64,000 bases of DNA from Leeuwenhoekiella blandensis MED217 (GTDB lineage: Bacteria; Bacteroidota; Bacteroidia; Flavobacteriales; Flavobacteriaceae): NCBI RefSeq assembly GCF_000152985.1, contig NZ_CH672395.1, positions 3,259,823 to 3,323,822 on the forward strand. Direction: 5' to 3'. Within the stretch, counting starts at the first letter, position 1. Every line of letters starts with the position of its first letter. Shown piece by piece: positions 1-64,000 of this stretch. The notes below the pieces were generated by a model. It made no database searches. It was not told where the DNA came from and saw only the letters and a program-made list of their open reading frames with translations. A program made the position numbers and the translations under genes.

Positions 1-1880
1 GCTGCGTAAGCACAGTGTACACCTCGCTACCTGCTGGCCCATCAGGATTTTCATCATTAGTTCCTACATCTCCGCTCACCGGCTGACCTTCGAACGTATC
101 GTTGATGTCATTGATCGCCAGGATGGTGTTTCCACCATTTTCACTTGGATCTACACTGATGTATACCGTTGCGGTATCCTGTGCTCCGTTGGCATCTTCA
201 ATGGTATAGGTAAACTGATCTGCACCGCTGAAGCCTACACTTGGTATATAGCTTACGCTTCCGTCTGCGTCAACACTTACGCTTCCGTTTGCAGGCTGCG
301 TATTGCTGATCACACTGATCGCATCTCCTTCAGGATCGCTATCATTAGTAAGCACGTTTCCGGTGATCTCTTCTCCGATGTAACCGAAGAATGCATCGTC
401 ATTCGCTACTGTGGTGTTATCGGTATCTGCGATCACTTCAATAGTTACTGTTCCCGTTGCACATAATGATGGATCTGCATCATCACATACCGTGTACTCA
501 AAACTATCCTCGCCTACAAAGCCAGGCTCTGGAGTATAGGTGAAGGTTCCGTCAGGATTTACAGTAACGCTTCCGTTAGTTGGTTGCGTATTTCCTGTTA
601 CAGTAATGGTATCACCATCAGGATCAAAGTCATTTACCAATACATTACCATCAACAGGAGTTCCTGTTTCTGTAATGGCCGTGTCGTCATTCGCTACAGG
701 TGCTGCATTATCAGGAGTACCAATCGGTAATACCTGAATGATCACATCTGCATTATCACAAGCCTGTGGACTACCACCGTCACATACTTCATAGCTGAAG
801 GTATCTTCACCGATGAAGTCATCGTTTGGTGTGTAGGTATAGGTTCCGTCAGGATTGAAGACTAACGTACCGTTGGTTGGCTGCGTAAGTACAGTGTACA
901 CCTCGCTACCTGCTGGTCCGTCAGGGTTCTCATCATTGGTTCCTACGTCTCCACTTACCGGCTGACCTTCAAACGTATCGTTGATGTCATTGATCGCTAG
1001 AATGGTGTTTCCGCCATTTTCACTTGGATCTACACTGATGTATACCGTTGCGGTATCCTGTGCTCCGTTGGCATCTTCAATAGTATAGGTAAACTGATCT
1101 GCACCGCTAAAGCCTACACTTGGTATATAGCTTATGCTTCCGTCTGCATCAACGCTTACGCTTCCGTTTGCAGGCTGCGTATTGCTGATCACACTGATCG
1201 CATCACCTTCAGGATCGCTATCATTAGTAAGTACATTACCAGTGATCTCTTCTCCAATGTAACCGAAGAATGCATCGTCATTTGCTACTGTTGTGTTATC
1301 GGTATCGGCGATCACTTCAATAGTTACTGTTCCCGTTGCACATAATGATGGGTTTGCATCATCACATACCGTGTACTCAAAACTATCCTCGCCTACAAAG
1401 CCAGGCTCTGGAGTATAGGTGAAGGTTCCGTCAGGATTTACAGTAACGCTTCCGTTTGTTGGTTGTGTATTACCGGTTACAGTAATTGTATCTCCATCAG
1501 GATCAAAGTCATTTACCAATACATTACCATCAACAGGAGTTCCTGTTTCTGTAATGGCCGTGTCGTCATTCGCTACAGGTGCTGCATTATCAGGAGTACC
1601 AATCGGTAATACCTGAATGATCACATCTGCATTATCACAAGCCTGTGGACTACCACCGTCACATACTTCATAGCTGAAGGTATCTTCACCGATGAAGTCA
1701 TCGTTTGGTGTGTAGGTATAGGTTCCGTCAGGATTGAAGACTAACGTACCGTTGGTTGGCTGCGTAAGTACAGTGTACACCTCGCTGCCTGCTGGTCCGT
1801 CAGGGTTCTCATCATTGGTTCCTACATCTCCGCTTACCGGCTGACCTTCAAACGTATCGTTGATATCGTTGATCGCTAGG
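1..1880 (-). repeat. 879-bp tandem repeat of a three-domain cadherin-like unit
   Basis: The same anchor (ctgcgtaag) lies at 2, 881 and 1760, giving an exact 879-bp (293-codon) period, and the sequence between anchors is nearly identical. Each unit encodes three cadherin-like/Ig-like domains beginning roughly [21 protein letters not shown] and [10 protein letters not shown]. The array is cut by the left edge, so its copy number is unknown. Confidence 0.88.
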
Positions 1881-4800
1881 ATGGTGTTACAAGTAATTGT
1901 CACCTCTTGTGTAATCTCACAACCATTTGAATCAGTTACCGTTACACTATGCACACCTTCAGTAAGGTCTGTCGCCACAGCAGTAGTCTGTCCACCAGCA
2001 CTAGCACTCCACAGGTAAGTATAATTTCCACTACCTCCAGAAACTGTGGCTGTAGCCGTTCCATTAGAGCACATAAAGTTAGATGATCCTCCTACAACGT
2101 CTGTAAACACAAGTTCTAGTTGTTCTGGCTGAGCAACTTCTATATTAAATTCCTTCTCGATACCTACAGCATCCGTAATCACAAGATTGTAAACTCCAGC
2201 AGTTAAGCCTGTCTGATCTTCCTGCCCATCAGCCAAACCACTACCATCTATTGTACTCCAATTAAAGCTGAATGGAGCTGTTCCTCCTGATGTGGTTATA
2301 TCAATTGCACCATTGGCATCTCCAAAACAAGAAACATCTGTAGTACTTACTAAACCATCTAAACGTGGTCCTGAGTAACAGTACGGATCTGATGGAGGAT
2401 AATTCACTACAATAGTTTGACTAGGATTGATTGAGAATACCACATTTACATCAGGTCTTACATCTAAAAATCCGTCATCACCTTCAACCCAAACACCATC
2501 TTCAAGAATCCATCCAGGCCAATTAGTAGGGTTACCATTAGCATCTACTTCTGCACCTAGCCAAAGCACTCTTCCTGTTAAAGGAAGATCTGTGTATTCT
2601 AGAAGACTATTACCAGAATTATCTAAGAATGTTATGGTAAGTGGTCCTGTTGCAGCAAAATTGTTTAGGTCAATATCATAAACCAAATAAGGAACATCTC
2701 CATCACATTCGCCGTCGGCAATAGATATTGTGAATGATTTTTCCTCCAGGCTTATGTAAACCGTTGCCGTGTCCTGTGCTCCATTTGCATCTTCAATAGT
2801 GTATGTAAACTGATCTGCACCATTATAACCTGCATTTGACACATAAGTGAAACTACCGTTTGTGTTAACCGTTACGCTTCCGTTTGCAGGCTGCGTATTG
2901 CTGATCACATTGATCGCATCACCTTCAGGATCGCTGTCGTTAGTAAGTACATTACCGATGATTTCCTCTTCAGTATACCCAAAAAATGCATCATCATTGG
3001 CTACTGTTGTGTTATTAGTATCGGAAATAACTTCAATAGTTACTTTTCCGGTTGCACATAACGATGGATCTGCATCATCACATATCGTGTACTCAAAAGT
3101 ATCTTCGCCTACAAATCCAGACTCCGGAGTATAGATGAAGGTTCCGTCAGGATTTACAGTTACACTTCCGTTAGTTGGTTGTGTATTACCAGTTACGGTA
3201 ATTGTATCGCCGTCAGGATCAAAATCATTTATTAATACATTACCGTCAACAGGAGTGTTCTCTTCTGTAATGGCTGTATCATCGTTAGCAATAGGAGCTG
3301 TATTTTCAGGACTAGCTATAGGTAGCACTTGAATGATTACATCTGCATTATCACAAGCCTGTGGACTACCACCGTCACATACTTCATAGCTGAAGGTATC
3401 TTCACCGATGAAACCATCGTTTGGTGTGTAGGTATAGGTTCCATCAGGATTGAAAACTAACGTACCGTTGGTTGGCTGCGTAAGCACTGTGTACACCTCG
3501 CTACCTGCTGGTCCATCAGGGTTCTCATCATTAGTTCCTACATCTCCGCTTACCGGTTGACCTTCGAACGTATCGTTGATGTCATTGATCGCTAAGATTT
3601 CATTTGAAATTATTGTTCCAGTACCTCTTGTCGTAGCATTAGAGGTTGTTCCTGCTACAACAGTACCTACCACTATAAAAGTCTCATCGTCTTCAAAAGC
3701 AGTATCGTTGATCGTTGGGAATGTAATACCCTCGCTAGTAGTTGATCCCGCCGGAATCGTCACCTGTAATGGTGTACCATCCCTGTAATCTGCAGGATTC
3801 GTCGCTGTTCCATCAGCAAAAGTGATGTCTACTACTATATCTTCAAAGCTCACCTGATCCGTAGTTACATAGAACACTGCATCATCGCCTTCTTCGACAC
3901 TCACATCTGCAATACTGATTCTTGGAGCGTCTCCGTCATTGTCGGTGATCGTTCCGGTAGCATCTGCACTTGGGTTTGCTGTCGTGCCGCTGCTTACGCT
4001 TCCGGTTACCGTGAAGAATTCATCTTCTTCATAGATCGTATCATCCTCGGTAGGGAACGTGATCGCTCCGCTGGTTTGTGTACCCGCTGCAATGGTAACC
4101 TGTAATGGTGTACCATCACCGTAATCTGCAGGGTTTGTTGCTGTTCCATCTGCAAAGGTGATATCTACTACGATATCCTCAAAGCTTACCTTATCAGTGG
4201 TTACATAGAACACTGCATCATCGCCTTCTTCGACACTCACATCTGCAATACTGATTCTTGGAGCGTCTCCGTCATTGTCGGTGATCGTTCCGGTAGCATC
4301 TGCACTTGGGTTTGCTGTCGTGCCGCTGCTTACGCTTCCGGTTACCGTGAAGAATTCATCTTCTTCATAGATCGTATCATCCTCGGTAGGGAACGTGATC
4401 GCTCCGCTGGTTTGTGTACCCGCTGCAATGGTAACCTGTAATGGTGTACCATCACCGTAATCTGCAGGGTTTGTTGCTGTTCCATCTGCAAAGGTGATAT
4501 CTACTACGATATCCTCAAAGCTTACCTTATCAGTGGTTACATAGAACACTGCATCATCGCCTTCTTCGACACTCACATCTGCAATACTGATTCTTGGAGC
4601 GTCTCCGTCATTGTCGGTGATCGTTCCGGTAGCATCTGCACTTGGGTTTGCTGTCGTGCCGCTGCTTACCGTTCCGGTGATCGTGAAGGTTTCGGTTACC
4701 TCATAGATCGCATCGTCTACCGTTGGTACCGTGATCGCCTCACTAGTAGTTGATCCAGCAGGGATGGTTACCTGTAGTGGATTGGTATAGGTATAATCCT

Positions 4801-7800
4801 CAGGACTTGTTGCAGTCACATCGGCAAAAGTGATGTCTACTACTATATCTTCAAAGCTCACCTGATCCGTAGTTACATAGAATACCGCATCATCTCCTTC
4901 TGCTACAGTGACATCGGCAATGCTGATCGTTGGTCCGTTACCGTCATTGTCGGTGATCGTTCCGGTTCCGCTAGTCGTTGTGTTTGCTGTCGTACCGCTG
5001 CTTACGCTTCCGGTGATCGTGAAGGTTTCGGTTACCTCATAGATCGCATCGTCTACCGTTGGTACCGTGATCGCCTCACTAGTAGTTGATCCAGCAGGGA
5101 TGGTTACCTGTAGTGGATTGGTATAGGTATAATCCTCAGGACTTGTTGCAGTCACATCGGCAAAAGTGATGTCTACTACTATATCTTCAAAGCTCACCTG
5201 ATCCGTAGTTACATAGAATACCGCATCATCTCCTTCTGCTACAGTGACATCGGCAATGCTGATCGTTGGTCCGTTACCGTCATTGTCGGTGATCGTTCCG
5301 GTTCCGCTAGTCGTTGTGTTTGCTGTCGTACCGCTGCTTACGCTTCCGGTGATCGTGAAGGTTTCGGTTACCTCATAGATCGCATCGTCTACCGTTGGTA
5401 CCGTGATCGCCTCACTAGTAGTTGATCCAGCAGGGATGGTTACCTGTAGTGGATTGGTATAGGTATAATCCTCAGGACTTGTTGCAGTCACATCGGCAAA
5501 AGTGATGTCTACTACTATATCTTCAAAGCTCACCTGATCCGTAGTTACATAGAATACCGCATCATCTCCTTCTGCTACAGTGACATCGGCAATGCTGATC
5601 GTTGGTCCGTTACCGTCATTGTCGGTGATCGTTCCGGTTCCGCTAGTCGTTGTGTTTGCTGTCGTACCGCTGCTTACCGTTCCGGTGATCGTGAAGGTTT
5701 CGGTTACCTCATAGATCGCATCGTCTACCGTTGGTACCGTGATCGCCTCACTAGTAGTTGATCCAGCAGGGATGGTTACCTGTAGTGGATTGGTATAGGT
5801 ATAATCCTCAGGACTTGTTGCAGTCACATCGGCAAAAGTGATAGCTACTACTATATCTTCAAAGCTCACCTGATCCGTAGTTACATAGAATACCGCATCA
5901 TCTCCTTCTGCTACAGTGACATCGGCAATGCTGATCGTTGGTCCGTTACCGTCATTGTCGGTGATCGTTCCGGTTCCGCTAGTCGTTGTGTTTGCTGTCG
6001 TACCGCTGCTTACGCTTCCGGTGATCGTGAAGGTTTCGGTTACCTCATAGATCGCATCGTCTACCGTTGGTACCGTGATCGCCTCACTAGTAGTTGATCC
6101 CGCAGGAATGGTTACCTGTAGTGGATTGGTATAGGTATAATCCTCAGGACTTGTTGCAGTCACATCTGCAAAAGTGATAGCTACTACTATATCTTCAAAG
6201 CTCACCTGATCCGTAGTTACATAGAATACCGCATCATCTCCTTCTGCTACAGTGACATCGGCAATGCTGATCGTTGGTCCGTTACCGTCATTGTCGGTGA
6301 TTGTTCCGGTTCCGCTAGTCGTTGTGTTTGCTGTGGTTCCTAAAGTAACCTCCCCATTTAAGGTAAAGTTCTCATCAACCTCATAAATAGCATCGTCAAT
6401 GGTAACGATGGTAATATTTTTACTCGTCTCTCCAGGAGCAAAAGTGATCGCCCCTCCAGTATAACCTGTATAATCTTCAGGGTCTAAAGCAGTACCTTCA
6501 ACTGTAGCAAGGGCTACCGTGATTGACTCAAAACTTGGCTTATCCAGGCTTACCGCAAAAACTGCATCTACGCCTTCAACTACACTTACATCTGAAATGC
6601 TCAATGTTGGAGCATCACCATCATTATCGGTGATCGTTCCGGTTCCACTAGCGGTTGTGTTTACTGTGGTGCCTGAAGTTACCTCTCCATTTAAAGTGAA
6701 GTTTTCAGTTACTTCATAGATCGCATCATCAATGGTTGCGATGGTAATATTTTTACTCGTCTCACCAGGTGCAAAAGTGATCGACCCTCCGCTATAACCC
6801 GTGTAATCCTCAGGATCTAAAGCGGTTCCTTCAGCTGTAGCAAGGGCTACCGTGATCGACTCAAAACTTGGCTTATCCAGGCTTACCGCAAAAACTGCAT
6901 CTACGCCTTCAACTACTGTAACATCTGAAATGCTCAATGTTGGAGCATCACCATCATTATCGGTGATCGTTCCGGTTCCACTAGCGGTTGTGTTTACTGT
7001 GGTGCCTGAAGTTACCTCTCCATTTAAAGTGAAGTTTTCAGTTACTTCATAAATAGCATCATCAATGGTTGCGATGGTAATATTTTTACTCGTCTCACCA
7101 GGTGCAAAAGTGATCGACCCTCCGCTATAACCCGTGTAATCCTCAGGATCTAAAGCGGTTCCTTCAGCTGTAGCAAGGGCTACCGTGATCGACTCAAAAC
7201 TTGGTTTATCAAGGCTTACCGCAAAAACTGCATCTACGCCTTCAACTACACTTACATCTGAAATGCTCAAGGTTGGTGCATCTCCATCATTATCGGTGAT
7301 CGTTCCGGTGGTGGCTACATTTAAATTTCTTGTATTATTCGTTTGAACCGCACCAGAAATATTGAACGACTCTGCTACTTCGTAAATTTGATCCTCAAGC
7401 GAATTCACTACAAAATCAACAGATAGCTGACCAGCAGGAATAGTAATCAACTGATTTACTGCAGCTGTATAATCAAGTCCTGCAATAGCTGTATCATCTG
7501 ATGTATTTACATTAATAACAATGTCTTCAGCAGAAACTGTATTTATACTAAATGTAAAAGTAAGTGGATCTCCTTCGGTAACCGTTACAGGGTCAACTGA
7601 AAGCGTAGGATCTGCCTCAACAAGAATAGTTACAGTTGCAACGTCACAATCGCGATCTCCAACAGGCGTGTCTCCATCGCATATCTGATATTGGAATGAA
7701 TCAGTACCAAAGAAATCTGCATTTGGAGTATACTCATAAAAATCATCTGAAACATCGCCAGGTGTATTATTATCGTTAAGAACAACAACACCATTTGCAG

Positions 7801-10800
7801 GACCAGAAAGTACTGAAACTGAACCAGCACCATCATTTCCGAAGTAATCATTTGATAATATGTCTAATACATTATCCCGAGAGTCTTCAGAAACGGTATA
7901 GTTGTCATCTTCAGCAATCGGATTATCATCACTAACAGTAACAGTAACTAGCGCGTCATCACAATCCCCATCCTCATCACATATTTGATATTTAAAGGTG
8001 ACTGTAACTAAATTTTCAGACGGAGGAATGTACGTTATATAATCATCTGTTGGGTCGTTTGGTGTACCTGCATTATTTACTTCTGCACTACCTAGACTAG
8101 GTTGAGATACAGTAGTAATAGCTCCTGTTGACGGACCATCAGGACCAAAATTATCATTAGCAAGAACATCAATATCAATAGGTTGAACCGGACGCAACGG
8201 ACTTACTTCTGCACTATCGTCATTAGCTTCAGGTCTACCATCATCAACAAAATTATTTTGACAAGACGAGATCAAGTTGATGGTGCGTACAATCACATTA
8301 TCGGTAGGATCACCTTCAGCATCATCAACACTAACATAACCATCCAAATCGGTTTCTGTAATTGTATAAACAACATCTACTAATGCTGACGGAATCGCAG
8401 TAGCATATCGATAATCACCATTTGAATTGGTTGTTAAGGTTGTAGAGCTACCATCACTTCCTTCGATTTTTACACTAACTCCGCTTAAAGGCTGACCTCC
8501 TTCATCTGAAACATTACCACAAATTACAGGTGCAGTGACAATATAAGATTGCGGGTTGTTATAATTTGCATTACTAAACGCCAAAGAATAGTAACGATCT
8601 ATATTTCCGTTTTGCTTTCCTATAATATATTTAAGAGAAGATCTTCCTTCATAATACGTACTAAACGTGTAACGTGGATCGGTAGAAATATCTCCACCTG
8701 GTGCAGTACTCTCATTTGCAGCGGTTCCTCTTACTGAGTTAGGTCTGCGCTCAATATTGATGAGTGTATTTCCTGATTGATAATAAGCATCAGAAAGCGT
8801 AAGCTCTGCATACTCTCTTGTCTGCACACTATCCCCATCAATATCGAAAGGCGTAGCAAAAAATGAAATCACAACTTCATCGCCATAAGTTCCTCCAGAC
8901 TCGACAAAAGTGATATCAAATTCAATATTTTGATCTCCGTTGTTGGTACTGTTTAACTGTGGCTGAAAGTTTGAATCTACACCATCTCCAGTCACATCAA
9001 TATTCGCTAGCGTCGCTCCATTACGCATCGCTTCAATTCGCACTAATGCATCAATAGGCTCAGGACTATCTAAAAATACATTTGAAAATCTATAAACCGC
9101 ACCTACCTGACCACTTGAGCCAGATACCAATGTTGGATTTTTGAAATTCGTACTGCTGTATAATGGCGCACAATCACATCCACGTTCTCCAGGAGGCACA
9201 ACAATCACATCAGAAATTGTTATCTCTACGGTTGCTTCGCTCTCGTCACCATCTAGGTCTACAATCTTATACTTAAAAGTATCAACACCATCATAATCTT
9301 GGTTTGGCGTATAAACTATAGTATCATCTGCTAAGTTTGAAGGAGTTCCGTTGTCATTTATAACTACTGAGCCATTTGCAGGTTGCTCGGTAATTATCAA
9401 TGGTTGAGATGCAGACGGGCCATCCCCTCCAAAATCATCATTTGCCAACACATCAATATTCAGGGATGTATTTAGACTTACTTGTCTTTCATCGTCGATT
9501 GCTGTTGGCACATAACAAGCAGAAATTGAATTATCTATTACCGCTTGTGCATTTCCTTGAGGCGAACCTGCTATGGTAGGCACCCCAAATTCATCAACAC
9601 CGTCTGGTGTGTTAGCAAGATTCAAGTCTGCCGTAAGGTGTGTTTTATTAAAAGACCCTGCACCCTCAATAGCATCAGGACAACCGTCATTATCTGAGTC
9701 AACATCCTTAGAATCTACGATCCCATCACCATCTGTATCTCTAAATCGCTCTTCAAGCACTCCGAAAATGATTCCGTGCGGATCTTCATTCTGAAATTCA
9801 ATCTCAAATTTAGAAACATTCTCATCGTCGATATAAAAGAACGTATACCCTTGAAAAGTTCGTGGTTCTGAAGATGAAATTGTATTGCCTAATGTATTTC
9901 TTTCGGGCGGTGTATTACCAGCAAAAGTGGAATAAGTATCTGTATCAAAAACATCAACATTACCAATAACTCTTAGCGTAACATTGGCTATGTCAACCCC
10001 CATTTCATCTCGCGAAGAAGGACCACCTAAACCTGCGATTCCTACAACATATCTATATTTTGAGGTAGTCGTAGAAAGCTCACTCGCTGACTGGCCATAA
10101 TCAAACTCTACAGTTCTCGGAATACCATTTATAACATCTAGATATTCTGTAGCAAACTCAACATCACCTCCGTTTATATTGATTATCCCGTTATCAAGAA
10201 CAGGCTGAAAAATACGCCATTTATTAGGGTTAGGATTTGAGTTATTATAACTTAAAACACTTACTCTAACACCTCCACTAGCTAAAGAAGCCGGTCCAGG
10301 AACATTTAACTCAAATAGTCCTGTCCCTGTATTATTTAAATCATTCACTGTTGCTTGACTAGGATTTGCTAATACCGCTACAGAAGAATTTCCTTCGTCA
10401 GCATCCAAAATACCATCATTATCATCATCATCATCACAATTATCAGGTATTCCATCACCATCTGTATCAACTCCAGAACAATAGTTATTGAAGAACACCG
10501 TAAAATCATCAGTAGCTGAAACTTCGGTATCTAATTCATCAATCCCTCTTACTGTAGCCTCATTATAAACTGAACCTGTTGTTAAATCAGCTGCAATTAC
10601 CGAGTAAGATGCTGTTGCCGTAGTGGATTCCCCCGGATCTAATGTTCCAGGCACACTTAACGTACCCAGACCAAGCTTACCGTCTTCAATAACAATATCC
10701 CTAAGTACTTTTTGACCAGTATTTGTAATCTCAAAAGTATAATCAATAGTCTCACCAACTTGCGTTCTACCATCTCCATTTTCATCTTGAAAAACACCAG

Positions 10801-11179
10801 TCTTAACTAAAGAAATAGCTGGAAAATTACCAGAAAGATCAGGACAAGGAAGACCTGCAGAAACTTTCTCTGCAGCGCAAGTTCCTGACTCACAATCGTA
10901 AACAACTCCAGGCAAAATAGTTAAGCTTCTTGCATTATTTCCAAAAACAGATCTAGCATTAGAAGGCCCAGCAGTTCGTTTGAAATTTAAATTAGGTCCA
11001 ATGGTTCCACTATTTAAAGTTGAAGCATTAGCCAACTCAAAATAACCAAGTTTAGAATTATCTGTAGGTCCTAAAATATTCCCTGAAGCCTGAAAATTAT
11101 TATCTAAAACAACGCTACCCTCATTATAGAAACCACCATATAAAGAACCATCAACTCCAGAAAAGTTAACTTGTTCTAC
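1..11179 (-). CDS. Giant multidomain cell-surface adhesin, main part (partial; separated from its N-terminus by an in-frame stop)
   Basis: The frame directly follows the TAG at 11180-11182 and reads coherently through every stretch I translated to the left edge, over 3,700 codons, with no good ATG near its beginning. In protein order it shows: a DUF11-like domain (about 10850-10510); thrombospondin type 3-like Asp-rich Ca-binding repeats ([10 protein letters not shown], about 10480-10390, again about 9745-9660); cadherin-like domains with [12 protein letters not shown] signatures; a prealbumin/Cna-B-like domain (about 8530-8270); about eleven Calx-beta domains (7620-3600) each ending GTITDNDG; cadherin-like triplets (3597-2710); two SprB-like repeats (2375-1890, [12 protein letters not shown]); then further cadherin-like triplets (1880-1). 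Such proteins are secreted adhesins or gliding-related surface proteins; the C-terminal sorting signal, probably type IX secretion, would lie outside the window. Together with the upstream part the product would exceed 3,980 residues. Whether it is made depends on the stop codon, so it may be a pseudogene. Confidence 0.85.
1890..2375 (-). other. SprB-like repeat pair within the giant adhesin
   Basis: Translation of this stretch gives two consecutive units of the type found in the gliding adhesin SprB of Flavobacterium: [17 protein letters not shown], then [14 protein letters not shown], followed by a second diverged unit with [21 protein letters not shown] and [13 protein letters not shown]. 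The link to SprB repeats rests on these motifs alone; it suggests surface exposure but does not prove a gliding role. Confidence 0.7.
2710..3597 (-). repeat. Separate, diverged copy of the three-domain cadherin-like unit
   Basis: The anchor found at 2, 881 and 1760 recurs at 3476, and the translated order of three cadherin-like domains is the same as in the 879-bp array. The homology fades near 2740, where the protein changes to a unique segment and then SprB-like repeats. It is older than the tandem copies: substitutions are visible throughout (for example IASPENT against IGTPDNA). A SprB module has thus been inserted between, or flanked by, units of one family. Confidence 0.8.
3598..7620 (-). 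repeat. Tandem Calx-beta repeat array inside the giant adhesin
   Basis: The DNA coding for the domain-end signature GTITDNDG recurs at 3933, 4269, 4605, 4941, 5277, 5613, 5949 and 6285 (spacing exactly 336 bp, 112 codons), then at 6618, 6951 and 7284 (spacing 333 bp, 111 codons). Units between 4605 and 6285 are almost base-identical, and few variants are shuffled between units (acgcttccgg versus accgttccgg; gatgtc versus gatagc). Units around 6285-7284 form a second, more distinct subfamily. Calx-beta domains are Ca-binding beta-sandwiches common in adhesins. The DNA identity implies recent duplication or gene conversion. Confidence 0.9.
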
Positions 11180-11962
11180 CTACACTATACCGTAATTTTC
11201 AAATCGCGCGGTACTGCTTCCAAAATCTATAGAACCGTTATTTGAAATAAATGAACCCGTGTTTACTACACGGCCACCACCTAAATTAAAACCTGTAGCA
11301 GTCTCTATAACCCCACAGTTTACGTATACACTGGTAGCATTACAGTTAAAACTAGCCCCAACATAAATATCTTTTTGATTGCGAAACTCTGTATCTCCAG
11401 AGATATTAATATTTCTTGAAATAGTGAAGGTTCCTGAATTATCGATCGTGTTAGTAGACGATCCACTGGAAAAAGTCAAAACTCCCACTTTAACTTCCCC
11501 ACTATTTAATATTCTATTTACTCCAGACCCGGCTATATTAAAATCAACTGTCCCACTGCTTCCGGTTTGAAATACACCACCCTCAGCAATAGTCATATCA
11601 AGATTGGCGTTGAAATTGACCGCCTGATTGAATTGCAAAGTTCCTTCAACATTAAACGTTACCGCTCCAGAAGCATTAATGTTGTTCTGAATGATTAACG
11701 TAACATTAGGACCAACACAAACGGCAGTTCCGTTTTGAAAGTTCACATCGCCTAATATAATTGTCGTTGGCGTTGCACTTTTAAATGCATAGCGCTCTCC
11801 AGATTGAAATGTGTAATTTCCTGAGGTCACAGACACCTCATCATACCCATCACATTGAGCATAAAGTGTATCATTAACACCCAACGCTAAAAGGTTCAAA
11901 AATAAAAACATCACAAAGCGTTGGACACACTTTGTGTAAGTGGGAGTAGTTTTATATTTCAT
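11180..11962 (-). CDS. N-terminal segment of the giant adhesin, ending at an in-frame TAG
   Basis: 260 codons from ATG at 11962. The product starts with a basic region and hydrophobic stretch typical of a Sec signal peptide, with likely cleavage after LYAQ (residue about 36). The rest is Gly/Asn/Ser/Thr-rich with repeating short beta-strand patterns (for example TFSSGSSTNTIDNSGTFTI), like a parallel beta-helix of a surface protein. The frame ends ENYGIV-TAG and continues without a shift as [12 protein letters not shown] into the giant adhesin frame, so this is almost surely its N-terminus rather than a separate small gene. A single substitution in that codon (for example a Tyr codon) would restore one protein. 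As it stands it would give a short exported fragment. No strong promoter box is seen upstream. Confidence 0.75.
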   Translation of the reverse strand: MKYKTTPTYTKCVQRFVMFLFLNLLALGVNDTLYAQCDGYDEVSVTSGNYTFQSGERYAFKSATPTTIILGDVNFQNGTAVCVGPNVTLIIQNNINASGAVTFNVEGTLQFNQAVNFNANLDMTIAEGGVFQTGSSGTVDFNIAGSGVNRILNSGEVKVGVLTFSSGSSTNTIDNSGTFTISRNINISGDTEFRNQKDIYVGASFNCNATSVYVNCGVIETATGFNLGGGRVVNTGSFISNNGSIDFGSSTARFENYGIV

Positions 11963-12869
11963 ATATTATTCTATTTGAAGTTGGAATCATTTGTATTCGA
12001 CTGTAAACAAGAAAAACTCACTTAAATCAAACACATCCCGATCATCTATGCTTTAACGTTAATACAGCTAAACTTCGGGAAGCTAAGCCGCTATTTATAT
12101 TTTTATTGTTTAAAATGCTCGACTCCAATGTCTGCACCTTTAGTTTGCAAAATAAATTTCTCATCGCACCACTAGCAATTGTAACAACAGTATTAACCAC
12201 TGCTAAGCTCACTAGATTTATAAAAGCAGATAACGACACAAAATATTTTACATAGTTCCTCGTTATCATTTTAAATACCCGAATAATTATTTGAAAAGAA
12301 CTCTACCAAATCCCGCAAGCATAGCTTTATAGCTCGCTTTTTTTAGCCAACGTTTGATTGAAAAAATTGGTAAAGTTGTTTTAATAATATTCGATTTAAA
12401 GTATACTTTGCGAGTATACGTATTGAACAAAACAAATGTTTCAATTGATGTTCAAGTTTCTTGCTTAAATAGTTCAAGAATGCTTATCGTAAAACCCTTT
12501 ACCTTAAAGTGGAGAAGAATCAACTTAATACACGCCTGCGTCAATAAGAAATAGCTCTACTGATCAATTTATAAACGTATTTTAAGTTGGGACAACAAAT
12601 ATATTAATCGATTAAGCGCAAAGACAAAAGCTTGATGGTTTTTAGACATAAGCACACATTAATCGATAAAATACACATTAGTAGTTCATACAAGTAAGAA
12701 GCATTAAAGATAAAACTTACAAAACATAGTAATTTGTGGCAAAAATGAGATTTCTACACCCCTCATTTTCAACTGTTAATGTTTTGCCAAATTCAAGAAA
12801 TACTAGTCTGTATTGAATACTTCAAAGTGGCTGACTTAATGTATATTTGCCCTCTTAAATTTGACATCC
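11963..12869. other. Long intergenic region without a convincing gene
   Basis: Short open frames at 12042-12269 (minus) and 12354-12554 (plus) have no recognisable domain, start context or neighbour support, and I do not call them. The region is AT-rich. A weak hairpin followed by seven T lies at about 12317-12345 (plus sense), and the palindrome GTATAC occurs twice at 12401-12406 and 12414-12419. It separates the giant adhesin gene from divergent prfC, so it should hold both promoters; only the prfC side has a recognisable -7 box. Confidence 0.5.
12842..12849 (+). promoter_or_regulatory. Candidate -7 promoter element of prfC (TATATTTG)
   Basis: Matches the Bacteroidota housekeeping -7 consensus TAnnTTTG and sits 20 bases before the ATG at 12870. 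A TTG at 12813-12815 is 26 bases upstream, longer than the usual spacer of about 17-23, so the -33 part is weak. Confidence 0.4.
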
Positions 12870-14459
12870 ATGAGCATTAAAAAGGAAATTGCGCGTAGAC
12901 GTACTTTCGGAATAATCTCGCATCCTGATGCAGGGAAAACCACGCTAACAGAAAAACTTCTTTTATTTGGTGGCGCCATTCAAGAGGCCGGTGCTGTAAA
13001 ATCAAATAAAATCAAAAAGGGAGCCACGAGTGACTTTATGGAAATCGAACGCCAGCGTGGAATTTCGGTAGCTACCTCTGTACTTGCCTTTGAATATAAC
13101 GGTACAAAAATCAACATCCTAGATACACCGGGACACAAGGATTTTGCTGAAGACACCTTTAGAACGCTTACTGCAGTTGATAGCGTTATCGTTGTTATTG
13201 ATGTAGCAAAAGGGGTTGAGGAACAAACCGAAAAATTAGTTCAGGTTTGTAGAATGCGTAAGATCCCGATGATTGTTTTTGTAAATAAACTCGACCGGGA
13301 AGGTAAAGATGCTTTTGAACTTCTTGACGAAATAGAACAGAAGCTAGATTTACACGTCACTCCTTTAAGCTTCCCTATAGGAATGGGATATGACTTTAAA
13401 GGAATCTATAATATATGGGAAAAGAATGTCAACCTTTTTAGTGGAGACAGCCGTAAGAACATCGAAGAAACTATTGAAATAGAAGACCTAAATTCTGAAG
13501 AATTAGACACGTTAATAGGTAATGAATCGGCAGAAACTCTAAGAGAAGAGCTTGAATTGGTCACTGGTGTTTATCCCGATTTTGATCAAGAGGCATATTC
13601 TAAAGCAGAGCAACAGCCGGTCTTTTTTGGATCTGCGCTTAACAATTTTGGCGTTCGCGAACTCCTCGACTGTTTTATAAGTATCGCTCCGCCTCCACGC
13701 CCTAAAGAAAGCGAAGAACGTGTTGTAAAACCAGAAGAAAAAGATTTTACAGGTTTTGTATTTAAAATACACGCCAATATGGATCCCAAGCATCGAGACC
13801 GTTTGGCCTTTGTAAAAATCGTTTCCGGTGTTTTTGAACGCAACACCCCCTATTTACACGTGCGAAATGGCAAGAAACTTAAGTTTTCTAGCCCAAATGC
13901 ATTTTTTGCTGAGCGAAAAGAAATCGTAGACATATCCTATCCCGGTGATATCGTAGGACTTCATGACACGGGTAATTTCAAAATTGGTGATACCCTTACA
14001 CAAGGTGAGGAAATTCATTATAAAGGGATTCCTTCGTTTTCACCGGAGCATTTCCGTTATATTAACAATGCAGACCCTTTAAAGTCTAAGCAATTAGCAA
14101 AAGGAATCGATCAGTTGATGGATGAAGGTGTTGCGCAGTTGTTTACGCTTGAACTCAACGGCCGAAAAGTTATAGGTACCGTAGGAGCACTTCAGTATGA
14201 AGTGATTCAATACCGTTTAGAACATGAATACGGTGCTAAATGTACTTACGAACCTTTAAGCGTGCACAAAGCCTGTTGGGTAGAACCTAAAGATCCTAAG
14301 AGTGAAGAGTTCAAAGACTTTTTACGGGTGAAACAACGCTTTATGGCCAAGGACAAAAGAGGACAACTTGTATTTCTTGCCGACTCCCCTTTTACATTAC
14401 AGGTGACGCAGCAAAAATATCCTAACGTTAAGCTACATTTCGTTTCAGAATTCAAATAA
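12870..14459 (+). CDS. prfC: Peptide chain release factor 3 (RF3)
   Basis: RF3 is a cytoplasmic translational GTPase that releases RF1/RF2 from the ribosome after peptide release. The product of 529 residues has the family's usual length. Seen motifs: P-loop SHPDAGKTTL at residues 17-26, switch II DTPGH, NKLD (base specificity), followed by EF-G-like domain 2 and an RF3 C-terminal domain. The frame is open from a TTG at 12861, but the ATG at 12870 gives MSIKKEIARRRTFG, the usual start of flavobacterial RF3, and I choose it. It is transcribed alone, divergent from the giant adhesin gene and convergent with the DUF3467 gene, sharing a terminator hairpin at 14611-14639. Confidence 0.96.
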   Translation: MSIKKEIARRRTFGIISHPDAGKTTLTEKLLLFGGAIQEAGAVKSNKIKKGATSDFMEIERQRGISVATSVLAFEYNGTKINILDTPGHKDFAEDTFRTLTAVDSVIVVIDVAKGVEEQTEKLVQVCRMRKIPMIVFVNKLDREGKDAFELLDEIEQKLDLHVTPLSFPIGMGYDFKGIYNIWEKNVNLFSGDSRKNIEETIEIEDLNSEELDTLIGNESAETLREELELVTGVYPDFDQEAYSKAEQQPVFFGSALNNFGVRELLDCFISIAPPPRPKESEERVVKPEEKDFTGFVFKIHANMDPKHRDRLAFVKIVSGVFERNTPYLHVRNGKKLKFSSPNAFFAERKEIVDISYPGDIVGLHDTGNFKIGDTLTQGEEIHYKGIPSFSPEHFRYINNADPLKSKQLAKGIDQLMDEGVAQLFTLELNGRKVIGTVGALQYEVIQYRLEHEYGAKCTYEPLSVHKACWVEPKDPKSEEFKDFLRVKQRFMAKDKRGQLVFLADSPFTLQVTQQKYPNVKLHFVSEFK

Positions 14460-14604
14460 GCGCTTTAAATAGACCATCTTACACCAACGGGAGGATTTAT
14501 TCAGATAATTTCAAAAAGCGATTTAAACAAGCTTAAAACAGATCGTTTTTTTAGACTTATCACCAAAATTTATTGAAACGAGAAAATTATCAATATTCGT
14601 TATA

Positions 14605-14645
14605 AAAAGAAAAACTCCTGAGATGATCTCAGGAGTTTTTCTTTT
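14605..14645. terminator. Bidirectional intrinsic terminator between prfC and the DUF3467 gene
   Basis: Perfect 13-bp inverted repeat (14611-14623 with 14627-14639, loop TGA) with A-rich and T-rich flanks on the two sides, lying between convergent genes. Confidence 0.85.
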
Positions 14646-14666
14646 TATGCTTGACCTTTATTATTC

Positions 14667-14981
14667 TTAAGCCTGGCCAGTAGGACCAAAATTTAATGGA
14701 ATAGGCTGCTTTTCATAGTCCTTAATTTCGCCATGCGCTTTTTCAAAACGCTTTACATTTTCCTGTAACGCTTTGGCAAGTCGCTTTGCGTGTTGGGGAG
14801 TTAAGATAATTCTTGACTTCACTTTACTCTTAGGAGTTCCCGGCATAATACTTATAAAATCAACCACAAACTCAGAGACCGAGTGATTGATTATTGCCAG
14901 GTTTGAATACTGTCCCTGAGCTGTTGCTTCATCCAATTCAATATTTAACTGCCCGTTTTGATTTTTATCTTCTTCTGCCAT
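14667..14981 (-). CDS. DUF3467 family protein
   Basis: 104-residue cytoplasmic protein. The core LAIINHSVSEFVVDFISIMPG, followed by SRIILTPQHAKRLAKALQENV, matches the DUF3467 family as I remember it; no biochemical function is established. The gene lies just downstream of rpoC (stop at 15049) on the same strand, a common neighbourhood in flavobacteria. A strong hairpin terminator at 15004-15031 stands between them, so expression needs read-through or a promoter in the 20 bases before the ATG. Ends converge with prfC. Confidence 0.85.
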   Translation of the reverse strand: MAEEDKNQNGQLNIELDEATAQGQYSNLAIINHSVSEFVVDFISIMPGTPKSKVKSRIILTPQHAKRLAKALQENVKRFEKAHGEIKDYEKQPIPLNFGPTGQA

Positions 14982-15003
14982 AAATCACAAGTTTAGCTAT
15001 AAA

Positions 15004-15031
15004 AAAACAGCTTCATTTCTGAAGCTGTTTT
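15004..15031 (-). terminator. Intrinsic terminator after rpoC
   Basis: Inverted repeat AAAACAGCTTCA / TGAAGCTGTTTT with a 4-base loop, followed on the minus strand by a T run. It is the end of the tuf-to-rpoC transcription region, 18 bases after the rpoC stop. Confidence 0.85.
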
Positions 15032-15048
15032 TCTGTATTTGAATATTC

Positions 15049-18000
15049 TTAATTAAAATTTACTTCTTCGCGAGCTGCATTGAGTTCTTCAAGCTCTTGC
15101 TTGCTACCTACGATTAGTTTGTCGTAACGACGTAAACCGGTACCAGCAGGAATTCTATGACCTACAATAACATTTTCCTTAAGACCTTCTAAAGTATCTA
15201 CTTTACCGCTTACAGCAGCTTCGTTAAGTACTTTAGTTGTTTCCTGGAAGGAAGCAGCCGAGATAAATGATTTCGTCTGAAGTGAAGCTCTTGTAATACC
15301 CTGTAATACCGGAGTTGCCGTAGCAGCTACAACATCACGTGCCGTTGCAAGATTTTTATCTTCTCTTCTCAAGATAGAATTTTCATCTCTCAATTCGCGA
15401 GGCGAAATAATCTGCCCTGCTTTTAAGGTTTCAGAATCACCAGCATCTTCAATAACTTTCATTCCAAAAATAGCATCATTTTCAGTGATGAAGTCATCTT
15501 TGTGTACTAGTTGATTCTCTAAGAAAATCGTATCACCCGGATCCTGAATTCTTACCTTACGCATCATTTGACGTACAACTACCTCAAAGTGCTTATCGTT
15601 AATTTTCACACCCTGTAAACGATAAACTTCTTGCACTTCGTTTACTAAGTATTGTTGAACCGCTGAAGGCCCTTTAATCGAAAGAATATCTTCTGGAGTT
15701 ACAGAACCATCAGATAATGGCATACCTGCTCTCACAAAGTCATTCTCCTGAACCAAGATTTGATTAGAAAGTTTAACCAGATATTTCTTGATTTCACCAA
15801 GTTTTGACTCAACAATGATCTCACGGTTACCACGTTTAATTTTACCGAAAGAAACAACACCATCAATCTCACTTACAACAGCTGGATTAGAAGGGTTACG
15901 TGCTTCAAACAATTCTGTTACACGTGGCAGACCCCCTGTAATATCCCCTGCTTTTGCAGACTTACGAGGAATCTTAACCAAAATCTTACCTATTTTAATT
16001 TTCTCATCATCATCTACCATCAAGTGCGCTCCCACAGGTAAGTTATATGAACGAATTACTTCGTCTTTTTTACCCATAATATGTAAGGTAGGAATCATTC
16101 GCTTGTTACGAGATTCTGAAATTACTTTCTCTTGGAAACCGGTTTGTTCATCAGTTTCAACTTGATAAGTAACCCCTTGTTCTATATTCTCATATTTGAT
16201 TTTACCGGCAAATTCTGAAATAATTACACCGTTAAATGGATCCCAAGTACAGATAGTATCTCCCTTAGTAACTTTATCTCCATCTTTCATAAACAGTTGA
16301 GAACCGTAAGGAATGTTATTAGTACTTAATAAAATTCCGGTCTTAGCATCAACAATTTTTGCTTCTGAAGTACGTGAAATTACAATTTGTGAAATTGAAC
16401 CATCTGGCGCTTCTCCTTCAACCGTTTTAAGATCTTCGATCTCAAGACGACCATCAAATTTAGATATAACTTTATTTTCTTCTGAAATGTTACCTGCAAT
16501 ACCACCCACGTGGAAGGTACGTAGCGTAAGCTGTGTACCAGGCTCACCAATAGACTGTGCAGCAACAACACCAACAGCTTCACCCATTTGCACCATTTTA
16601 TTGGTTGCAAGGTTTCGACCATAACATTTAGCACAAATTCCTTTACTAGCCTCACACGTTAATGGTGAACGAACTTCAACACTTTCGATTGGAGCTTTAG
16701 AAATCTCAGCACCTAACTCTTCAGTGATTTCTGCACCAGCCTCAACAATTACCTCACTGTTAAGTGGGTTGATCACATCATTTAATGCAATACGACCAAT
16801 GATACGTGCCTCAAGCGTTTCAACGATTTCCTCATTCTTCTTCAATGCTGAAACTTCCACACCTCTAAGTGTACCACAATCATCGCTATTCACGATAACA
16901 TCCTGAGATACATCTACAAGACGACGGGTCAAGTAACCTGCGTCTGCCGTTTTAAGTGCGGTATCTGCAAGACCTTTACGAGCACCGTGCGTTGAGATAA
17001 AGTATTCAAGAATTGATAAACCTTCTTTAAAGTTAGAAAGAATCGGGTTTTCAATAATTGCTCCTCCACCATCATTTGATTTTTTAGGCTTGGCCATCAA
17101 ACCACGCATACCGGTTAACTGACGAATCTGTTCTTTAGATCCACGAGCTCCCGAGTCAAGCATCATAAACACCGAGTTAAATCCTTGTTGATCCTCACGA
17201 ATACGCTTCATAGACAATTCAGTCAATGATGCGTTTGTAGAAGTCCACACGTCAATAACCTGATTATAACGCTCAGAGTTGGTGATAAGACCCATATTAT
17301 AGCTAGACATAATTCCGTCTACCTGTGTATTTGCCTCTTCGATCATTTCATATTTCTCTGCAGGAATAATAATATCCCCTAAAGAGAACGATAATCCACC
17401 TCTAAATGCAAATGTATATCCAAGCGTCTTGATACTGTCAAGGAACTCAGCGGTACGCGGAACACTTGTCAATTTAAGAATACGTGCAATTACATCTCTT
17501 AATGACTTTTTAGTCAATACTTCGTTGATGTAACCACATTCTTCAGGAACGCTTTCGTTAAATAAAACACGACCTACAGTAGTATCAATAATCTGGTAAA
17601 CGAGTTCACCTTCTTCATTGAAATCTTTGGTACGTATTTTAATGTTAGCGTTAATATTTACACGCTTTTGGTTGTGCGCAATAACAACTTCTTCTGCACT
17701 GTAAAAAGTAATCCCTTCTCCTAAAATTGGATGTTCTGGAGTACTCTTACGTCCTTTGGTCATATAGTAAAGACCCAATACCATATCCTGAGAAGGTACC
17801 GTAATAGGAGCACCGTTAGCAGGATTAAGGATATTGTTTGAAGCAAGCATCAACATTTGCGCTTCTAAGATAGCTTCAGGACCTAATGGTAAGTGAACCG
17901 CCATCTGGTCACCATCAAAGTCGGCGTTAAATGCCGTACATACTAATGGGTGTAATTGAATAGCTTTACCTTCAATAAGTTTTGGCTGAAATGCCTGAAT

Positions 18001-19350
18001 ACCAAGACGGTGAAGCGTAGGAGCACGGTTTAGCAATACCGGATGTCCTTTAAGAACATTTTCTAAGATATCCCAAACTACTGGCTCTTTTTTATCTATA
18101 ATCTTTTTAGCAGACTTTACGGTTTTTACAATTCCTCGCTCGATCAATTTTCTGATCACGAAAGGCTTATAAAGTTCAGCCGCCATATCTTTAGGCAAAC
18201 CACACTCGTAAAGTTTTAATTCTGGTCCTACAACAATTACCGAACGTGCAGAATAATCAACACGCTTACCAAGTAAGTTTTGACGGAAACGACCTTGTTT
18301 ACCTTTCAATGAATCTGAAAGTGATTTTAAAGGACGGTTAGAATCGGTTTTAACCGCTGAAGATTTACGTGTATTATCAAATAATGAATCTACCGCTTCC
18401 TGAAGCATGCGCTTCTCATTACGTAAGATTACCTCTGGAGCTTTGATTTCCATCAAACGCTTCAAACGGTTGTTACGAATGATCACACGACGGTACAGAT
18501 CATTTAAATCTGAAGTCGCAAAACGACCACCATCAAGTGGTACAAGCGGACGTAATTCTGGTGGAATTACCGGAACTACTTTCATAATCATCCACTCTGG
18601 CAAGTTCTCGCGATTCTTATTTGCATCACGTAAAGACTCTACCACTTGAAGACGTTTTAACGCCTCGTTCTTTCTTTGTTTTGAAGTCTCATTGTTTGCT
18701 TTATGACGCAGGTCATAAGACAACTCATTAAGATCGATACGTCTCAATAAGTCTACAAGACACTCCGCACCCATTTTAGCGATAAACTTATTTGGATCGC
18801 TATCTTCAAGGTACATATTTTCTTGAGGAATTGACTCAAGAACGTTTAGGTATTCCTCTTCAGTAAGGAAATCCATTTTTTGTAATGGCTCACCTTCTTC
18901 ATTTTTAGCAATACCCGGCTGAATAACTACATAGCGCTCATAATAGATGATCATATCTAATTTCTTAGACGGAAGACCTAAAAGATACCCTATTTTATTT
19001 GGCAAACTTCTGAAGTACCAGATGTGTGCAACCGGCACAACAAGGTTAATGTGACCTACACGATCTCTACGTACTTTTTTCTCAGTAACTTCTACACCAC
19101 AACGGTCACATACAATTCCCTTATAGCGTATACGCTTATACTTTCCACAAGCACACTCATAATCCTTAACAGGACCAAAGATACGCTCACAGAACAAACC
19201 ATCACGCTCAGGCTTGTGCGTACGGTAGTTTATAGTTTCTGGTTTTAACACCTCACCGCGCGATTCAGCCAAAATCGCCTCTGGAGATGCAAGACCAATA
19301 GAGATTTGATCAAATCTCTTTACTGCATTCTTATCATTATCTCTTGCCAT
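15049..19350 (-). CDS. rpoC: DNA-directed RNA polymerase subunit beta'
   Basis: Largest subunit of RNA polymerase, 1433 residues, full length for Bacteroidota. The N-terminal zinc finger has Cys66, Cys68, Cys81 and Cys84; the catalytic Mg-binding loop NADFDGDQM is intact; the second zinc site (CGTLRG ... [13 protein letters not shown]) and the C-terminal region [10 protein letters not shown] are present. It follows rpoB on the same strand with a 90-base gap holding a 24-bp perfect palindrome. The ATG at 19350 gives [15 protein letters not shown], a normal start. Confidence 0.98.
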
Positions 19351-19406
19351 AATACCTTATGTCGAAAATTATTCTTTTTTAACTGCTTGATACTTTATAA
19401 AATCAA

Positions 19407-19430
19407 GTTACGCTTCCGCGGAAGCGTAAC
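19407..19430 (-). promoter_or_regulatory. 24-bp perfect palindrome between rpoB and rpoC
   Basis: GTTACGCTTCCG followed by its exact reverse complement, so the RNA can form a 12-bp stem except for the apex. It starts 10 bases after the rpoB stop and has no U-tract, so it is not a standard terminator. It may be an RNA processing or stabilising hairpin, a protein-binding site, or a member of a genome-wide palindrome family. Confidence 0.75.
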
Positions 19431-19440
19431 CTGTAAGTAT

Positions 19441-22400
19441 CTATTCTTCTAGACGAATGTCTAGTCCAAGTCCTTTAAGTTCGTGCATCAATACGTTGAA
19501 CGATTCTGGTAAACCAGGCTCCGGCATTGGCTCTCCTTTTACGATACTTTCGTACGTCTTGGCTCTACCAATAACATCATCAGACTTAACGGTTAAGATC
19601 TCACGCAGGGTAGCTGAAGCTCCATAAGCCTCAAGTGCCCAAACCTCCATCTCACCAAAACGCTGACCACCAAATTGTGCTTTACCACCTAATGGCTGTT
19701 GCGTTATTAATGAGTAAGGCCCAATAGAACGTGCGTGCATCTTATCATCTACCATATGCCCTAGTTTAAGCATATAAATCACACCAACGGTTGCAGGCTG
19801 ATCAAAACGATCACCAGTACCACCATCGTATAGATACGTGTGACCAAAACGAGGAATACCTGCTTGATCTGTAAGCTCATTGATTTGATCTAAAGTAGCC
19901 CCATCAAAGATTGGCGTTGCATACTTACGACCTAATTTCTGACCTGCCCAACCAAGAACAGTTTCATAAATCTGACCAATGTTCATACGAGAAGGTACAC
20001 CAAGTGGGTTAAGCACGATATCAACAGGAGTACCATCTTCTAAGAATGGCATATCTTCTTGACGTACAATACGCGCAACAATACCTTTGTTACCGTGACG
20101 ACCCGCCATCTTATCACCTACTTTAAGCTTACGTTTTTTAGCAACATAAACTTTTGCCAGTTTGATGATTCCTGATGGAAGTTCATCTCCTACAGAAATG
20201 GTAAACTTCTCACGACGTAAATTACCTTGAAGATCATTTTCTTTAATACGGTAGTTATGCAACAAGTCTGCGATTAAAACATTAGTCGCGTCATCTGTTG
20301 TCCAAGTACCTTGATTAAGGTGTGTATAATCTTCAACTGCATTAAGCATTTTAAGTGTGAATTTCTTTCCTTTTGGAAGCACTTCTTCACCTAGATCATT
20401 CTTAACTCCCTGAGCAGTTTTTCCGTTAACTAACTGGAAAAGTTTGTCAACTAAAACAGCTTTCAAGTCATCAAATTTCTGATCGTACTCTGCCTCTAAT
20501 GCAGCAATGTCTTCTTTATCTTTAGCGCGTTTACGCTTATCTTTAATGGCACGGGCAAATAACTTCTTGTCAATAACAACCCCTCTCAATGATGGAGAAG
20601 CTTTTAAAGAAGCATCTTTAACATCTCCGGCTTTATCACCAAAGATCGCGCGAAGTAACTTTTCTTCCGGAGTTGGATCTGACTCTCCTTTTGGAGTAAT
20701 CTTACCAATCAAAATGTCTCCAGGCTTAACTTCTGCACCAATACGAATCATACCGTTTTCATCAAGGTCTTTTGTTGCCTCTTCAGAAACGTTAGGAATA
20801 TCGTTTGTTAATTCTTCGTTACCTAATTTAGTATCTCTAACATCTAAAGAATACTCATCAACGTGAATAGACGTAAAAATATCATCGCGTACTACTTTTT
20901 CTGAAATTACGATCGCATCCTCAAAGTTATACCCTTTCCAAGGCATAAAGGCTACTTTCATATTTCTACCAAGTGCCAGTTCACCAGCCTCAGTTGCATA
21001 ACCTTGACATAGAACCTGACCTTTCTTAACTCGATCTCCTCTTCTTACGATAGGCTTCAAGTTAATTGAAGTACTTTGGTTTGTCTTACGGAATTTGATC
21101 AACTGATAGGTTTTGCTATCTCCATCAAAACTAACCATACGCTCTTCGTCGGTACGGTCGTATTTAATGGTGATTTCATTAGCATCTACATATTCTACCT
21201 CACCATCACCTTCAGCGTTAATCAATACACGTGAATCAGAAGCTACCTGACGTTCAAGACCTGTACCTACAATAGGTGAGTCTGCACGTAAAAGTGGTAC
21301 TGCCTGACGCATCATGTTTGATCCCATCAACGCACGGTTTGCATCATCATGTTCTAAGAACGGAATTAAAGAAGCTGAAATAGAAGCAATCTGGTTTGGA
21401 GATACATCGGCATAATGAACCGTATTTGGCTCAACAACCGGGAAGTCACCTTCCATACGCGCAATTACACGTTCTTCTTCAATCTTTCCAGAATCGTCCA
21501 TAGGGTTGTTTGCTTGCGCAATCAACATACCCTCTTCTTCTTCAGCACTTAAATATTTTGGCTTAGTCTCTAAGTCAATTTTTCCATCGGTTACAGTACG
21601 ATATGGAGTCTCGATGAAGCCCATATTGTTCACTTTAGCATATACTGCTAAAGAAGAGATCAAACCAATGTTTGGACCTTCAGGAGTTTCAATAGGACAA
21701 AGACGACCATAATGTGTGTAGTGTACGTCACGAACCTCAAAACCTGCACGCTCACGAGAAAGACCACCAGGTCCTAATGCTGAAAGACGACGCTTGTGCG
21801 TGATCTCTGCAAGAGGATTGGTTTGATCCATAAACTGAGATAACTGGTTTGTTCCAAAGAATGAATTGATTACAGACGAAAGGGTTTTCGCATTAATCAA
21901 ATCAATTGGAGTAAACACCTCGTTATCACGAACGTTCATACGCTCACGAATAGTACGTGCCATACGAGCAAGACCAACACCAAACTGCGTAGATAATTGC
22001 TCCCCTACGGTACGTACACGACGGTTAGAAAGGTGATCAATATCATCAATCTCAGCTTTAGAATTGATAAGCTCAATTAAATATTTTACGATGGTAATGA
22101 TATCCTGCTTGGTAAGCACTTGCTTATCCATACCGATATCAAGACCTAACTTCTTGTTCATTCGATAACGACCAACTTCACCTAAGTTGTAACGCTGATC
22201 ACTAAAGAATAATTTATCAATAATACCACGCGCTGTTTCCTCATCTGGTGGCTCAGCATTACGCAATTGACGATAAATATGTTCTACTGCCTCTTTTTCT
22301 GAGTTAGTAGGGTCTTTTTGAAGTGTATTATGAATGATCGCATAATCAGCTAATTGATTATCTTCTTTATGAAGAAGAATCGTCTTAGCTCCAGCGTCTA

Positions 22401-23253
22401 AAATTTCTTCTACATGTTCCTTCTCAAGAACAGTATCACGGTCTAATACAATTTCGTTACGCTCAATAGAAACTACTTCACCAGTATCTTCATCAACGAA
22501 ATCCTCGTGCCATGTATTCAATACACGTGCAGCAAGTTTGCGACCTAAATATTTCTTCAAACCTGTTTTTGAAACCTTAACCTCTTCTGCAAGGTCAAAA
22601 ATCTCAAGAATATCTTTATCACGCTCAAAACCAATTGCACGGAAAAGTGTTGTTACAGGTAATTTTTTCTTACGATCGATGTACGCATACATCACGCTAT
22701 TAATGTCTGTAGCAAATTCTATCCACGATCCTTTAAAAGGAATCACACGTGCAGAATATAGCTTAGTACCGTTAGCGTGAAAAGACTGACCAAAGAAAAC
22801 ACCAGGTGAACGATGCAGCTGCGATACAACAACACGCTCAGCACCATTGATACAAAAAGTACCACTAGGTGTCATATAAGGAATAGTACCAAGATAAACA
22901 TCTTGAACTATGGTTTCAAAATCTTCATGTTCTTCATCAGTACAGTATAATTTTAAACGGGCTTTTAATGGAACACTATAGGTTAAGCCTCGCTCGATAC
23001 ACTCTTGAATAGAGTATCTAGGTGGATCTACAAAATAATCCAGAAATTCTAGTACAAAATTGTTACGGGTATCCGTAATTGGGAAGTTCTCTAGAAAGGT
23101 GTTGTAAAGTCCTTCATTTCCTCTTTCTTCAGATTTGGTCTCTAATTGAAAGAAATCCTGAAAGGATTTAATCTGTATATCCAAAAAGTCTGGATATTCA
23201 GGTCTGTTCTTTACCGATGAGAAATTCAGTCTTTCAGCTTGTTTTGCTTGCAT
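19441..23253 (-). CDS. rpoB: DNA-directed RNA polymerase subunit beta
   Basis: Second-largest RNA polymerase subunit, 1270 residues from the ATG at 23253 ([11 protein letters not shown]). The frame also has a TTG two codons earlier at 23259, but the ATG is preferred. Conserved segments visible: the rifampicin-pocket region with [24 protein letters not shown], in which the usual drug-contact residues look wild type; [12 protein letters not shown]; and the C-terminal [11 protein letters not shown] and [13 protein letters not shown]. Preceded by rplL with a 188-base gap that holds a two-tier hairpin, and followed by rpoC. Confidence 0.98.
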
Positions 23254-23380
23254 CTTCAACGAACGGAATTTAATTAAAATAAATTGAGAGCTTGTTTATA
23301 CAAACTCACTGACTTCTTAACTTAAGAAATCTAAGGCAATTTTAGTCGTATTTTTTAAGAAAACCTTATATACGACAAAT

Positions 23381-23419
23381 GGTTTAGGCCCATTTCGATA
23401 AATCGAACAGACCTAAACC
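23381..23419 (-). promoter_or_regulatory. Two-tier hairpin in the rplL-rpoB intergenic region
   Basis: Outer stem GGTTTAGG (23381-23388) with CCTAAACC (23412-23419); inner stem TTCGAT/ATCGAA (23394-23399, 23402-23407) around a 2-base centre. There is no long U-tract. In many bacteria the rplL-rpoB gap holds an attenuator or RNase processing site that adjusts ribosomal protein to polymerase ratio; I infer the same here from place and shape only. Confidence 0.6.
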
Positions 23420-23441
23420 TTTGTATTTATAGTAGCTAAGC

Positions 23442-23816
23442 TTACTTAAGCTCAACTTCAGCTCCAGCTTCTTCTAATTGAGATTTGATAGCTTCTGCTT
23501 CGTCTTTAGCAATACCTTCTTTGATTGGGCTTGGTGCGTTATCAACAAGCTCTTTTGCATCTTTAAGACCAGCTCCAGTTAATTCTTTTACAAGTTTTAC
23601 AACTGCAAGTTTAGAACCACCAGCGGCTTTAAGGATTACATCAAATTCAGTTTGCTCTTCAGCAGCGTCATCACCACCAGCAGCAGGACCAGCCATTGCT
23701 ACAGCTGCAGCTGCAGGCTCGATACCATACTCATCTTTTAAAATAGTAGCTAACTCATTTACTTCTTTTACTGTTAAGTTAACTAGTTGTTCTGCGAAAT
23801 CTTTTAAATCTGCCAT
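23442..23816 (-). CDS. rplL: 50S ribosomal protein bL12 (L7/L12)
   Basis: 124 residues, usual length. The N-terminal dimerisation part ([19 protein letters not shown]) is followed by an Ala/Gly-rich hinge (residues about 36-50) and the C-terminal globular domain with [24 protein letters not shown], which recruits translational GTPases. Lies 55 bases after rplJ, the partner on which its dimers assemble, in the rplKAJL-rpoBC order. Confidence 0.97.
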
Positions 23817-23871
23817 TTTTCTATCGTTTTAAAAAAAAATTCTTTATTATAATTATTAAGTGCGTACTTGA

Positions 23872-24393
23872 TTAACCTTCTCTTTCTTGAAGGGTTTTAA
23901 CAAGGCCAGCAATAGTAGAACCTCCTGATTTAAGAGCGCTAATAACGTTCTTAGCAGGCGACTGAAGAAGTCCAACGATCTCTCCAATAAGTTCCTCTCT
24001 TGATTTGATATCTACAAGGGCGTCTAATTGATCGTCACCGATGTAAATTGCCTCTTCAATAAATGCTCCTTTAAGTAAAGGTCTATCAGATTTCTTACGA
24101 AACTCTTTAATTACCTTAGCAGGCGCATTACCAGTTTCAGAAAGCATGATTGAGGTATTCCCTTTTAAAATTTCAGGTAATTCACCAAAATCTTTTTCTG
24201 AACTTTCCATTGCTTTAGCAAGCAATGTATTTTTAACCACGGCCAGTTTTACGTTTGCCTTAAAACAAGCTCTACGTAGCTTAGACGTAGTGTCAGCATT
24301 AAGACCTGATATATCTGCTAAATAAATATTAGCACTATCAGCCAACTGCGCAGTCAAATCTTCTATTACTTGTGATTTTTCTTCTCTTGTCAT
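23872..24393 (-). CDS. rplJ: 50S ribosomal protein uL10
   Basis: 173 residues; forms the base of the ribosomal stalk and carries bL12 dimers on its C-terminal helix. Visible features are the start MTREEKSQVIEDLTAQL, the rRNA-binding core with LRRACFKANVKLAVVKNTLL, and a C-terminal helical segment (LQSPAKNVISALKSGG). Located 10 bases after rplA. There is no long leader between rplA and rplJ, so any feedback site of the E. coli L10-leader type is not obvious here. Confidence 0.97.
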   Translation of the reverse strand: MTREEKSQVIEDLTAQLADSANIYLADISGLNADTTSKLRRACFKANVKLAVVKNTLLAKAMESSEKDFGELPEILKGNTSIMLSETGNAPAKVIKEFRKKSDRPLLKGAFIEEAIYIGDDQLDALVDIKSREELIGEIVGLLQSPAKNVISALKSGGSTIAGLVKTLQEREG

Positions 24394-24403
24394 AATTTAA
24401 CTT

Positions 24404-25102
24404 TTACTGCTCAGCAAAACGTTTTGAATCTACTTCAACACTAGGACTCATAGTACTAGACATAAAGATGCTCTTGATATAAACACCTTTTGCTGCTGTA
24501 GGCTTCAATTTTACTAATGTGGTTATCAATTCTCTTGCGTTAGCTGCAATCTTTTCAGCATCAAAAGACGCTTTACCAATTGCCGCGTGTACAATACCAG
24601 TCTTGTCAACTTTAAAGTCAATCTTACCAGCTTTAACGTCAGAAACTGCTTTAGCAATATCCATTGTTACTGTACCGGTTTTTGGGTTTGGCATAAGTCC
24701 ACGAGGACCTAAAACACGTCCTAAAGGACCTAATTTACCCATAACGCTTGGCATAGTTACGATAACGTCAACATCTGTCCAACCGCCTTTGATTTTTTCT
24801 AAATACTCATCAAGACCCACAAAGTCAGCTCCCGCTTCTTTAGCTTCAGCTTCTTTATCTGGAGTTACCAGAGCAAGAACCTTAACATCTTTACCGGTTC
24901 CGTGAGGAAGAGTTACCACACCACGCACCATTTGATTCGCTTTACGCGGATCTACATTAAGACGTACAGCTAAGTCAACAGAAGGATCAAAATTTACTTT
25001 GCTTACTTCTTTTATTAAAGCTGAAGCTTCTGCTAAAGTGTAGGTAGAACCTGCATCAACCTTAGCGCGTGCTTCTTTTTGCTTTTTTGTTACTTTTGCC
25101 AT
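24404..25102 (-). CDS. rplA: 50S ribosomal protein uL1
   Basis: 232 residues, full length. Binds 23S rRNA at the L1 stalk and guides deacylated tRNA out of the E site. The characteristic motif [18 protein letters not shown] is intact, as is [13 protein letters not shown]. Follows rplK by 21 bases in the same transcript. Confidence 0.97.
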
Positions 25103-25123
25103 TTTAAATTGCTTTTTTGGATG

Positions 25124-25561
25124 TTAAAAAGGAGCCTGCCCTTTTACAGTTATTCCCATAGACCTTGCAGTACCTGCAACCATTCTCATTGCGCTTTCAA
25201 CAGTAAACGCATTTAAGTCTGGCATTTTGTCTTCTGAAATAGCTCTAATTTGATCCCAAGTTACACTAGCAACTTTTTTACGGTTAGGCTCACCAGAACC
25301 CCCTTTGATCTTTGCTGCTTCCATCAATTGGATGGCAGCAGGTGGTGTTTTTACCACAAAGTCAAAAGACTTATCACCATAAACAGTAATAACTACAGGA
25401 AGTACTTTACCAGCTTTATCTTGAGTTCTAGCATTAAATTGCTTACAAAACTCCATGATGTTAACGCCGGCAGCACCTAAAGCTGGTCCAACTGGGGGAG
25501 AAGGGTTTGCAGCCCCTCCCTTAACTTGCAACTTAACAACCTTACTTACTTCTTTTGCCAT
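25124..25561 (-). CDS. rplK: 50S ribosomal protein uL11
   Basis: 145 residues. Forms the GTPase-associated centre with rRNA and the stalk. The N-terminal proline-rich linker region [20 protein letters not shown] and the C-terminal rRNA-binding part with the ending [13 protein letters not shown] match the family. First gene of the rplKAJL group, 70 bases after nusG. Confidence 0.97.
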
Positions 25562-25631
25562 TTTTAAAAATTTAGTTTGATATGCTCTTTAGTGGAAGCA
25601 GAAGAACGATATCTTATATATGTTGTAACAC

Positions 25632-26186
25632 TTATACTTTCTCAACTTGCATGTAACTTAATTCTAATGGTGTTTTTCTTCCGAATATTTTCACCATCAC
25701 CTCAAGCTTACGTTTCTCTTCGTTAATCTTTTCAACAGTACCATTAAAACCGTTAAAAGGACCATCGATTACTTTTACCGTCTCTCCCAAGACGAAAGGT
25801 ATTGCAACATTGTCTGTCTTTACAGCCAATTCATCAACTTTACCTAACATTCTATTAACCTCTGAAGTTCTGAGCGGCACAGGATCTCCTCCTTTAGTTT
25901 CACCCAAAAATCCAATAACACCGTTAATAGATTTTATCATATGCGTTACTTCACCACCTAGATTCGCATGAATCATAATGTAACCAGGGAAGTAAACACG
26001 CTCTTTATTGATTTTTTTACCGTTACGTATTTGAACCACCTTCTCAGTAGGCACAAGTACTTGCTCGATATAATCTTCAAGATTAAAGCGAGAGATTTCT
26101 TGCTCGATATACCCCTTTACTTTATTCTCTTGACCACTTACGGCCCTTACCACGTACCAATCTTTGGTATTGTTTGCTATAGCCAT
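25632..26186 (-). CDS. nusG: Transcription termination/antitermination protein NusG
   Basis: 184 residues. The N-terminal NGN domain (WYVVRAVSGQENKVKGYIE) binds RNA polymerase over the cleft, and the C-terminal KOW domain (FVLGETVKVIDGPFNGFNGTV) contacts partners such as S10 or Rho. It sits between secE (10 bases) and rplK, the order found across most bacteria. No insertion or fusion is seen. Confidence 0.96.
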   Translation of the reverse strand: MAIANNTKDWYVVRAVSGQENKVKGYIEQEISRFNLEDYIEQVLVPTEKVVQIRNGKKINKERVYFPGYIMIHANLGGEVTHMIKSINGVIGFLGETKGGDPVPLRTSEVNRMLGKVDELAVKTDNVAIPFVLGETVKVIDGPFNGFNGTVEKINEEKRKLEVMVKIFGRKTPLELSYMQVEKV

Positions 26187-26196
26187 TGTGATTGTT

Positions 26197-26394
26197 TTAA
26201 GCTCCTACCAGATTAAAATAAGCCTTAATCGCTCTACTAAACACAGTATCTACACCCCAAATCGCCAATGAGAATACAATTGTAAAAACAATAACTACAA
26301 CGGTTAGACGTTGAGCTTCTGAAAGCGGAGTCCAAGTAACGTGATTTTTTAATTCGTTATAAGACTCTTGAAGGTAATTAATTAATCCAGCCAT
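26197..26394 (-). CDS. secE: Preprotein translocase subunit SecE
   Basis: 65 residues, the short single-span form common outside Proteobacteria. An amphipathic N-terminal part (LINYLQESYNELKNHVTWTP) precedes one transmembrane helix (about residues 30-50, LTVVVIVFTIVFSLAIWGV). SecE clamps SecY in the inner-membrane translocon. Located between tRNA-Trp and nusG, as usual. Confidence 0.95.
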   Translation of the reverse strand: MAGLINYLQESYNELKNHVTWTPLSEAQRLTVVVIVFTIVFSLAIWGVDTVFSRAIKAYFNLVGA

Positions 26395-26489
26395 ATCGTT
26401 TAACTCTTTTAAAAAGACACTTTGCCTTTTAACAACTACTCTAAGTAGTCTGAAAAATTATAATCAAATTAAAATTTGATTCTGTTTTG

Positions 26490-26562
26490 CACGGGTTGAG
26501 AGGCTCGAACTCCCGACACCTGGTTTTGGAGACCAGTGCTCTACCAACTGAGCTAAACCCGT
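26490..26562 (-). tRNA. tRNA-Trp (anticodon CCA)
   Basis: 73-base cloverleaf: acceptor ACGGGTT/AACCCGT, D-arm TAGCTCAGTTGGTAGAGC, anticodon loop CTCCAAA, T-loop GTTCGAGCC. The discriminator is G and the 3' CCA is not encoded. It lies between tuf and secE in the same direction. Confidence 0.95.
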
Positions 26563-26602
26563 ATATTTAACACCGCAAGCAGTGCTAAATTTTATTATAA
26601 AA

Positions 26603-26634
26603 ATCAAGGCATTCGTTTACACGAACGCCTTGAT
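26603..26634 (-). terminator. Terminator or attenuator after tuf
   Basis: Long stem ATCAAGGC/GCCTTGAT with inner TTCGT/ACGAA, followed on the minus strand by TTTTTATAAT. Placed 22 bases after the tuf stop and before tRNA-Trp. If it works it would lower, not stop, transcription into secE-nusG-rpl-rpo, unless a promoter lies after it. Confidence 0.75.
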
Positions 26635-26655
26635 CTATAAATCTATAATTCGTGA

Positions 26656-27843
26656 TTATTCAAGAATTTCAGTTACCTGACCAGCACCTACTGTTCTACC
26701 ACCTTCACGGATAGCGAAACGTAGACCTACATTCATCGCGATAGAGTTAATCAACTCTACAGTGATTGTAAGGTTATCACCAGGCATAACCATCTCAACT
26801 CCATCAGGAAGAGAAATGTTACCAGTAACATCAGTTGTACGTACGTAGAACTGTGGACGGTAGTTATTGTGGAATGGAGTGTGACGTCCACCTTCTTCTT
26901 TCTTAAGGATATAAACCTCAGCTTTGAATTTAGTGTGTGGAGTTACAGAACCAGGCTTAGTAATTACCATACCACGAGAAATTTGAGTTTTCTCAATACC
27001 ACGCAATAAGATACCTACGTTATCACCAGCTTCACCTCTATCTAAAATCTTACGGAACATCTCAACCCCAGTGATAGTAGAAGTAAGTTTTTCAGCACCC
27101 ATACCAATGATCTCTACAGGATCTCCAGTGTTAGCAACACCAGTCTCGATACGACCAGTAGCAACAGTACCACGACCTGTAATAGAGAATACATCTTCGA
27201 TTGGCATTAAGAAGTCTTTATCAACCTCACGCTTTGGCTCTTCGATCCAGTTATCAACAGCCTCCATAAGCTCCATAACTTTATCAACCCACTTTTGCTC
27301 ACCATTAAGTGCACCTAAAGCAGAACCTTGTACAACAGGACCATTATCACCATCATACTCATAGAAGCTCAATAGATCACGCACTTCCATTTCAACAAGC
27401 TCTAAAAGCTCCTCATCATCAACCATATCAACTTTGTTCATAAAAACAACGATACGAGGAATACCTACCTGACGGCCAAGAAGGATGTGCTCACGAGTTT
27501 GTGGCATAGGACCATCAGTTGCTGCAACAACAAGAATAGCACCATCCATCTGAGCAGCACCAGTTACCATGTTCTTTACGTAATCCGCGTGACCTGGACA
27601 GTCAACGTGCGCGTAGTGACGGTTAGCCGTAGCATACTCTACGTGAGAAGTGTTAATAGTAATACCTCTTTCTTTTTCTTCAGGAGCGTTGTCAATAGAG
27701 TCAAAACTTCTTAATTCAGAAAGACCTGCGTTTGCAAGTACAGTAGTAATAGCAGCAGTCAAGGTAGTTTTACCGTGGTCAACGTGCCCTATAGTACCAA
27801 TATTTAAGTGAGGTTTGGAACGATCAAATGTTGCCTTTGCCAT
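26656..27843 (-). CDS. tuf: Elongation factor Tu
   Basis: 395 residues; GTPase that brings aminoacyl-tRNA to the ribosomal A site. P-loop GHVDHGKT at residues 19-26, switch II DCPGH, and NKVD are all present; domains 2 and 3 ([38 protein letters not shown]) are complete. Preceded by four tRNA genes and followed by tRNA-Trp and secE, the same order as in many bacteria. Only one tuf copy is in the window. Confidence 0.98.
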
Positions 27844-27980
27844 GATTTAAATAATTTTAATCTTAGTTATTATTAGTGTTCAATTTTTAAACTTACCTGA
27901 TACGCAGCTATATGGTTTTTCTTAAACGCACAAAAACCGAGCACCAAGGGTACTAGTTTAAGTAGCAGCGACTGCTGTTG

Positions 27981-28052
27981 AGCCAACGACGGGATTTGAA
28001 CCCGTGGCCTCTTCCTTACCAAGGAAACGCTCTACCCCTGAGCTACGTCGGC
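27981..28052 (-). tRNA. tRNA-Thr (anticodon GGT)
   Basis: 72-base cloverleaf with acceptor GCCGACG/CGTTGGC (one G-T pair), anticodon loop TTGGTAA, T-loop GTTCAAATC. CCA is not encoded. Last of the four tRNAs before tuf. Confidence 0.95.
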
Positions 28053-28225
28053 TTATATTTACCCTATCAAAAACGACCGAAGTCAGATTTGCCCGGGCTG
28101 ACCTATGCAGCTAAAGGGCTTTAAAAGTCATCTAATGACTAAAACCAAAGCCTATCAGGTTTGGTTTAAATAAAAATCGAATATTATCGACTTAGAAAAA
28201 TCACCTCCAAAGGAGGATATTTTAG

Positions 28226-28298
28226 AGCGGGAGACCGGGTTCGAACCGGCGACATTCAGCTTGGAAGGCTGACGCTCTACCAACTGAGCTACTCCCGC
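28226..28298 (-). tRNA. tRNA-Gly (anticodon TCC)
   Basis: 73-base cloverleaf with acceptor GCGGGAG/CTCCCGC, anticodon loop CTTCCAA, T-arm CCGGTTCGAACCCGG. CCA is not encoded. About 170 bases separate it from the next tRNA (Thr-GGT), the largest gap in the cluster. Confidence 0.95.
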
Positions 28299-28347
28299 AT
28301 TGTGGGCGCCAAAATTAATACATTTATTAATACTGGCAAAATTTTTG

Positions 28348-28430
28348 TGGGGAGAGCAGGATTCGAACCTGCGAAGTCTAATGACAACAGAGTTACAGTC
28401 TGTCCTCGTTGGCCGCTTGAGTATCTCCCC
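28348..28430 (-). tRNA. tRNA-Tyr (anticodon GTA)
   Basis: 83-base class II tRNA: acceptor GGGGAGA/TCTCCCC, anticodon loop CTGTAAC, long variable arm, T-arm GCAGGTTCGAATCCTGC, discriminator A. CCA is not encoded. Confidence 0.95.
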
Positions 28431-28502
28431 GATTGGTATTTTCAATATTTCAAAAAACGCTTTAACCGCGCTTTGCGCAAGCTCCAAAAGAGCTTTATTT
28501 TG

Positions 28503-28576
28503 AGCCGATGGAGGGACTCGAACCCACGACCTGCTGATTACAAATCAGCTGCTCTAGCCAGCTGAGCTACATCGGC
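28503..28576 (-). tRNA. tRNA-Thr (anticodon TGT)
   Basis: 74-base cloverleaf with acceptor GCCGATG/CATCGGC, anticodon loop TTTGTAA, T-arm GTGGGTTCGAGTCCCTC. CCA is not encoded. First gene of the tRNA-tuf operon. Confidence 0.95.
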
Positions 28577-28603
28577 TTTTTATCGCCCCGAGAGGCATAA
28601 AAA

Positions 28604-28625
28604 AGTCCGCTATTTCTAACGGACT
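28604..28625 (-). terminator. Intrinsic terminator of hpf, overlapping the next operon's start region
   Basis: Stem AGTCCGTTA / TAGCGGACT with GAAA tetraloop, followed on the minus strand by TTTTTTA. It lies 50 bases after the hpf stop. The -7 box of the tRNA-tuf promoter ends only one base before the stem. Confidence 0.8.
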
Positions 28626-28626
28626 G

Positions 28627-28657
28627 CAAATGTAGAATAAATTTACTATTCACAAAA
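28627..28657 (-). promoter_or_regulatory. Promoter of the tRNA-tuf-secE operon
   Basis: On the minus strand: TTTTG (28657-28653), an 18-base spacer, then TACATTTG (28634-28627). This is an excellent match to the Bacteroidota consensus (TTTG, 17-23 bases, TAnnTTTG). Transcription should start near 28620, about 45 bases before tRNA-Thr(TGT). Confidence 0.75.
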
Positions 28658-28674
28658 CTTTTTTCAATTTTTTT

Positions 28675-28977
28675 TCACGCAGAAGCACGAATTTTTTGTT
28701 TTCGACGCATCAACAAGCGCTCTAAAGAATGTGCACAGCTGTCAGCCCCCTCCTCAAAGGACTTAGCTTGTTTTTTCACTATCAGCTCATTACCGGGAAC
28801 ACTGAGCAAAATTTCGACAATTTTATTCTGTCTATCGCTAGTGTTTTCCAATTTTAAAAAAACATCAGCACAAATTATGTGATCATAAAATTTTTCTAGC
28901 TTATCCATCTTTTTTTGGATGAAGTTGATGAGTTTTTGATCTGCTACGAAATGGGGGGTTTGCACATTTACTTTCAT
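28675..28977 (-). CDS. hpf: Ribosome hibernation promoting factor, short form (HPF/RaiA family)
   Basis: 100 residues with the beta-alpha-beta-beta-beta-alpha pattern of the HPF/YfiA family (MKVNVQTPHFVADQKLINFIQKKMDKLEKFYDHI is split here as start MKVNVQTPHF and helix LINFIQKKMDKLEKF). The C-terminal end is basic (RLLMRRKQKIRASA) as in rRNA-binding members. It binds in the 30S decoding region and inactivates ribosomes in stationary phase. It follows xerC by 36 bases on the same strand, so the two are probably cotranscribed, and ends at a strong terminator. Confidence 0.9.
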   Translation of the reverse strand: MKVNVQTPHFVADQKLINFIQKKMDKLEKFYDHIICADVFLKLENTSDRQNKIVEILLSVPGNELIVKKQAKSFEEGADSCAHSLERLLMRRKQKIRASA

Positions 28978-29013
28978 AGATTCACATATTAAAAGTTACT
29001 ATTAATTGAAAAA

Positions 29014-29910
29014 TCACTGTTTTTTTAAATTACGTGGGTGTGCATTTTTGTAGACTCTTCCCAACTCTGCAATACTTGTATGTGTGTAGACTTGGGTAGA
29101 AGCTAAACTCGCATGGCCCAGCAATTCTTTTACAGCATTTAAATCTGCCCCGTTATTAAGCAAATGAGTCGCAAAAGTATGCCTAAGCATATGTGGACTT
29201 GTTTTGGTTTTTTGGGAGGCTCTACTAAAATAACGATTTATGATTCTGCAAACAAACGTTTCATATAATTTATCTCCTTTATCAGTCAGCAATAAAAAGC
29301 CTGAATTTTTATCAACCCCATAGTTTTCACGCACACTCAGATATTTCTTAAGCCCATCTTCTAACCAAGGAATTAATGGAATAATTCGCTCTTTGTTGCG
29401 TTTTCCAAGTACTTTTATGTTGTGCTGATCAAAATCTATATCAGCAACTTTCAAATTTATCAATTCACTTCGCCGCATTCCGGTTGCATAAAAGAGCGTG
29501 ACAATAGCCAAATCTCTCAATTCAGAAAAATCCTCACCTGACTGAAGCATTTTTATCACTGTATTCACTTCAGTCTCTGAAAAAGGAACCTGTATTTCTT
29601 TTTTTATTTTTAAGGACTTATGCTTAGCAAGTGGAGAAACTTCGATATCACCGGTTTTCTGCAAGAATTTAAAAAAGGCTTTTAACGAAGATATTTTACG
29701 ATTGATACTACGATGCGATACACCCACATCTGTCAAATGCACAATCCAGGCACGAACATACACATAAGAAACCTCCTTTGGGTCTTCTACCGCATAGTGC
29801 TCGTTAAGAAAGAGAAAAAATGCCTCTAAATCTTTCTGGTAAGCAAGAACCGTATGTTTACTATACTTACGCTCGAGCTCCAGATAATTTATAAAAGCAG
29901 AAAAATACAT
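29014..29910 (-). CDS. xerC: Tyrosine recombinase XerC/XerD type
   Basis: 298 residues from the ATG at 29910 (MYFSAFINYLELERKYS); an open extension to a TTG at 29976 is not supported. N-terminal SAM-like core-binding domain, then the catalytic domain with Arg in ATGMRRSELINL, Lys in LGKRNKERIIPL, HxxR in PHMLRHTFATHLL, His in LLGHASLASTQVYTH and the final Tyr in the same segment. Xer recombinases resolve chromosome dimers at dif. The place beside rpsU and hpf, with no mobile genes near, fits the housekeeping enzyme rather than an integrase; XerC versus XerD cannot be settled here. Confidence 0.9.
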   Translation of the reverse strand: MYFSAFINYLELERKYSKHTVLAYQKDLEAFFLFLNEHYAVEDPKEVSYVYVRAWIVHLTDVGVSHRSINRKISSLKAFFKFLQKTGDIEVSPLAKHKSLKIKKEIQVPFSETEVNTVIKMLQSGEDFSELRDLAIVTLFYATGMRRSELINLKVADIDFDQHNIKVLGKRNKERIIPLIPWLEDGLKKYLSVRENYGVDKNSGFLLLTDKGDKLYETFVCRIINRYFSRASQKTKTSPHMLRHTFATHLLNNGADLNAVKELLGHASLASTQVYTHTSIAELGRVYKNAHPRNLKKQ

Positions 29911-29992
29911 GACTTCAATTTTTAAGTAAGATAGACAATCCCAAAAACATGGTTTAAAAGAAAAATCATAAGTCAAAAAGTAAGAAACAAAA

Positions 29993-30020
29993 AAATCCGC
30001 TAAGAAATCTTAGCGGATTT
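29993..30020 (-). terminator. Intrinsic terminator of rpsU
   Basis: Stem AAATCCGCTAAG / CTTAGCGGATTT with a 4-base loop, then a T-rich run on the minus strand. Located 70 bases after the rpsU stop and before xerC. Confidence 0.85.
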
Positions 30021-30089
30021 AATATTTTGAAAGAGGATTAGTCTTTCTGCTAATAACCATAGTAAGCTATAACTTACCGACGGAAATTA

Positions 30090-30284
30090 TTAAATATTCT
30101 CTTGATCACGAAGGCCTTGAATGTAAGACGCTTTCTGAATCTCTCTTCTACGCTCTACAGAAGGTTTTGTGAAAGCTTGACGATCACGTAGCTTACGCAT
30201 AGTTCCCGTTCTATCAAATTTTCTTTTAAAACGCTTCAGCGCTCTATCAATATTTTCTCCGTCTTTTACTGGTATAATTAACAT
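30090..30284 (-). CDS. rpsU: 30S ribosomal protein bS21
   Basis: 64-residue, strongly basic protein (MLIIPVKDGENIDRALKRFKRKFDRTG...), typical length. It sits near the 3' end of 16S rRNA. In Flavobacterium ribosomes bS21, with bS18 and bS6, covers the anti-Shine-Dalgarno sequence, which explains the general absence of SD sites in this phylum. Its own gene here has a near-perfect SD (30291-30300), a clean promoter and a terminator, so it is a monocistronic unit probably under feedback control. Confidence 0.95.
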   Translation of the reverse strand: MLIIPVKDGENIDRALKRFKRKFDRTGTMRKLRDRQAFTKPSVERRREIQKASYIQGLRDQENI

Positions 30285-30290
30285 AGTGGT

Positions 30291-30300
30291 ACCTCCTTTC
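30291..30300 (-). promoter_or_regulatory. Strong Shine-Dalgarno site of rpsU
   Basis: GAAAGGAGGT followed by six bases and ATG. Such an extended SD is exceptional beside the other genes of this window. Free (bS21-lacking) ribosomes could use it, giving autoregulation of bS21, as described for Flavobacterium. Confidence 0.8.
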
Positions 30301-30328
30301 TTTAAAATTCTTTTCAGTTTTCAGGCTG

Positions 30329-30358
30329 CAAATATAATCCAATCTTTAGAACTGGCAA
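30329..30358 (-). promoter_or_regulatory. Promoter of rpsU
   Basis: Minus strand TTG (30358-30356), a 19-base spacer, TATATTTG (30336-30329). It fits the Bacteroidota consensus and predicts a leader of about 38 bases with the SD near its end. Confidence 0.7.
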
Positions 30359-30371
30359 GCAGCTTTTTAAA

Positions 30372-30465
30372 TTTATTATCTCCAATGAATTTAACAACCC
30401 GAGGCTTGCCTCTGAATTGAAAATTCGTTTCCAACTAACGTCTCATAGACTTACCATGAAGTAGC
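30372..30465 (-). repeat. Dispersed structured intergenic repeat, copy E
   Basis: On the minus strand it reads GGCTACTTCATGG ... TTGGAAACGAATTTTCAATT ... GAGGCAAGCCTCGG ... AATAAA, the same order of segments as copies at 43993, 53234 and 57677. Stem I is TTCAT/ATGAG, stem III GAGGC/GCCTC; stem IV is degenerate. It starts directly at the end of the acyl-CoA dehydrogenase gene and lies just upstream of the rpsU promoter. Confidence 0.75.
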
Positions 30466-30468
30466 CTG

Positions 30469-31638
30469 CTATTTTGTGGCCGGTCGATACTCTTTTTTAT
30501 CAACTACCATCTTAGCAATAATTTCTTTGAGTATCTCTGAGGTTCCGCCCCCTATAGGGCCTAACCTGCTATCGCGAAACATTCGAGCGAGAGGATAATC
30601 TTCCATATAGCCATATCCGCCTAACATTTGTAAGCACTTATAAATGACCTCATCTGCTATTTTAGTCCCCATTAACTTAGACATGCTCGCCTCTTTAACG
30701 ACATAATCCCCTTTATCTAAGTTATAAGCAATACTGTAATTAAAGGCTTTTACCATCTCAATCTCACTTGCCATCTCTGCCACTGTGTGTCTCAAAGCTT
30801 GAAATTTATTAATGGTTTTACCAAAAGCTTCGCGCTCGCCCATATACTCTAAAGCATATTCAAGAGCATATTCTGCTCTTGCGTGCGCATTAACTCCCAT
30901 AATAAGACGTTCTAACGCAAAATGCTGCATAATATAAGAGAAGCCTTTATCTTCTTCTCCCATTAAATTAGCTGCCGGAACTTTTACATCTGTAAACGCA
31001 ATTTCGCCGGTATCTGATGCTCGCCAACCCAATTTATCTAATTTGGTTGCACTTACACCTTCGGCCTCACGATCTACAACAAAAATGCTCAATCCTTTAT
31101 TACCTTTTTCAGGGCTTGTTTTTGCAGCAACGATCAAATAGTCTGAAAACACACCATTGGTGATAAAGGTTTTTGAACCATTTAAGACATAGTGATCACC
31201 TTGGCGTACAGCCGTACTACGCATTCCTGCCACATCAGAACCACCAAAAGGTTCTGTAATACATAAACAGCCTATTTTATCTCCGCTAATACTTGGAGCT
31301 AAATATTTTTCTTTTATCGCAGCATCACCTTCAGCTTTTAAATGCGTCATCGCGAGATATGCGTGTGCCCACATTGCAGCAGCAAAACCACCGCTATTGA
31401 TGCGTTGTAATTCTTCTAGAAAAATTAGTGTGTAAAAGATGTCAAGATCAAGGCCGCCATATTCTTCCGGATATGCCAAACCAAAATAGCCCATATCGCC
31501 CATCTTTTTCCAGATGAAGCGTTCTATCTCTCCCGTTTTTTCCCATTTCTCAATATGAGGAACCACTTCCTTTTGTAAAAAATCTCTCAAGCTTTCTCTA
31601 AAGAGCTTATGCTCTTCTGAAAAATAAACGTTGTTCAT
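30469..31638 (-). CDS. Acyl-CoA dehydrogenase family protein
   Basis: 389 residues, usual length. FAD-dependent alpha,beta-dehydrogenation of acyl-CoA thioesters, passing electrons to ETF. Domain order: N-terminal helices (FRESLRDFLQKEVVPHI), middle beta domain with CITEPFGGSDV and TFITNG, C-terminal helices with REAFGKTI and RMFRDSRLGPIGGGTSEI. The short-chain-type catalytic Glu before GTSEI is replaced by Gly; a Glu in RAEYALEYAL lies where the long-chain/isovaleryl class has its base, so I infer that class. The substrate is unknown. It stands alone on the minus strand. Confidence 0.92.
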   Translation of the reverse strand: MNNVYFSEEHKLFRESLRDFLQKEVVPHIEKWEKTGEIERFIWKKMGDMGYFGLAYPEEYGGLDLDIFYTLIFLEELQRINSGGFAAAMWAHAYLAMTHLKAEGDAAIKEKYLAPSISGDKIGCLCITEPFGGSDVAGMRSTAVRQGDHYVLNGSKTFITNGVFSDYLIVAAKTSPEKGNKGLSIFVVDREAEGVSATKLDKLGWRASDTGEIAFTDVKVPAANLMGEEDKGFSYIMQHFALERLIMGVNAHARAEYALEYALEYMGEREAFGKTINKFQALRHTVAEMASEIEMVKAFNYSIAYNLDKGDYVVKEASMSKLMGTKIADEVIYKCLQMLGGYGYMEDYPLARMFRDSRLGPIGGGTSEILKEIIAKMVVDKKEYRPATK

Positions 31639-31718
31639 TTAATCTTCTTTAATTAATAAATAGGCAATTGGAAAGGAAGTTTTGCCGGTAGGAACTACAT
31701 TATCTTAAAAATGCCTAC

Positions 31719-32591
31719 TCAATTTTGATTGGTCGACAAATATAATTTAATTCGATCTAATTTATATGCGGTTATTCCGTCAATTTTTAGAAGGTCATCA
31801 AGATTAGACACCCCCTCATGCAAGGTTCTATAATCTATAATATCACGTGCAATTTCAAAAGTAATGTATGGAATTGTAGCCAAATCTGAAGCGTTTGCCG
31901 TATTTACATTCAGCTTTTCAATATCAGGTTTTGTCAATACGGTAAAATGGGTTTTAAGCGCCCGCACTTGCGCCGAAGACAGCCCGTAAACATCATAAAG
32001 TTGATTATCTTCTAAAAATCCGCCGAGGCGTTTACGATAACTAAGTATGCGCTTGGCGAGTTCTTCTGAAATATCAGAGACCGCCATTAATTCCTGAAAG
32101 CTTGCTTTATTTAAATCTGAAACAGGTGCTTTCTCTACATCTCGTTTTTTAGTGGAAGGTTTCTGCTCTCTTTTTGTTACCCAATCAGGAAACTTAAAAT
32201 AAGGCGAGAGCACCGCTAGCAAAGAATCTGAAACGCCGGTCACTTTTTGAAAATCTTCAGCGGAGTTGATCCATTCGTTTTTTTCGCGAAAGCGCAACAA
32301 TTTATCAATTTCCTCAGGCGACATTCCTAACGTGTAGCCTTTATAATCTGTGATGTAATTAGGATTGAAAGGGTAGATTTTCGGCTTCTCCTCTAACTCT
32401 TGTACCTTGAGTTTACGCAGAGAATCTATTTGAAGCTCAAAATTTTCAAGATCAACATCACTTATTTGCTCCGGAGTCCAAAAATAACTTCTAGAAAAAT
32501 AGAGCAGCCAGCTTAGCACTAGTATAAGCACAAAAAGCAAAATCCCACTTCGTTGTCTGCTATCCAGAAAGAAGTGGGATTTTAGTTTCAT
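31719..32591 (-). CDS. Helix-hairpin-helix protein, ComEA-like, membrane anchored
   Basis: 290 residues. One N-terminal transmembrane segment (about residues 15-33, GILLFVLILVLSWLLYF), then a linker and three HhH modules (around FQKVTGVSDSLL, LNKASFQELMAVSDISEELAKR is split across the second, and VNTANASDLATIPYITFEIA). HhH motifs bind DNA without sequence preference; ComEA-type proteins take up DNA in competence, but several flavobacterial members have no proven role. It follows the first AGCS symporter by 15 bases, and its first codons form a large hairpin (32539-32583) that looks like the symporter's terminator. Confidence 0.8.
   Translation of the reverse strand: MKLKSHFFLDSRQRSGILLFVLILVLSWLLYFSRSYFWTPEQISDVDLENFELQIDSLRKLKVQELEEKPKIYPFNPNYITDYKGYTLGMSPEEIDKLLRFREKNEWINSAEDFQKVTGVSDSLLAVLSPYFKFPDWVTKREQKPSTKKRDVEKAPVSDLNKASFQELMAVSDISEELAKRILSYRKRLGGFLEDNQLYDVYGLSSAQVRALKTHFTVLTKPDIEKLNVNTANASDLATIPYITFEIARDIIDYRTLHEGVSNLDDLLKIDGITAYKLDRIKLYLSTNQN
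32539..32583 (-). terminator. Terminator-like inverted repeat inside the start of the HhH gene
   Basis: 13-bp perfect arms AAAATCCCACTTC and GAAGTGGGATTTT, 19-base loop, then GCTTTTTG on the minus strand. It lies in codons about 3-18 of the HhH gene and 24 bases after the stop of the AGCS gene, so it may end the upstream transcript or limit translation of the HhH gene. Confidence 0.55.
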
Positions 32592-32606
32592 AATTAAGTT
32601 CTTAAG

Positions 32607-34271
32607 TTAAGAAGCCTTTTTGGTGCTTTTTGAATCTTTATCAATGGTCGCATCCATTCGCCCAATCTTAATTGCATTGAGATAGGCTTGCAGTTCTTTC
32701 CGCACTTTGGGCGACAACAGGACCAGACCTATAATATTTGGAAATACCATTGCAAAGATCATCGCATCAGAGAAAGCGATTACCGCTCCTAAACTTGATG
32801 AAGCTCCCACAATAACAAAAACTAAGAAGAGTACCTTATAAACAATATCGGTTACTTTGCCTTTTCCGAATAAAAACTTCCAAGACTGAAGCCCATAGTA
32901 AGACCAAGAAATCGCCGTAGAAATAGCAAACAGCACCACCGCGATAGTCAGTACGATAGAGAAGTAAGGAATTGCCGAATCAAAGGCTACCGAAGTAAGA
33001 TCTACACCATTAATAGGCTCATTGGTTTCATTAAGCATCACATTACTTGCCGCATCAAGGTTTCCGTAAGTAAACAGATTGTGTTTTGCGTTTGTAATAA
33101 TAATTACAATTGCGGTCATCGTACAAATGATCACTGTATCAACAAAGGGTCCTAAAGAAGCCGTTAAACCTTCACTTGCAGGATAACGTGTTTTAACTGC
33201 AGAGTGTGCAATTGCTGCAGAACCTACACCTGCCTCATTAGAGAACGCTGCACGTTGAAAACCTACAATCATCACACCTACTACACCACCAAAAGCAGCA
33301 TTAGGATCCATCGCCCCATCCCAAATCTGGCCAAGTGCAAAACCTACCATATCTACATTGATCGCGATGATTATAAAACCAGCCAATACATAAATGATCG
33401 CCATAAAAGGAACCACTTTTTCTGTAAAAGAACCAATACGCTTGATTCCACCGATGATCACAAGACCGATAACTACGGCCATAATGATCCCAAGATATAA
33501 TCCTGCGTTAGGACTATCCCAACCGGTCATTTGAATCAACTGTGAAGAAGCCTGGTTAGACTGAAACATGTTTCCACCTCCAAAAGAAGCACCAATACAC
33601 ATTATCGCAAAAAAGCCGGCCAAAATTTTACCCAGCCAAATCATTTTGAGTTCGTTTAAACCTTTTGAAAGGTAATACATTGGTCCACCGTAGGTTTTAC
33701 CTTGCTCATCAACTTCGCGGTATTTTACACCAAGCGTACATTCTACAAACTTTGACGCCATACCTAAAAGTCCGGCGATGATCATCCATACCGTTGCTCC
33801 TGGCCCACCAATTGCGATGGCTACAGCAACCCCGGCGATATTACCCAAACCTACAGTTGCAGAGAGCGAAGCGGTTAAGGCCTGAAAGTGTGTTACCTCA
33901 CCTTGAACTTCACCGGTAAGCTTGACGGTATCTTTTACTTTGCCGTCCTCAACTACAATATCTTCTTCGGCGGGAACGTAATGATCAAGATCATCATATT
34001 TTCCCCACGCGGTTTTAATACTATCTTTAAAATATCTTAGGTTAACTCCTTTGAAGTAAAGTGTAAAAAACAAAGCCCCTAAAAGCAAAATAAGAATTAC
34101 GATAGGTAATTCTTTTCCGGCGATAACAATCGGGTACATTATTGTTTCTACAATAGGGGTGGTATATTTTTCGAAAGCTGCATTAATCGATTCCCCTACA
34201 CTCATCTCTTCTTGAGCAAATGTCATAAGAGGAAACATTAGACAACAAATGGAAAACATAATTTTCTTCAT
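32607..34271 (-). CDS. Alanine/glycine:cation symporter (AGCS family), first copy
   Basis: 554 residues from the ATG at 34271 (MKKIMFSICCLMFPLMTFAQ), which gives a signal-like first segment cleaved near FAQ; the longer open frame to 34388 is unlikely. Family core: VGLGNIAGVAVAIAIGGPGATVWM, KFVECTLGVKYR, YGGPMYYL, AAFSNEAGVGSAAIAHS and about ten membrane spans. It imports small neutral amino acids with Na+. A 45-residue acidic loop (DDLDHYVPAEEDIVVEDGK) sits between the first two core helices. Tandem with a second AGCS gene upstream (254-base gap) in the same direction. Confidence 0.92.
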   Translation of the reverse strand: MKKIMFSICCLMFPLMTFAQEEMSVGESINAAFEKYTTPIVETIMYPIVIAGKELPIVILILLLGALFFTLYFKGVNLRYFKDSIKTAWGKYDDLDHYVPAEEDIVVEDGKVKDTVKLTGEVQGEVTHFQALTASLSATVGLGNIAGVAVAIAIGGPGATVWMIIAGLLGMASKFVECTLGVKYREVDEQGKTYGGPMYYLSKGLNELKMIWLGKILAGFFAIMCIGASFGGGNMFQSNQASSQLIQMTGWDSPNAGLYLGIIMAVVIGLVIIGGIKRIGSFTEKVVPFMAIIYVLAGFIIIAINVDMVGFALGQIWDGAMDPNAAFGGVVGVMIVGFQRAAFSNEAGVGSAAIAHSAVKTRYPASEGLTASLGPFVDTVIICTMTAIVIIITNAKHNLFTYGNLDAASNVMLNETNEPINGVDLTSVAFDSAIPYFSIVLTIAVVLFAISTAISWSYYGLQSWKFLFGKGKVTDIVYKVLFLVFVIVGASSSLGAVIAFSDAMIFAMVFPNIIGLVLLSPKVRKELQAYLNAIKIGRMDATIDKDSKSTKKAS

Positions 34272-34475
34272 AAGTACTTTTGTATTTGAATAAAATTTTT
34301 GAAGTAAAAGCAGCAAGATGCTAAAAAAATAGGCTTTTTCAAAGGTAAATGCCGTTAAAATAGAATTCCGTTGCATAATTCGCAGCAAAACCTAAGCTTG
34401 TTTTTAAGGCTAAAAAATCTAGAATTTATTGCGATAGCAATTTCAAAAACTCAAGAGCAATTATCCTAAAACAAT

Positions 34476-34506
34476 AAAGCCCAATCTGTTATACAGATTG
34501 GGCTTT
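34476..34506 (-). terminator. Intrinsic terminator of the second AGCS gene
   Basis: 14-bp perfect stem AAAGCCCAATCTGT / ACAGATTGGGCTTT with a TAT-type 3-base loop, 20 bases after the stop at 34526. Confidence 0.85.
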
Positions 34507-34525
34507 TCTATAGAAAACTTCAATA

Positions 34526-36211
34526 TTATTTTAAGGCTTCCTTCTTCAGCTTAATTGCGTCAAGGTATCTGTTGAGTTGCTTTTTAACAACCGGAAACAA
34601 GAAGAACAGTCCAACCATGTTAGGAAAGATCATCGCAAAGATCATTGCATCTGAAAAATCCCAGATCGATCTCATGTTTGCCGCAGCACCAATAATTACA
34701 AAAGTTAGAAACAAAAGTTTGTAAACCATATCTGCAGCTTTTCCTCTTCCGAATAAATATTTCCACGCCTGAAGTCCATAATACGACCAAGAGATCATCG
34801 TAGAAACTGCAAACAGCACTACCGCAACCGTCAGGAAAATATTAGAGAACGGAATATATTCTGCAAAGGCTTTTGAAGTGATTCCTGCACCTTCGTAAGA
34901 CAAACCATCAATGATCACAGCTCCAGAACCGTCTCCTCCATATTCAAAAAAGCCTCCAAAGTTAAAAATAATGATCACGAGCGCAGTCATTGTACAAATT
35001 ACAACCGTATCAATAAATGGCTCTAGCAATGCCACAAGACCTTCACTAGCAGAATACTTTGTACGTACTGCTGAGTGTGCAATAGATGCCGAACCTGCTC
35101 CCGCTTCGTTAGAAAAAGCTGCACGTTTAAAACCTACCAAAAGCACTCCTATGATTGACCCAACTCCAAAAGCAGTAGGATTAAAGGCTTCTTCAATTAT
35201 AAGCCCTATAGCATCATCGATTAATGAGAAGTTTGATCCTATAATATAAATACAAGCAAGAAGGTACATAATTGCCATAAACGGAACCACTTTCTCTGTT
35301 ACCTGAGCAATTCGTTTAATACCTCCAATGATGATGATACCAACCAATATCGCGATTACTACTCCAATCCAAAATCCTGCTCCTGCACTTTCTAGGTTGA
35401 ATAGTTCTTTAATAACAATGGTTGCCTGATTACTTTGAGCGGCATTACCGCCACCAAATGATCCACCAATACAAAAGATTGCAAAGACTACTGCTGCTAT
35501 TTTACCCAGCGTAGCAAAACCTTTTTCTTTTAAACCTTTAGTCAGGTAAAACATAGGACCACCATACACAGTACCATCCTCTCCTACATCTCTGTACTGA
35601 ACACCCAAAGTACATTCTACAAATTTGCTAGACATACCCAGAAGTCCGCACACGATCATCCAGAATGTAGCTCCGGGACCACCAAGTGCGATTGCAAGTG
35701 CCACACCTGCGATGTTTCCGTTTCCTACAGTTCCTGAAACTGCAGTTGCAAGGGCCTGAAAATGGCTCACTTCACCTGCTGAGGACTCGTCTCTTATAGT
35801 TTCAACAATATCACCATCAATTGCCAGATCATCATCAAGCGTCTCGATATGTTGTTCAATATCTACATCATTCAAATCTACACCATTAGCGATTCCATCT
35901 TCACCGTATAAAACTTTGGCTCCGTGATTTTCAATATCTTCATATTTCCCGCGAACAGTTTGAATCGCTCTCCAGAAATATCTAAAGTTTGGAAACCCAA
36001 AATAAACAGTAAAAAACAAAGCACTAAAAACGAGTAGAATCAGTACAAAAGGAATATCAAAAACAGTAAAAAACACCACACTTGAAAAGAAGTTAGAGAC
36101 TGGTGCAAAAGCCTGATCGATCTGATCATCTATTCCTATTTCGGCTGCTTCCTGAGCAGCACCAATAAAAGAAATGAATAGGAAAACAAGTAGGGATAAT
36201 TTGTGTTTCAT
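34526..36211 (-). CDS. Alanine/glycine:cation symporter (AGCS family), second copy
   Basis: 561 residues from the ATG at 36211 (MKHKLSLLVFLFISFIGAAQ); a TTG two codons earlier is not preferred. The same core motifs as its neighbour are present (NGNIAGVALAIALGGPGATFWM, KFVECTLGVQYRDVG, AAFSNEAGAGSASIAHS), with about ten spans. The soluble loop after the first core helix is longer and strongly acidic (VDLNDVDIEQHIETLDDD). Its terminator at 34476-34506 separates it from the first copy, so they are independent units and likely differ in substrate or regulation. Confidence 0.92.
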   Translation of the reverse strand: MKHKLSLLVFLFISFIGAAQEAAEIGIDDQIDQAFAPVSNFFSSVVFFTVFDIPFVLILLVFSALFFTVYFGFPNFRYFWRAIQTVRGKYEDIENHGAKVLYGEDGIANGVDLNDVDIEQHIETLDDDLAIDGDIVETIRDESSAGEVSHFQALATAVSGTVGNGNIAGVALAIALGGPGATFWMIVCGLLGMSSKFVECTLGVQYRDVGEDGTVYGGPMFYLTKGLKEKGFATLGKIAAVVFAIFCIGGSFGGGNAAQSNQATIVIKELFNLESAGAGFWIGVVIAILVGIIIIGGIKRIAQVTEKVVPFMAIMYLLACIYIIGSNFSLIDDAIGLIIEEAFNPTAFGVGSIIGVLLVGFKRAAFSNEAGAGSASIAHSAVRTKYSASEGLVALLEPFIDTVVICTMTALVIIIFNFGGFFEYGGDGSGAVIIDGLSYEGAGITSKAFAEYIPFSNIFLTVAVVLFAVSTMISWSYYGLQAWKYLFGRGKAADMVYKLLFLTFVIIGAAANMRSIWDFSDAMIFAMIFPNMVGLFFLFPVVKKQLNRYLDAIKLKKEALK

Positions 36212-36300
36212 GCGCAAGCAAAATATTTAGTTAGTGATTGAAGCGGCCTTACAATCATTAAATAATATGTATTGCACACTACCGAAACGTAAACATAACA

Positions 36301-37308
36301 CTAAATCGCAAATTCTCTATGTAAATTTTCAATCTGTTCGGGCCTTCCTATGACAATAAGTATAGAACCTCGCTCTAATTTGAGCGAAGCTTCAGGATTT
36401 ATGATATAATCACCATCTGCCGATTTATATCCAATAATCGAGCACCCGGTTTTATTCCGCAGGTCAATATCCCGTATCGATCGTGTCTTTAAATCAGGAC
36501 AAACCGCCTCAAAAGTTATTTGCTGAACGTTCACACGACCTTCGGTAGCTACTTGTAAATTATCGAGAAACTCCACTAAATCTGGCACTACCACCAGCGA
36601 AGCCATATGGTCTCCACCAATTTTATCTGGCATAATCACATTATCTGCCCCGGCAAATTTCAGTTTTTGATAGGTGGTTTCTTCTGAAGCCCTACTGATG
36701 ATCTTAAGCTGCGGATTTATCTGACGCGCAGAAAGCACCACAAACAAATTGTCTGAATCATCGGGCAACGCAGAAATTAAAGTCGAAGCGCGCTTTACAC
36801 CGGCTTGAACCAAAACCTCATCCTCGTTTGCATTCCCGGTGACAAATAGATTGGTGTCAGAATGAAATTTATTCACGATTTCCTCGTCACGTTCGATCAC
36901 AACAAAAGGCCTCCCGTATGTAGTAAGTTTTTGGGCAGCTTGCTTACCGTTGCGACCAAACCCCACAACAATAACATGATTATTTAAACTGTCTATCTTT
37001 TTTTGCACACTACGCTGTTTTATAAGTTCAAAATTACTGCGACTCAAAATGTATTCGGTAATGATCGAAATGGCATACCCCAAAACGATCACACTCACCA
37101 AAATTAAAATTACCGTAAAAATCTTTGCTGAATCATTAAGCGGCTGCACTTCTCCAAAACCTACCGTACTAATGGTGATCATCGTCATATAAACGGCATC
37201 AGTCCAGGAGTATTCCGCTAAAAACCGAAACCCAAAAACACCGAGCATCAGCATACTTATGATTAAAAGTATGGCTACGTAGATTCGGCTTCTAAAAATT
37301 TTCAGCAT
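36301..37308 (-). CDS. Potassium channel with RCK (TrkA-N/TrkA-C) gating domain
   Basis: 335 residues. Two transmembrane helices flank a pore loop with selectivity filter TVGFGE (residues about 48-53); an RCK domain with the Rossmann motif GFGRNGKQA (about residue 117) and a TrkA-C domain (KTRSIRDIDLRNKTGCSIIG) follow. This is the MthK/Kch-type ligand-gated K+ channel layout in the inner membrane. It starts three bases after the stop of the PspC-domain gene, so the two are very likely translated from one message. Confidence 0.9.
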   Translation of the reverse strand: MLKIFRSRIYVAILLIISMLMLGVFGFRFLAEYSWTDAVYMTMITISTVGFGEVQPLNDSAKIFTVILILVSVIVLGYAISIITEYILSRSNFELIKQRSVQKKIDSLNNHVIVVGFGRNGKQAAQKLTTYGRPFVVIERDEEIVNKFHSDTNLFVTGNANEDEVLVQAGVKRASTLISALPDDSDNLFVVLSARQINPQLKIISRASEETTYQKLKFAGADNVIMPDKIGGDHMASLVVVPDLVEFLDNLQVATEGRVNVQQITFEAVCPDLKTRSIRDIDLRNKTGCSIIGYKSADGDYIINPEASLKLERGSILIVIGRPEQIENLHREFAI

Positions 37309-37311
37309 AAA

Positions 37312-37539
37312 TTATAAATCAAAAACAGAGGTTCGTTTAGTATAAACCAGATCTTTCAGCCTAAGCCAAAAAGCTAAAACCAAATACACAGCAAAGCCCA
37401 AGCCTGCTGTAGCAAAAGACAGGTAGATAAAAAACAAGCGTACATTCTTGGCTCGTATTCCTAAACGATCTGCAAGTCTTGACGACACATAAAAACCGTT
37501 TCGCTCAAAAAAGTGCCGTATCGCATAAATTAATTTCAT
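37312..37539 (-). CDS. Small PspC-domain membrane protein
   Basis: 75 residues. The N-terminal part (RNGFYVSSRLADRLGIRAKNVRLFFIYLSF) resembles the PspC domain, followed by one clear membrane helix (about residues 37-62). PspC proteins take part in envelope stress responses in Proteobacteria; in Bacteroidota the role of such short versions is not known. Tight coupling to the downstream K+ channel gene (3-base gap) hints at a linked role, which is only an inference. Confidence 0.75.
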   Translation of the reverse strand: MKLIYAIRHFFERNGFYVSSRLADRLGIRAKNVRLFFIYLSFATAGLGFAVYLVLAFWLRLKDLVYTKRTSVFDL

Positions 37540-37599
37540 AGGATCAGGTTTTATTCAAGTGCAAAATACAACTACTCTTCAAAAATAAAAGTATAGTTG

Positions 37600-38886
37600 C
37601 TAAGCATTAGCAATTAAATAATTGCCTAACTCACACTGCAAACATCTATTTAAATCACAATATTTCGTTTTTAAATGGAGTAACGCCTGACTGTGCAGGG
37701 CATCTTTTTTAAACTTCAGTATTTCTTCAAAATTTTTAATCACCCTATTGTTCTCTAACGGAATGCTCGCCAACAGCATCAATAATTGCTCCTGATTATC
37801 CAAACCTCGGGCGCGAGCATAAGCAAATTGCACCGGGATGATCGTATTTATAATAAGTACATCTATAAAGGCTTTGGATAAATATTTAGACCGAGGCGTA
37901 TGTGATTTGTCAAACGTAAAATGGGTCTTCCAATAAGTTGAGGTTTCTACTTTAAATATATTCTGAATCTCATCTCGTGTTTTTGCGTTCATAAGGCTAG
38001 AAAAGAGCGTATCATTTTTGGTGTACAACATCGCCAATTGAGATAACCTGATCGTAGGAAAATTAGGTGGTCGCAATTTAAAGAATTGAACCTGATGATC
38101 AATAGCGCTTGGAAGGTCAAACTTTTTTTGATTATAGTCAAAATCGGCTTTCCACTGCACAAGTTCTTGACTATCTAAACGCGCTTTAAGCAAACCGGCA
38201 AGACCTAGCAAAATAGGCTCAAGCTGTTCTTGACGCGCGAGTTTACGCACTGTTTTAAAAGGTATTTTCTGAGCAAGCTCTTCAAAAGCATCAGCATTGA
38301 TGACAGTACCAAAATTGCGCATCAATGTTTGAAACAGCACAGCTTCCCAATCGCCTTGGGTCGCTGTCAATTTTTGCTGCACTTGAGTCACTTTGTACTC
38401 CAGGCGCTCAAAATAAACACGCTCTAGCCAATGTTCCAAACGATCAGTCGGAACCTCAGCGATAGAAGTCTCACAATTGATAAAGCCCGACTTTTGTATT
38501 TCGACCAGATTGCGATAGTTATGAAGCAATGTAGTAGGTATTTTATTTTTTAACACCAATGTAGGTATTGGCAAATTGGCCTTATCATACACCGCACAGT
38601 CATCTTCCCAAACGACGTGCAAAATCACATTATCGTAGGCCGCATCGGTCTCGTGTCGATGCATATACCAATCGGAGCTTTTACTATGAATCTCTACGTT
38701 GCCCGCCCAAAGCTGATCATCTATGCGTACCTGAGCATTAAAAAAATCGGGGCCTGCCAATTGGTTATACCTTCCCGGATTAAGAATTTGAATCTTTTTC
38801 TTTTCATCAGATAGCAGAATTTGGCCCGAAGTAGCTCCTTCAAACTTTCTAAACTGCCATATATAATGTAAAAAGGACTCCTTCAT
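37600..38886 (-). CDS. DUF2851 family protein
   Basis: 428 residues, soluble, no signal peptide. Begins MKESFLHYIWQFRKFE and contains LNPGRYNQLAGPDFFNAQVRI and GNVEIHSKSSDWYMHRH, the hallmark block of the DUF2851 family; function unknown. A conserved Cys pair at the C-terminus (CDLNRCLQCELG) could bind metal. First of a three-gene minus-strand set (DUF2851, PspC, K+ channel), with 60 bases to the PspC gene. Confidence 0.85.
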   Translation of the reverse strand: MKESFLHYIWQFRKFEGATSGQILLSDEKKKIQILNPGRYNQLAGPDFFNAQVRIDDQLWAGNVEIHSKSSDWYMHRHETDAAYDNVILHVVWEDDCAVYDKANLPIPTLVLKNKIPTTLLHNYRNLVEIQKSGFINCETSIAEVPTDRLEHWLERVYFERLEYKVTQVQQKLTATQGDWEAVLFQTLMRNFGTVINADAFEELAQKIPFKTVRKLARQEQLEPILLGLAGLLKARLDSQELVQWKADFDYNQKKFDLPSAIDHQVQFFKLRPPNFPTIRLSQLAMLYTKNDTLFSSLMNAKTRDEIQNIFKVETSTYWKTHFTFDKSHTPRSKYLSKAFIDVLIINTIIPVQFAYARARGLDNQEQLLMLLASIPLENNRVIKNFEEILKFKKDALHSQALLHLKTKYCDLNRCLQCELGNYLIANA

Positions 38887-38973
38887 TAGCTTAAAGTTAA
38901 AGCAATTTTAGCATAACCTTAATAGCCTCAACACTTAAGCCTGACTAATTTTATAAAAAACTAAAAAACAACT

Positions 38974-39504
38974 ATGAAAAATTCAATTTTAACCTTAGGC
39001 CTAGCGGCATCTGTATTAGTTGCCTCTTGCGGAGACCGAAAAACAGAAGATAACGGCGAGATCGAACTTGAAGCACAAAACCAACAAGTAACTCCTGAAG
39101 ATATGTTTCAAACCTCTGGGGAAGATGGAGAAACTTCGCCTGAAGATTTAGCAGAAATCAATAGCGCAAAAAAAGTCATCAACGACTATTTTGATGCCAT
39201 CGAGCGAGGAACTTTTAACGAAGCTTACGAGAGCTTGGCAAAAACCAACAGCGACCGTACAACCCCTTCTGAATTTGCCGAAAAATATGCCGATGTTGAA
39301 TCTGCTACGGTAAGCTATACCACCAATCCTGAAGTTGTAAAAGGAGCCAACGGAACCGACGTGAAGCTACCGTTTAGATATACCATTTTAACCAAAGACG
39401 GCAACTCGATGACCTACAATGGCTCTGCAATGATCGTTAAAAGTAGTGAAGAAGATGCTGATTATATGATTCAAGGAATGACGATGAATCGTGAAGAAAG
39501 CTAA
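38974..39504 (+). CDS. Small lipoprotein of unknown function
   Basis: 176 residues. The signal peptide ends in a lipobox (VLVASC, Cys19), after which an acidic, Gln/Glu-rich linker of about 45 residues precedes a compact domain (SAKKVINDYFDAIERGTFNEAYE) similar in style to DUF4878/NTF2-like folds, which carry a helix, then a mixed sheet. No catalytic motif is seen. Likely an outer- or inner-membrane anchored periplasmic protein. It stands alone between the DUF2851 gene and the cysteine-synthase-family gene, convergent with the latter (18-base gap). Confidence 0.75.
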   Translation: MKNSILTLGLAASVLVASCGDRKTEDNGEIELEAQNQQVTPEDMFQTSGEDGETSPEDLAEINSAKKVINDYFDAIERGTFNEAYESLAKTNSDRTTPSEFAEKYADVESATVSYTTNPEVVKGANGTDVKLPFRYTILTKDGNSMTYNGSAMIVKSSEEDADYMIQGMTMNREES

Positions 39505-39522
39505 AATAACTCTCATTTAAAG

Positions 39523-40503
39523 TTATTCTAAAAATCCTTTTTCGCGCATCCACACGTCATTATATATTTTATTGATATAGCGACTTCCGTGATCGTGAAA
39601 AAGGATTACTACTATATCGCCTTTTTTAAAATGCTGCTTCAACTGCAACAATCCTTTTATTGCAGCTCCCGCTGAATTCCCTAGGAAGAAGCCTTCCTCT
39701 TTTGCCAATCTTCTGGTATAAATCGCAGCATCTTTATCGGTTACTTTGGTAAAGCCGTCGATTACTTCAAAGTCTACATTTTCTGGTAGAATATCCTCCC
39801 CTATCCCTTCGGTAATGTATGGGTAGATTTCATTTTCATCAAAAACGCCGGTCTCGTGATACTTTTTAAAAACCGAGCCGTAGGTGTCAACACCCCAAAT
39901 TTTAATATTGGGATTTTTTGATTTCAAATAATTCCCCACACCCGAAATGGTTCCACCGGTTCCTACACCACAAATAAAATGAGTCACTTTTCCATCGGTT
40001 TGTTCCCAGATCTCGGGTCCGGTAGATTCAAAATGCGCTTTGGTATTGCTAGGATTATCATATTGATTAACATACCAAGAATTGGGCGTCTCTTCAGCTA
40101 AGCGCTTTGAAGTACTGTAATAAGATTGCGGATCATCTGGCGCAACATCTGTGGGACAAACCACAACTTCACAACCTACTGCTTTAAGCACATCAATCTT
40201 TTCTTTACTCTGCTTATCTGAAATTACACAAATCATTTTGTAGCCTTTAACAATTGCTGCAAGCGCCAATCCCATTCCTGTGTTTCCCGAAGTTCCTTCG
40301 ATTATGGTCCCACCCGGCTTGATCAGACCTTCAGCTTCAGCATCCTCAACCATTTTTAACGCCATCCGATCTTTAGTAGAATTTCCGGGATTGAAGGTTT
40401 CATACTTAGCGAGTACCAGGCAAGGTAATTCCGCAGTGAGCTTGTTCATTTTTACAAGCGGCGTGTTCCCAATTGTTCCTAATATATTTTCAGCGTAATG
40501 CAT
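39523..40503 (-). CDS. PLP-dependent cysteine synthase family protein
   Basis: 326 residues of fold type II PLP enzyme. The Schiff-base lysine is Lys44 in NPGNSTKDR; the substrate loop GTSGNTG and the phosphate-binding GTGGT are intact. Such enzymes make cysteine from O-acetylserine or cystathionine from homocysteine and serine. The protein lacks the regulatory C-terminal CBS domains of full cystathionine beta-synthase. I cannot decide between O-acetylserine sulfhydrylase and cystathionine beta-synthase activity. It is monocistronic on the minus strand. Confidence 0.88.
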   Translation of the reverse strand: MHYAENILGTIGNTPLVKMNKLTAELPCLVLAKYETFNPGNSTKDRMALKMVEDAEAEGLIKPGGTIIEGTSGNTGMGLALAAIVKGYKMICVISDKQSKEKIDVLKAVGCEVVVCPTDVAPDDPQSYYSTSKRLAEETPNSWYVNQYDNPSNTKAHFESTGPEIWEQTDGKVTHFICGVGTGGTISGVGNYLKSKNPNIKIWGVDTYGSVFKKYHETGVFDENEIYPYITEGIGEDILPENVDFEVIDGFTKVTDKDAAIYTRRLAKEEGFFLGNSAGAAIKGLLQLKQHFKKGDIVVILFHDHGSRYINKIYNDVWMREKGFLE

Positions 40504-40642
40504 AAGGTTCGATTTTTGAAGCCTACCAGTTTGAAGAATTTGCTACTGAAAACCAAAACCGATAAACTATTTCTAAAAATTATAGATAAAAACCGACCCT
40601 CACTGAAGGTTTAACAACAATTTGATGTTTTCAACCTTAGAT

Positions 40643-41299
40643 TTAAGAATTTACTTTTTTACGCTTTTTAAATCCGCCACGTATTTTTATGATATAATAA
40701 ATGATGAACGCATTACCTATAATCGAAGGAAGAATCCAAACCATTAGGCCCTGCACTTTCATACCTCCAACCAGAAACGCCGTTACCGATGCAATGTAAG
40801 CGCCTGTGATTTTACCAATGTGCTGCGCCAACCAGCCTGTTTTTGATTTTCTGGGATTACGCCAAAACCTAAAGTCTTGAAAACACAATACAAGGCTGAT
40901 TATTCCGAAGAAAATAAAAAGAATCTTGTTTCCAAAAACATTTAAAACTCCGGAAAGAATCATCATTAAAGACAAGATAGTCATCGTGATTGTGATCGCC
41001 CAGTCTGCTTTTGTTACTTGTGCCGTTTTAAGTTTAAAACGTAACACACGTTTTCCCACAAGAACCATATAAATGGTAAAAAGCCCGATCAAAAATAAAA
41101 ACGGACTGTAATGCCCGGGCATACTGGCGATAGGTAAAGAAAGTCCTGAGCTCACCAACATACCTATAACAAACCACTTCCCTGATTTTTTGTGAATTTT
41201 ACTTCCCTTTTTGGTTACTAGACTTAAGGTTCCCGAAATCAAACCTATTCCTCCAAAAAAAGCGTGAATATAAATTGCGATGCGTATTGCTGTTTCCAT
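40643..41299 (-). CDS. Multi-pass membrane protein, DUF2306-like
   Basis: 218 residues with about seven hydrophobic helices. The segment IHAFFGGIGLISGTLSLV, then KGSKIHKKSGKWFVIGML (His-Lys spacing in a loop), resembles DUF2306-type proteins in which histidines lie at helix ends, but the match is by eye. A conserved-looking LAQHIGKITGAYIASVTAFLV follows. No function is known. It lies alone between two minus-strand genes; nothing in the flanks suggests a pathway. Confidence 0.6.
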   Translation of the reverse strand: METAIRIAIYIHAFFGGIGLISGTLSLVTKKGSKIHKKSGKWFVIGMLVSSGLSLPIASMPGHYSPFLFLIGLFTIYMVLVGKRVLRFKLKTAQVTKADWAITITMTILSLMMILSGVLNVFGNKILFIFFGIISLVLCFQDFRFWRNPRKSKTGWLAQHIGKITGAYIASVTAFLVGGMKVQGLMVWILPSIIGNAFIIYYIIKIRGGFKKRKKVNS

Positions 41300-41402
41300 A
41301 ATTGAAGTTTTAATTACACCTCAAAGATGCAGGCTTACAGCAAGTTGCTCAATTAGATCTTACTCAATTGTCATAAAAACGTTCTCAATTGTAAAGGAAG
41401 CA

Positions 41403-42632
41403 CTAATCAAACTTTATCGTCTTCACCGGAGAAATACGCGTGATTACATAAGATGGAATCAAAAGCATAAGCGCGCACAATAGAAAAGTACCCAGATTGA
41501 GTAATACGATATAATACCAATCGATATAAACCGGGGCTTCACTTACATAATAGGTTTCTGGATTTAAGGTAATGAGTCCAAAATACTTTTGTATCAATAA
41601 TAAGCCGATGCCTATGATGTTCCCCCAGAACAATCCAACGCCCACAAGATACAGCGCGTTGTACATAAAGATCTTTCTTATACTCCAATTATTTGCTCCC
41701 AATGCTTTTAAGATCCCTACCATTGGAGTGCGCTCAAGAATAAGTACGAGTAGTGCAACGATCATATTGATCCCGGCTACAATGATCATCACCACAATGA
41801 TGAGCGCAATATTAAAGTCGAAAAGCGATAACCACTCAAAAATAGAATAGTATTTCTGTGTGATCGTCATGGTATTTAAAAACGAGTCTGTATGCTCATA
41901 AATGGCAGTACCAATCTCATCAAGACGATCAAAGTCGTCTACAAAAACTTCAAAACCGCCTACCTGATCCTCTTCCCATTTGTTCAATTTTTGAATATGC
42001 CTGATATCAGCAAATAGAAAACTCTCATCAAATTCTTGAAATCCGCTATCGTAAATCCCTACAATATCAAATCTTCGGTTTAGAAAGCCTCCATCTTCCT
42101 TCAAGAAAAATACAATGACCTTATCTCCGTTTTTAAATCCTAAGCGATTAGCTTGATAGCTGCTTACGAGTATTTCAGTATTTAAATTTTGGGTGTAATC
42201 GGGAACACGACCTTCGATTAGAAAATCTTCCATATAATCCCAGCGATAGTCTGCTCCTACTCCTTTTACAATAATGCCTTCAAAATCTGTCGCGGTGCGT
42301 ATAACTCCGGCTTTGGTTGCGGTCGTCTGCACGTGAGTAACTTCGGGTACCGATTCAAAATCAGGATAGAAAGGTTGATTTTTAGGAATAGGATTTAAGG
42401 TGATGTCGCTATTATTTCCATCAAATTGCGAAATAATGATATCCCCATTGAAAGCTGAAACTTTCTCTTTGATCTTTTGCTGAAGCCCAACACCCGTCGC
42501 AATGGTGATCATCATCATAACCATTCCCAAAACAATGGCGATAATTGCAATTTTAATTATAGGAGTCGAAGCAGTACTTTTATACTTCTTTGCGCCAATT
42601 ATGCGTTTAGCTGTAAAATATTCAAAATTCAA
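41403..42632 (-). CDS. ABC transporter permease, FtsX/LolCE-like
   Basis: 409 residues from a TTG start at 42632 (NFEYFTAKRIIGAKKYKS), which is the usual family start; the frame is open up to 42719 but that part reads as the antisense of the neighbouring gene. Topology: one N-terminal span (IIKIAIIAIVLGMVMMMI), a large periplasmic domain of about 210 residues, then three spans with LILERTPMVGILKALGANN. This is the MacB/LolC/E-type layout; homologues move lipoproteins to the outer membrane or act as mechanotransmitters. The ATPase is not adjacent. Its start is 7 bases from the divergent NamZ-like gene. Confidence 0.85.
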   Translation of the reverse strand: MNFEYFTAKRIIGAKKYKSTASTPIIKIAIIAIVLGMVMMMITIATGVGLQQKIKEKVSAFNGDIIISQFDGNNSDITLNPIPKNQPFYPDFESVPEVTHVQTTATKAGVIRTATDFEGIIVKGVGADYRWDYMEDFLIEGRVPDYTQNLNTEILVSSYQANRLGFKNGDKVIVFFLKEDGGFLNRRFDIVGIYDSGFQEFDESFLFADIRHIQKLNKWEEDQVGGFEVFVDDFDRLDEIGTAIYEHTDSFLNTMTITQKYYSIFEWLSLFDFNIALIIVVMIIVAGINMIVALLVLILERTPMVGILKALGANNWSIRKIFMYNALYLVGVGLFWGNIIGIGLLLIQKYFGLITLNPETYYVSEAPVYIDWYYIVLLNLGTFLLCALMLLIPSYVITRISPVKTIKFD

Positions 42633-42639
42633 TCGTCCT

Positions 42640-43914
42640 ATGGCGTTTCGTTTATTCAAAAGTACCTTTTTTTTAGTTTGTGTAATTAGTATTTCCTGCG
42701 GAAACGCTTCCGAAACCAAAAATCAAACTGAAGCTGAGCAACCCATAAATTTTAATCCGACTGATAGTAGCACCGCTAAACTGAAGGAAGCTTTAGTCTT
42801 GGGTGCAAATCAAACCGAAGCTTACTTACCTATATTAAAAGACAAAAAAGTAGCGGTAGTAGGAAACCCAAGTTCGCTTATTCTAAAAGCTCAAACTACT
42901 TCTGCAGAAAAAAAGTATACGCACTTAGTAGATTCTTTAATAGCACACAACATCACTATTGTAAAAGTATTTTCTCCTGAACACGGCTTTAGAGGAACCG
43001 CCGATGCTGGTGAAGCTGTCAAAGATGGTAAAGATCCTAAAACCGGCTTACCGGTAATTTCTTTATACGGAAGCAATAAAAAACCTAAACCAGAACAGCT
43101 GGTAGGTATTGATATTTTAGTTTTTGACATTCAGGATGTGGGCGTTCGGTTTTACACGTATATCGCTACGTTACACTACGTGATGCAGGCTGCCGCGGAA
43201 GCTTCGATACCTATTCTTGTTTTAGACCGTCCTAATCCTAACGGAAGTTATGTAGACGGCCCCGTTATGGAAGCTGAACACACCAGCTTTTTAGGAATGC
43301 ACGCCGGTGTACCGCTCGTTCACGGGATGACCATTGGTGAATATGCACAAATGATGGCTGAAGAAAATTGGTTAGAAACAAACAACACACCGCAACTCAC
43401 GGTGATTCCTATGAAAAATTACACCCACGATATGCATTACTCCCTACCGGTGCGCCCTTCTCCTAATTTACCTAATGACCAGGCCGTCATGCTTTATCCA
43501 AGTTTAGGTTTGTGTGAAGGAACCACGCTTAACGCAGGTCGTGGTACAGAAATGCAGTTTCAAATTATAGGCGCTCCATATCTTCCGGCAGAAAAGTATA
43601 CGCTGAATTATACTCCGCAACCTAATTTTGGTTCTAAAAACCCCAAGTTCAAAGGACAAACTTGTAACGGATTAGACTTGAGAAACCAAGCCCCTTTACA
43701 AAAAGTAGATCTGCGATTTATTGTGGACGCGTATCGCAATTATGAGAAGAAAGAAGAATTCTTCAATACTAAAAATTTTACGGCACACGCAGGGACTGCA
43801 CAACTGCAAAAGCAAATCGAATCAGGATTATCTCTAGATGAGATAGAACAAAGCTGGCAAATTGATTTGGAACAGTTCAAAAAACTACGCAGCAAGTATT
43901 TGTTATATAAATAG
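42640..43914 (+). CDS. DUF1343 lipoprotein, exo-beta-N-acetylmuramidase NamZ-like
   Basis: 424 residues from ATG at 42640 (MAFRLFKSTFFLVCVISISC), giving a lipoprotein signal with Cys20; an open extension to 42502 overlaps the divergent gene and is not likely. Family blocks: VVGNPSSLIL, SPEHGFRGTADAGEAV, DIQDVGVRFYTYIATLHY, VLDRPNPNGSYVDGPV and EGTTLNAGRGTEMQF. NamZ releases N-acetylmuramic acid from the non-reducing end of peptidoglycan fragments, so a cell-wall recycling role in the periplasm is likely. Followed by repeat copy A and a terminator-like inverted repeat. Confidence 0.85.
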   Translation: MAFRLFKSTFFLVCVISISCGNASETKNQTEAEQPINFNPTDSSTAKLKEALVLGANQTEAYLPILKDKKVAVVGNPSSLILKAQTTSAEKKYTHLVDSLIAHNITIVKVFSPEHGFRGTADAGEAVKDGKDPKTGLPVISLYGSNKKPKPEQLVGIDILVFDIQDVGVRFYTYIATLHYVMQAAAEASIPILVLDRPNPNGSYVDGPVMEAEHTSFLGMHAGVPLVHGMTIGEYAQMMAEENWLETNNTPQLTVIPMKNYTHDMHYSLPVRPSPNLPNDQAVMLYPSLGLCEGTTLNAGRGTEMQFQIIGAPYLPAEKYTLNYTPQPNFGSKNPKFKGQTCNGLDLRNQAPLQKVDLRFIVDAYRNYEKKEEFFNTKNFTAHAGTAQLQKQIESGLSLDEIEQSWQIDLEQFKKLRSKYLLYK

Positions 43915-43992
43915 ATCTTAAGCACTGTTTCAAACCGCAGAATTTCCAATTGAACAATTCCACAACAAATTCAATATCAAAAATCTAGCAGT

Positions 43993-44093
43993 AAACCACC
44001 TCAGAGCAAACCCATGAGGCATTGTCTGGAAACGAATGTTCGATATCGTGGCAAGCCTCGGAGTATTTGACCCTTTGGCGGTGCCAATAAAAA
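43993..44093 (+). repeat. Dispersed structured intergenic repeat, copy A
   Basis: Segments in order: CCTCAGAGC..CCATGAGG (stem I), GGAAACGAATGTTC (stem II), CGTGGCAAGCCTCGG (stem III), CCCTTTGGCGGTGCCAATAAA split as stem IV TTGGC/GCCAA with loop GGT. Nearly collinear with copies C and D. Follows the NamZ-like gene and precedes a terminator-like inverted repeat. Confidence 0.85.
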
Positions 44094-44257
44094 TGCTAGA
44101 TTAATCGAGCTTACGCTGAACTTAGCGCCTTTAAAACAGCATTTTTACGTTAATTAACGCAATTAAATACGGCGTTAACGTTTTAAAACGTTTAAATTAT
44201 TTAATTTCCCAACCTGTTATAACGATGTAGTAAATCACTATATCGTTTGATATCCGA

Positions 44258-44351
44258 AATACTTCGGGGTAGCCCTAAGGTATTCGTTAGAAACAGGTTT
44301 TCAATTTCGCGGCAAGCTCGGCTATTAAAGCCTTTGGTCTTGCCAATAAAA
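44258..44351 (+). repeat. Dispersed structured intergenic repeat, copy B (diverged)
   Basis: Stem I has become ATACTTCGGG..CCCTAAGGTAT, stem II GAAACAGGTTTTC, stem III CGCGGCAAGCTCG, stem IV TTGGT/GCCAA with a T-G pair, ending AATAAA. The sequence differs from copy A on both arms of stem I yet keeps pairing. It lies directly before the ATG at 44360, so it could also act as a 5' leader. Confidence 0.7.
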
Positions 44352-44359
44352 TTTAAACT

Positions 44360-44737
44360 ATGAAGTCTATTATAATTTTAATTTGTGCGTTTTTCTTCAG
44401 CATCCCATTTTACGGCCAGCGCCTTTATGGCTCCATCACCGATGCTAAAACACAAGAACCAATTGAAGGCGTGAACGTTTTTATAAAATCAATTAAAAAA
44501 GGGGTTACTTCAAAGAGTGACGGTATTTTTTATTTTGAACAAGCACACGGACTAGAAAAGAAAGACACGATCCTCTTTAATATGGTTGGGTATCATACGC
44601 TGAAACTGACCTTAGAACAATATCAATCTCAAGATAACGAAGTGCGATTGATTGAAGAGCAATTTGTCAATAGCAAACCTATTAAGGGTACAAATCGTGT
44701 GATCACACTTGGTGAAGCCAAGAGCAATATTAAATGA
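44360..44737 (+). CDS. Exported carboxypeptidase-regulatory-like domain protein
   Basis: 125 residues. A signal peptide (MKSIIILICAFFFSIPFYGQ, cleaved after about residue 20) is followed by one CarboxypepD_reg-like beta-sandwich: LYGSITDAKTQEPIEGVNVFI and TSKSDGIFYFE. This domain usually stands at the N-terminus of TonB-dependent SusC-type receptors; here it is alone, without the plug or barrel. The last residues (RVITLGEAKSNIK) are not a membrane anchor, so it is probably periplasmic or secreted. Ends at a strong terminator (44785-44816). It may be a remnant or a stand-alone accessory protein. Confidence 0.7.
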   Translation: MKSIIILICAFFFSIPFYGQRLYGSITDAKTQEPIEGVNVFIKSIKKGVTSKSDGIFYFEQAHGLEKKDTILFNMVGYHTLKLTLEQYQSQDNEVRLIEEQFVNSKPIKGTNRVITLGEAKSNIK

Positions 44738-44784
44738 TTACGCAAACGATATATTATTTTTAGAATCTAAACTTGTCTAAATTT

Positions 44785-44816
44785 ATACCTCGGGATTTTC
44801 CCGGGGTATTTTTTTT
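44785..44816 (+). terminator. Intrinsic terminator
   Basis: 10-bp stem ATACCTCGGG / CCCGGGGTAT (one T-G pair) with 5-base loop, followed by TTTTTTTT on the plus strand, before the serine hydrolase gene. Confidence 0.85.
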
Positions 44817-44836
44817 CAACTAATTCAATCTACGCA

Positions 44837-46120
44837 ATGAAACCTATTTTAAATCTGTGTACCATCTACTGTTGCTTGTTCCTTTTTCAAATTTCCGGCT
44901 ATGCGCAACAAGAAAGCTTGCTCCCTAAGATGCGACCGGAAGCCGCGGGAATGAGCAGTTCACGACTTGCTTATCTTGATACGATGGCGCTTGAGGCTCT
45001 CGCTCAAAAGCAAGTACCGGGAATGGTCGCTCTGGTTGCCCGTAATGGTAAAATTGTATACCACAAAGCATTTGGAGCCGCAAATGCAGCAGGTGAACCC
45101 CTTGATCTGAACTCCATTTTTAGAATCGCATCACAAACCAAAGCAATTACCTCAACTGCAGTGATGATGCTTTGGGAGCGTGGGAAATTTCAACTTGACG
45201 ATCCTATTTCAAAATACATTCCTGAGTTTAAAGATGCTCAGGTCTTAGATTCCCTATTACCTGACGGAAGCTATACAACCAAGCCGGCAGCACGTCCCAT
45301 AACGATTAGACATTTGCTTACGCACACCTCAGGAATTGGCTATGGTGCTATCGATGGCGACCCCAGATTTAAGAAGATCTATAAAAAAGCCGGCATCACC
45401 GACCTTTTTACTACTGAAAAAATCACGATTGAAGAAAGTGTCAAGAAACTTGCAAAACTGCCATTGCATCACAATCCCGGTGAGAATTTCACGTATAGCG
45501 AAGGGCTCGACGTATTGGGGTATTTTATTGAGATCATTTCCGGCAAGCCGCTTGACGAGTTTTTTAGAACTGAAATCTTTGAACCTTTAAAAATGAACAA
45601 CACGTTCTTTTATCTCCCAAAAGAAAAACGAGACCTTCTGGTTTCTGTTCAAACGAAGAAGGAAGGTGATTGGATTGATTTCCCAACCACCTTTTACGAT
45701 CCTGATTATCCAAAAAAAGGAAAAATGACTTTCTTCTCCGGTGGCGCCGGACTTTCAAGCACTCCGGTAGATTATGCGCAATTTCTTCAAACGTACCTCA
45801 ATAAAGGTATACTCAATGGAAACAGAATTTTAAGCCGTACAACCGTCGATTTTATTCTAAAAAATCAAATTGGAGATATTTGGAAAGGTAATGGTTCACA
45901 TCACGGCCTTGCGTTTAGTGTAGTTGATGACCTAGGTGCTGCCAAAGGCGGTAATGGAAGTGCAGGCACTTTTGAGTGGGGCGGTTATTTCAACACGCAA
46001 TATTTTGCTGATCCTGAAGAACAACTCATCGGTATTATAATGAAGCAAACACAGCAAGTAGGTGGAGATGAAACCTCTTGGAAGTTAAGAAATATTGTTT
46101 TTGCGGCGATTGCTGATTAA
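44837..46120 (+). CDS. Exported serine hydrolase, class C beta-lactamase/EstB family
   Basis: 427 residues with signal peptide (cleavage near GYAQ, residue 24). The catalytic SxxK is Ser99-Gln-Thr-Lys102 in RIASQTKAIT; the Tyr of the second motif is Tyr220 in FTYSEGLDVLG, the EstB-like YSxxxDVLG form rather than YxN; HTSGIGYG and the C-terminal GGNGSAGTFEWGG complete the family pattern. These enzymes are esterases, D-amino peptidases or beta-lactamases; the reaction is not predictable. Close to an exported M28 peptidase gene on the same strand (138-base gap), suggesting degradation of external substrates. Confidence 0.88.
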   Translation: MKPILNLCTIYCCLFLFQISGYAQQESLLPKMRPEAAGMSSSRLAYLDTMALEALAQKQVPGMVALVARNGKIVYHKAFGAANAAGEPLDLNSIFRIASQTKAITSTAVMMLWERGKFQLDDPISKYIPEFKDAQVLDSLLPDGSYTTKPAARPITIRHLLTHTSGIGYGAIDGDPRFKKIYKKAGITDLFTTEKITIEESVKKLAKLPLHHNPGENFTYSEGLDVLGYFIEIISGKPLDEFFRTEIFEPLKMNNTFFYLPKEKRDLLVSVQTKKEGDWIDFPTTFYDPDYPKKGKMTFFSGGAGLSSTPVDYAQFLQTYLNKGILNGNRILSRTTVDFILKNQIGDIWKGNGSHHGLAFSVVDDLGAAKGGNGSAGTFEWGGYFNTQYFADPEEQLIGIIMKQTQQVGGDETSWKLRNIVFAAIAD

Positions 46121-46258
46121 TTCTGAATTTTTCTCGATTAAATCTATTTTTCGATAAAAGTAAAAAGCGAGAATGATTAATCGCTCTTTTTATTCAGCAG
46201 AACCAATCGAAGTTTTAATTTTAAGGTCTAACACTTAAAAGCACTTAAATTTATTTTA

Positions 46259-47809
46259 ATGAAAAAAACGTTTTACTTATGTATGCTTGGCGCCAGTCTG
46301 AGCACCGGCCTTTTTGCGCAAACGCAAGAAGAAACGGTTGACGCGATCGTTAAAGAAGCAACCGAAAATTCACAACTTAAACTACTTGCTCACCAACTTC
46401 TGGATGTTGTGGGACCACGACTTGTAGGAACTCCAGAAATGAAACAAGCGCACGATTGGGCTGTTGACACCTATACCGATTGGGGTATCGAAGCTGAAAA
46501 TCAGCAGTGGGGCGTTTGGAAAGGTTGGGATCGTGGCATCACCCATATCGATTTGGTTAGTCCGCGCAGTGTAAGTCTTGAAGGTATGCAGTTGGCTTGG
46601 TCTCCTGCAACCAAATCAAAAGGTGTAGAGGCTGAAGTTGTAGTGCTTCCGGAAGCTAAAGATTCGGTTAGCTTTAAAAATATGCTTTCTCAGGTAGAAG
46701 GAAAATTTGTTTTGGTTTCTATGCCACAACCTACCGGTAGACCTGACGACAATTGGGAAGAATGGGCGACTCCTGAGTCTTTTGAGAAAATGAAAAAAGA
46801 CCGTGATGCGCTTAATGACGCTTGGAATGCGCGCATCAAAGCTACAGGATATTCTTCAAGAGAACTTCCTAAAATATTAGAAGAAGCAGGAGCTGTTGGT
46901 GTGATTACCAGCAACTGGTCACGCGGTTTTGGTGTAAACAAAGTATTTTCTGCCTATACCGAAGAAATCCCGATGGTGGATATCGCTTTAGAAGATTATG
47001 GTCTGCTTTACCGTCTTGCAGATTACGGCGACAAGCCTGTGATCAAAGTGGTTGCAGAATCTGAAGAATTGGGTGAAATGCCAACATTCAACACCATCGC
47101 TCAAATAAAAGGAAGTGAAAAGCCTGATGAGTATGTGATTCTTTCAGCCCATTTTGACTCTTGGGATGGTGGCCAGGGAGCAACAGACAACGGTACAGGA
47201 ACTTTGGTAATGATGGAAGCTATGCGCATCTTAAAGCAAGTTTATCCTAATCCAAAACGCACCATTCTCGTAGGACATTGGGGAAGTGAAGAGCAAGGGC
47301 TTAACGGGTCTCGTTCTTTTGTAAAAGATCATCCGGAAATCGTAGCGGGTGTTCAAGCGGTATTTAATCAGGATAATGGTACAGGTCGCGTGGCTAATAT
47401 TTCAGGAAACGGATTCTTAAATGCTTACGATTATTTAGGCAGTTGGTTAAGCGCTGTTCCTGATGAAGTAGCACGTATTGAAACCCATTTCCCGGGAACT
47501 CCTGGTCGTGGTGGTTCTGACTACGCTTCTTTTGTAGCGGCTGGTGCTCCTGCATTCAACCTAAGTTCGTTAAGCTGGAATTACTGGAACTACACCTGGC
47601 ACACCAACCGTGATACTTATGATAAGATCGTTTGGGACGATGTGCAAAACAATGCGATCCTGACTGCGGTTTTAGCGTACATGGCAAGTGAAGACGACGA
47701 AAAAACTTCTCGTGAGCAAATCGTTCTTCCTATAAACAGAAGATCTGGTGAGCAAATGACTTGGCCAACACCTCGTGATGGAAACCGTCGCGGTGGACTA
47801 GACGACTAA
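46259..47809 (+). CDS. Exported M28 family zinc peptidase
   Basis: 516 residues. Signal peptide MKKTFYLCMLGASLSTGLFA, cleaved near residue 20. PA-like insertion region in the middle (EEAGAVGVITSNWSRG), then the M28 aminopeptidase domain. Zinc ligands by position: His298 and Asp310 (SAHFDSWDGGQGATDNGTG), Glu345 after general base Glu344 (GSEEQG), Asp372 (NQDNGTG), His448 (WHTNRDTYDK). All are present, so it should be active as a di-zinc aminopeptidase or carboxypeptidase in the periplasm or outside. Ends at a terminator shared with the DUF1028 gene. Confidence 0.93.
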   Translation: MKKTFYLCMLGASLSTGLFAQTQEETVDAIVKEATENSQLKLLAHQLLDVVGPRLVGTPEMKQAHDWAVDTYTDWGIEAENQQWGVWKGWDRGITHIDLVSPRSVSLEGMQLAWSPATKSKGVEAEVVVLPEAKDSVSFKNMLSQVEGKFVLVSMPQPTGRPDDNWEEWATPESFEKMKKDRDALNDAWNARIKATGYSSRELPKILEEAGAVGVITSNWSRGFGVNKVFSAYTEEIPMVDIALEDYGLLYRLADYGDKPVIKVVAESEELGEMPTFNTIAQIKGSEKPDEYVILSAHFDSWDGGQGATDNGTGTLVMMEAMRILKQVYPNPKRTILVGHWGSEEQGLNGSRSFVKDHPEIVAGVQAVFNQDNGTGRVANISGNGFLNAYDYLGSWLSAVPDEVARIETHFPGTPGRGGSDYASFVAAGAPAFNLSSLSWNYWNYTWHTNRDTYDKIVWDDVQNNAILTAVLAYMASEDDEKTSREQIVLPINRRSGEQMTWPTPRDGNRRGGLDD

Positions 47810-47831
47810 AGTCGATTAAATATAAAAATAG

Positions 47832-47866
47832 AAATGCCTGAGTAACGTACTCAGGCATTTTTTTAT
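47832..47866. terminator. Bidirectional intrinsic terminator
   Basis: 13-bp perfect stem AAATGCCTGAGTA / TACTCAGGCATTT, 3-base loop, then TTTT; lies between the convergent M28 peptidase and DUF1028 genes. Confidence 0.88.
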
Positions 47867-47891
47867 GCTTTCTAAAAAACTTCAAGTTGAA

Positions 47892-48878
47892 TTATAAATT
47901 CTGAATTTGCTCAACTTCTGATGCGCTCACGGTAAGCAATCCCGGTTTTACTAAGCGTCCTATCATTTCGCGCCAATTTTCATCCTGTTCAAAAATCGCC
48001 TTAAAAATAGGTTTTGCTTCCTCAAGTTGACCGTCATTGGCCATCGCTACCGCCTTCCAAAATTTCATTTCCAAATTATCGGGAAACATTGTTTCGGCGG
48101 TACCATATTGTTTTAACGCTTCGGGCATATCACCTGCTTCTACAGCCAGATCGCCGCGGTTCATATATTCGTATGCTCGGGCAACCTTCAGTAACCGATC
48201 TAATTCTTCAATGGGATTTTGGTGATCATCTACACGCAAATTGATCTTATATTCTTCCCACGGATTCTCAACCAATTCTGGTCCTACAACGATCAGTGCA
48301 GCAGATTGCTTTCCGCGGATATCACCACCTGCAGCTTGGGCCGCTTTTAAAACCTCAACCATACGCTCTGCTAACGGAAGTTTACTATGCTTCTCAAAAG
48401 CCGCAGCCATCGCAGGAACAGTTTGATCGGTCAACATCATATTAGCCTGCACCGAAAAATTATCTCCGGTAATCTGACTGGCATAAACTACACATTTTTC
48501 ACCCGTGTAGGCTGAAGCATTTCCGTTGACATCTAAAAAAGCGACTTGCCGATAGGCTTTCCCTTCATCTTCGGCGATAAGCTGTGCAAGTGCAGCTTCC
48601 GCAGACATTCCTTCCTGCATCAAGGCTAAACCTTTAGGACCGTAAGAAGGATTCACGAAAGATTGTGTAGCAACCACTCCTACTCCACTCTTTCCCCAAC
48701 TTACCAAAGAACCCACGCTAAACCAATGGCTTTGTACCGCAACAGCCATTTCTCCGGTCTCAGCGTCGCGAGCAACAATAGAAAACGTGTGTGCAAACGC
48801 ACTTTTATCGGCGTCAATTTGTTGGCTAAAACCTGTTGCTGTAAAAGCTAGAATTAAAATACTTATAATGCTTTTCAT
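47892..48878 (-). CDS. Exported DUF1028 protein with TPR-like tail
   Basis: 328 residues, signal peptide ending near GFSQQ (residue 19). The DUF1028 domain is clear: HTFSIVARDAETGEMAVAVQSHWFSVG, WGKSGVGVVATQSFVNPSYGP, followed by AALAQLIAEDEGKAYRQVAFLD. The fold is thought to be Ntn-hydrolase-like, activity unproven. The C-terminal 90 residues (ARAYEYMNRGDLAVEAGDMPEALKQYG) look like tetratricopeptide helices. It begins five bases after the stop of the YkgJ-type gene, so both are one operon. Confidence 0.85.
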   Translation of the reverse strand: MKSIISILILAFTATGFSQQIDADKSAFAHTFSIVARDAETGEMAVAVQSHWFSVGSLVSWGKSGVGVVATQSFVNPSYGPKGLALMQEGMSAEAALAQLIAEDEGKAYRQVAFLDVNGNASAYTGEKCVVYASQITGDNFSVQANMMLTDQTVPAMAAAFEKHSKLPLAERMVEVLKAAQAAGGDIRGKQSAALIVVGPELVENPWEEYKINLRVDDHQNPIEELDRLLKVARAYEYMNRGDLAVEAGDMPEALKQYGTAETMFPDNLEMKFWKAVAMANDGQLEEAKPIFKAIFEQDENWREMIGRLVKPGLLTVSASEVEQIQNL

Positions 48879-48883
48879 ACGTC

Positions 48884-49381
48884 TTATTTCAGTTTAATGC
48901 GTTCTTTCATTTGCTCAACGATATTATACGCCGCCGGGCAAATCGCAACATTTTTTAAGGTTAGATTGGTGATCTGCTGAAATTTCTTTCGGTCTGTATG
49001 CGGGAATTCGGCACAGGCTTTGGGGCGCACATCGTAGATCATACAGTAATTATCTGCTCCCAGAAAGGTACACGGCACTTCCTGTAATACATAATCGTTA
49101 TCTTCATCAACGCGCAAATAGGTCTCAATAAACTGCGCATCTTTCATTCTAAAATGCTTGGCGATCCTGCTCACATCACGATCGGTAAATAACGGTCCTG
49201 TTGTTTTACAGCAATTTGCGCACGTAAGACAGTCGGTGCGCTCAAACTCCTCCTCGTGCAACTCCTGCATCTGATAATCCAGATCTTTGGGCGGTTTGCG
49301 CTTCAGCTTTTTAAAATAGGCAGCAGTCTCTTTATGCTTATCTTTGGCCAGATTGGGCAACTGCTCAATAAATTCATCCAT
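48884..49381 (-). CDS. YkgJ family cysteine cluster protein
   Basis: 165 residues with the YkgJ/UPF0153 cysteine pattern: CLTCANCCK, CTFLGADNYCMIYDVRPKAC and FPHTDRKKF, with a last Cys in VAICPAAYN. Family members bind zinc or an iron-sulfur cluster; function unknown. It is first of a two-gene unit with the DUF1028 protein and is divergent from the methyltransferase gene (35-base gap). A -7 box (49386-49393) ends only four bases before the ATG, which predicts a leaderless message. Confidence 0.85.
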   Translation of the reverse strand: MDEFIEQLPNLAKDKHKETAAYFKKLKRKPPKDLDYQMQELHEEEFERTDCLTCANCCKTTGPLFTDRDVSRIAKHFRMKDAQFIETYLRVDEDNDYVLQEVPCTFLGADNYCMIYDVRPKACAEFPHTDRKKFQQITNLTLKNVAICPAAYNIVEQMKERIKLK

Positions 49382-49385
49382 ACCG

Positions 49386-49393
49386 CAAAAATA
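49386..49393 (-). promoter_or_regulatory. Candidate -7 promoter element of the YkgJ-type gene (TATTTTTG)
   Basis: Matches TAnnTTTG on the minus strand and ends four bases before the ATG. No clear TTG is found 17-23 bases further upstream. Confidence 0.4.
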
Positions 49394-49416
49394 AGCATTT
49401 AAAGCCCCTATAGTTT

Positions 49417-50148
49417 ATGGCCAAAAAAGATTCTAAAAACCCCGATATATTTGGTCAAGCTTTACTTGATTTTCACAACGACAAGTATTCTGAAGATATT
49501 ACAGTGATCTCGTCACTTACCGAAGATGATGAGATTCCTGTTCCTTATCTCTTCCGCAGTTATGAAGAAATGCCTGAAGTGGAACAAAAAGCGCTTCAAC
49601 TGGCTCAAGGAAAAACCTTAGACATTGGTGCCTGCGCCGGAAGCCACACTTTATACCTTCAAAATAAAGGTATTGAGGTTACTGCTTTAGATATTTCTGA
49701 AGGAGCTATTGAGGTTTGTAAAAGTCGCGGAGTTAAGAGCACACAAATCACAGACATCTTAGATTATAGAGAAAGTGGCTACGATACGCTTTTATTAATA
49801 ATGAATGGCACCGGTATTTTTCAAACGCTTAAAAAGACTGAAAGCTATCTCACCCATTTGCGTTCTTTACTCAAAACCGACGGTCAAATTCTGGTTGACT
49901 CTTCAGACATCGCTTTTATGTATGAGGAAGAAGATGGGAGTTACTGGCGTGACGCAAGTCGTGATTATTATGGGGAGGTCACCTTTCAAATCAACTATAA
50001 AAACCAGACCTCAGCAGCTTTTGACTGGTTGTATCTAGATTTTAAAACTTTAAAAAAAGAAGCAGAAAAAGCAGGTTTTACTTGCGAAAAAATTTGTGAC
50101 GGGCCACATTATGATTTTTTAGCACGCTTGATAAAAACTGAATCCTAA
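49417..50148 (+). CDS. Class I SAM-dependent methyltransferase
   Basis: 243 residues. The SAM-binding motif I is LDIGACAGSHTLYL (about residue 69), followed by the acidic end of strand 2 (VTALDIS) and motif-like LLLIMNGTGIF in place of the usual motif IV. N-terminal segment is short and charged; no signal peptide. The substrate cannot be told. It is divergent from the YkgJ-type gene and followed by a lipoprotein gene on the same strand (94-base gap). Confidence 0.85.
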   Translation: MAKKDSKNPDIFGQALLDFHNDKYSEDITVISSLTEDDEIPVPYLFRSYEEMPEVEQKALQLAQGKTLDIGACAGSHTLYLQNKGIEVTALDISEGAIEVCKSRGVKSTQITDILDYRESGYDTLLLIMNGTGIFQTLKKTESYLTHLRSLLKTDGQILVDSSDIAFMYEEEDGSYWRDASRDYYGEVTFQINYKNQTSAAFDWLYLDFKTLKKEAEKAGFTCEKICDGPHYDFLARLIKTES

Positions 50149-50242
50149 AAATTAGCGTAAATATTAAAAACATCACAAAGCTTTTACAACAAGAGCTCAA
50201 GCTAAAACGTTTAGTTATTTTAGCGAAACCTAAATTAATACA

Positions 50243-51040
50243 ATGATTTTACAGAAAATTACCCCCTATTTTACGCTACTATTTGCCTTTTTAATACTAT
50301 CCTGCTCTAGTGATACTAATAATTCTGAGACCACACCTCCAGATCCAACGGCAGCAAATAGACAATCCTTGGGAGCATCTGCCAGAGCTTTTTTGAGTGC
50401 AGAAGAGTTCACCTCGATGAATGTAGAGATCGCCTATGTAGACGGCTTTAGACCTTCTGAAAATACGCTGAATAATCTTAGAAGTTTTTTTACTGCCCGC
50501 CTTAACAAACCCGGCGGTGTACGTTTTACTGAAACGGTAGTTCCTGCAACTACAGTAGGTGCTCTCAATCGAGATGAATATGTTGAGATAGAAAATGACA
50601 ATCGCACTGTTTTTAATGAAGGAAGCGAGTTAGGCGTCTGGGTCTTTTTTGCAGATCAGAATTCTGAAAGTGACGAAGGCAACAGTAGAATTCTTGGTAC
50701 AGCCTATCGCAATACCTCGTGTATCATTTTTGGAGAAACGCTTAGAGAATTTAGCCGCGGCATAACGGGACCAAGTTTAACCCAGTTAGAAACCATCACA
50801 ACCGAACACGAGTTTGGTCACTTATTTGGTTTAGTAAATCTGGGTACAGAAATGGTGCGTGATCACGAAGATGAAACCGCAGATGACGACGGTGGCGCAA
50901 CACCAAATAAACACTGCGATCAGGAAAACTGCCTGATGTATTTTCAAACCGTCGCAGATGCTACCAGTACAGATATGAGCGGGTTACCGACTTTTGGTGA
51001 ATTCTGTTTAGAAGATTTACGCGCTAACGGTGGAAAATAA
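50243..51040 (+). CDS. Archaemetzincin-like metalloprotease lipoprotein
   Basis: 265 residues. Signal peptide with lipobox LILSC (Cys21), so it is membrane anchored outside the cytoplasm. The zinc site HEFGHLFGLVN (His189, Glu190, His193) resembles a metzincin, but the position of the third His holds Asn199. About 25 residues later NKHCDQENCLMYF (His224, Cys225, Cys230, Met232) and FCLEDL (Cys255) match the HCxxxxCxM part of archaemetzincins, so His224 may be the third ligand after an acidic insertion. Homologues in this phylum are usually called membrane metalloproteases. Repeat fragment F and a terminator follow its stop. Confidence 0.8.
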   Translation: MILQKITPYFTLLFAFLILSCSSDTNNSETTPPDPTAANRQSLGASARAFLSAEEFTSMNVEIAYVDGFRPSENTLNNLRSFFTARLNKPGGVRFTETVVPATTVGALNRDEYVEIENDNRTVFNEGSELGVWVFFADQNSESDEGNSRILGTAYRNTSCIIFGETLREFSRGITGPSLTQLETITTEHEFGHLFGLVNLGTEMVRDHEDETADDDGGATPNKHCDQENCLMYFQTVADATSTDMSGLPTFGEFCLEDLRANGGK

Positions 51041-51041
51041 A

Positions 51042-51080
51042 GCGCCTTGGAGTATAAAACCCTTTGACGGTGTTAATAAA
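51042..51080 (+). repeat. Dispersed structured intergenic repeat, partial copy F
   Basis: Only the 3' third is present: CCTTGGAGTATAAAACCC, then TTGAC/GTTAA around GGT, ending AATAAA. Stem IV differs from TTGGC/GCCAA on both arms and still pairs. It starts one base after a stop codon and runs into a terminator. Confidence 0.65.
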
Positions 51081-51115
51081 AAAAGCTTCGGATGTTCTCC
51101 GAAGCTTTTCTTTTT
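51081..51115. terminator. Bidirectional intrinsic terminator
   Basis: 12-bp perfect stem AAAAGCTTCGGA / TCCGAAGCTTTT, 5-base loop, followed by CTTTTT; between convergent genes ending at 51040 and 51135. Confidence 0.88.
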
Positions 51116-51134
51116 ATCCTTTTTCTATTGCTAC

Positions 51135-52019
51135 CTAGTCAAGAACCAGACTTGTTGAAGCGATCATTTTACCACCATCAAAAATGTTGATTTTGTATAA
51201 ACCTTCAGCAAACTTGTCACCTCTTGGCGCAACATTTTCACAGATATCTAAAGCCGTTTTCTCATAATAAAACTTAGAGATCGCACTATACGTGATCGAG
51301 GTCACACTATCGATCGTCACCGTCTTGTTTTCTCCCAAGATGTTATTCTGCGGATCTAAAACTTGCACGTAAAGCTGCTTATCTCCGGCTTCTGCGATTC
51401 GGTTTTGAGGTACTGTATAACACGCTCTAATGCGATCAACACGGCGCGCGTTATCATTCTCTACCAGTTTACCACTGTTTCTCACGATCACTCCGGTTCC
51501 CACAAGTTTGTTAGCAGCAAGACTAGAACCCAGTGCAACTTTTTCTGCAAGCTCTTCTTTAACCATCGCCAGACTATCGCGTTTCATCTTAGAAACTTCA
51601 AGTTCGTAAGTCGTACTATCCACGCGCATAGCGAGCATTTTGTTCATTCCCTTTAAGCTGTCGTTTTGGGCAAAAAGATACTCACGCTCCTTTTTAAGTT
51701 TATACACCTCATCACGATAACGACGCAAAACAGAAATATTAGCTTCCATCTTTTGCACCGAATCTATAAGAACTTGTATGCGGTCTCTCGCTTGGTTCAG
51801 TTCGGTATCCTTTAAATTGTTTTCTTCGATCACCGCGTCATATTTGGTAACCATTTGCTTTAGATCATTAAGCACAAGCTCCTTTTCTTCGGTCAACTCG
51901 GCCTTTGTATTCTTTTCTTGATTGTACAACTTTATAGCAAAAGCCCCTGCTACCACAAGAAGTACTGCAAGAATACCGGTAATGATCTTAATGCCGGTGT
52001 TTTTATTTTCACTTTCCAT
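51135..52019 (-). CDS. Membrane-anchored coiled-coil protein, unknown function
   Basis: 294 residues. One N-terminal transmembrane helix (about residues 11-29, IITGILAVLLVVAGAFAIKL), then a long coiled coil to about residue 165 (NTKAELTEEKELVLNDLKQM onward, rich in Glu, Lys and Leu heptads) and a C-terminal beta-rich domain (ARRVDRIRACYTVPQN to ASTSLVLD). It should face the periplasm. Similar proteins are common in gliding flavobacteria without assigned function. It is monocistronic; its 3' end shares a terminator with the metalloprotease gene. Confidence 0.75.
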   Translation of the reverse strand: MESENKNTGIKIITGILAVLLVVAGAFAIKLYNQEKNTKAELTEEKELVLNDLKQMVTKYDAVIEENNLKDTELNQARDRIQVLIDSVQKMEANISVLRRYRDEVYKLKKEREYLFAQNDSLKGMNKMLAMRVDSTTYELEVSKMKRDSLAMVKEELAEKVALGSSLAANKLVGTGVIVRNSGKLVENDNARRVDRIRACYTVPQNRIAEAGDKQLYVQVLDPQNNILGENKTVTIDSVTSITYSAISKFYYEKTALDICENVAPRGDKFAEGLYKINIFDGGKMIASTSLVLD

Positions 52020-52231
52020 AAATAAGTATTGATTAGATTCTGTTTTATTTTTAAACGTTAAAGCTGCTTCAAAAGTGTATAAAAGTGATAAAACAGCCTT
52101 TATAATTTACTGTTTTTTAACGAAAAAAACTTTTAAAATGCACTTTAAAAATCGCAATCAAACATACAAAAAAGTCAAACACAGCTGCTTTAATTTTTTA
52201 TTAATAGCCTACTAAACAAATTGCAGAACTG

Positions 52232-52239
52232 TATCTTTG
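52232..52239 (+). promoter_or_regulatory. -7 promoter element (TATCTTTG) of the small membrane protein gene
   Basis: Perfect TAnnTTTG box ending four bases before the ATG at 52244; transcription from it would begin at or next to the start codon. No TTG at the usual -33 distance. Confidence 0.5.
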
Positions 52240-52243
52240 AAGT

Positions 52244-52408
52244 ATGAAGGCAGAACATAAACGCGCAGCGATTCTCTTTGGTGTATTGGCTGTTATCGCT
52301 ATAAGCATTTGGTTTTTTCAACCCAGTTTTGGCAAAGGTTTACTTTTAGGATTGGGCATCGCCGCAGTGATATATACCCTGCGCAGCTTCTTACCACGCA
52401 GACAATAA
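52244..52408 (+). CDS. Small hydrophobic membrane protein
   Basis: 54 residues read directly from the sequence (start MKAEHKRAAILFGVLAVIAI, end LRSFLPRRQ). Two transmembrane helices, about residues 8-25 and 31-47, flanked by basic ends, so both termini probably lie in the cytoplasm. A consensus -7 box stands just before the ATG, which supports it as a real gene. It converges with the HAD gene, leaving three bases between stops. I know no named family for it. Confidence 0.65.
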   Translation: MKAEHKRAAILFGVLAVIAISIWFFQPSFGKGLLLGLGIAAVIYTLRSFLPRRQ

Positions 52409-52411
52409 GAC

Positions 52412-53104
52412 CTAAAGAATATCTAAAAGTTCACGAGCACTTTTAAGCGCCTTGAATTTTGAGTGATTGATCTCCTCATCTACCTGTTCGTGTGACCACG
52501 TGGTATGAAATGGAATATGAAAAGCGTGACCGCCCATTGCAAGTACCGGGATAACATCTGATTTTAGCGAGTTACCGATCATCAAGAATTCCTGAGGCTG
52601 AATATCTAAATGTTTTACCAGTTTCTTGTATTGTGTTTCTTTTTTATCTGAAACGATCTCCACGTGATGAAAATAATCGATCAAGCCGCTTTTGATCAAT
52701 TTACGCTCTTGATCAAGCAGGTCACCTTTAGTCGCTACTACCAGCTTATATTTTTTTGAAAGTTGGCCTAGAACTTCTTCAATATGCGGAAGTAACTCAA
52801 CAGGTTCAGCGAGCATTTGCTTGCCTTTATTCAATATAAAATCTATGGTTTCAGCATTCATCTTTTTGCCCATCAACCGATGTGCAGTCTCTAACATCGA
52901 CAAGGTAAATCCCTTGATCCCGTAACCGTAGGTGTCTAAGTTTTTTATTTCGGTATCCAGAAGTTTTTGAACGATCTCGTCTTGGTCACCATACGCAGCA
53001 AGATGCTTTGCAAACGCAACTTCTGCATCTCTAAAAAATGTCTCATTCACCCAGAGCGTATCATCTGCATCAAATGCGATGGCTTTTATATTTTCAAAAC
53101 TCAA
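52412..53104 (-). CDS. HAD superfamily hydrolase
   Basis: 230 residues. Motif I AFDADDTLW carries the nucleophile and acid/base aspartates; motif II is LVVATKG (Thr), the Lys of motif III is in ETQYKKLVKHL, and motif IV is IGNSLKSDV with the metal-binding Asp. A helical cap lies between motifs I and II, as in phosphoglycolate-phosphatase/YjjG-like enzymes. The only start in phase is TTG at 53104 (MSFENIKAIAFD); no ATG precedes the motif. Substrate unknown. Confidence 0.88.
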   Translation of the reverse strand: MSFENIKAIAFDADDTLWVNETFFRDAEVAFAKHLAAYGDQDEIVQKLLDTEIKNLDTYGYGIKGFTLSMLETAHRLMGKKMNAETIDFILNKGKQMLAEPVELLPHIEEVLGQLSKKYKLVVATKGDLLDQERKLIKSGLIDYFHHVEIVSDKKETQYKKLVKHLDIQPQEFLMIGNSLKSDVIPVLAMGGHAFHIPFHTTWSHEQVDEEINHSKFKALKSARELLDIL

Positions 53105-53155
53105 AATTATCTGTGTTTATTAGTTTCTCTAAAAGTACTAAAAGTAAACTTCCTC

Positions 53156-53199
53156 GAAACAAGCCCGGGACTTGTTTCTGTTTGGCGGTGCCAAAAAAA
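53156..53199 (+). repeat. Dispersed structured intergenic repeat, partial copy G
   Basis: Contains AAACAAG/CTTGTTT (7-bp stem around CCCGGGA) and then TTGGC-GGT-GCCAA, identical to stem IV of copy A, followed by an A run. Only stem IV is clearly shared with the full copies, so this is a weak member. Confidence 0.45.
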
Positions 53200-53227
53200 A
53201 CCTCACAGGTTTTAGCTGTGAGGTTTT
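53197..53227 (-). terminator. Intrinsic terminator of ettA
   Basis: 12-bp stem AAAACCTCACAG / CTGTGAGGTTTT, 7-base loop; on the minus strand it runs into eight T. It is downstream of ettA after repeat copy C, which lies antisense to ettA. Confidence 0.85.
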
Positions 53228-53233
53228 CTTATT

Positions 53234-53332
53234 AAACTACCTCAGGGCAACCCCTTGAGGCATTGCTTGAAAACGAATTTTCAATTTCGAGGCAAGCCTC
53301 GGAGTATAAAACCCTTTGGCGGCGCCAATAAA
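53234..53332 (+). repeat. Dispersed structured intergenic repeat, copy C
   Basis: The most regular copy: CCTCAGGGCAACCCCTTGAGG split as stem I CCTCA/TGAGG, stem II GAAAACGAATTTTC, stem III CGAGGCAAGCCTCG (perfect), stem IV TTGGC-GGC-GCCAA, then TAAA. It lies between ettA and its terminator but in antisense orientation to ettA. Confidence 0.88.
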
Positions 53333-53348
53333 TTGTTTTTTACAGTAA

Positions 53349-55040
53349 TTAGCGCACCAACTTTTTATACTTGATACGTTTTGGCATAAGATCTCCGCCT
53401 AAACGTTTTTTCTTATTCTCTTCATAATCAGAGAAACCACCTTCAAAGAAATAGACTTGACTATCCCCTTCAAAAGCTAAAATATGTGTACAAATTCTAT
53501 CTAAGAACCAACGGTCGTGAGAGATTACCACCGCACAGCCTGCAAAGTTCTCAAGTCCTTCTTCAAGAGCTCTTAAAGTATTTACATCAAGGTCGTTTGT
53601 AGGCTCATCGAGTAGCAATACGTTACCCTCTTCTTTAAGGGTCATTGCCAGATGTAAGCGGTTACGCTCCCCTCCAGACAACATACTTACTTTTTTATTT
53701 TGCTCGCTTCCGCTGAAGTTGAATCGACTTAAATAGGCTCTACTGTTAACTTGGCGACCGCCCATCATGATTAGCTCCTGTTTATCACTAAAGTTTTCCC
53801 AAATGGTTTTCTCAGGATCAATATTACTGTGCGACTGGTCTACGTATGCGATTTTTGCTGTTTCTCCTACAGTAAATTCGCCTTTATCCGGCTCGATCTC
53901 TCCCATTATCATTTTGAAGATCGTGGTTTTACCGGCACCGTTAGGACCAATAACACCAACGATTCCTGCCTGCGGAAGTACAAAATTCAAATCTTCATAA
54001 AGCAGTTTTTCGCCGAAGGCTTTACTTACGCCTTTTGCATCGATCACATTAGTACCTAAACGCGGGCCGTTGGGAATGTAGATTTCTAATTTCTCATCGG
54101 TTTGTTTTTGATCTTGAGAAAGCAGCTTGTCATAATTACTCAAACGTGCTTTTTGCTTGGCTTGACGTCCTTTTGGTGCCATACGCACCCACTCTAACTC
54201 ACGCTCTAAGGTTTTTTGACGTTTGCTGGCTTGCTTTTGTTCTTGTGCCATGCGCTTAGACTTCTGGTCTAACCAAGAAGAATAATTTCCTTTCCAAGGA
54301 ATTCCTTCTCCACGATCTAGCTCAAGAATCCATCCTGCTACATTATCTAAGAAATAACGGTCGTGCGTTACGGCAATAACCGTCCCTTTATATTGTGCCA
54401 AGTGATGTTCTAACCAGTGAACACTCTCTGCATCTAAGTGGTTGGTAGGCTCATCAAGCAGCAATACATCAGGTTCTTGTAATAACAAACGACATAAAGC
54501 AACACGACGGCGCTCTCCACCAGAAAGCACACCAATCTTTTGATCTGCAGGTGGTGTACGCAACGCATCCATCGCTACTTCAAGTTTATTGTCTAACTCC
54601 CACGCGCCTCTTGCATCAATCTCATCTTGAAGTACAGCCTGACGGTTCATCAGCTTTTCCATTTTATCTGGATCACTGTACACCTCTTCTAATCCAAACT
54701 GATCATTGATCTTATTATATTCATCAAGAATTGCAACCGTATCTGCAGCTCCTTCTTTTACTACCTCAAGAACCGTTTTGTCATCGTCTAACTGTGGTTC
54801 TTGCTCTAAATAGCCTACAGAGAATTCTTTATCTGAAGTTACATCTCCTTGATAGTTCTTGTCAATCCCGGCAATGATCTTCAGCAAAGTAGATTTACCC
54901 GAACCGTTAAGCCCCAAAATTCCGATTTTGGCTCCGTAGAAAAAACTCAGGTAGATATTTTTAAGTACCGGAGTATTGGCACCGGGAAAGGTTTTACTCA
55001 CCCCGGTCATTGAAAATATTATTTTTTTATCGTCACTCAT
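53349..55040 (-). CDS. ettA: Energy-dependent translational throttle protein EttA (ABC-F)
   Basis: 563 residues with two ABC domains and no membrane part. Walker A GLNGSGKST and GPNGAGKT, signature motifs LSGGERRRVALC and LSGGERNRLHLA, Walker B LLLDEPTNHLD and LLLDEPTNDLD. The inter-domain linker is charged (RMAQEQKQASKRQKTLERE), as needed to reach the ribosomal P site. EttA binds the E site and regulates the first elongation step by ATP level. Length and the end KRIKYKKLVR fit EttA rather than other ABC-F members. The DinB-like gene precedes it on the same strand by 62 bases. Confidence 0.93.
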   Translation of the reverse strand: MSDDKKIIFSMTGVSKTFPGANTPVLKNIYLSFFYGAKIGILGLNGSGKSTLLKIIAGIDKNYQGDVTSDKEFSVGYLEQEPQLDDDKTVLEVVKEGAADTVAILDEYNKINDQFGLEEVYSDPDKMEKLMNRQAVLQDEIDARGAWELDNKLEVAMDALRTPPADQKIGVLSGGERRRVALCRLLLQEPDVLLLDEPTNHLDAESVHWLEHHLAQYKGTVIAVTHDRYFLDNVAGWILELDRGEGIPWKGNYSSWLDQKSKRMAQEQKQASKRQKTLERELEWVRMAPKGRQAKQKARLSNYDKLLSQDQKQTDEKLEIYIPNGPRLGTNVIDAKGVSKAFGEKLLYEDLNFVLPQAGIVGVIGPNGAGKTTIFKMIMGEIEPDKGEFTVGETAKIAYVDQSHSNIDPEKTIWENFSDKQELIMMGGRQVNSRAYLSRFNFSGSEQNKKVSMLSGGERNRLHLAMTLKEEGNVLLLDEPTNDLDVNTLRALEEGLENFAGCAVVISHDRWFLDRICTHILAFEGDSQVYFFEGGFSDYEENKKKRLGGDLMPKRIKYKKLVR

Positions 55041-55102
55041 GTTCCGTTTGTTTTATTTTTTTGAATCTAAATTTTATCCTTCAACTTACAAGAATTCTTG
55101 GC

Positions 55103-55573
55103 TTAAAGCAAACCCAACAACCTAAGAATAATGGCTAACTGCCCTGCATGATATGCGTTGTGCTCGATGACGAGCATCAATTCGCGTAGCACCGTTTGCT
55201 CTTTACCGTGCTTAACCACATCTAGTAAATGGGTATCTACAGTTTCGACAAACACAGCCAGTTGTTTTTGATCGTCTTTAAATTGATTTTTAAGCGCTTC
55301 CCAAGACTCCTTTGAAACTGCACTACTGGCATCAGGCCAATAATCGCGTGGCCAAGCCGGTAGTTTATAATCTTCAGCTGTGCAATAGCTCAAAATATCT
55401 TTCTGGGCATACACCATATGATAGAAAATCTCATAAAAGGAATACGGCAACCCCACCGGGCGCTTACCCGATTTTTTAAATGAGATTTTCTCAAGAAGCT
55501 CACTTACGGGCATAAATGCCTCGCCGCCCTTAAGGTGTTTTAGAAGTTGTTCTTTGAGCGCTTGGTCTGCCAT
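55103..55573 (-). CDS. DinB-like four-helix protein
   Basis: 156 residues. The DinB/YfiT fold is suggested by histidines in the expected places: FYHMVYAQK in helix 2 and EHNAYHAGQLAIILRLLG (HxxxH) in helix 4, which would hold a divalent metal. Many members are thiol-dependent or glutathione-type transferases, most have no proven activity. Its ATG overlaps the stop of the upstream 59-residue membrane protein gene by one base (TAATG), so translation is coupled. Confidence 0.82.
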   Translation of the reverse strand: MADQALKEQLLKHLKGGEAFMPVSELLEKISFKKSGKRPVGLPYSFYEIFYHMVYAQKDILSYCTAEDYKLPAWPRDYWPDASSAVSKESWEALKNQFKDDQKQLAVFVETVDTHLLDVVKHGKEQTVLRELMLVIEHNAYHAGQLAIILRLLGLL

Positions 55574-55752
55574 TAAACTCTTCCTTTTAATGCATTAAAA
55601 ACCCAGGCGATTGCAAAGAAACCTATACCTACTGAAGCAAATCCCCAACCGGCAACTTCAGAATATTTAAAGGCTCCTAATGCTATAAGTCCTAAGCCTA
55701 CAACGATCATTATAAACGTTGCCCAACCTAGTACTGTATTCTTATTCATCAT
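55573..55752 (-). CDS. Small membrane protein of the flavobacterial CAL67264-like type
   Basis: 59 residues read from the sequence (ATG ATG at 55752/55749, start MMNKNTVLGWATFIMIVVG, end WVFNALKGRV). Two transmembrane helices, about residues 10-27 and 37-53, with Gly-rich packing. It resembles a widespread flavobacterial family that I recall under the name CAL67264 family membrane protein; the function is unknown. One-base overlap with the downstream DinB-like gene supports that it is translated. Confidence 0.75.
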   Translation of the reverse strand: MMNKNTVLGWATFIMIVVGLGLIALGAFKYSEVAGWGFASVGIGFFAIAWVFNALKGRV

Positions 55753-55998
55753 AATAATTTGTTTGTAGCTCTGACAGGCATCAGAAGCTAAAATTTACCC
55801 AACTCGTTTTCAAGCTTAACAGCATTTCAAGCGTCCTTGGGTTTTGGTTTAAAAAGCAAATATCGCGTTTTTCACATAAGTATAACGATTTCATGAGGGA
55901 GTGATTTCGTATTTTCGTTAACATTCAATTTTACAATACGTGAGTGTTTCCGGTTTAATTCTTAAAGCCTCTGGGAATGCTCTTTATATAATTTATAG

Positions 55999-57627
55999 AT
56001 GGATTTAAAATTCAATAAAAACGAAGATCACAATAAGCTTCTTGTTTCCGATTTAAAGCATCGCTTGGCCAAAGTAAAGCTGGGCGGTGGCGAAAAACGC
56101 ATCGCTAAGCATCACGAAAAAGGAAAACTCACCGCTAGAGAGCGCATTGATTTTCTACTGGATGACGCCGAAAAAGCTATTGAAATCGCTGCCTTTGCCG
56201 GTGAAGGAATGTATGAAGAGCACGGTGGCTGCCCTAGTGGCGGAGTTGTGGTTAAAATAGGACACATAAGTGGAAAGCAATGTATTGTCGTTGCAAATGA
56301 TGCTACTGTAAAAGCCGGAGCATGGTTTCCTATTACAGGAAAAAAGAACCTGCGCGCGCAAGAACTAAGCATAGAAAATAAATTACCCATCATCTATCTC
56401 GTTGACAGTGCCGGGGTCTACTTGCCAATGCAAGATGAGATCTTCCCTGACAAAGAGCATTTTGGTCGCATTTTTAGAAATAATGCGGTGATGAGCAGTA
56501 TGGGCATTACTCAAATAAGTGCCGTGATGGGTAGCTGTGTTGCGGGAGGTGCTTACCTGCCCATTATGAGCGATGAGGCGATGATCGTAGATAAGACCGG
56601 GAGTATTTTTCTCGCCGGAAGTTATCTCGTGAAAGCCGCCATTGGTGAAACGGTTGACAATGAAACTTTAGGCGGAGCAACTACGCATTGCGAGATTAGT
56701 GGAGTAACCGACTATAAAGCTTCTGACGACCGGGATGCACTTACACGCATTAAAAATATAATGGGTAAAATAGGTGATTTTGAAAAAGCCGGATATAATC
56801 GAATCGAAGCCGCAAAACCCAAAGAAGATCCGCAAGATATCTACGGAATCCTGCCTGCCAAGCGTAGCGACCAATACGATATGACCGAAATTATAAAACG
56901 TCTGGTTGATAATTCGGAATATGAAGAGTATAAAGAAGGTTATGGTCAAACCTTGATCACAGCATATGCGCGCATTGACGGCTGGGCAGTAGGTATTGTT
57001 GCCAACCAGCGCAAGATCGTAAAAACTAAAAAGGGCGAGATGCAGTTTGGTGGTGTGATCTATAGCGATAGCGCAGATAAAGCCACTCGTTTTATTGCCA
57101 ATTGTAATCAGAAAAAAATACCCTTGGTTTTTCTACAAGATGTTACCGGCTTTATGGTGGGAAGCAAAAGTGAACACGGAGGCATCATAAAAGACGGGGC
57201 CAAAATGGTAAATGCCGTGAGCAATAGTGTAGTGCCTAAATTCACCATTGTAGTTGGAAACTCTTATGGAGCCGGAAATTATGCGATGTGTGGTAAAGCT
57301 TATGATCCTCGATTGATCGCTGCCTGGCCTTCGGCTGAATTAGCGGTAATGAGCGGTAACAGCGCTGCCAAAGTCTTACTCCAAATTGAAACGGCTTCGC
57401 TTAAAAAACAAGGCAAAGAGATCACGCCCGAAGTTGAAAAAGAACTTTATGACAAAATCAAAGCTCGTTATGACGAGCAGGTTTCACCATATTATGCCGC
57501 TTCTCGTATTTGGACCGATGCGATCATCGACCCGCTAGATACGAGAAAGTGGATCTCTACGGGTATTGAAGCAGCAAACCATGCACCTATTGAGAAAAAA
57601 TTCAATCTTGGTGTGATTCAGGTTTAA
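55999..57627 (+). CDS. Acyl-CoA carboxylase, carboxyltransferase (beta) subunit
   Basis: 542 residues, full length. Two crotonase-like lobes: N-lobe with GKLTARERIDFLLDD, GGCPSGGVVVKIG and the oxyanion-hole region MGSCVAGGAYLP; C-lobe with FLQDVTGFMVGSKSEHGG, GNSYGAGNYAMCG and WPSAELAVMSG. It moves CO2 from carboxybiotin to an acyl-CoA. Overall sequence suggests methylcrotonyl-CoA or propionyl-CoA carboxylase; FMVG in the C-lobe fits methylcrotonyl type better. The biotin carboxylase/carrier subunit is not adjacent. Followed by repeat copy D and a terminator. Confidence 0.9.
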   Translation: MDLKFNKNEDHNKLLVSDLKHRLAKVKLGGGEKRIAKHHEKGKLTARERIDFLLDDAEKAIEIAAFAGEGMYEEHGGCPSGGVVVKIGHISGKQCIVVANDATVKAGAWFPITGKKNLRAQELSIENKLPIIYLVDSAGVYLPMQDEIFPDKEHFGRIFRNNAVMSSMGITQISAVMGSCVAGGAYLPIMSDEAMIVDKTGSIFLAGSYLVKAAIGETVDNETLGGATTHCEISGVTDYKASDDRDALTRIKNIMGKIGDFEKAGYNRIEAAKPKEDPQDIYGILPAKRSDQYDMTEIIKRLVDNSEYEEYKEGYGQTLITAYARIDGWAVGIVANQRKIVKTKKGEMQFGGVIYSDSADKATRFIANCNQKKIPLVFLQDVTGFMVGSKSEHGGIIKDGAKMVNAVSNSVVPKFTIVVGNSYGAGNYAMCGKAYDPRLIAAWPSAELAVMSGNSAAKVLLQIETASLKKQGKEITPEVEKELYDKIKARYDEQVSPYYAASRIWTDAIIDPLDTRKWISTGIEAANHAPIEKKFNLGVIQV

Positions 57628-57676
57628 TGTATTCCTTCTTGGTAAAGCTCAAGCCTTTTAATCTTGATTGTCAAGT

Positions 57677-57776
57677 AAACTACCTCAGGGCGGGCTCAAG
57701 AGGCATTGCTTGGAAACGAATTTTCAATTTCGAGACAAGCCTCGGAGCATTAAACCCTTTGGCGGCGCCAATAAAA
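57677..57776 (+). repeat. Dispersed structured intergenic repeat, copy D
   Basis: Almost the same as copy C: CCTC..GAGG stem I, GGAAACGAATTTTC stem II, CGAGACAAGCCTCGG stem III (one mismatch), TTGGC-GGC-GCCAA stem IV, AATAAA. Lies 50 bases after the carboxylase stop and runs into a terminator whose first arm starts in its last bases. Confidence 0.88.
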
Positions 57777-57815
57777 CAGGTTTACTATAGATAACACCTA
57801 TAGTAAACCTGTTTT
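57773..57815 (+). terminator. Intrinsic terminator of the acyl-CoA carboxylase gene
   Basis: 18-bp stem: AAAACAGGTTTACTATAG with CTATAGTAAACCTGTTTT, 7-base loop, then ATTTTT on the plus strand. Confidence 0.9.
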
Positions 57816-57879
57816 ATTTTTACAGTTATACTCGACTAAATCGGTTAAGTCTAAACAGTATTAGCCCAAATAACTATCC

Positions 57880-57887
57880 TATATTTG
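57880..57887 (+). promoter_or_regulatory. Candidate -7 promoter element of the MFS gene (TATATTTG)
   Basis: Matches TAnnTTTG, 50 bases before the ATG at 57938. A small inverted repeat ACCTG/CAGGT (about 57899-57921) follows in the leader. No good -33 TTG. Confidence 0.4.
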
Positions 57888-57937
57888 CAAAATTGTGACC
57901 TGTTGAAATATTTGTCAGGTAAAAAAATACATTTTTT

Positions 57938-59113
57938 ATGTTTAAAAAGAGTCTGATTGCTCTTGCAATAGGTGGTTTTGGTATTGGTATGACCGAGTTT
58001 GTGATGATGGGAATCTTGCCGGATGTGGCCAAAGATCTGAATGTAACTATTCCTCAAGCGGGACACTTTATCTCTGCCTATGCCTTAGGTGTTGTTATTG
58101 GCGCTCCAATCCTTGTGGCAATTGCCGGTAATTATTCGCCAAAAAAGATTCTTTTATCCTTGATGATCGGGTTTACAGTCTTCAACTCGCTATCGGTTTT
58201 TGCTTCGAGTTACGGTTTAATGCTTATTTCTAGATTGCTTTCCGGCTTACCTCATGGTGCGTTTTTTGGCGTAGGTGCTGTAGTTGCAAGCAGACTTGTT
58301 GCCAAAGAAAAAGCGGCCAGTGCCGTAGCTATGATGTTTAGTGGTCTAACGGTGGCTAATATTATTGGTATTCCTTTAGGCACCTATGTAGGTCATAATA
58401 TTTCGTGGCGCTACACCTTTATGATCGTAGTTTTCATAGGCTTACTCACCGTAATTGCCATTCGCTTTTGGCTTCCGAAGATTGAAAAATCAGAACCTAT
58501 TCCTATTAAACAGGCTTTAAAGATTTTTAAACGTACCGAACTCTGGCTAATTCTGGCCATTACAGCCATCGGAACCGGAGGCTTTTTTGCGTGGTACAGC
58601 TATATTACTCCTTTGCTTACCGAAGTTAGTGGTTTTGATAACGATATGGTCATTTTCATTCTTATGCTTGCCGGACTAGGAATGACCTGCGGAAATATTT
58701 TAGGAGGAAAACTTGCCGATAGTTTTTCACCTATAAAAGCTACTGCGATCTTGTTAAGCGCGATGACGCTTTGTCTAATCACAATCTCTTTAATTGCTCC
58801 TATTCAATGGGCAATGTTACTAATGGTATTTGTCACAGGGGCTTTTGCTTTTTCAACAGCGCCTTCCATTCAAATGTTAATGATCAAATCGGCCAAAGAA
58901 TCAGAAATGCTCGCTTCTTCGGTAAATCAAGCGGCTTTTAATATCGCCAATGCTGTAGGCGCCTTTTTAGGGGGCCTACCTATCGCAGCGGGATATGGTT
59001 ACACTTCGCCAGAACTTGTAGGAGCCTGTCTCGCTTTTGGAGGGATTTTATTATCGATTAGCGTTATGGCCTTACGTAAGAAAAGAGCAAAGCAAGCGGC
59101 TGCTCAAGCCTAG
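57938..59113 (+). CDS. MFS exporter, AraJ/YdhP-like (DHA1)
   Basis: 391 residues, twelve predicted membrane helices. Begins GGFGIGMTEFVMMGILPDVA, the DHA1/sugar-efflux-type signature, with RLLSGLPHGAFFGVGAVVASR and the fifth-helix pattern GLTVANIIGIPLGTYVG, a motif C of antiporters. It should export small molecules (sugars or drugs) with proton entry; substrate unknown. Its stop overlaps the stop of the convergent M24 peptidase gene by four bases (59110-59113). Confidence 0.9.
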   Translation: MFKKSLIALAIGGFGIGMTEFVMMGILPDVAKDLNVTIPQAGHFISAYALGVVIGAPILVAIAGNYSPKKILLSLMIGFTVFNSLSVFASSYGLMLISRLLSGLPHGAFFGVGAVVASRLVAKEKAASAVAMMFSGLTVANIIGIPLGTYVGHNISWRYTFMIVVFIGLLTVIAIRFWLPKIEKSEPIPIKQALKIFKRTELWLILAITAIGTGGFFAWYSYITPLLTEVSGFDNDMVIFILMLAGLGMTCGNILGGKLADSFSPIKATAILLSAMTLCLITISLIAPIQWAMLLMVFVTGAFAFSTAPSIQMLMIKSAKESEMLASSVNQAAFNIANAVGAFLGGLPIAAGYGYTSPELVGACLAFGGILLSISVMALRKKRAKQAAAQA

Positions 59114-60429
59114 TCAATAAGGATCAGTTCTTCCTGACGTTTATTGATGTACTTGAAACCCTTTGGTCCCCAAAAACCATCCTCTTCAAGCATAATGCGA
59201 ATATCTTTCCCCCATTGCGGGATGTTTACGGTCGTGTTTAATTCTATCGCATAAGCGGTATGCTCATAAAGTGGATAGTCGCCCGGACCGGGAACGCCTT
59301 CTTGTGCATCCCACATTCCAATTGTAGGTCCCGCAGAATGCCCGTACAACCCAAGTGGATGTGTATATATTGACGGCTGCAAACCAGCTGATTTAGCTTC
59401 AGCAAGGGATTTTAATAAAATCTCATTACCGGTTTTTCCGGTAGCAAAGTTTGAAGTAAAAATATCCTGAACTTGATTTCCTTTTTTGAAGGCTTCCTCT
59501 AGAAAATCTGGTGCTTTCGTTTCTCCTTCTTTTAAAACATAAGCGTGCTCCTGGCAATCTGTATTCAGTCGTAAATAAGAAATACCAAAATCACAATGCA
59601 GCAAATCGCCGGGCTGAATAACCTGTCCTTCGCTATGATTTGTAAAAGCTGTGATATGACTTTCAAGCGGTTCATTAGAACGCTGAATATCTACTGTAGG
59701 GTGAAACCACGTATCCAGTCCCATCTCGGTAACCTTTTGTCTAAAAAACCAAACCACATCTTCGGTCGTAGTTTTACCAGGTGTTATGACTTTTGAACTG
59801 AAGGCTTCCTGTATAATATCATGCGTAATGCCCACCAACTCTTCAAAAAGTTGCATCTCAAGTGCGCTGCGTGTTTCAATCCAACCTACCGCAAGAGCTT
59901 CAGCTGAAACTACCTTGTTTTTATAAGTTTCAGGAAGGGCTTTCATAAACAACTCATAATCTGTTTTGGAAATTCCGTCTGCAATTCCGTAGTTATCAGA
60001 ATAATTCAATGCAATTTTCTCCGGATCGCGCTCCTCTATGAGTTGCATCAAGGCTTCCCATTGATCAGGTTGTTTTTCTTTATCCCAAGCCGAAGTGATA
60101 TTCTCACCTATATTGTAGCGGGCCACCGCTAGTTTTTCTAATTTGAATCGATCTTCATCCCAGTAAAACACAAGCATGGTACGTCTTCTTGCATTGAGCC
60201 AAGTCGCCGGTAACATGGTACGCACAACAGGATCTTCATTATACTCCCGCGTGATAAGCACCCACATATCAATGCCGGTACGCGACATCACATCGGGCAA
60301 AACACGTTTAAAACGCTCTTCAAGTATTTTATCTACCAAAGCCGCACGATCGCGTTCGGGTAAAATTTGAGCGTAAGTAGTAAAAGAAAGAAAGATGGAG
60401 AAAACAGTTAGGTAAAGAAATCTATGCAT
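59110..60429 (-). CDS. Exported M24 family metallopeptidase (Xaa-Pro aminopeptidase-like)
   Basis: 439 residues, signal peptide ending near TYAQ (residue 21). An N-terminal creatinase-like domain (SRTGIDMWVLITREYNEDP) precedes the pita-bread domain with metal ligands LLHCDFGISY (Asp), LNTDCQEHAYVL (Asp), HPLGLYGHSAGPTIG (His) and YAIELNTTV (Glu). The last canonical Glu would lie in the RIMLEEDGFWG stretch. Di-metal aminopeptidases of this type cut N-terminal residues before proline; export points to peptide use outside the cytoplasm. Convergent with the MFS gene. Confidence 0.9.
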   Translation of the reverse strand: MHRFLYLTVFSIFLSFTTYAQILPERDRAALVDKILEERFKRVLPDVMSRTGIDMWVLITREYNEDPVVRTMLPATWLNARRRTMLVFYWDEDRFKLEKLAVARYNIGENITSAWDKEKQPDQWEALMQLIEERDPEKIALNYSDNYGIADGISKTDYELFMKALPETYKNKVVSAEALAVGWIETRSALEMQLFEELVGITHDIIQEAFSSKVITPGKTTTEDVVWFFRQKVTEMGLDTWFHPTVDIQRSNEPLESHITAFTNHSEGQVIQPGDLLHCDFGISYLRLNTDCQEHAYVLKEGETKAPDFLEEAFKKGNQVQDIFTSNFATGKTGNEILLKSLAEAKSAGLQPSIYTHPLGLYGHSAGPTIGMWDAQEGVPGPGDYPLYEHTAYAIELNTTVNIPQWGKDIRIMLEEDGFWGPKGFKYINKRQEELILID

Positions 60430-60479
60430 TAGGAGAATTTAAAAGTCGTACCTAAATTACATATTAGGCTCCAATAAAA

Positions 60480-60500
60480 AAAGGTGCTTAAAGCACCTTT
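60480..60500 (-). terminator. Intrinsic terminator
   Basis: AAAGGTGCTT / AAGCACCTTT inverted repeat, followed on the minus strand by a T run; 7 bases after the stop of the Gly/Tyr-rich protein gene, ahead of the M24 gene. Confidence 0.75.
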
Positions 60501-60506
60501 TCTATA

Positions 60507-60968
60507 TTAATTATCTCGTTTCTTTTTTCGCTTTCGCACTGCGGAACTGGAAAAATCCATCGCGATGAGTTTTTCTACTTCTTCTTCGGTCATTATAGAT
60601 TTCAGATTGGTTTTAAACTCGTTTTGCATACGCTCAAAATCTTTACGCATAGTTTCCTGATCTTTGGTTTGATCTTTTTGCAATGCCATTATATTATTAA
60701 AATAATCTTCCAAATAGGTGCGCAGCACTTCGGTTTGAAAAGGGTCAAGTTCAAACTCGGCAACATAATCTGGTAAACGCTCTTCGGCAATTTCTGCAGC
60801 TGTAGGAGGTTCTTCGGTAGGGCCTTGAGGTGTTTGACTGGCTCCCATACTGCTCATTCGGCTGCGACCGTAACCGCCATAACCCCCGTAGCCTCTACCA
60901 TACCCGTACTGAGCATAGATTGACTGCATTGAAAATAAAGTGATTGCGATAATAAAAATATAGCGCAT
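60507..60968 (-). CDS. Exported Gly/Tyr-rich protein of unknown function
   Basis: 153 residues. Signal peptide ends near IYAQ (residue 20); directly after it comes a low-complexity segment YGYGRGYGGYGGYGRSRM, then a helical part of about 100 residues (PDYVAEFELDPFQTEVLRTYLEDY, LQKDQTKDQETMRKDF, SIMTEEEVEKLI) and a basic C-terminus (RKRKKKRDN). The helical part resembles Spy/CpxP-like periplasmic proteins in layout, with no motif match that I can confirm. A weak -7 box TATCTTTA lies upstream. Monocistronic with own terminator. Confidence 0.7.
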   Translation of the reverse strand: MRYIFIIAITLFSMQSIYAQYGYGRGYGGYGGYGRSRMSSMGASQTPQGPTEEPPTAAEIAEERLPDYVAEFELDPFQTEVLRTYLEDYFNNIMALQKDQTKDQETMRKDFERMQNEFKTNLKSIMTEEEVEKLIAMDFSSSAVRKRKKKRDN

Positions 60969-61049
60969 AATATAAATTTTTGCTAAAGATACTAAGTTAA
61001 ACCTAATTCTAAGAATTCTGTACGGCTTCTAAATTAGCATAAATTGTGC

Positions 61050-62126
61050 CTAAATTTCTTCGGCTGCAGTAAGGGACTTTAAGGTAGCGCCACGCTTTAC
61101 TTTTCCGTTATGCGTGCGTACAAACTTAGGTGTACAAAAGATACGTTTTGGAGTTTCATACTTTCCTAAAACCTCAAAATTGAGACGGGAAGCGTCAAAA
61201 CTATCACATTCTATAACAAGAATTAGGCGTTCTCCTAAAGCATCATCTTGCTCTGCACCAATGATAAACGGAACATCTATTTGATGCGCCAGTTTTTTCT
61301 CGATAGATTCTGGATACAATTTGATGCCGCCGCTGTTTACGACATTATCAATACGACCTAACCATTGGAATTTCTTATACGAAATCAAATCCACCAAATC
61401 GTTTGTAACTATAGGATCTGTCGCAACTTTTGGCGCTTTGATGACCAGACAACCACGCTCATCTTTACTCACGGTGACTTTGCTAAGCGTTTTAAATGGA
61501 GGTTCTGTTTCTCTATTCTTTTTTGAATTTACACGACGTACTGCGATATGGGTTACGGTTTCAGTCATTCCGTAGGTCTCGTAAATTTTGGTCGGGCAAT
61601 CCTGAACCAGCTCTTTTAAAGTTTGGGAAAATGGCCCACCACCTACAATGAGTTTAGCCAGCAAATGCATTCTTGCAATACTATTATCAAGCTGAAAAGG
61701 CGTCATTGCAGAAAAATCATAACGCTTCAACACCTGATCTAACGGATTGGATTTAGGCGGAACAACATCGAGTTTCCAACCTAAAATTACGGCGCGTACA
61801 AGCATCAATTTTCCGGCGATAAAACGGGTAGGCAAGCAATGTAGAGCTGTAGTTCCTGCTTCTAACTTAAAGCGCTTTCCTGTAGCTTTAGCGCTATTGA
61901 TCATATGTTTTTTAAGAAGCTTAATACTTTTAGGCGCTCCTGTAGAACCGGAAGTATTGACTAAAACATAATCTTTATCATTGAGCCAGTCTAGGATAAA
62001 TTCGCCAAGTTCTTGCTCATAAAGTTCTCCTGTTTTCTGAATCTCCTGAGCAAAATCTCTAAGCCCGGAAGCCTTATAGGAAGTTCCGTTAAGTTGAAAT
62101 TCTGGGTGTACAGGATATTTAGACAT
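61050..62126 (-). CDS. menE: o-Succinylbenzoate--CoA ligase (MenE-like AMP-binding enzyme)
   Basis: 358 residues from the ATG at 62126 (a GTG one codon earlier is also in frame). ANL superfamily: P-loop VNTSGSTGAPKS, YETYGMTET, WLGRIDNVVNSGGIKLYPE (hinge and C-domain start) and the catalytic Lys region HNGKVKRGA. It is about 100 residues shorter than classic MenE at the N-terminus, as usual for Bacteroidota. It activates o-succinylbenzoate to its CoA ester in menaquinone synthesis. Ten bases after the CPBP protease gene, two genes after menC, which supports the call. Confidence 0.88.
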   Translation of the reverse strand: MSKYPVHPEFQLNGTSYKASGLRDFAQEIQKTGELYEQELGEFILDWLNDKDYVLVNTSGSTGAPKSIKLLKKHMINSAKATGKRFKLEAGTTALHCLPTRFIAGKLMLVRAVILGWKLDVVPPKSNPLDQVLKRYDFSAMTPFQLDNSIARMHLLAKLIVGGGPFSQTLKELVQDCPTKIYETYGMTETVTHIAVRRVNSKKNRETEPPFKTLSKVTVSKDERGCLVIKAPKVATDPIVTNDLVDLISYKKFQWLGRIDNVVNSGGIKLYPESIEKKLAHQIDVPFIIGAEQDDALGERLILVIECDSFDASRLNFEVLGKYETPKRIFCTPKFVRTHNGKVKRGATLKSLTAAEEI

Positions 62127-62136
62127 CACTTTAAAT

Positions 62137-63120
62137 TTAATCAGGCACTAAATTATCGTCAAGCTGTAATTCTTTTGGCTTGTCAACCGGACCAAAGAGT
62201 TTTTCCTTCCAGCCGGTCCATTTATACTTATAAGCCAAAATCCCTAAAAAGATAGGATAAATTATAAAAACGGGCAATACGTCTACAATTCCGGCAGTAG
62301 GATCTGAGATATCTTTAAAAATAGAATAAGTTTGAAATGCGGTCCAATCAGCGGTAACTAATAAGGCTGAAATTAAATTGTTTGCTGCGTGAAAGCCTAG
62401 AGCAAGCTCCATTCCTTCATCCATCAAGGTCATAATTCCCAGAAGTAAACCGGTACCAAAATAGAATACCATTACAATGTCACCCATAGCACCGATTTCC
62501 GGATTAAAATAATGTAATCCTCCAAAAATAAAGGAAGTCATCACCAAGGGAAACCATCTGTTTTTTGCCAAAATACCAAAACCCTGCATCAGGTATCCTC
62601 GAAACACAAATTCTTCCACACTGGTTTGAATGGGCACAAAAAGAATGGCAACCACACACAAAATTAAAAACGGAATCAAATTGAAGGTAACTTCAAATTC
62701 TTCCGGAGCCATAAAATAGGAGAGCAATGTAGTTCCTATGGTGTAAATGGTAATCATTATAAAAGCAAACCAAACGCGTCCCCAATCAAATTTCTTTCGA
62801 GTGGTAATGATGTCTTTCATCTTCTGTTGATGTAAATATTTTACAGCAAGAAAAACTCCGCCAAGAGCAAAAACAAAAGACAATAGCATAAGGAACAAAG
62901 TCAAGTTTTTATCCAATACCCCCATCAACGTAGCTTGATCGAGGCTGCCCATTGCGTCTCCTAATTCTTCAGGATTGCCGTCATTATCCATCCATAGTTT
63001 TCCCAGAATGGCAAGTGTAAGTGGTATTTGACCAATTACTGATGCGATAATAATAAGAACCGAGCCCACCAGATACCTCCAAAACTCGTGCAACGCTTTA
63101 TACGCCTGTGCTATAAACAT
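62137..63120 (-). CDS. CPBP family intramembrane metalloprotease
   Basis: 327 residues, about eight membrane helices. The CPBP (Abi/CAAX protease) motifs are EEFVFRGYLMQG (EExxxR), SFIFGGLHYFNP (FxxxH) and LGFHAANN (HxxxN), all present, so catalytic glutamates and histidines are intact. Family members act as CAAX-type prenyl endopeptidases or bacteriocin immunity proteins. It lies between menC and menE with 3-base and 10-base gaps, so it is cotranscribed with menaquinone genes although no link in function is known. Confidence 0.88.
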   Translation of the reverse strand: MFIAQAYKALHEFWRYLVGSVLIIIASVIGQIPLTLAILGKLWMDNDGNPEELGDAMGSLDQATLMGVLDKNLTLFLMLLSFVFALGGVFLAVKYLHQQKMKDIITTRKKFDWGRVWFAFIMITIYTIGTTLLSYFMAPEEFEVTFNLIPFLILCVVAILFVPIQTSVEEFVFRGYLMQGFGILAKNRWFPLVMTSFIFGGLHYFNPEIGAMGDIVMVFYFGTGLLLGIMTLMDEGMELALGFHAANNLISALLVTADWTAFQTYSIFKDISDPTAGIVDVLPVFIIYPIFLGILAYKYKWTGWKEKLFGPVDKPKELQLDDNLVPD

Positions 63121-63123
63121 AAA

Positions 63124-64000
63124 TTAAAATTGAAAACTCCAGCGATTCTCCGGTACGTACCACAATTCACCGTGTTTAATTTCTAAAGGGGAAGATACAT
63201 TATTTGTATATAACGCGCCAGTACCCAATCCTTGCGGAATTGTGGTTTGTTTTGAATAGGTGTACTGCGCAATGGCATTGAGGCCAATATTACTTTCTAA
63301 TGCTGAAGTAATCCACCATCCTATGCCCTGCTCTTCTGCAAGTTGAATCCAGGTATCGCATCCGCGGAAGCCACCAACTAAACTGGGTTTCAAAATAATG
63401 TATTGTGGCTTTATTTTTTGCAGTAATTCTTTTTTCTTGGCATAACCAAAAACACCGATTAACTCTTCATCCAGCGCAATAGGCAAAGGTGTTTTTGCAC
63501 ACAACTGCGCCATCTCATTTTCCTGATGTTGTTTGATAGGCTGCTCGATAGAATGCAAATCTAATACTGCAAGACGTTCTAATTTCTGTAACGCTTCGTC
63601 TGGAGCAAAAGCACCATTGGCATCAACGCGGAGTGTTATTTCCTCTTCTGGAAAACGGTCTCGTATTCCTTGAAGCAATTCAATTTCAGCATCAAAATCT
63701 ATCGCACCGATTTTCATCTTTATACAATCAAATCCGGCGGTAAGTTTGTCGCTTATTTGCTCCTGCATAAAATCGGGTTCTCCCATCCAGATGAGTCCGT
63801 TAATGGCTATTCCTTCTTTTCCCTGAGTAAATGCTGAAGGAAAAAGTTCAAAAGGATTTTGAGCACGAAAAGACCTAAACGCCATTTCTACCCCAAACTG
63901 AATGCTCGGGAAATCGGTAAGCCGCTCATAAAGGGTTTCTTCTCCAAGATGAATGTTATCGCAAACCCATTTTAGCGTTTCTTCATAGTCAGGACGGTCG
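63124..64000 (-). CDS. menC: o-Succinylbenzoate synthase (partial, start beyond the right edge)
   Basis: The frame is open to the right edge (edge residues read DRPDYEETLKWVCDN); an ATG at 63885 is internal. Enolase superfamily: first catalytic Lys in FDCIKMKIG (KxK), metal ligands Asp in VDANGAF, Glu in IEQPI and Asp in LDEEL, second Lys in ILKPSLVGG. All are present. It dehydrates SHCHC to o-succinylbenzoate in menaquinone synthesis. The short linked order menC-CPBP-menE supports this over muconate cycloisomerase or dipeptide epimerase. Roughly the first 50 residues lie outside. Confidence 0.87.
   Translation of the reverse strand, partial: DRPDYEETLKWVCDNIHLGEETLYERLTDFPSIQFGVEMAFRSFRAQNPFELFPSAFTQGKEGIAINGLIWMGEPDFMQEQISDKLTAGFDCIKMKIGAIDFDAEIELLQGIRDRFPEEEITLRVDANGAFAPDEALQKLERLAVLDLHSIEQPIKQHQENEMAQLCAKTPLPIALDEELIGVFGYAKKKELLQKIKPQYIILKPSLVGGFRGCDTWIQLAEEQGIGWWITSALESNIGLNAIAQYTYSKQTTIPQGLGTGALYTNNVSSPLEIKHGELWYVPENRWSFQF

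Follow-up and report, generated by a model that had tools for sequence, protein, structure and literature searches.

A hairpin-rich repeat recurs in the genome of a Leeuwenhoekiella (Flavobacteriaceae), and the question it raises is whether it represents a family of structured RNAs or a piece of mobile DNA. Analysis of the window, i.e., the whole 64,000-nt stretch of DNA, and of other genomes indicates that the repeat is very probably a transposase-less, non-autonomous element of the IS200/IS605 type (PATE) of about 95–97 bases, and not an RNA family. The five long copies claimed in an earlier note are all present, and the 3′ motif of the repeat gives five matches with at most 3 mismatches in the window vs. 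0.00 expected by chance. The copies, with their scores for model R1, are:

53229..53337, + strand (model orientation; the "active" strand, which resembles the tnpA sense, is −): full copy, the best of the window (127.4 bits, E 9.3e-24)
57672..57780, + strand: full copy (119.8 bits; sequence)
43988..44096, + strand: full copy (106.1 bits)
44251..44355, + strand: diverged full copy (65.6 bits)
30364..30472, − strand: diverged full copy, opposite to the local polarity (83.1 bits)
50980..51085, + strand: partial copy, left-end (LE) half (30.5 bits, E 0.0076; sequence)
53144..53197 (about), + strand: short variant that keeps the two ends and has a single internal hairpin (spotted by eye, from sequence only)

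A partial copy noted earlier at 51042–51080 turned out to be the right half of the weak match at 50980–51085. Another, at 53156–53199, could be recognized as the short single-hairpin variant, but it is not among the model matches. Terminator-like hairpins follow both the partial copy and the short variant, and one with a T-run (about 57775–57822) lies directly downstream of copy 57672..57780. The latter copy is missing from the corresponding place in genome G011, and the short variant is absent from G011 as well.

The best copy could be resolved into three hairpins and a flanking motif:

53240..53261, + strand: stem I, the right-end (RE) hairpin, CCTCAGGG..CCC.TGAGG (sequence; between-genera covariation)
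53287..53302, + strand: stem III, the LE hairpin, TCGAGGcaagCCTCGG (sequence; between-genera covariation; comparison with IS ends)
53316..53328, + strand: stem IV, the tip hairpin TTGGCggcGCCAA, adjoining the insertion point (paired cells 100% in alignment A3, 98.5% in A4)
53328..53332, − strand: ATAAA, which the active strand reads as TTTAT, the putative insertion target (found in 10/10 near-identical copies of genome G048)

The active strand is the complement of the orientation used in the earlier note and reads TTTAT, TGGCACCGCCA (tip hairpin), AAAGGGTTTAATACT, CGAGGCTTGCCTCG (LE hairpin), an A/T-rich spacer, CCTCATGGGCTTGCCCTGAGG (RE hairpin) and TAGTTTAC. Such a unit is too short to encode a transposase. 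Direct reading of its ends, GTAAACTACC.. and ..GTGCCAATAAA, showed that they are not inverted copies of each other, so that terminal inverted repeats are absent; palindromes (stems I, III, and IV) lie near both ends. On the active strand GTAG occurs 3′ of the RE hairpin, and none was seen 5′ of a hairpin foot. Folding as single-stranded DNA gave the tip, LE, and RE hairpins in three of four copies, while the copy at 57672 retained the tip hairpin alone. Modules are swapped between hairpin tips, and single-hairpin deletions persist among the copies.

Covarying stems had been taken as a sign of selection for RNA or hairpin-DNA structure. Between genera, stems I, III, and IV do covary above shuffle level, at a mean column identity of 80%; within the own genome this is not the case, as pair changes among 29 copies stay about at shuffle level. 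The proposed GRAAACGAATTTTC hairpin (stem II) proved weak and poorly kept, with 74–78% of cells paired. Selection on structure is supported between genera, but DNA hairpins of transposon ends fit it at least as well as RNA. The Rfam scan of the window at gathering threshold returned five tRNAs and nothing else. Flavo-1 (RF01705), a motif that occurs in Flavobacteria, had been suggested as the identity of the repeat; it gave no match at E ≤ 10 over positions 43900–44400, and eight copy-bearing loci gave none at E ≤ 1.

The covariance-model search proposed in the earlier note revealed at least 139 matches at E ≤ 1 in the own genome and at least 124 at 30 bits or more (both lower bounds, with 150 of 1540 first-look candidates scored), as well as matches in 81 of 397 sampled genomes of Flavobacteriaceae. 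No match was found in the plasmid and phage collections searched. Recent spread is seen in G048, a one-contig genome of another genus, where ten copies are 97.8–100% identical (mean 99.6%) in unrelated flanks; all ten have TTTAT before the LE and 9/10 have an RE ending in TTTAC. TTTAT is the commonest flank among own-genome copies too. Most copies are decaying insertions in intergenic DNA (in the own genome, 115/123 overlap no ORF of ≥100 aa), where they are presumably tolerated as fairly harmless. Some insertion sites are species-specific, and of the nine relatives' copies with both flanks placeable in the own genome, six are matched there by a copy at the corresponding position. An intrinsic-terminator-like hairpin is abutted by 41 of 122 own-genome copies; strong targeting of terminators was rejected, as the enrichment over the intergenic motif background is no more than 1.6- to 2.7-fold.

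With the replication origin placed by GC skew and rRNA direction, 100 of 122 own-genome copies are oriented by replication direction (p 4.5e-13). The genes of this genome show no such bias (230 with vs. 251 against the fork), and the replication-consistent orientation was found in 93/112 copies irrespective of how the neighboring gene is oriented; orientation set by neighboring genes was therefore rejected. Polarity was also clear in G048, where 20 of 21 copies form two half-genome blocks, an arrangement reached by 1/2000 and 0/2000 shuffles. It was not significant in the complete genomes G127 (20/28 copies; 548/2000 shuffles) and G262 (13/18 copies; 944/2000 shuffles), and a local GC-skew test over other genera gave 21/44. 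A second short family of G048 was polar in 11–14 of 18 copies. Replication orientation has been reported for IS200/IS605 elements (PMC5371812). That orientation in the own genome is set mostly by replication suggests that the element jumps as single-stranded DNA.

Both ends of the repeat resemble those of IS200-type elements, stem I being similar to the RE hairpin beside tnpA. For 20 IS loci taken from a set of 30, the best whole-locus match of the RE 33-mer lay just 3′ of tnpA, in the same sense, in 15; nine of these matches reached 22–26/33, above the shuffled maximum of 20, and six reached 19–20. The LE 33-mer matched at 20–25/33 just 5′ of tnpA in 8/20 loci, and four of these matches were above the shuffled maximum of 23. 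R1 matches at E ≤ 0.1 were obtained in 13 of 24 IS loci (0.1 expected), antisense to tnpA in all but one. Two proteins from IS loci were scanned and both were IS200/IS605 transposases. Among the IS candidates, those of the L090 type are similar in the hairpins and those of the G283/L088 type in the TTTATTGG...GTTTA tips, neither matching both in full, and the tip hairpin was seen in none of the IS ends read.

The earlier statement that no transposase lies nearby holds for the Y1 type and extends genome-wide, as a profile search found no PF01797 protein, RAYT included, in the own genome. Of 20 other copy-bearing genomes, 8 likewise lack such proteins, among them G048 with its near-identical copies, and no element with exactly these ends plus a tnpA was found. 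Several candidates for an autonomous partner were rejected. None was detected by tblastn with Y1 proteins beside the 3′ motif in 80 loci, where a single RAYT-like gene was found, itself carrying an element copy. RE-only matches in G048 (20 fetched), considered as an autonomous long copy, look mostly like the second short family. Five IS200-type elements of G283, equal in score, agree with the repeat in their tips but not in their hairpin sequences, and R1 gave nothing better than E 0.13 in 14 loci of G283-type IS.

A five-base target duplication was rejected, as TTTAT at the LE stands against TTTAC at the RE in 9/10 recent G048 copies. TTTA on both sides is compatible with a 4-base duplication, which would misfit a Y1 enzyme; yet bona fide IS200-type elements of G283 have TTTA on both sides too. 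One clean empty site fits insertion with and without the TTTA duplication, because the RE of that copy is TTTAT.

These data bear on three other explanations. The repeat might be a structured noncoding RNA or 3′-UTR element (acting in processing, stability, or termination), duplicated and kept for its RNA fold. The compensatory changes and sequence identity between genera, the intergenic position, the neighboring terminators, and the sites shared with relatives would all suit such a role. An RNA family does not account for an orientation that tracks replication independently of neighboring genes, nor for near-identical copies in unrelated flanks, swapped tip modules, persisting single-hairpin deletions, and species-specific sites; with no Rfam match and own-genome covariation at shuffle level, we rejected this candidate and regard it as very improbable.

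Movement by a REP-associated tyrosine transposase (RAYT), as for REP/REPIN-like elements, seems very improbable: the own genome has no RAYT, the active strand shows no GTAG 5′ of a hairpin foot, and the unit is polar, about 96 bases long, with ends that resemble those of tnpA elements of the IS200 type. This is set against RAYT-like proteins (judged by length and motifs) in some Leeuwenhoekiella genomes, and REPs are likewise intergenic, palindromic, and numerous. An IS200-like look-alike moved by a non-PF01797 recombinase, single-strand or replication-coupled and perhaps with TTTA duplication, is very improbable as well. In its favor are the recent copies of a genome that lacks PF01797, the tip hairpin, which the IS200 ends do not show, and TTTA at both sides, but the end hairpins resemble IS200-type ends in both sequence and position, the G283 elements share the TTTA flanks, and the missing PF01797 protein is explained equally well if the helper was lost or came from a transient element.

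The suggestion of a REP/MITE-like element moved in trans is supported and can be narrowed to an IS200/IS605-type PATE. PATEs of Haloquadratum walsbyi (PMC3119063) similarly lack terminal inverted repeats, carry near-terminal palindromes related to IS605-type ends, are too short for a transposase, show core deletions at direct repeats and foreign short elements within palindromes, and are mobile despite scarce or broken transposase genes. In contrast to them, the flavobacterial element is bacterial, forms one similar unit across many genera, has an extra tip hairpin and strong replication polarity in two genomes, and has a third of its own-genome copies beside terminators; PATEs insert without duplicating their target, whereas the TTTA flanks here fit either reading. 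With IS608 and ISDra2 of the IS200/IS605 family (PMC6006769), it shares a subterminal hairpin at each end, a fixed short target next to the LE, and, judging from the own genome and G048, a link to the lagging-strand template; it differs by the absence of tnpA/tnpB, its length, and the hairpin between target and LE hairpin. REP/REPIN sequences (PMC8266576) resemble it in being high-copy palindromes linked to Y1 enzymes, a link that is presumed for the present repeat; the latter differs as an asymmetric, two-ended unit without a 5′ GTAG or a RAYT in the genome. Among the open-licence literature, no title describing the flavobacterial element was found. Since it has no coding room and the own genome no PF01797 protein, it is not an IS and at most a derivative.

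How the PATE moves is inferred, from the enzyme and the single-stranded intermediate to the points of cleavage and a lack of target duplication: TnpA, a Y1 (HUH) transposase acting in trans, would bind both hairpins on single-stranded DNA and excise the single strand, which would then be inserted 3′ of TTTAT, for the most part on the lagging-strand template. It is also conceivable, if rather unlikely, that these are family-wide single-strand mini-transposons that always require the third (tip) hairpin and that, given their TTTAT target, would find a natural refuge at intrinsic terminators; as no recognizable Y1 transposase is present in a genome that carries about fifteen fresh copies, the mover would be an enzyme not recognizable as Y1 or one delivered transiently between cells.

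The proposed identity would explain a repeat that is conspicuous in many genomes of Flavobacteriaceae and could be mistaken for a structured RNA family. It adds to the natural genomes where the orientation of such elements follows replication and raises the question of what moves them where no tnpA remains. The TTTAT target may allow the element to insert at terminators downstream of genes and leave the genes intact.

The genome is a single contig of 4,244,565 bases, in which the window spans positions 3259823–3323822. Direct reading of the sequence confirmed the five long copies of the element where the earlier note had placed them. The R1 covariance model of the element, built from 29 copies of this genome, gave at least 139 matches at E ≤ 1 in the L. 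blandensis genome, at least 124 of them at ≥30 bits (150 of 1540 first-look candidates scored). Match lengths clustered at 107–109, 130–131, 144 and 64 bases. The sequence of the 64-base class suggests that the DNA between the GGCAAGCC repeats in stems I and III was deleted, and in the longer classes stem I or stem III has additional palindromes, CCTGTCTGCCGACAAAGGCAGG or ATCCCGATAGCTATCGGGA, within its apex. In the 131- and 144-base classes (e.g., at 3381816 and 3496311) these foreign palindromes of the end-hairpin apex recall the SMR-A insertions in Haloquadratum PATEs. Three tandem copies at 1889396–1889693 are spaced about 96–98 bases apart, and an L. polynyae locus (L294:99–490) holds a head-to-tail array with four 3′ motifs at 98-base spacing; both arrays could have arisen by a copy inserting into the TTTAY end of a pre-existing one. 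The window also contains a cluster of five tRNA genes (26490–28576, minus strand).

The covarying stems proposed in the earlier note were found between genera, for stems I, III and IV, which are conserved, but not within the L. blandensis genome. Here, the 29 copies gave a covariation score of 0.145 vs. 0.135 shuffled (reached in 44/500 shuffles) and 8 double-changed cells vs. 4.7 (35/500); as pair changes are thus about at shuffle level, we regard these copies as duplicates in decay. For 50 copies from other genera, in an alignment fitted to the structure, there were 35 double-changed cells vs. 8.0 shuffled (0/500), with at most 18 for slid partners. With 40 copies aligned by MAFFT, the signal was weaker: 17 double-changed cells vs. 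6.1 shuffled (0/500), with slid versions at 15 and 18, a covariation score of 0.147 vs. 0.124 (0/500; slid ≤0.092), and further pair types at 82/500 shuffles. Kinship among copies can inflate such counts. Stem II, one of the hairpins listed in the earlier note, proved poorly conserved (74–78% paired). Tip hairpin IV has been swapped whole in a second family of G048, a one-contig genome of another genus, where CTCGATGATCGAG replaces TTGGCGGTGCCAA, and likewise at locus L081, with the hairpin position and the TAAA after it preserved. Members of this second family (L418–L437) measure about 100–300 bases and have the same right end (RE) and the other tip hairpin; many show a conserved interior stretch that includes AAGCGTAAAGAAAAGGTCTGG.

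Ten G048 copies, 97.8–100% identical (mean 99.6%) in unrelated flanks, share on the active strand (the complement of the earlier note's orientation) a block from TTTATTGGCACC to GTAGTTTAC (C in 9/10), beyond which the bases vary. For an L. marinoflava copy without counterpart in L. blandensis, the empty site joins a left flank ending in TTTAT to a right flank starting with TTATC. Because the right end of the copy is TTTAT, this site is compatible both with a duplicated TTTA and with insertion that duplicates nothing. Nine of 52 relatives' copies had both flanks placed in the L. blandensis genome, six with a copy there and three without a model match, in a comparison biased towards copy-bearing sites by the L. 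blandensis stretches used; one of the three (L285), inspected by eye, seems to contain a degenerate short copy. The comparison genome G011 is without copies at window positions 53144, 53229 and 57672.

Pfam and NCBIfam identify the TnpA proteins of L. polynyae (L090) and genome G004 (L089) as IS200/IS605 transposases, and 19 of 397 family genomes encode relatives of the former at E ≤ 1e-20. Ends of L090-type ISs often echo the element's plan, with ..GGGTTTAAT.C.CCG-hairpin with GCTTGC at the left end (LE) and, on the RE side, a CCTCG-hairpin with GCTTGC-CGAGGTAGTTCATT. Twenty of the 30 loci with L090 TnpA relatives were compared; most of the ten omitted were incomplete or truncated at a contig end. 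In 15 of the 20, the best locus match to the RE 33-mer lay on the 3′ side of tnpA, no more than 150 bases away and in the same orientation, scoring 22–26/33 in nine and 19–20/33 in six (shuffled maximum 20). The LE 33-mer reached ≥20/33 just 5′ of tnpA in eight of the 20 and 24–25 in four (shuffles reach 23); two further LE placements scored no better than chance. A second IS200 subgroup (L088, L089, G283) has in common with the element the outermost bases TTTATTGG and GTTTA; among the IS sequences examined, none combined both L090-type hairpins with the TTTATTGG/GTTTA tips in full. In genome G283 the transposases of five IS200-type elements score equally (L360, L371, L377, L382, L386); such elements have TTTA on either side, and the right end falls exactly at GTTTA in all three copies with a readable right flank. 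A RAYT-like gene of L. marinoflava (L232:2056–2520) has an apparent element copy inside its coding stretch. The element is very probably a PATE-like IS200/IS605 derivative, a judgment made slightly less firm by the TTTA-duplication alternative.

GC skew of the L. blandensis genome (200-kb bins of sampled stretches) was mostly positive to 2.0 Mb and mostly negative beyond, the deviating bins at 1.2 and 3.8 Mb having values close to zero; 16S matches run on the plus strand at 0.76 and 1.49 Mb and on the minus strand at 3.15 Mb. Together these place the replication origin near 0. At two of the three 16S loci (764821–765455 and 1494993–1495632) the matches are partial in a near-complete genome, which may be masking. 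Copies were on the minus strand in 51/63 cases at 0.03–2.0 Mb and on the plus strand in 49/59 beyond, i.e., polarity-consistent in 100/122 when two plus copies near 16 kb are omitted, so the active strand (tnpA-sense in related ISs) lies on the lagging-strand template. The bias persisted across neighboring-gene arrangements (30/34, 28/33, 18/23, 17/22), with genes themselves unbiased (230 vs. 251). G048 gave 20/21, its second family a weaker 11–14/18 at the same splits; polarity in G127 (20/28) and G262 (13/18) fell short of significance. Local GC skew agreed for 86/122 copies in L. blandensis, 23/34 in other Leeuwenhoekiella and 21/44 in other genera; the counts were 7/10 and 14/20 for G048, 8/10 for G127 and 5/10 for G262. 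Polarity is firm in two genomes; its generality lacks support from G127, G262 and the other-genera tests. IS200/IS605 orientation is reported to follow replication (PMC5371812), though no strand preference was seen for 22 IS605 tnpA in Halanaerobium (PMC7290912).

A terminator-like hairpin with a T-run adjoins the LE side in 41/122 L. blandensis copies and the RE side in 3/122 (8/50 and 2/50 in other genera). Such hairpins accompany 24/891 AATAAA sites outside copies, and 61/493 TTTAT and 46/216 TTTTAT intergenic sites. Given this intergenic background, the association is largely what a TTTAT target and intergenic survival predict, with some excess.

R1 matches occurred in 13 of 40 genomes, from L. 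blandensis up to the order (Leeuwenhoekiella, 11/13), and in at least 81 of 397 family genomes and 64 of 237 genera, a lower bound under strict filters. Hosts of the 3′ motif among the matches listed include Zunongwangia, Maribacter, Aquimarina, Salegentibacter, Sinomicrobium, Mesonia, Dokdonia and Christiangramia. Searches with PF01797 (tnpA/Y1) gave no match in L. blandensis, nor in four more of the 11 copy-bearing Leeuwenhoekiella genomes or in 8/20 other copy-bearing genomes, G048 among them, where the 15 best copies match one of their number at 96–100%. The simplest reading is that the helper was lost after a burst of copying; less simply, it may be unrecognized or transient, the search having covered PF01797. 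The closest description is that of the Haloquadratum PATEs (PMC3119063). We read the element as a PATE-like family of Flavobacteriaceae that is new and large but of a kind already known, and whose interest lies in its tip hairpin, its cross-genus spread and its missing helper.
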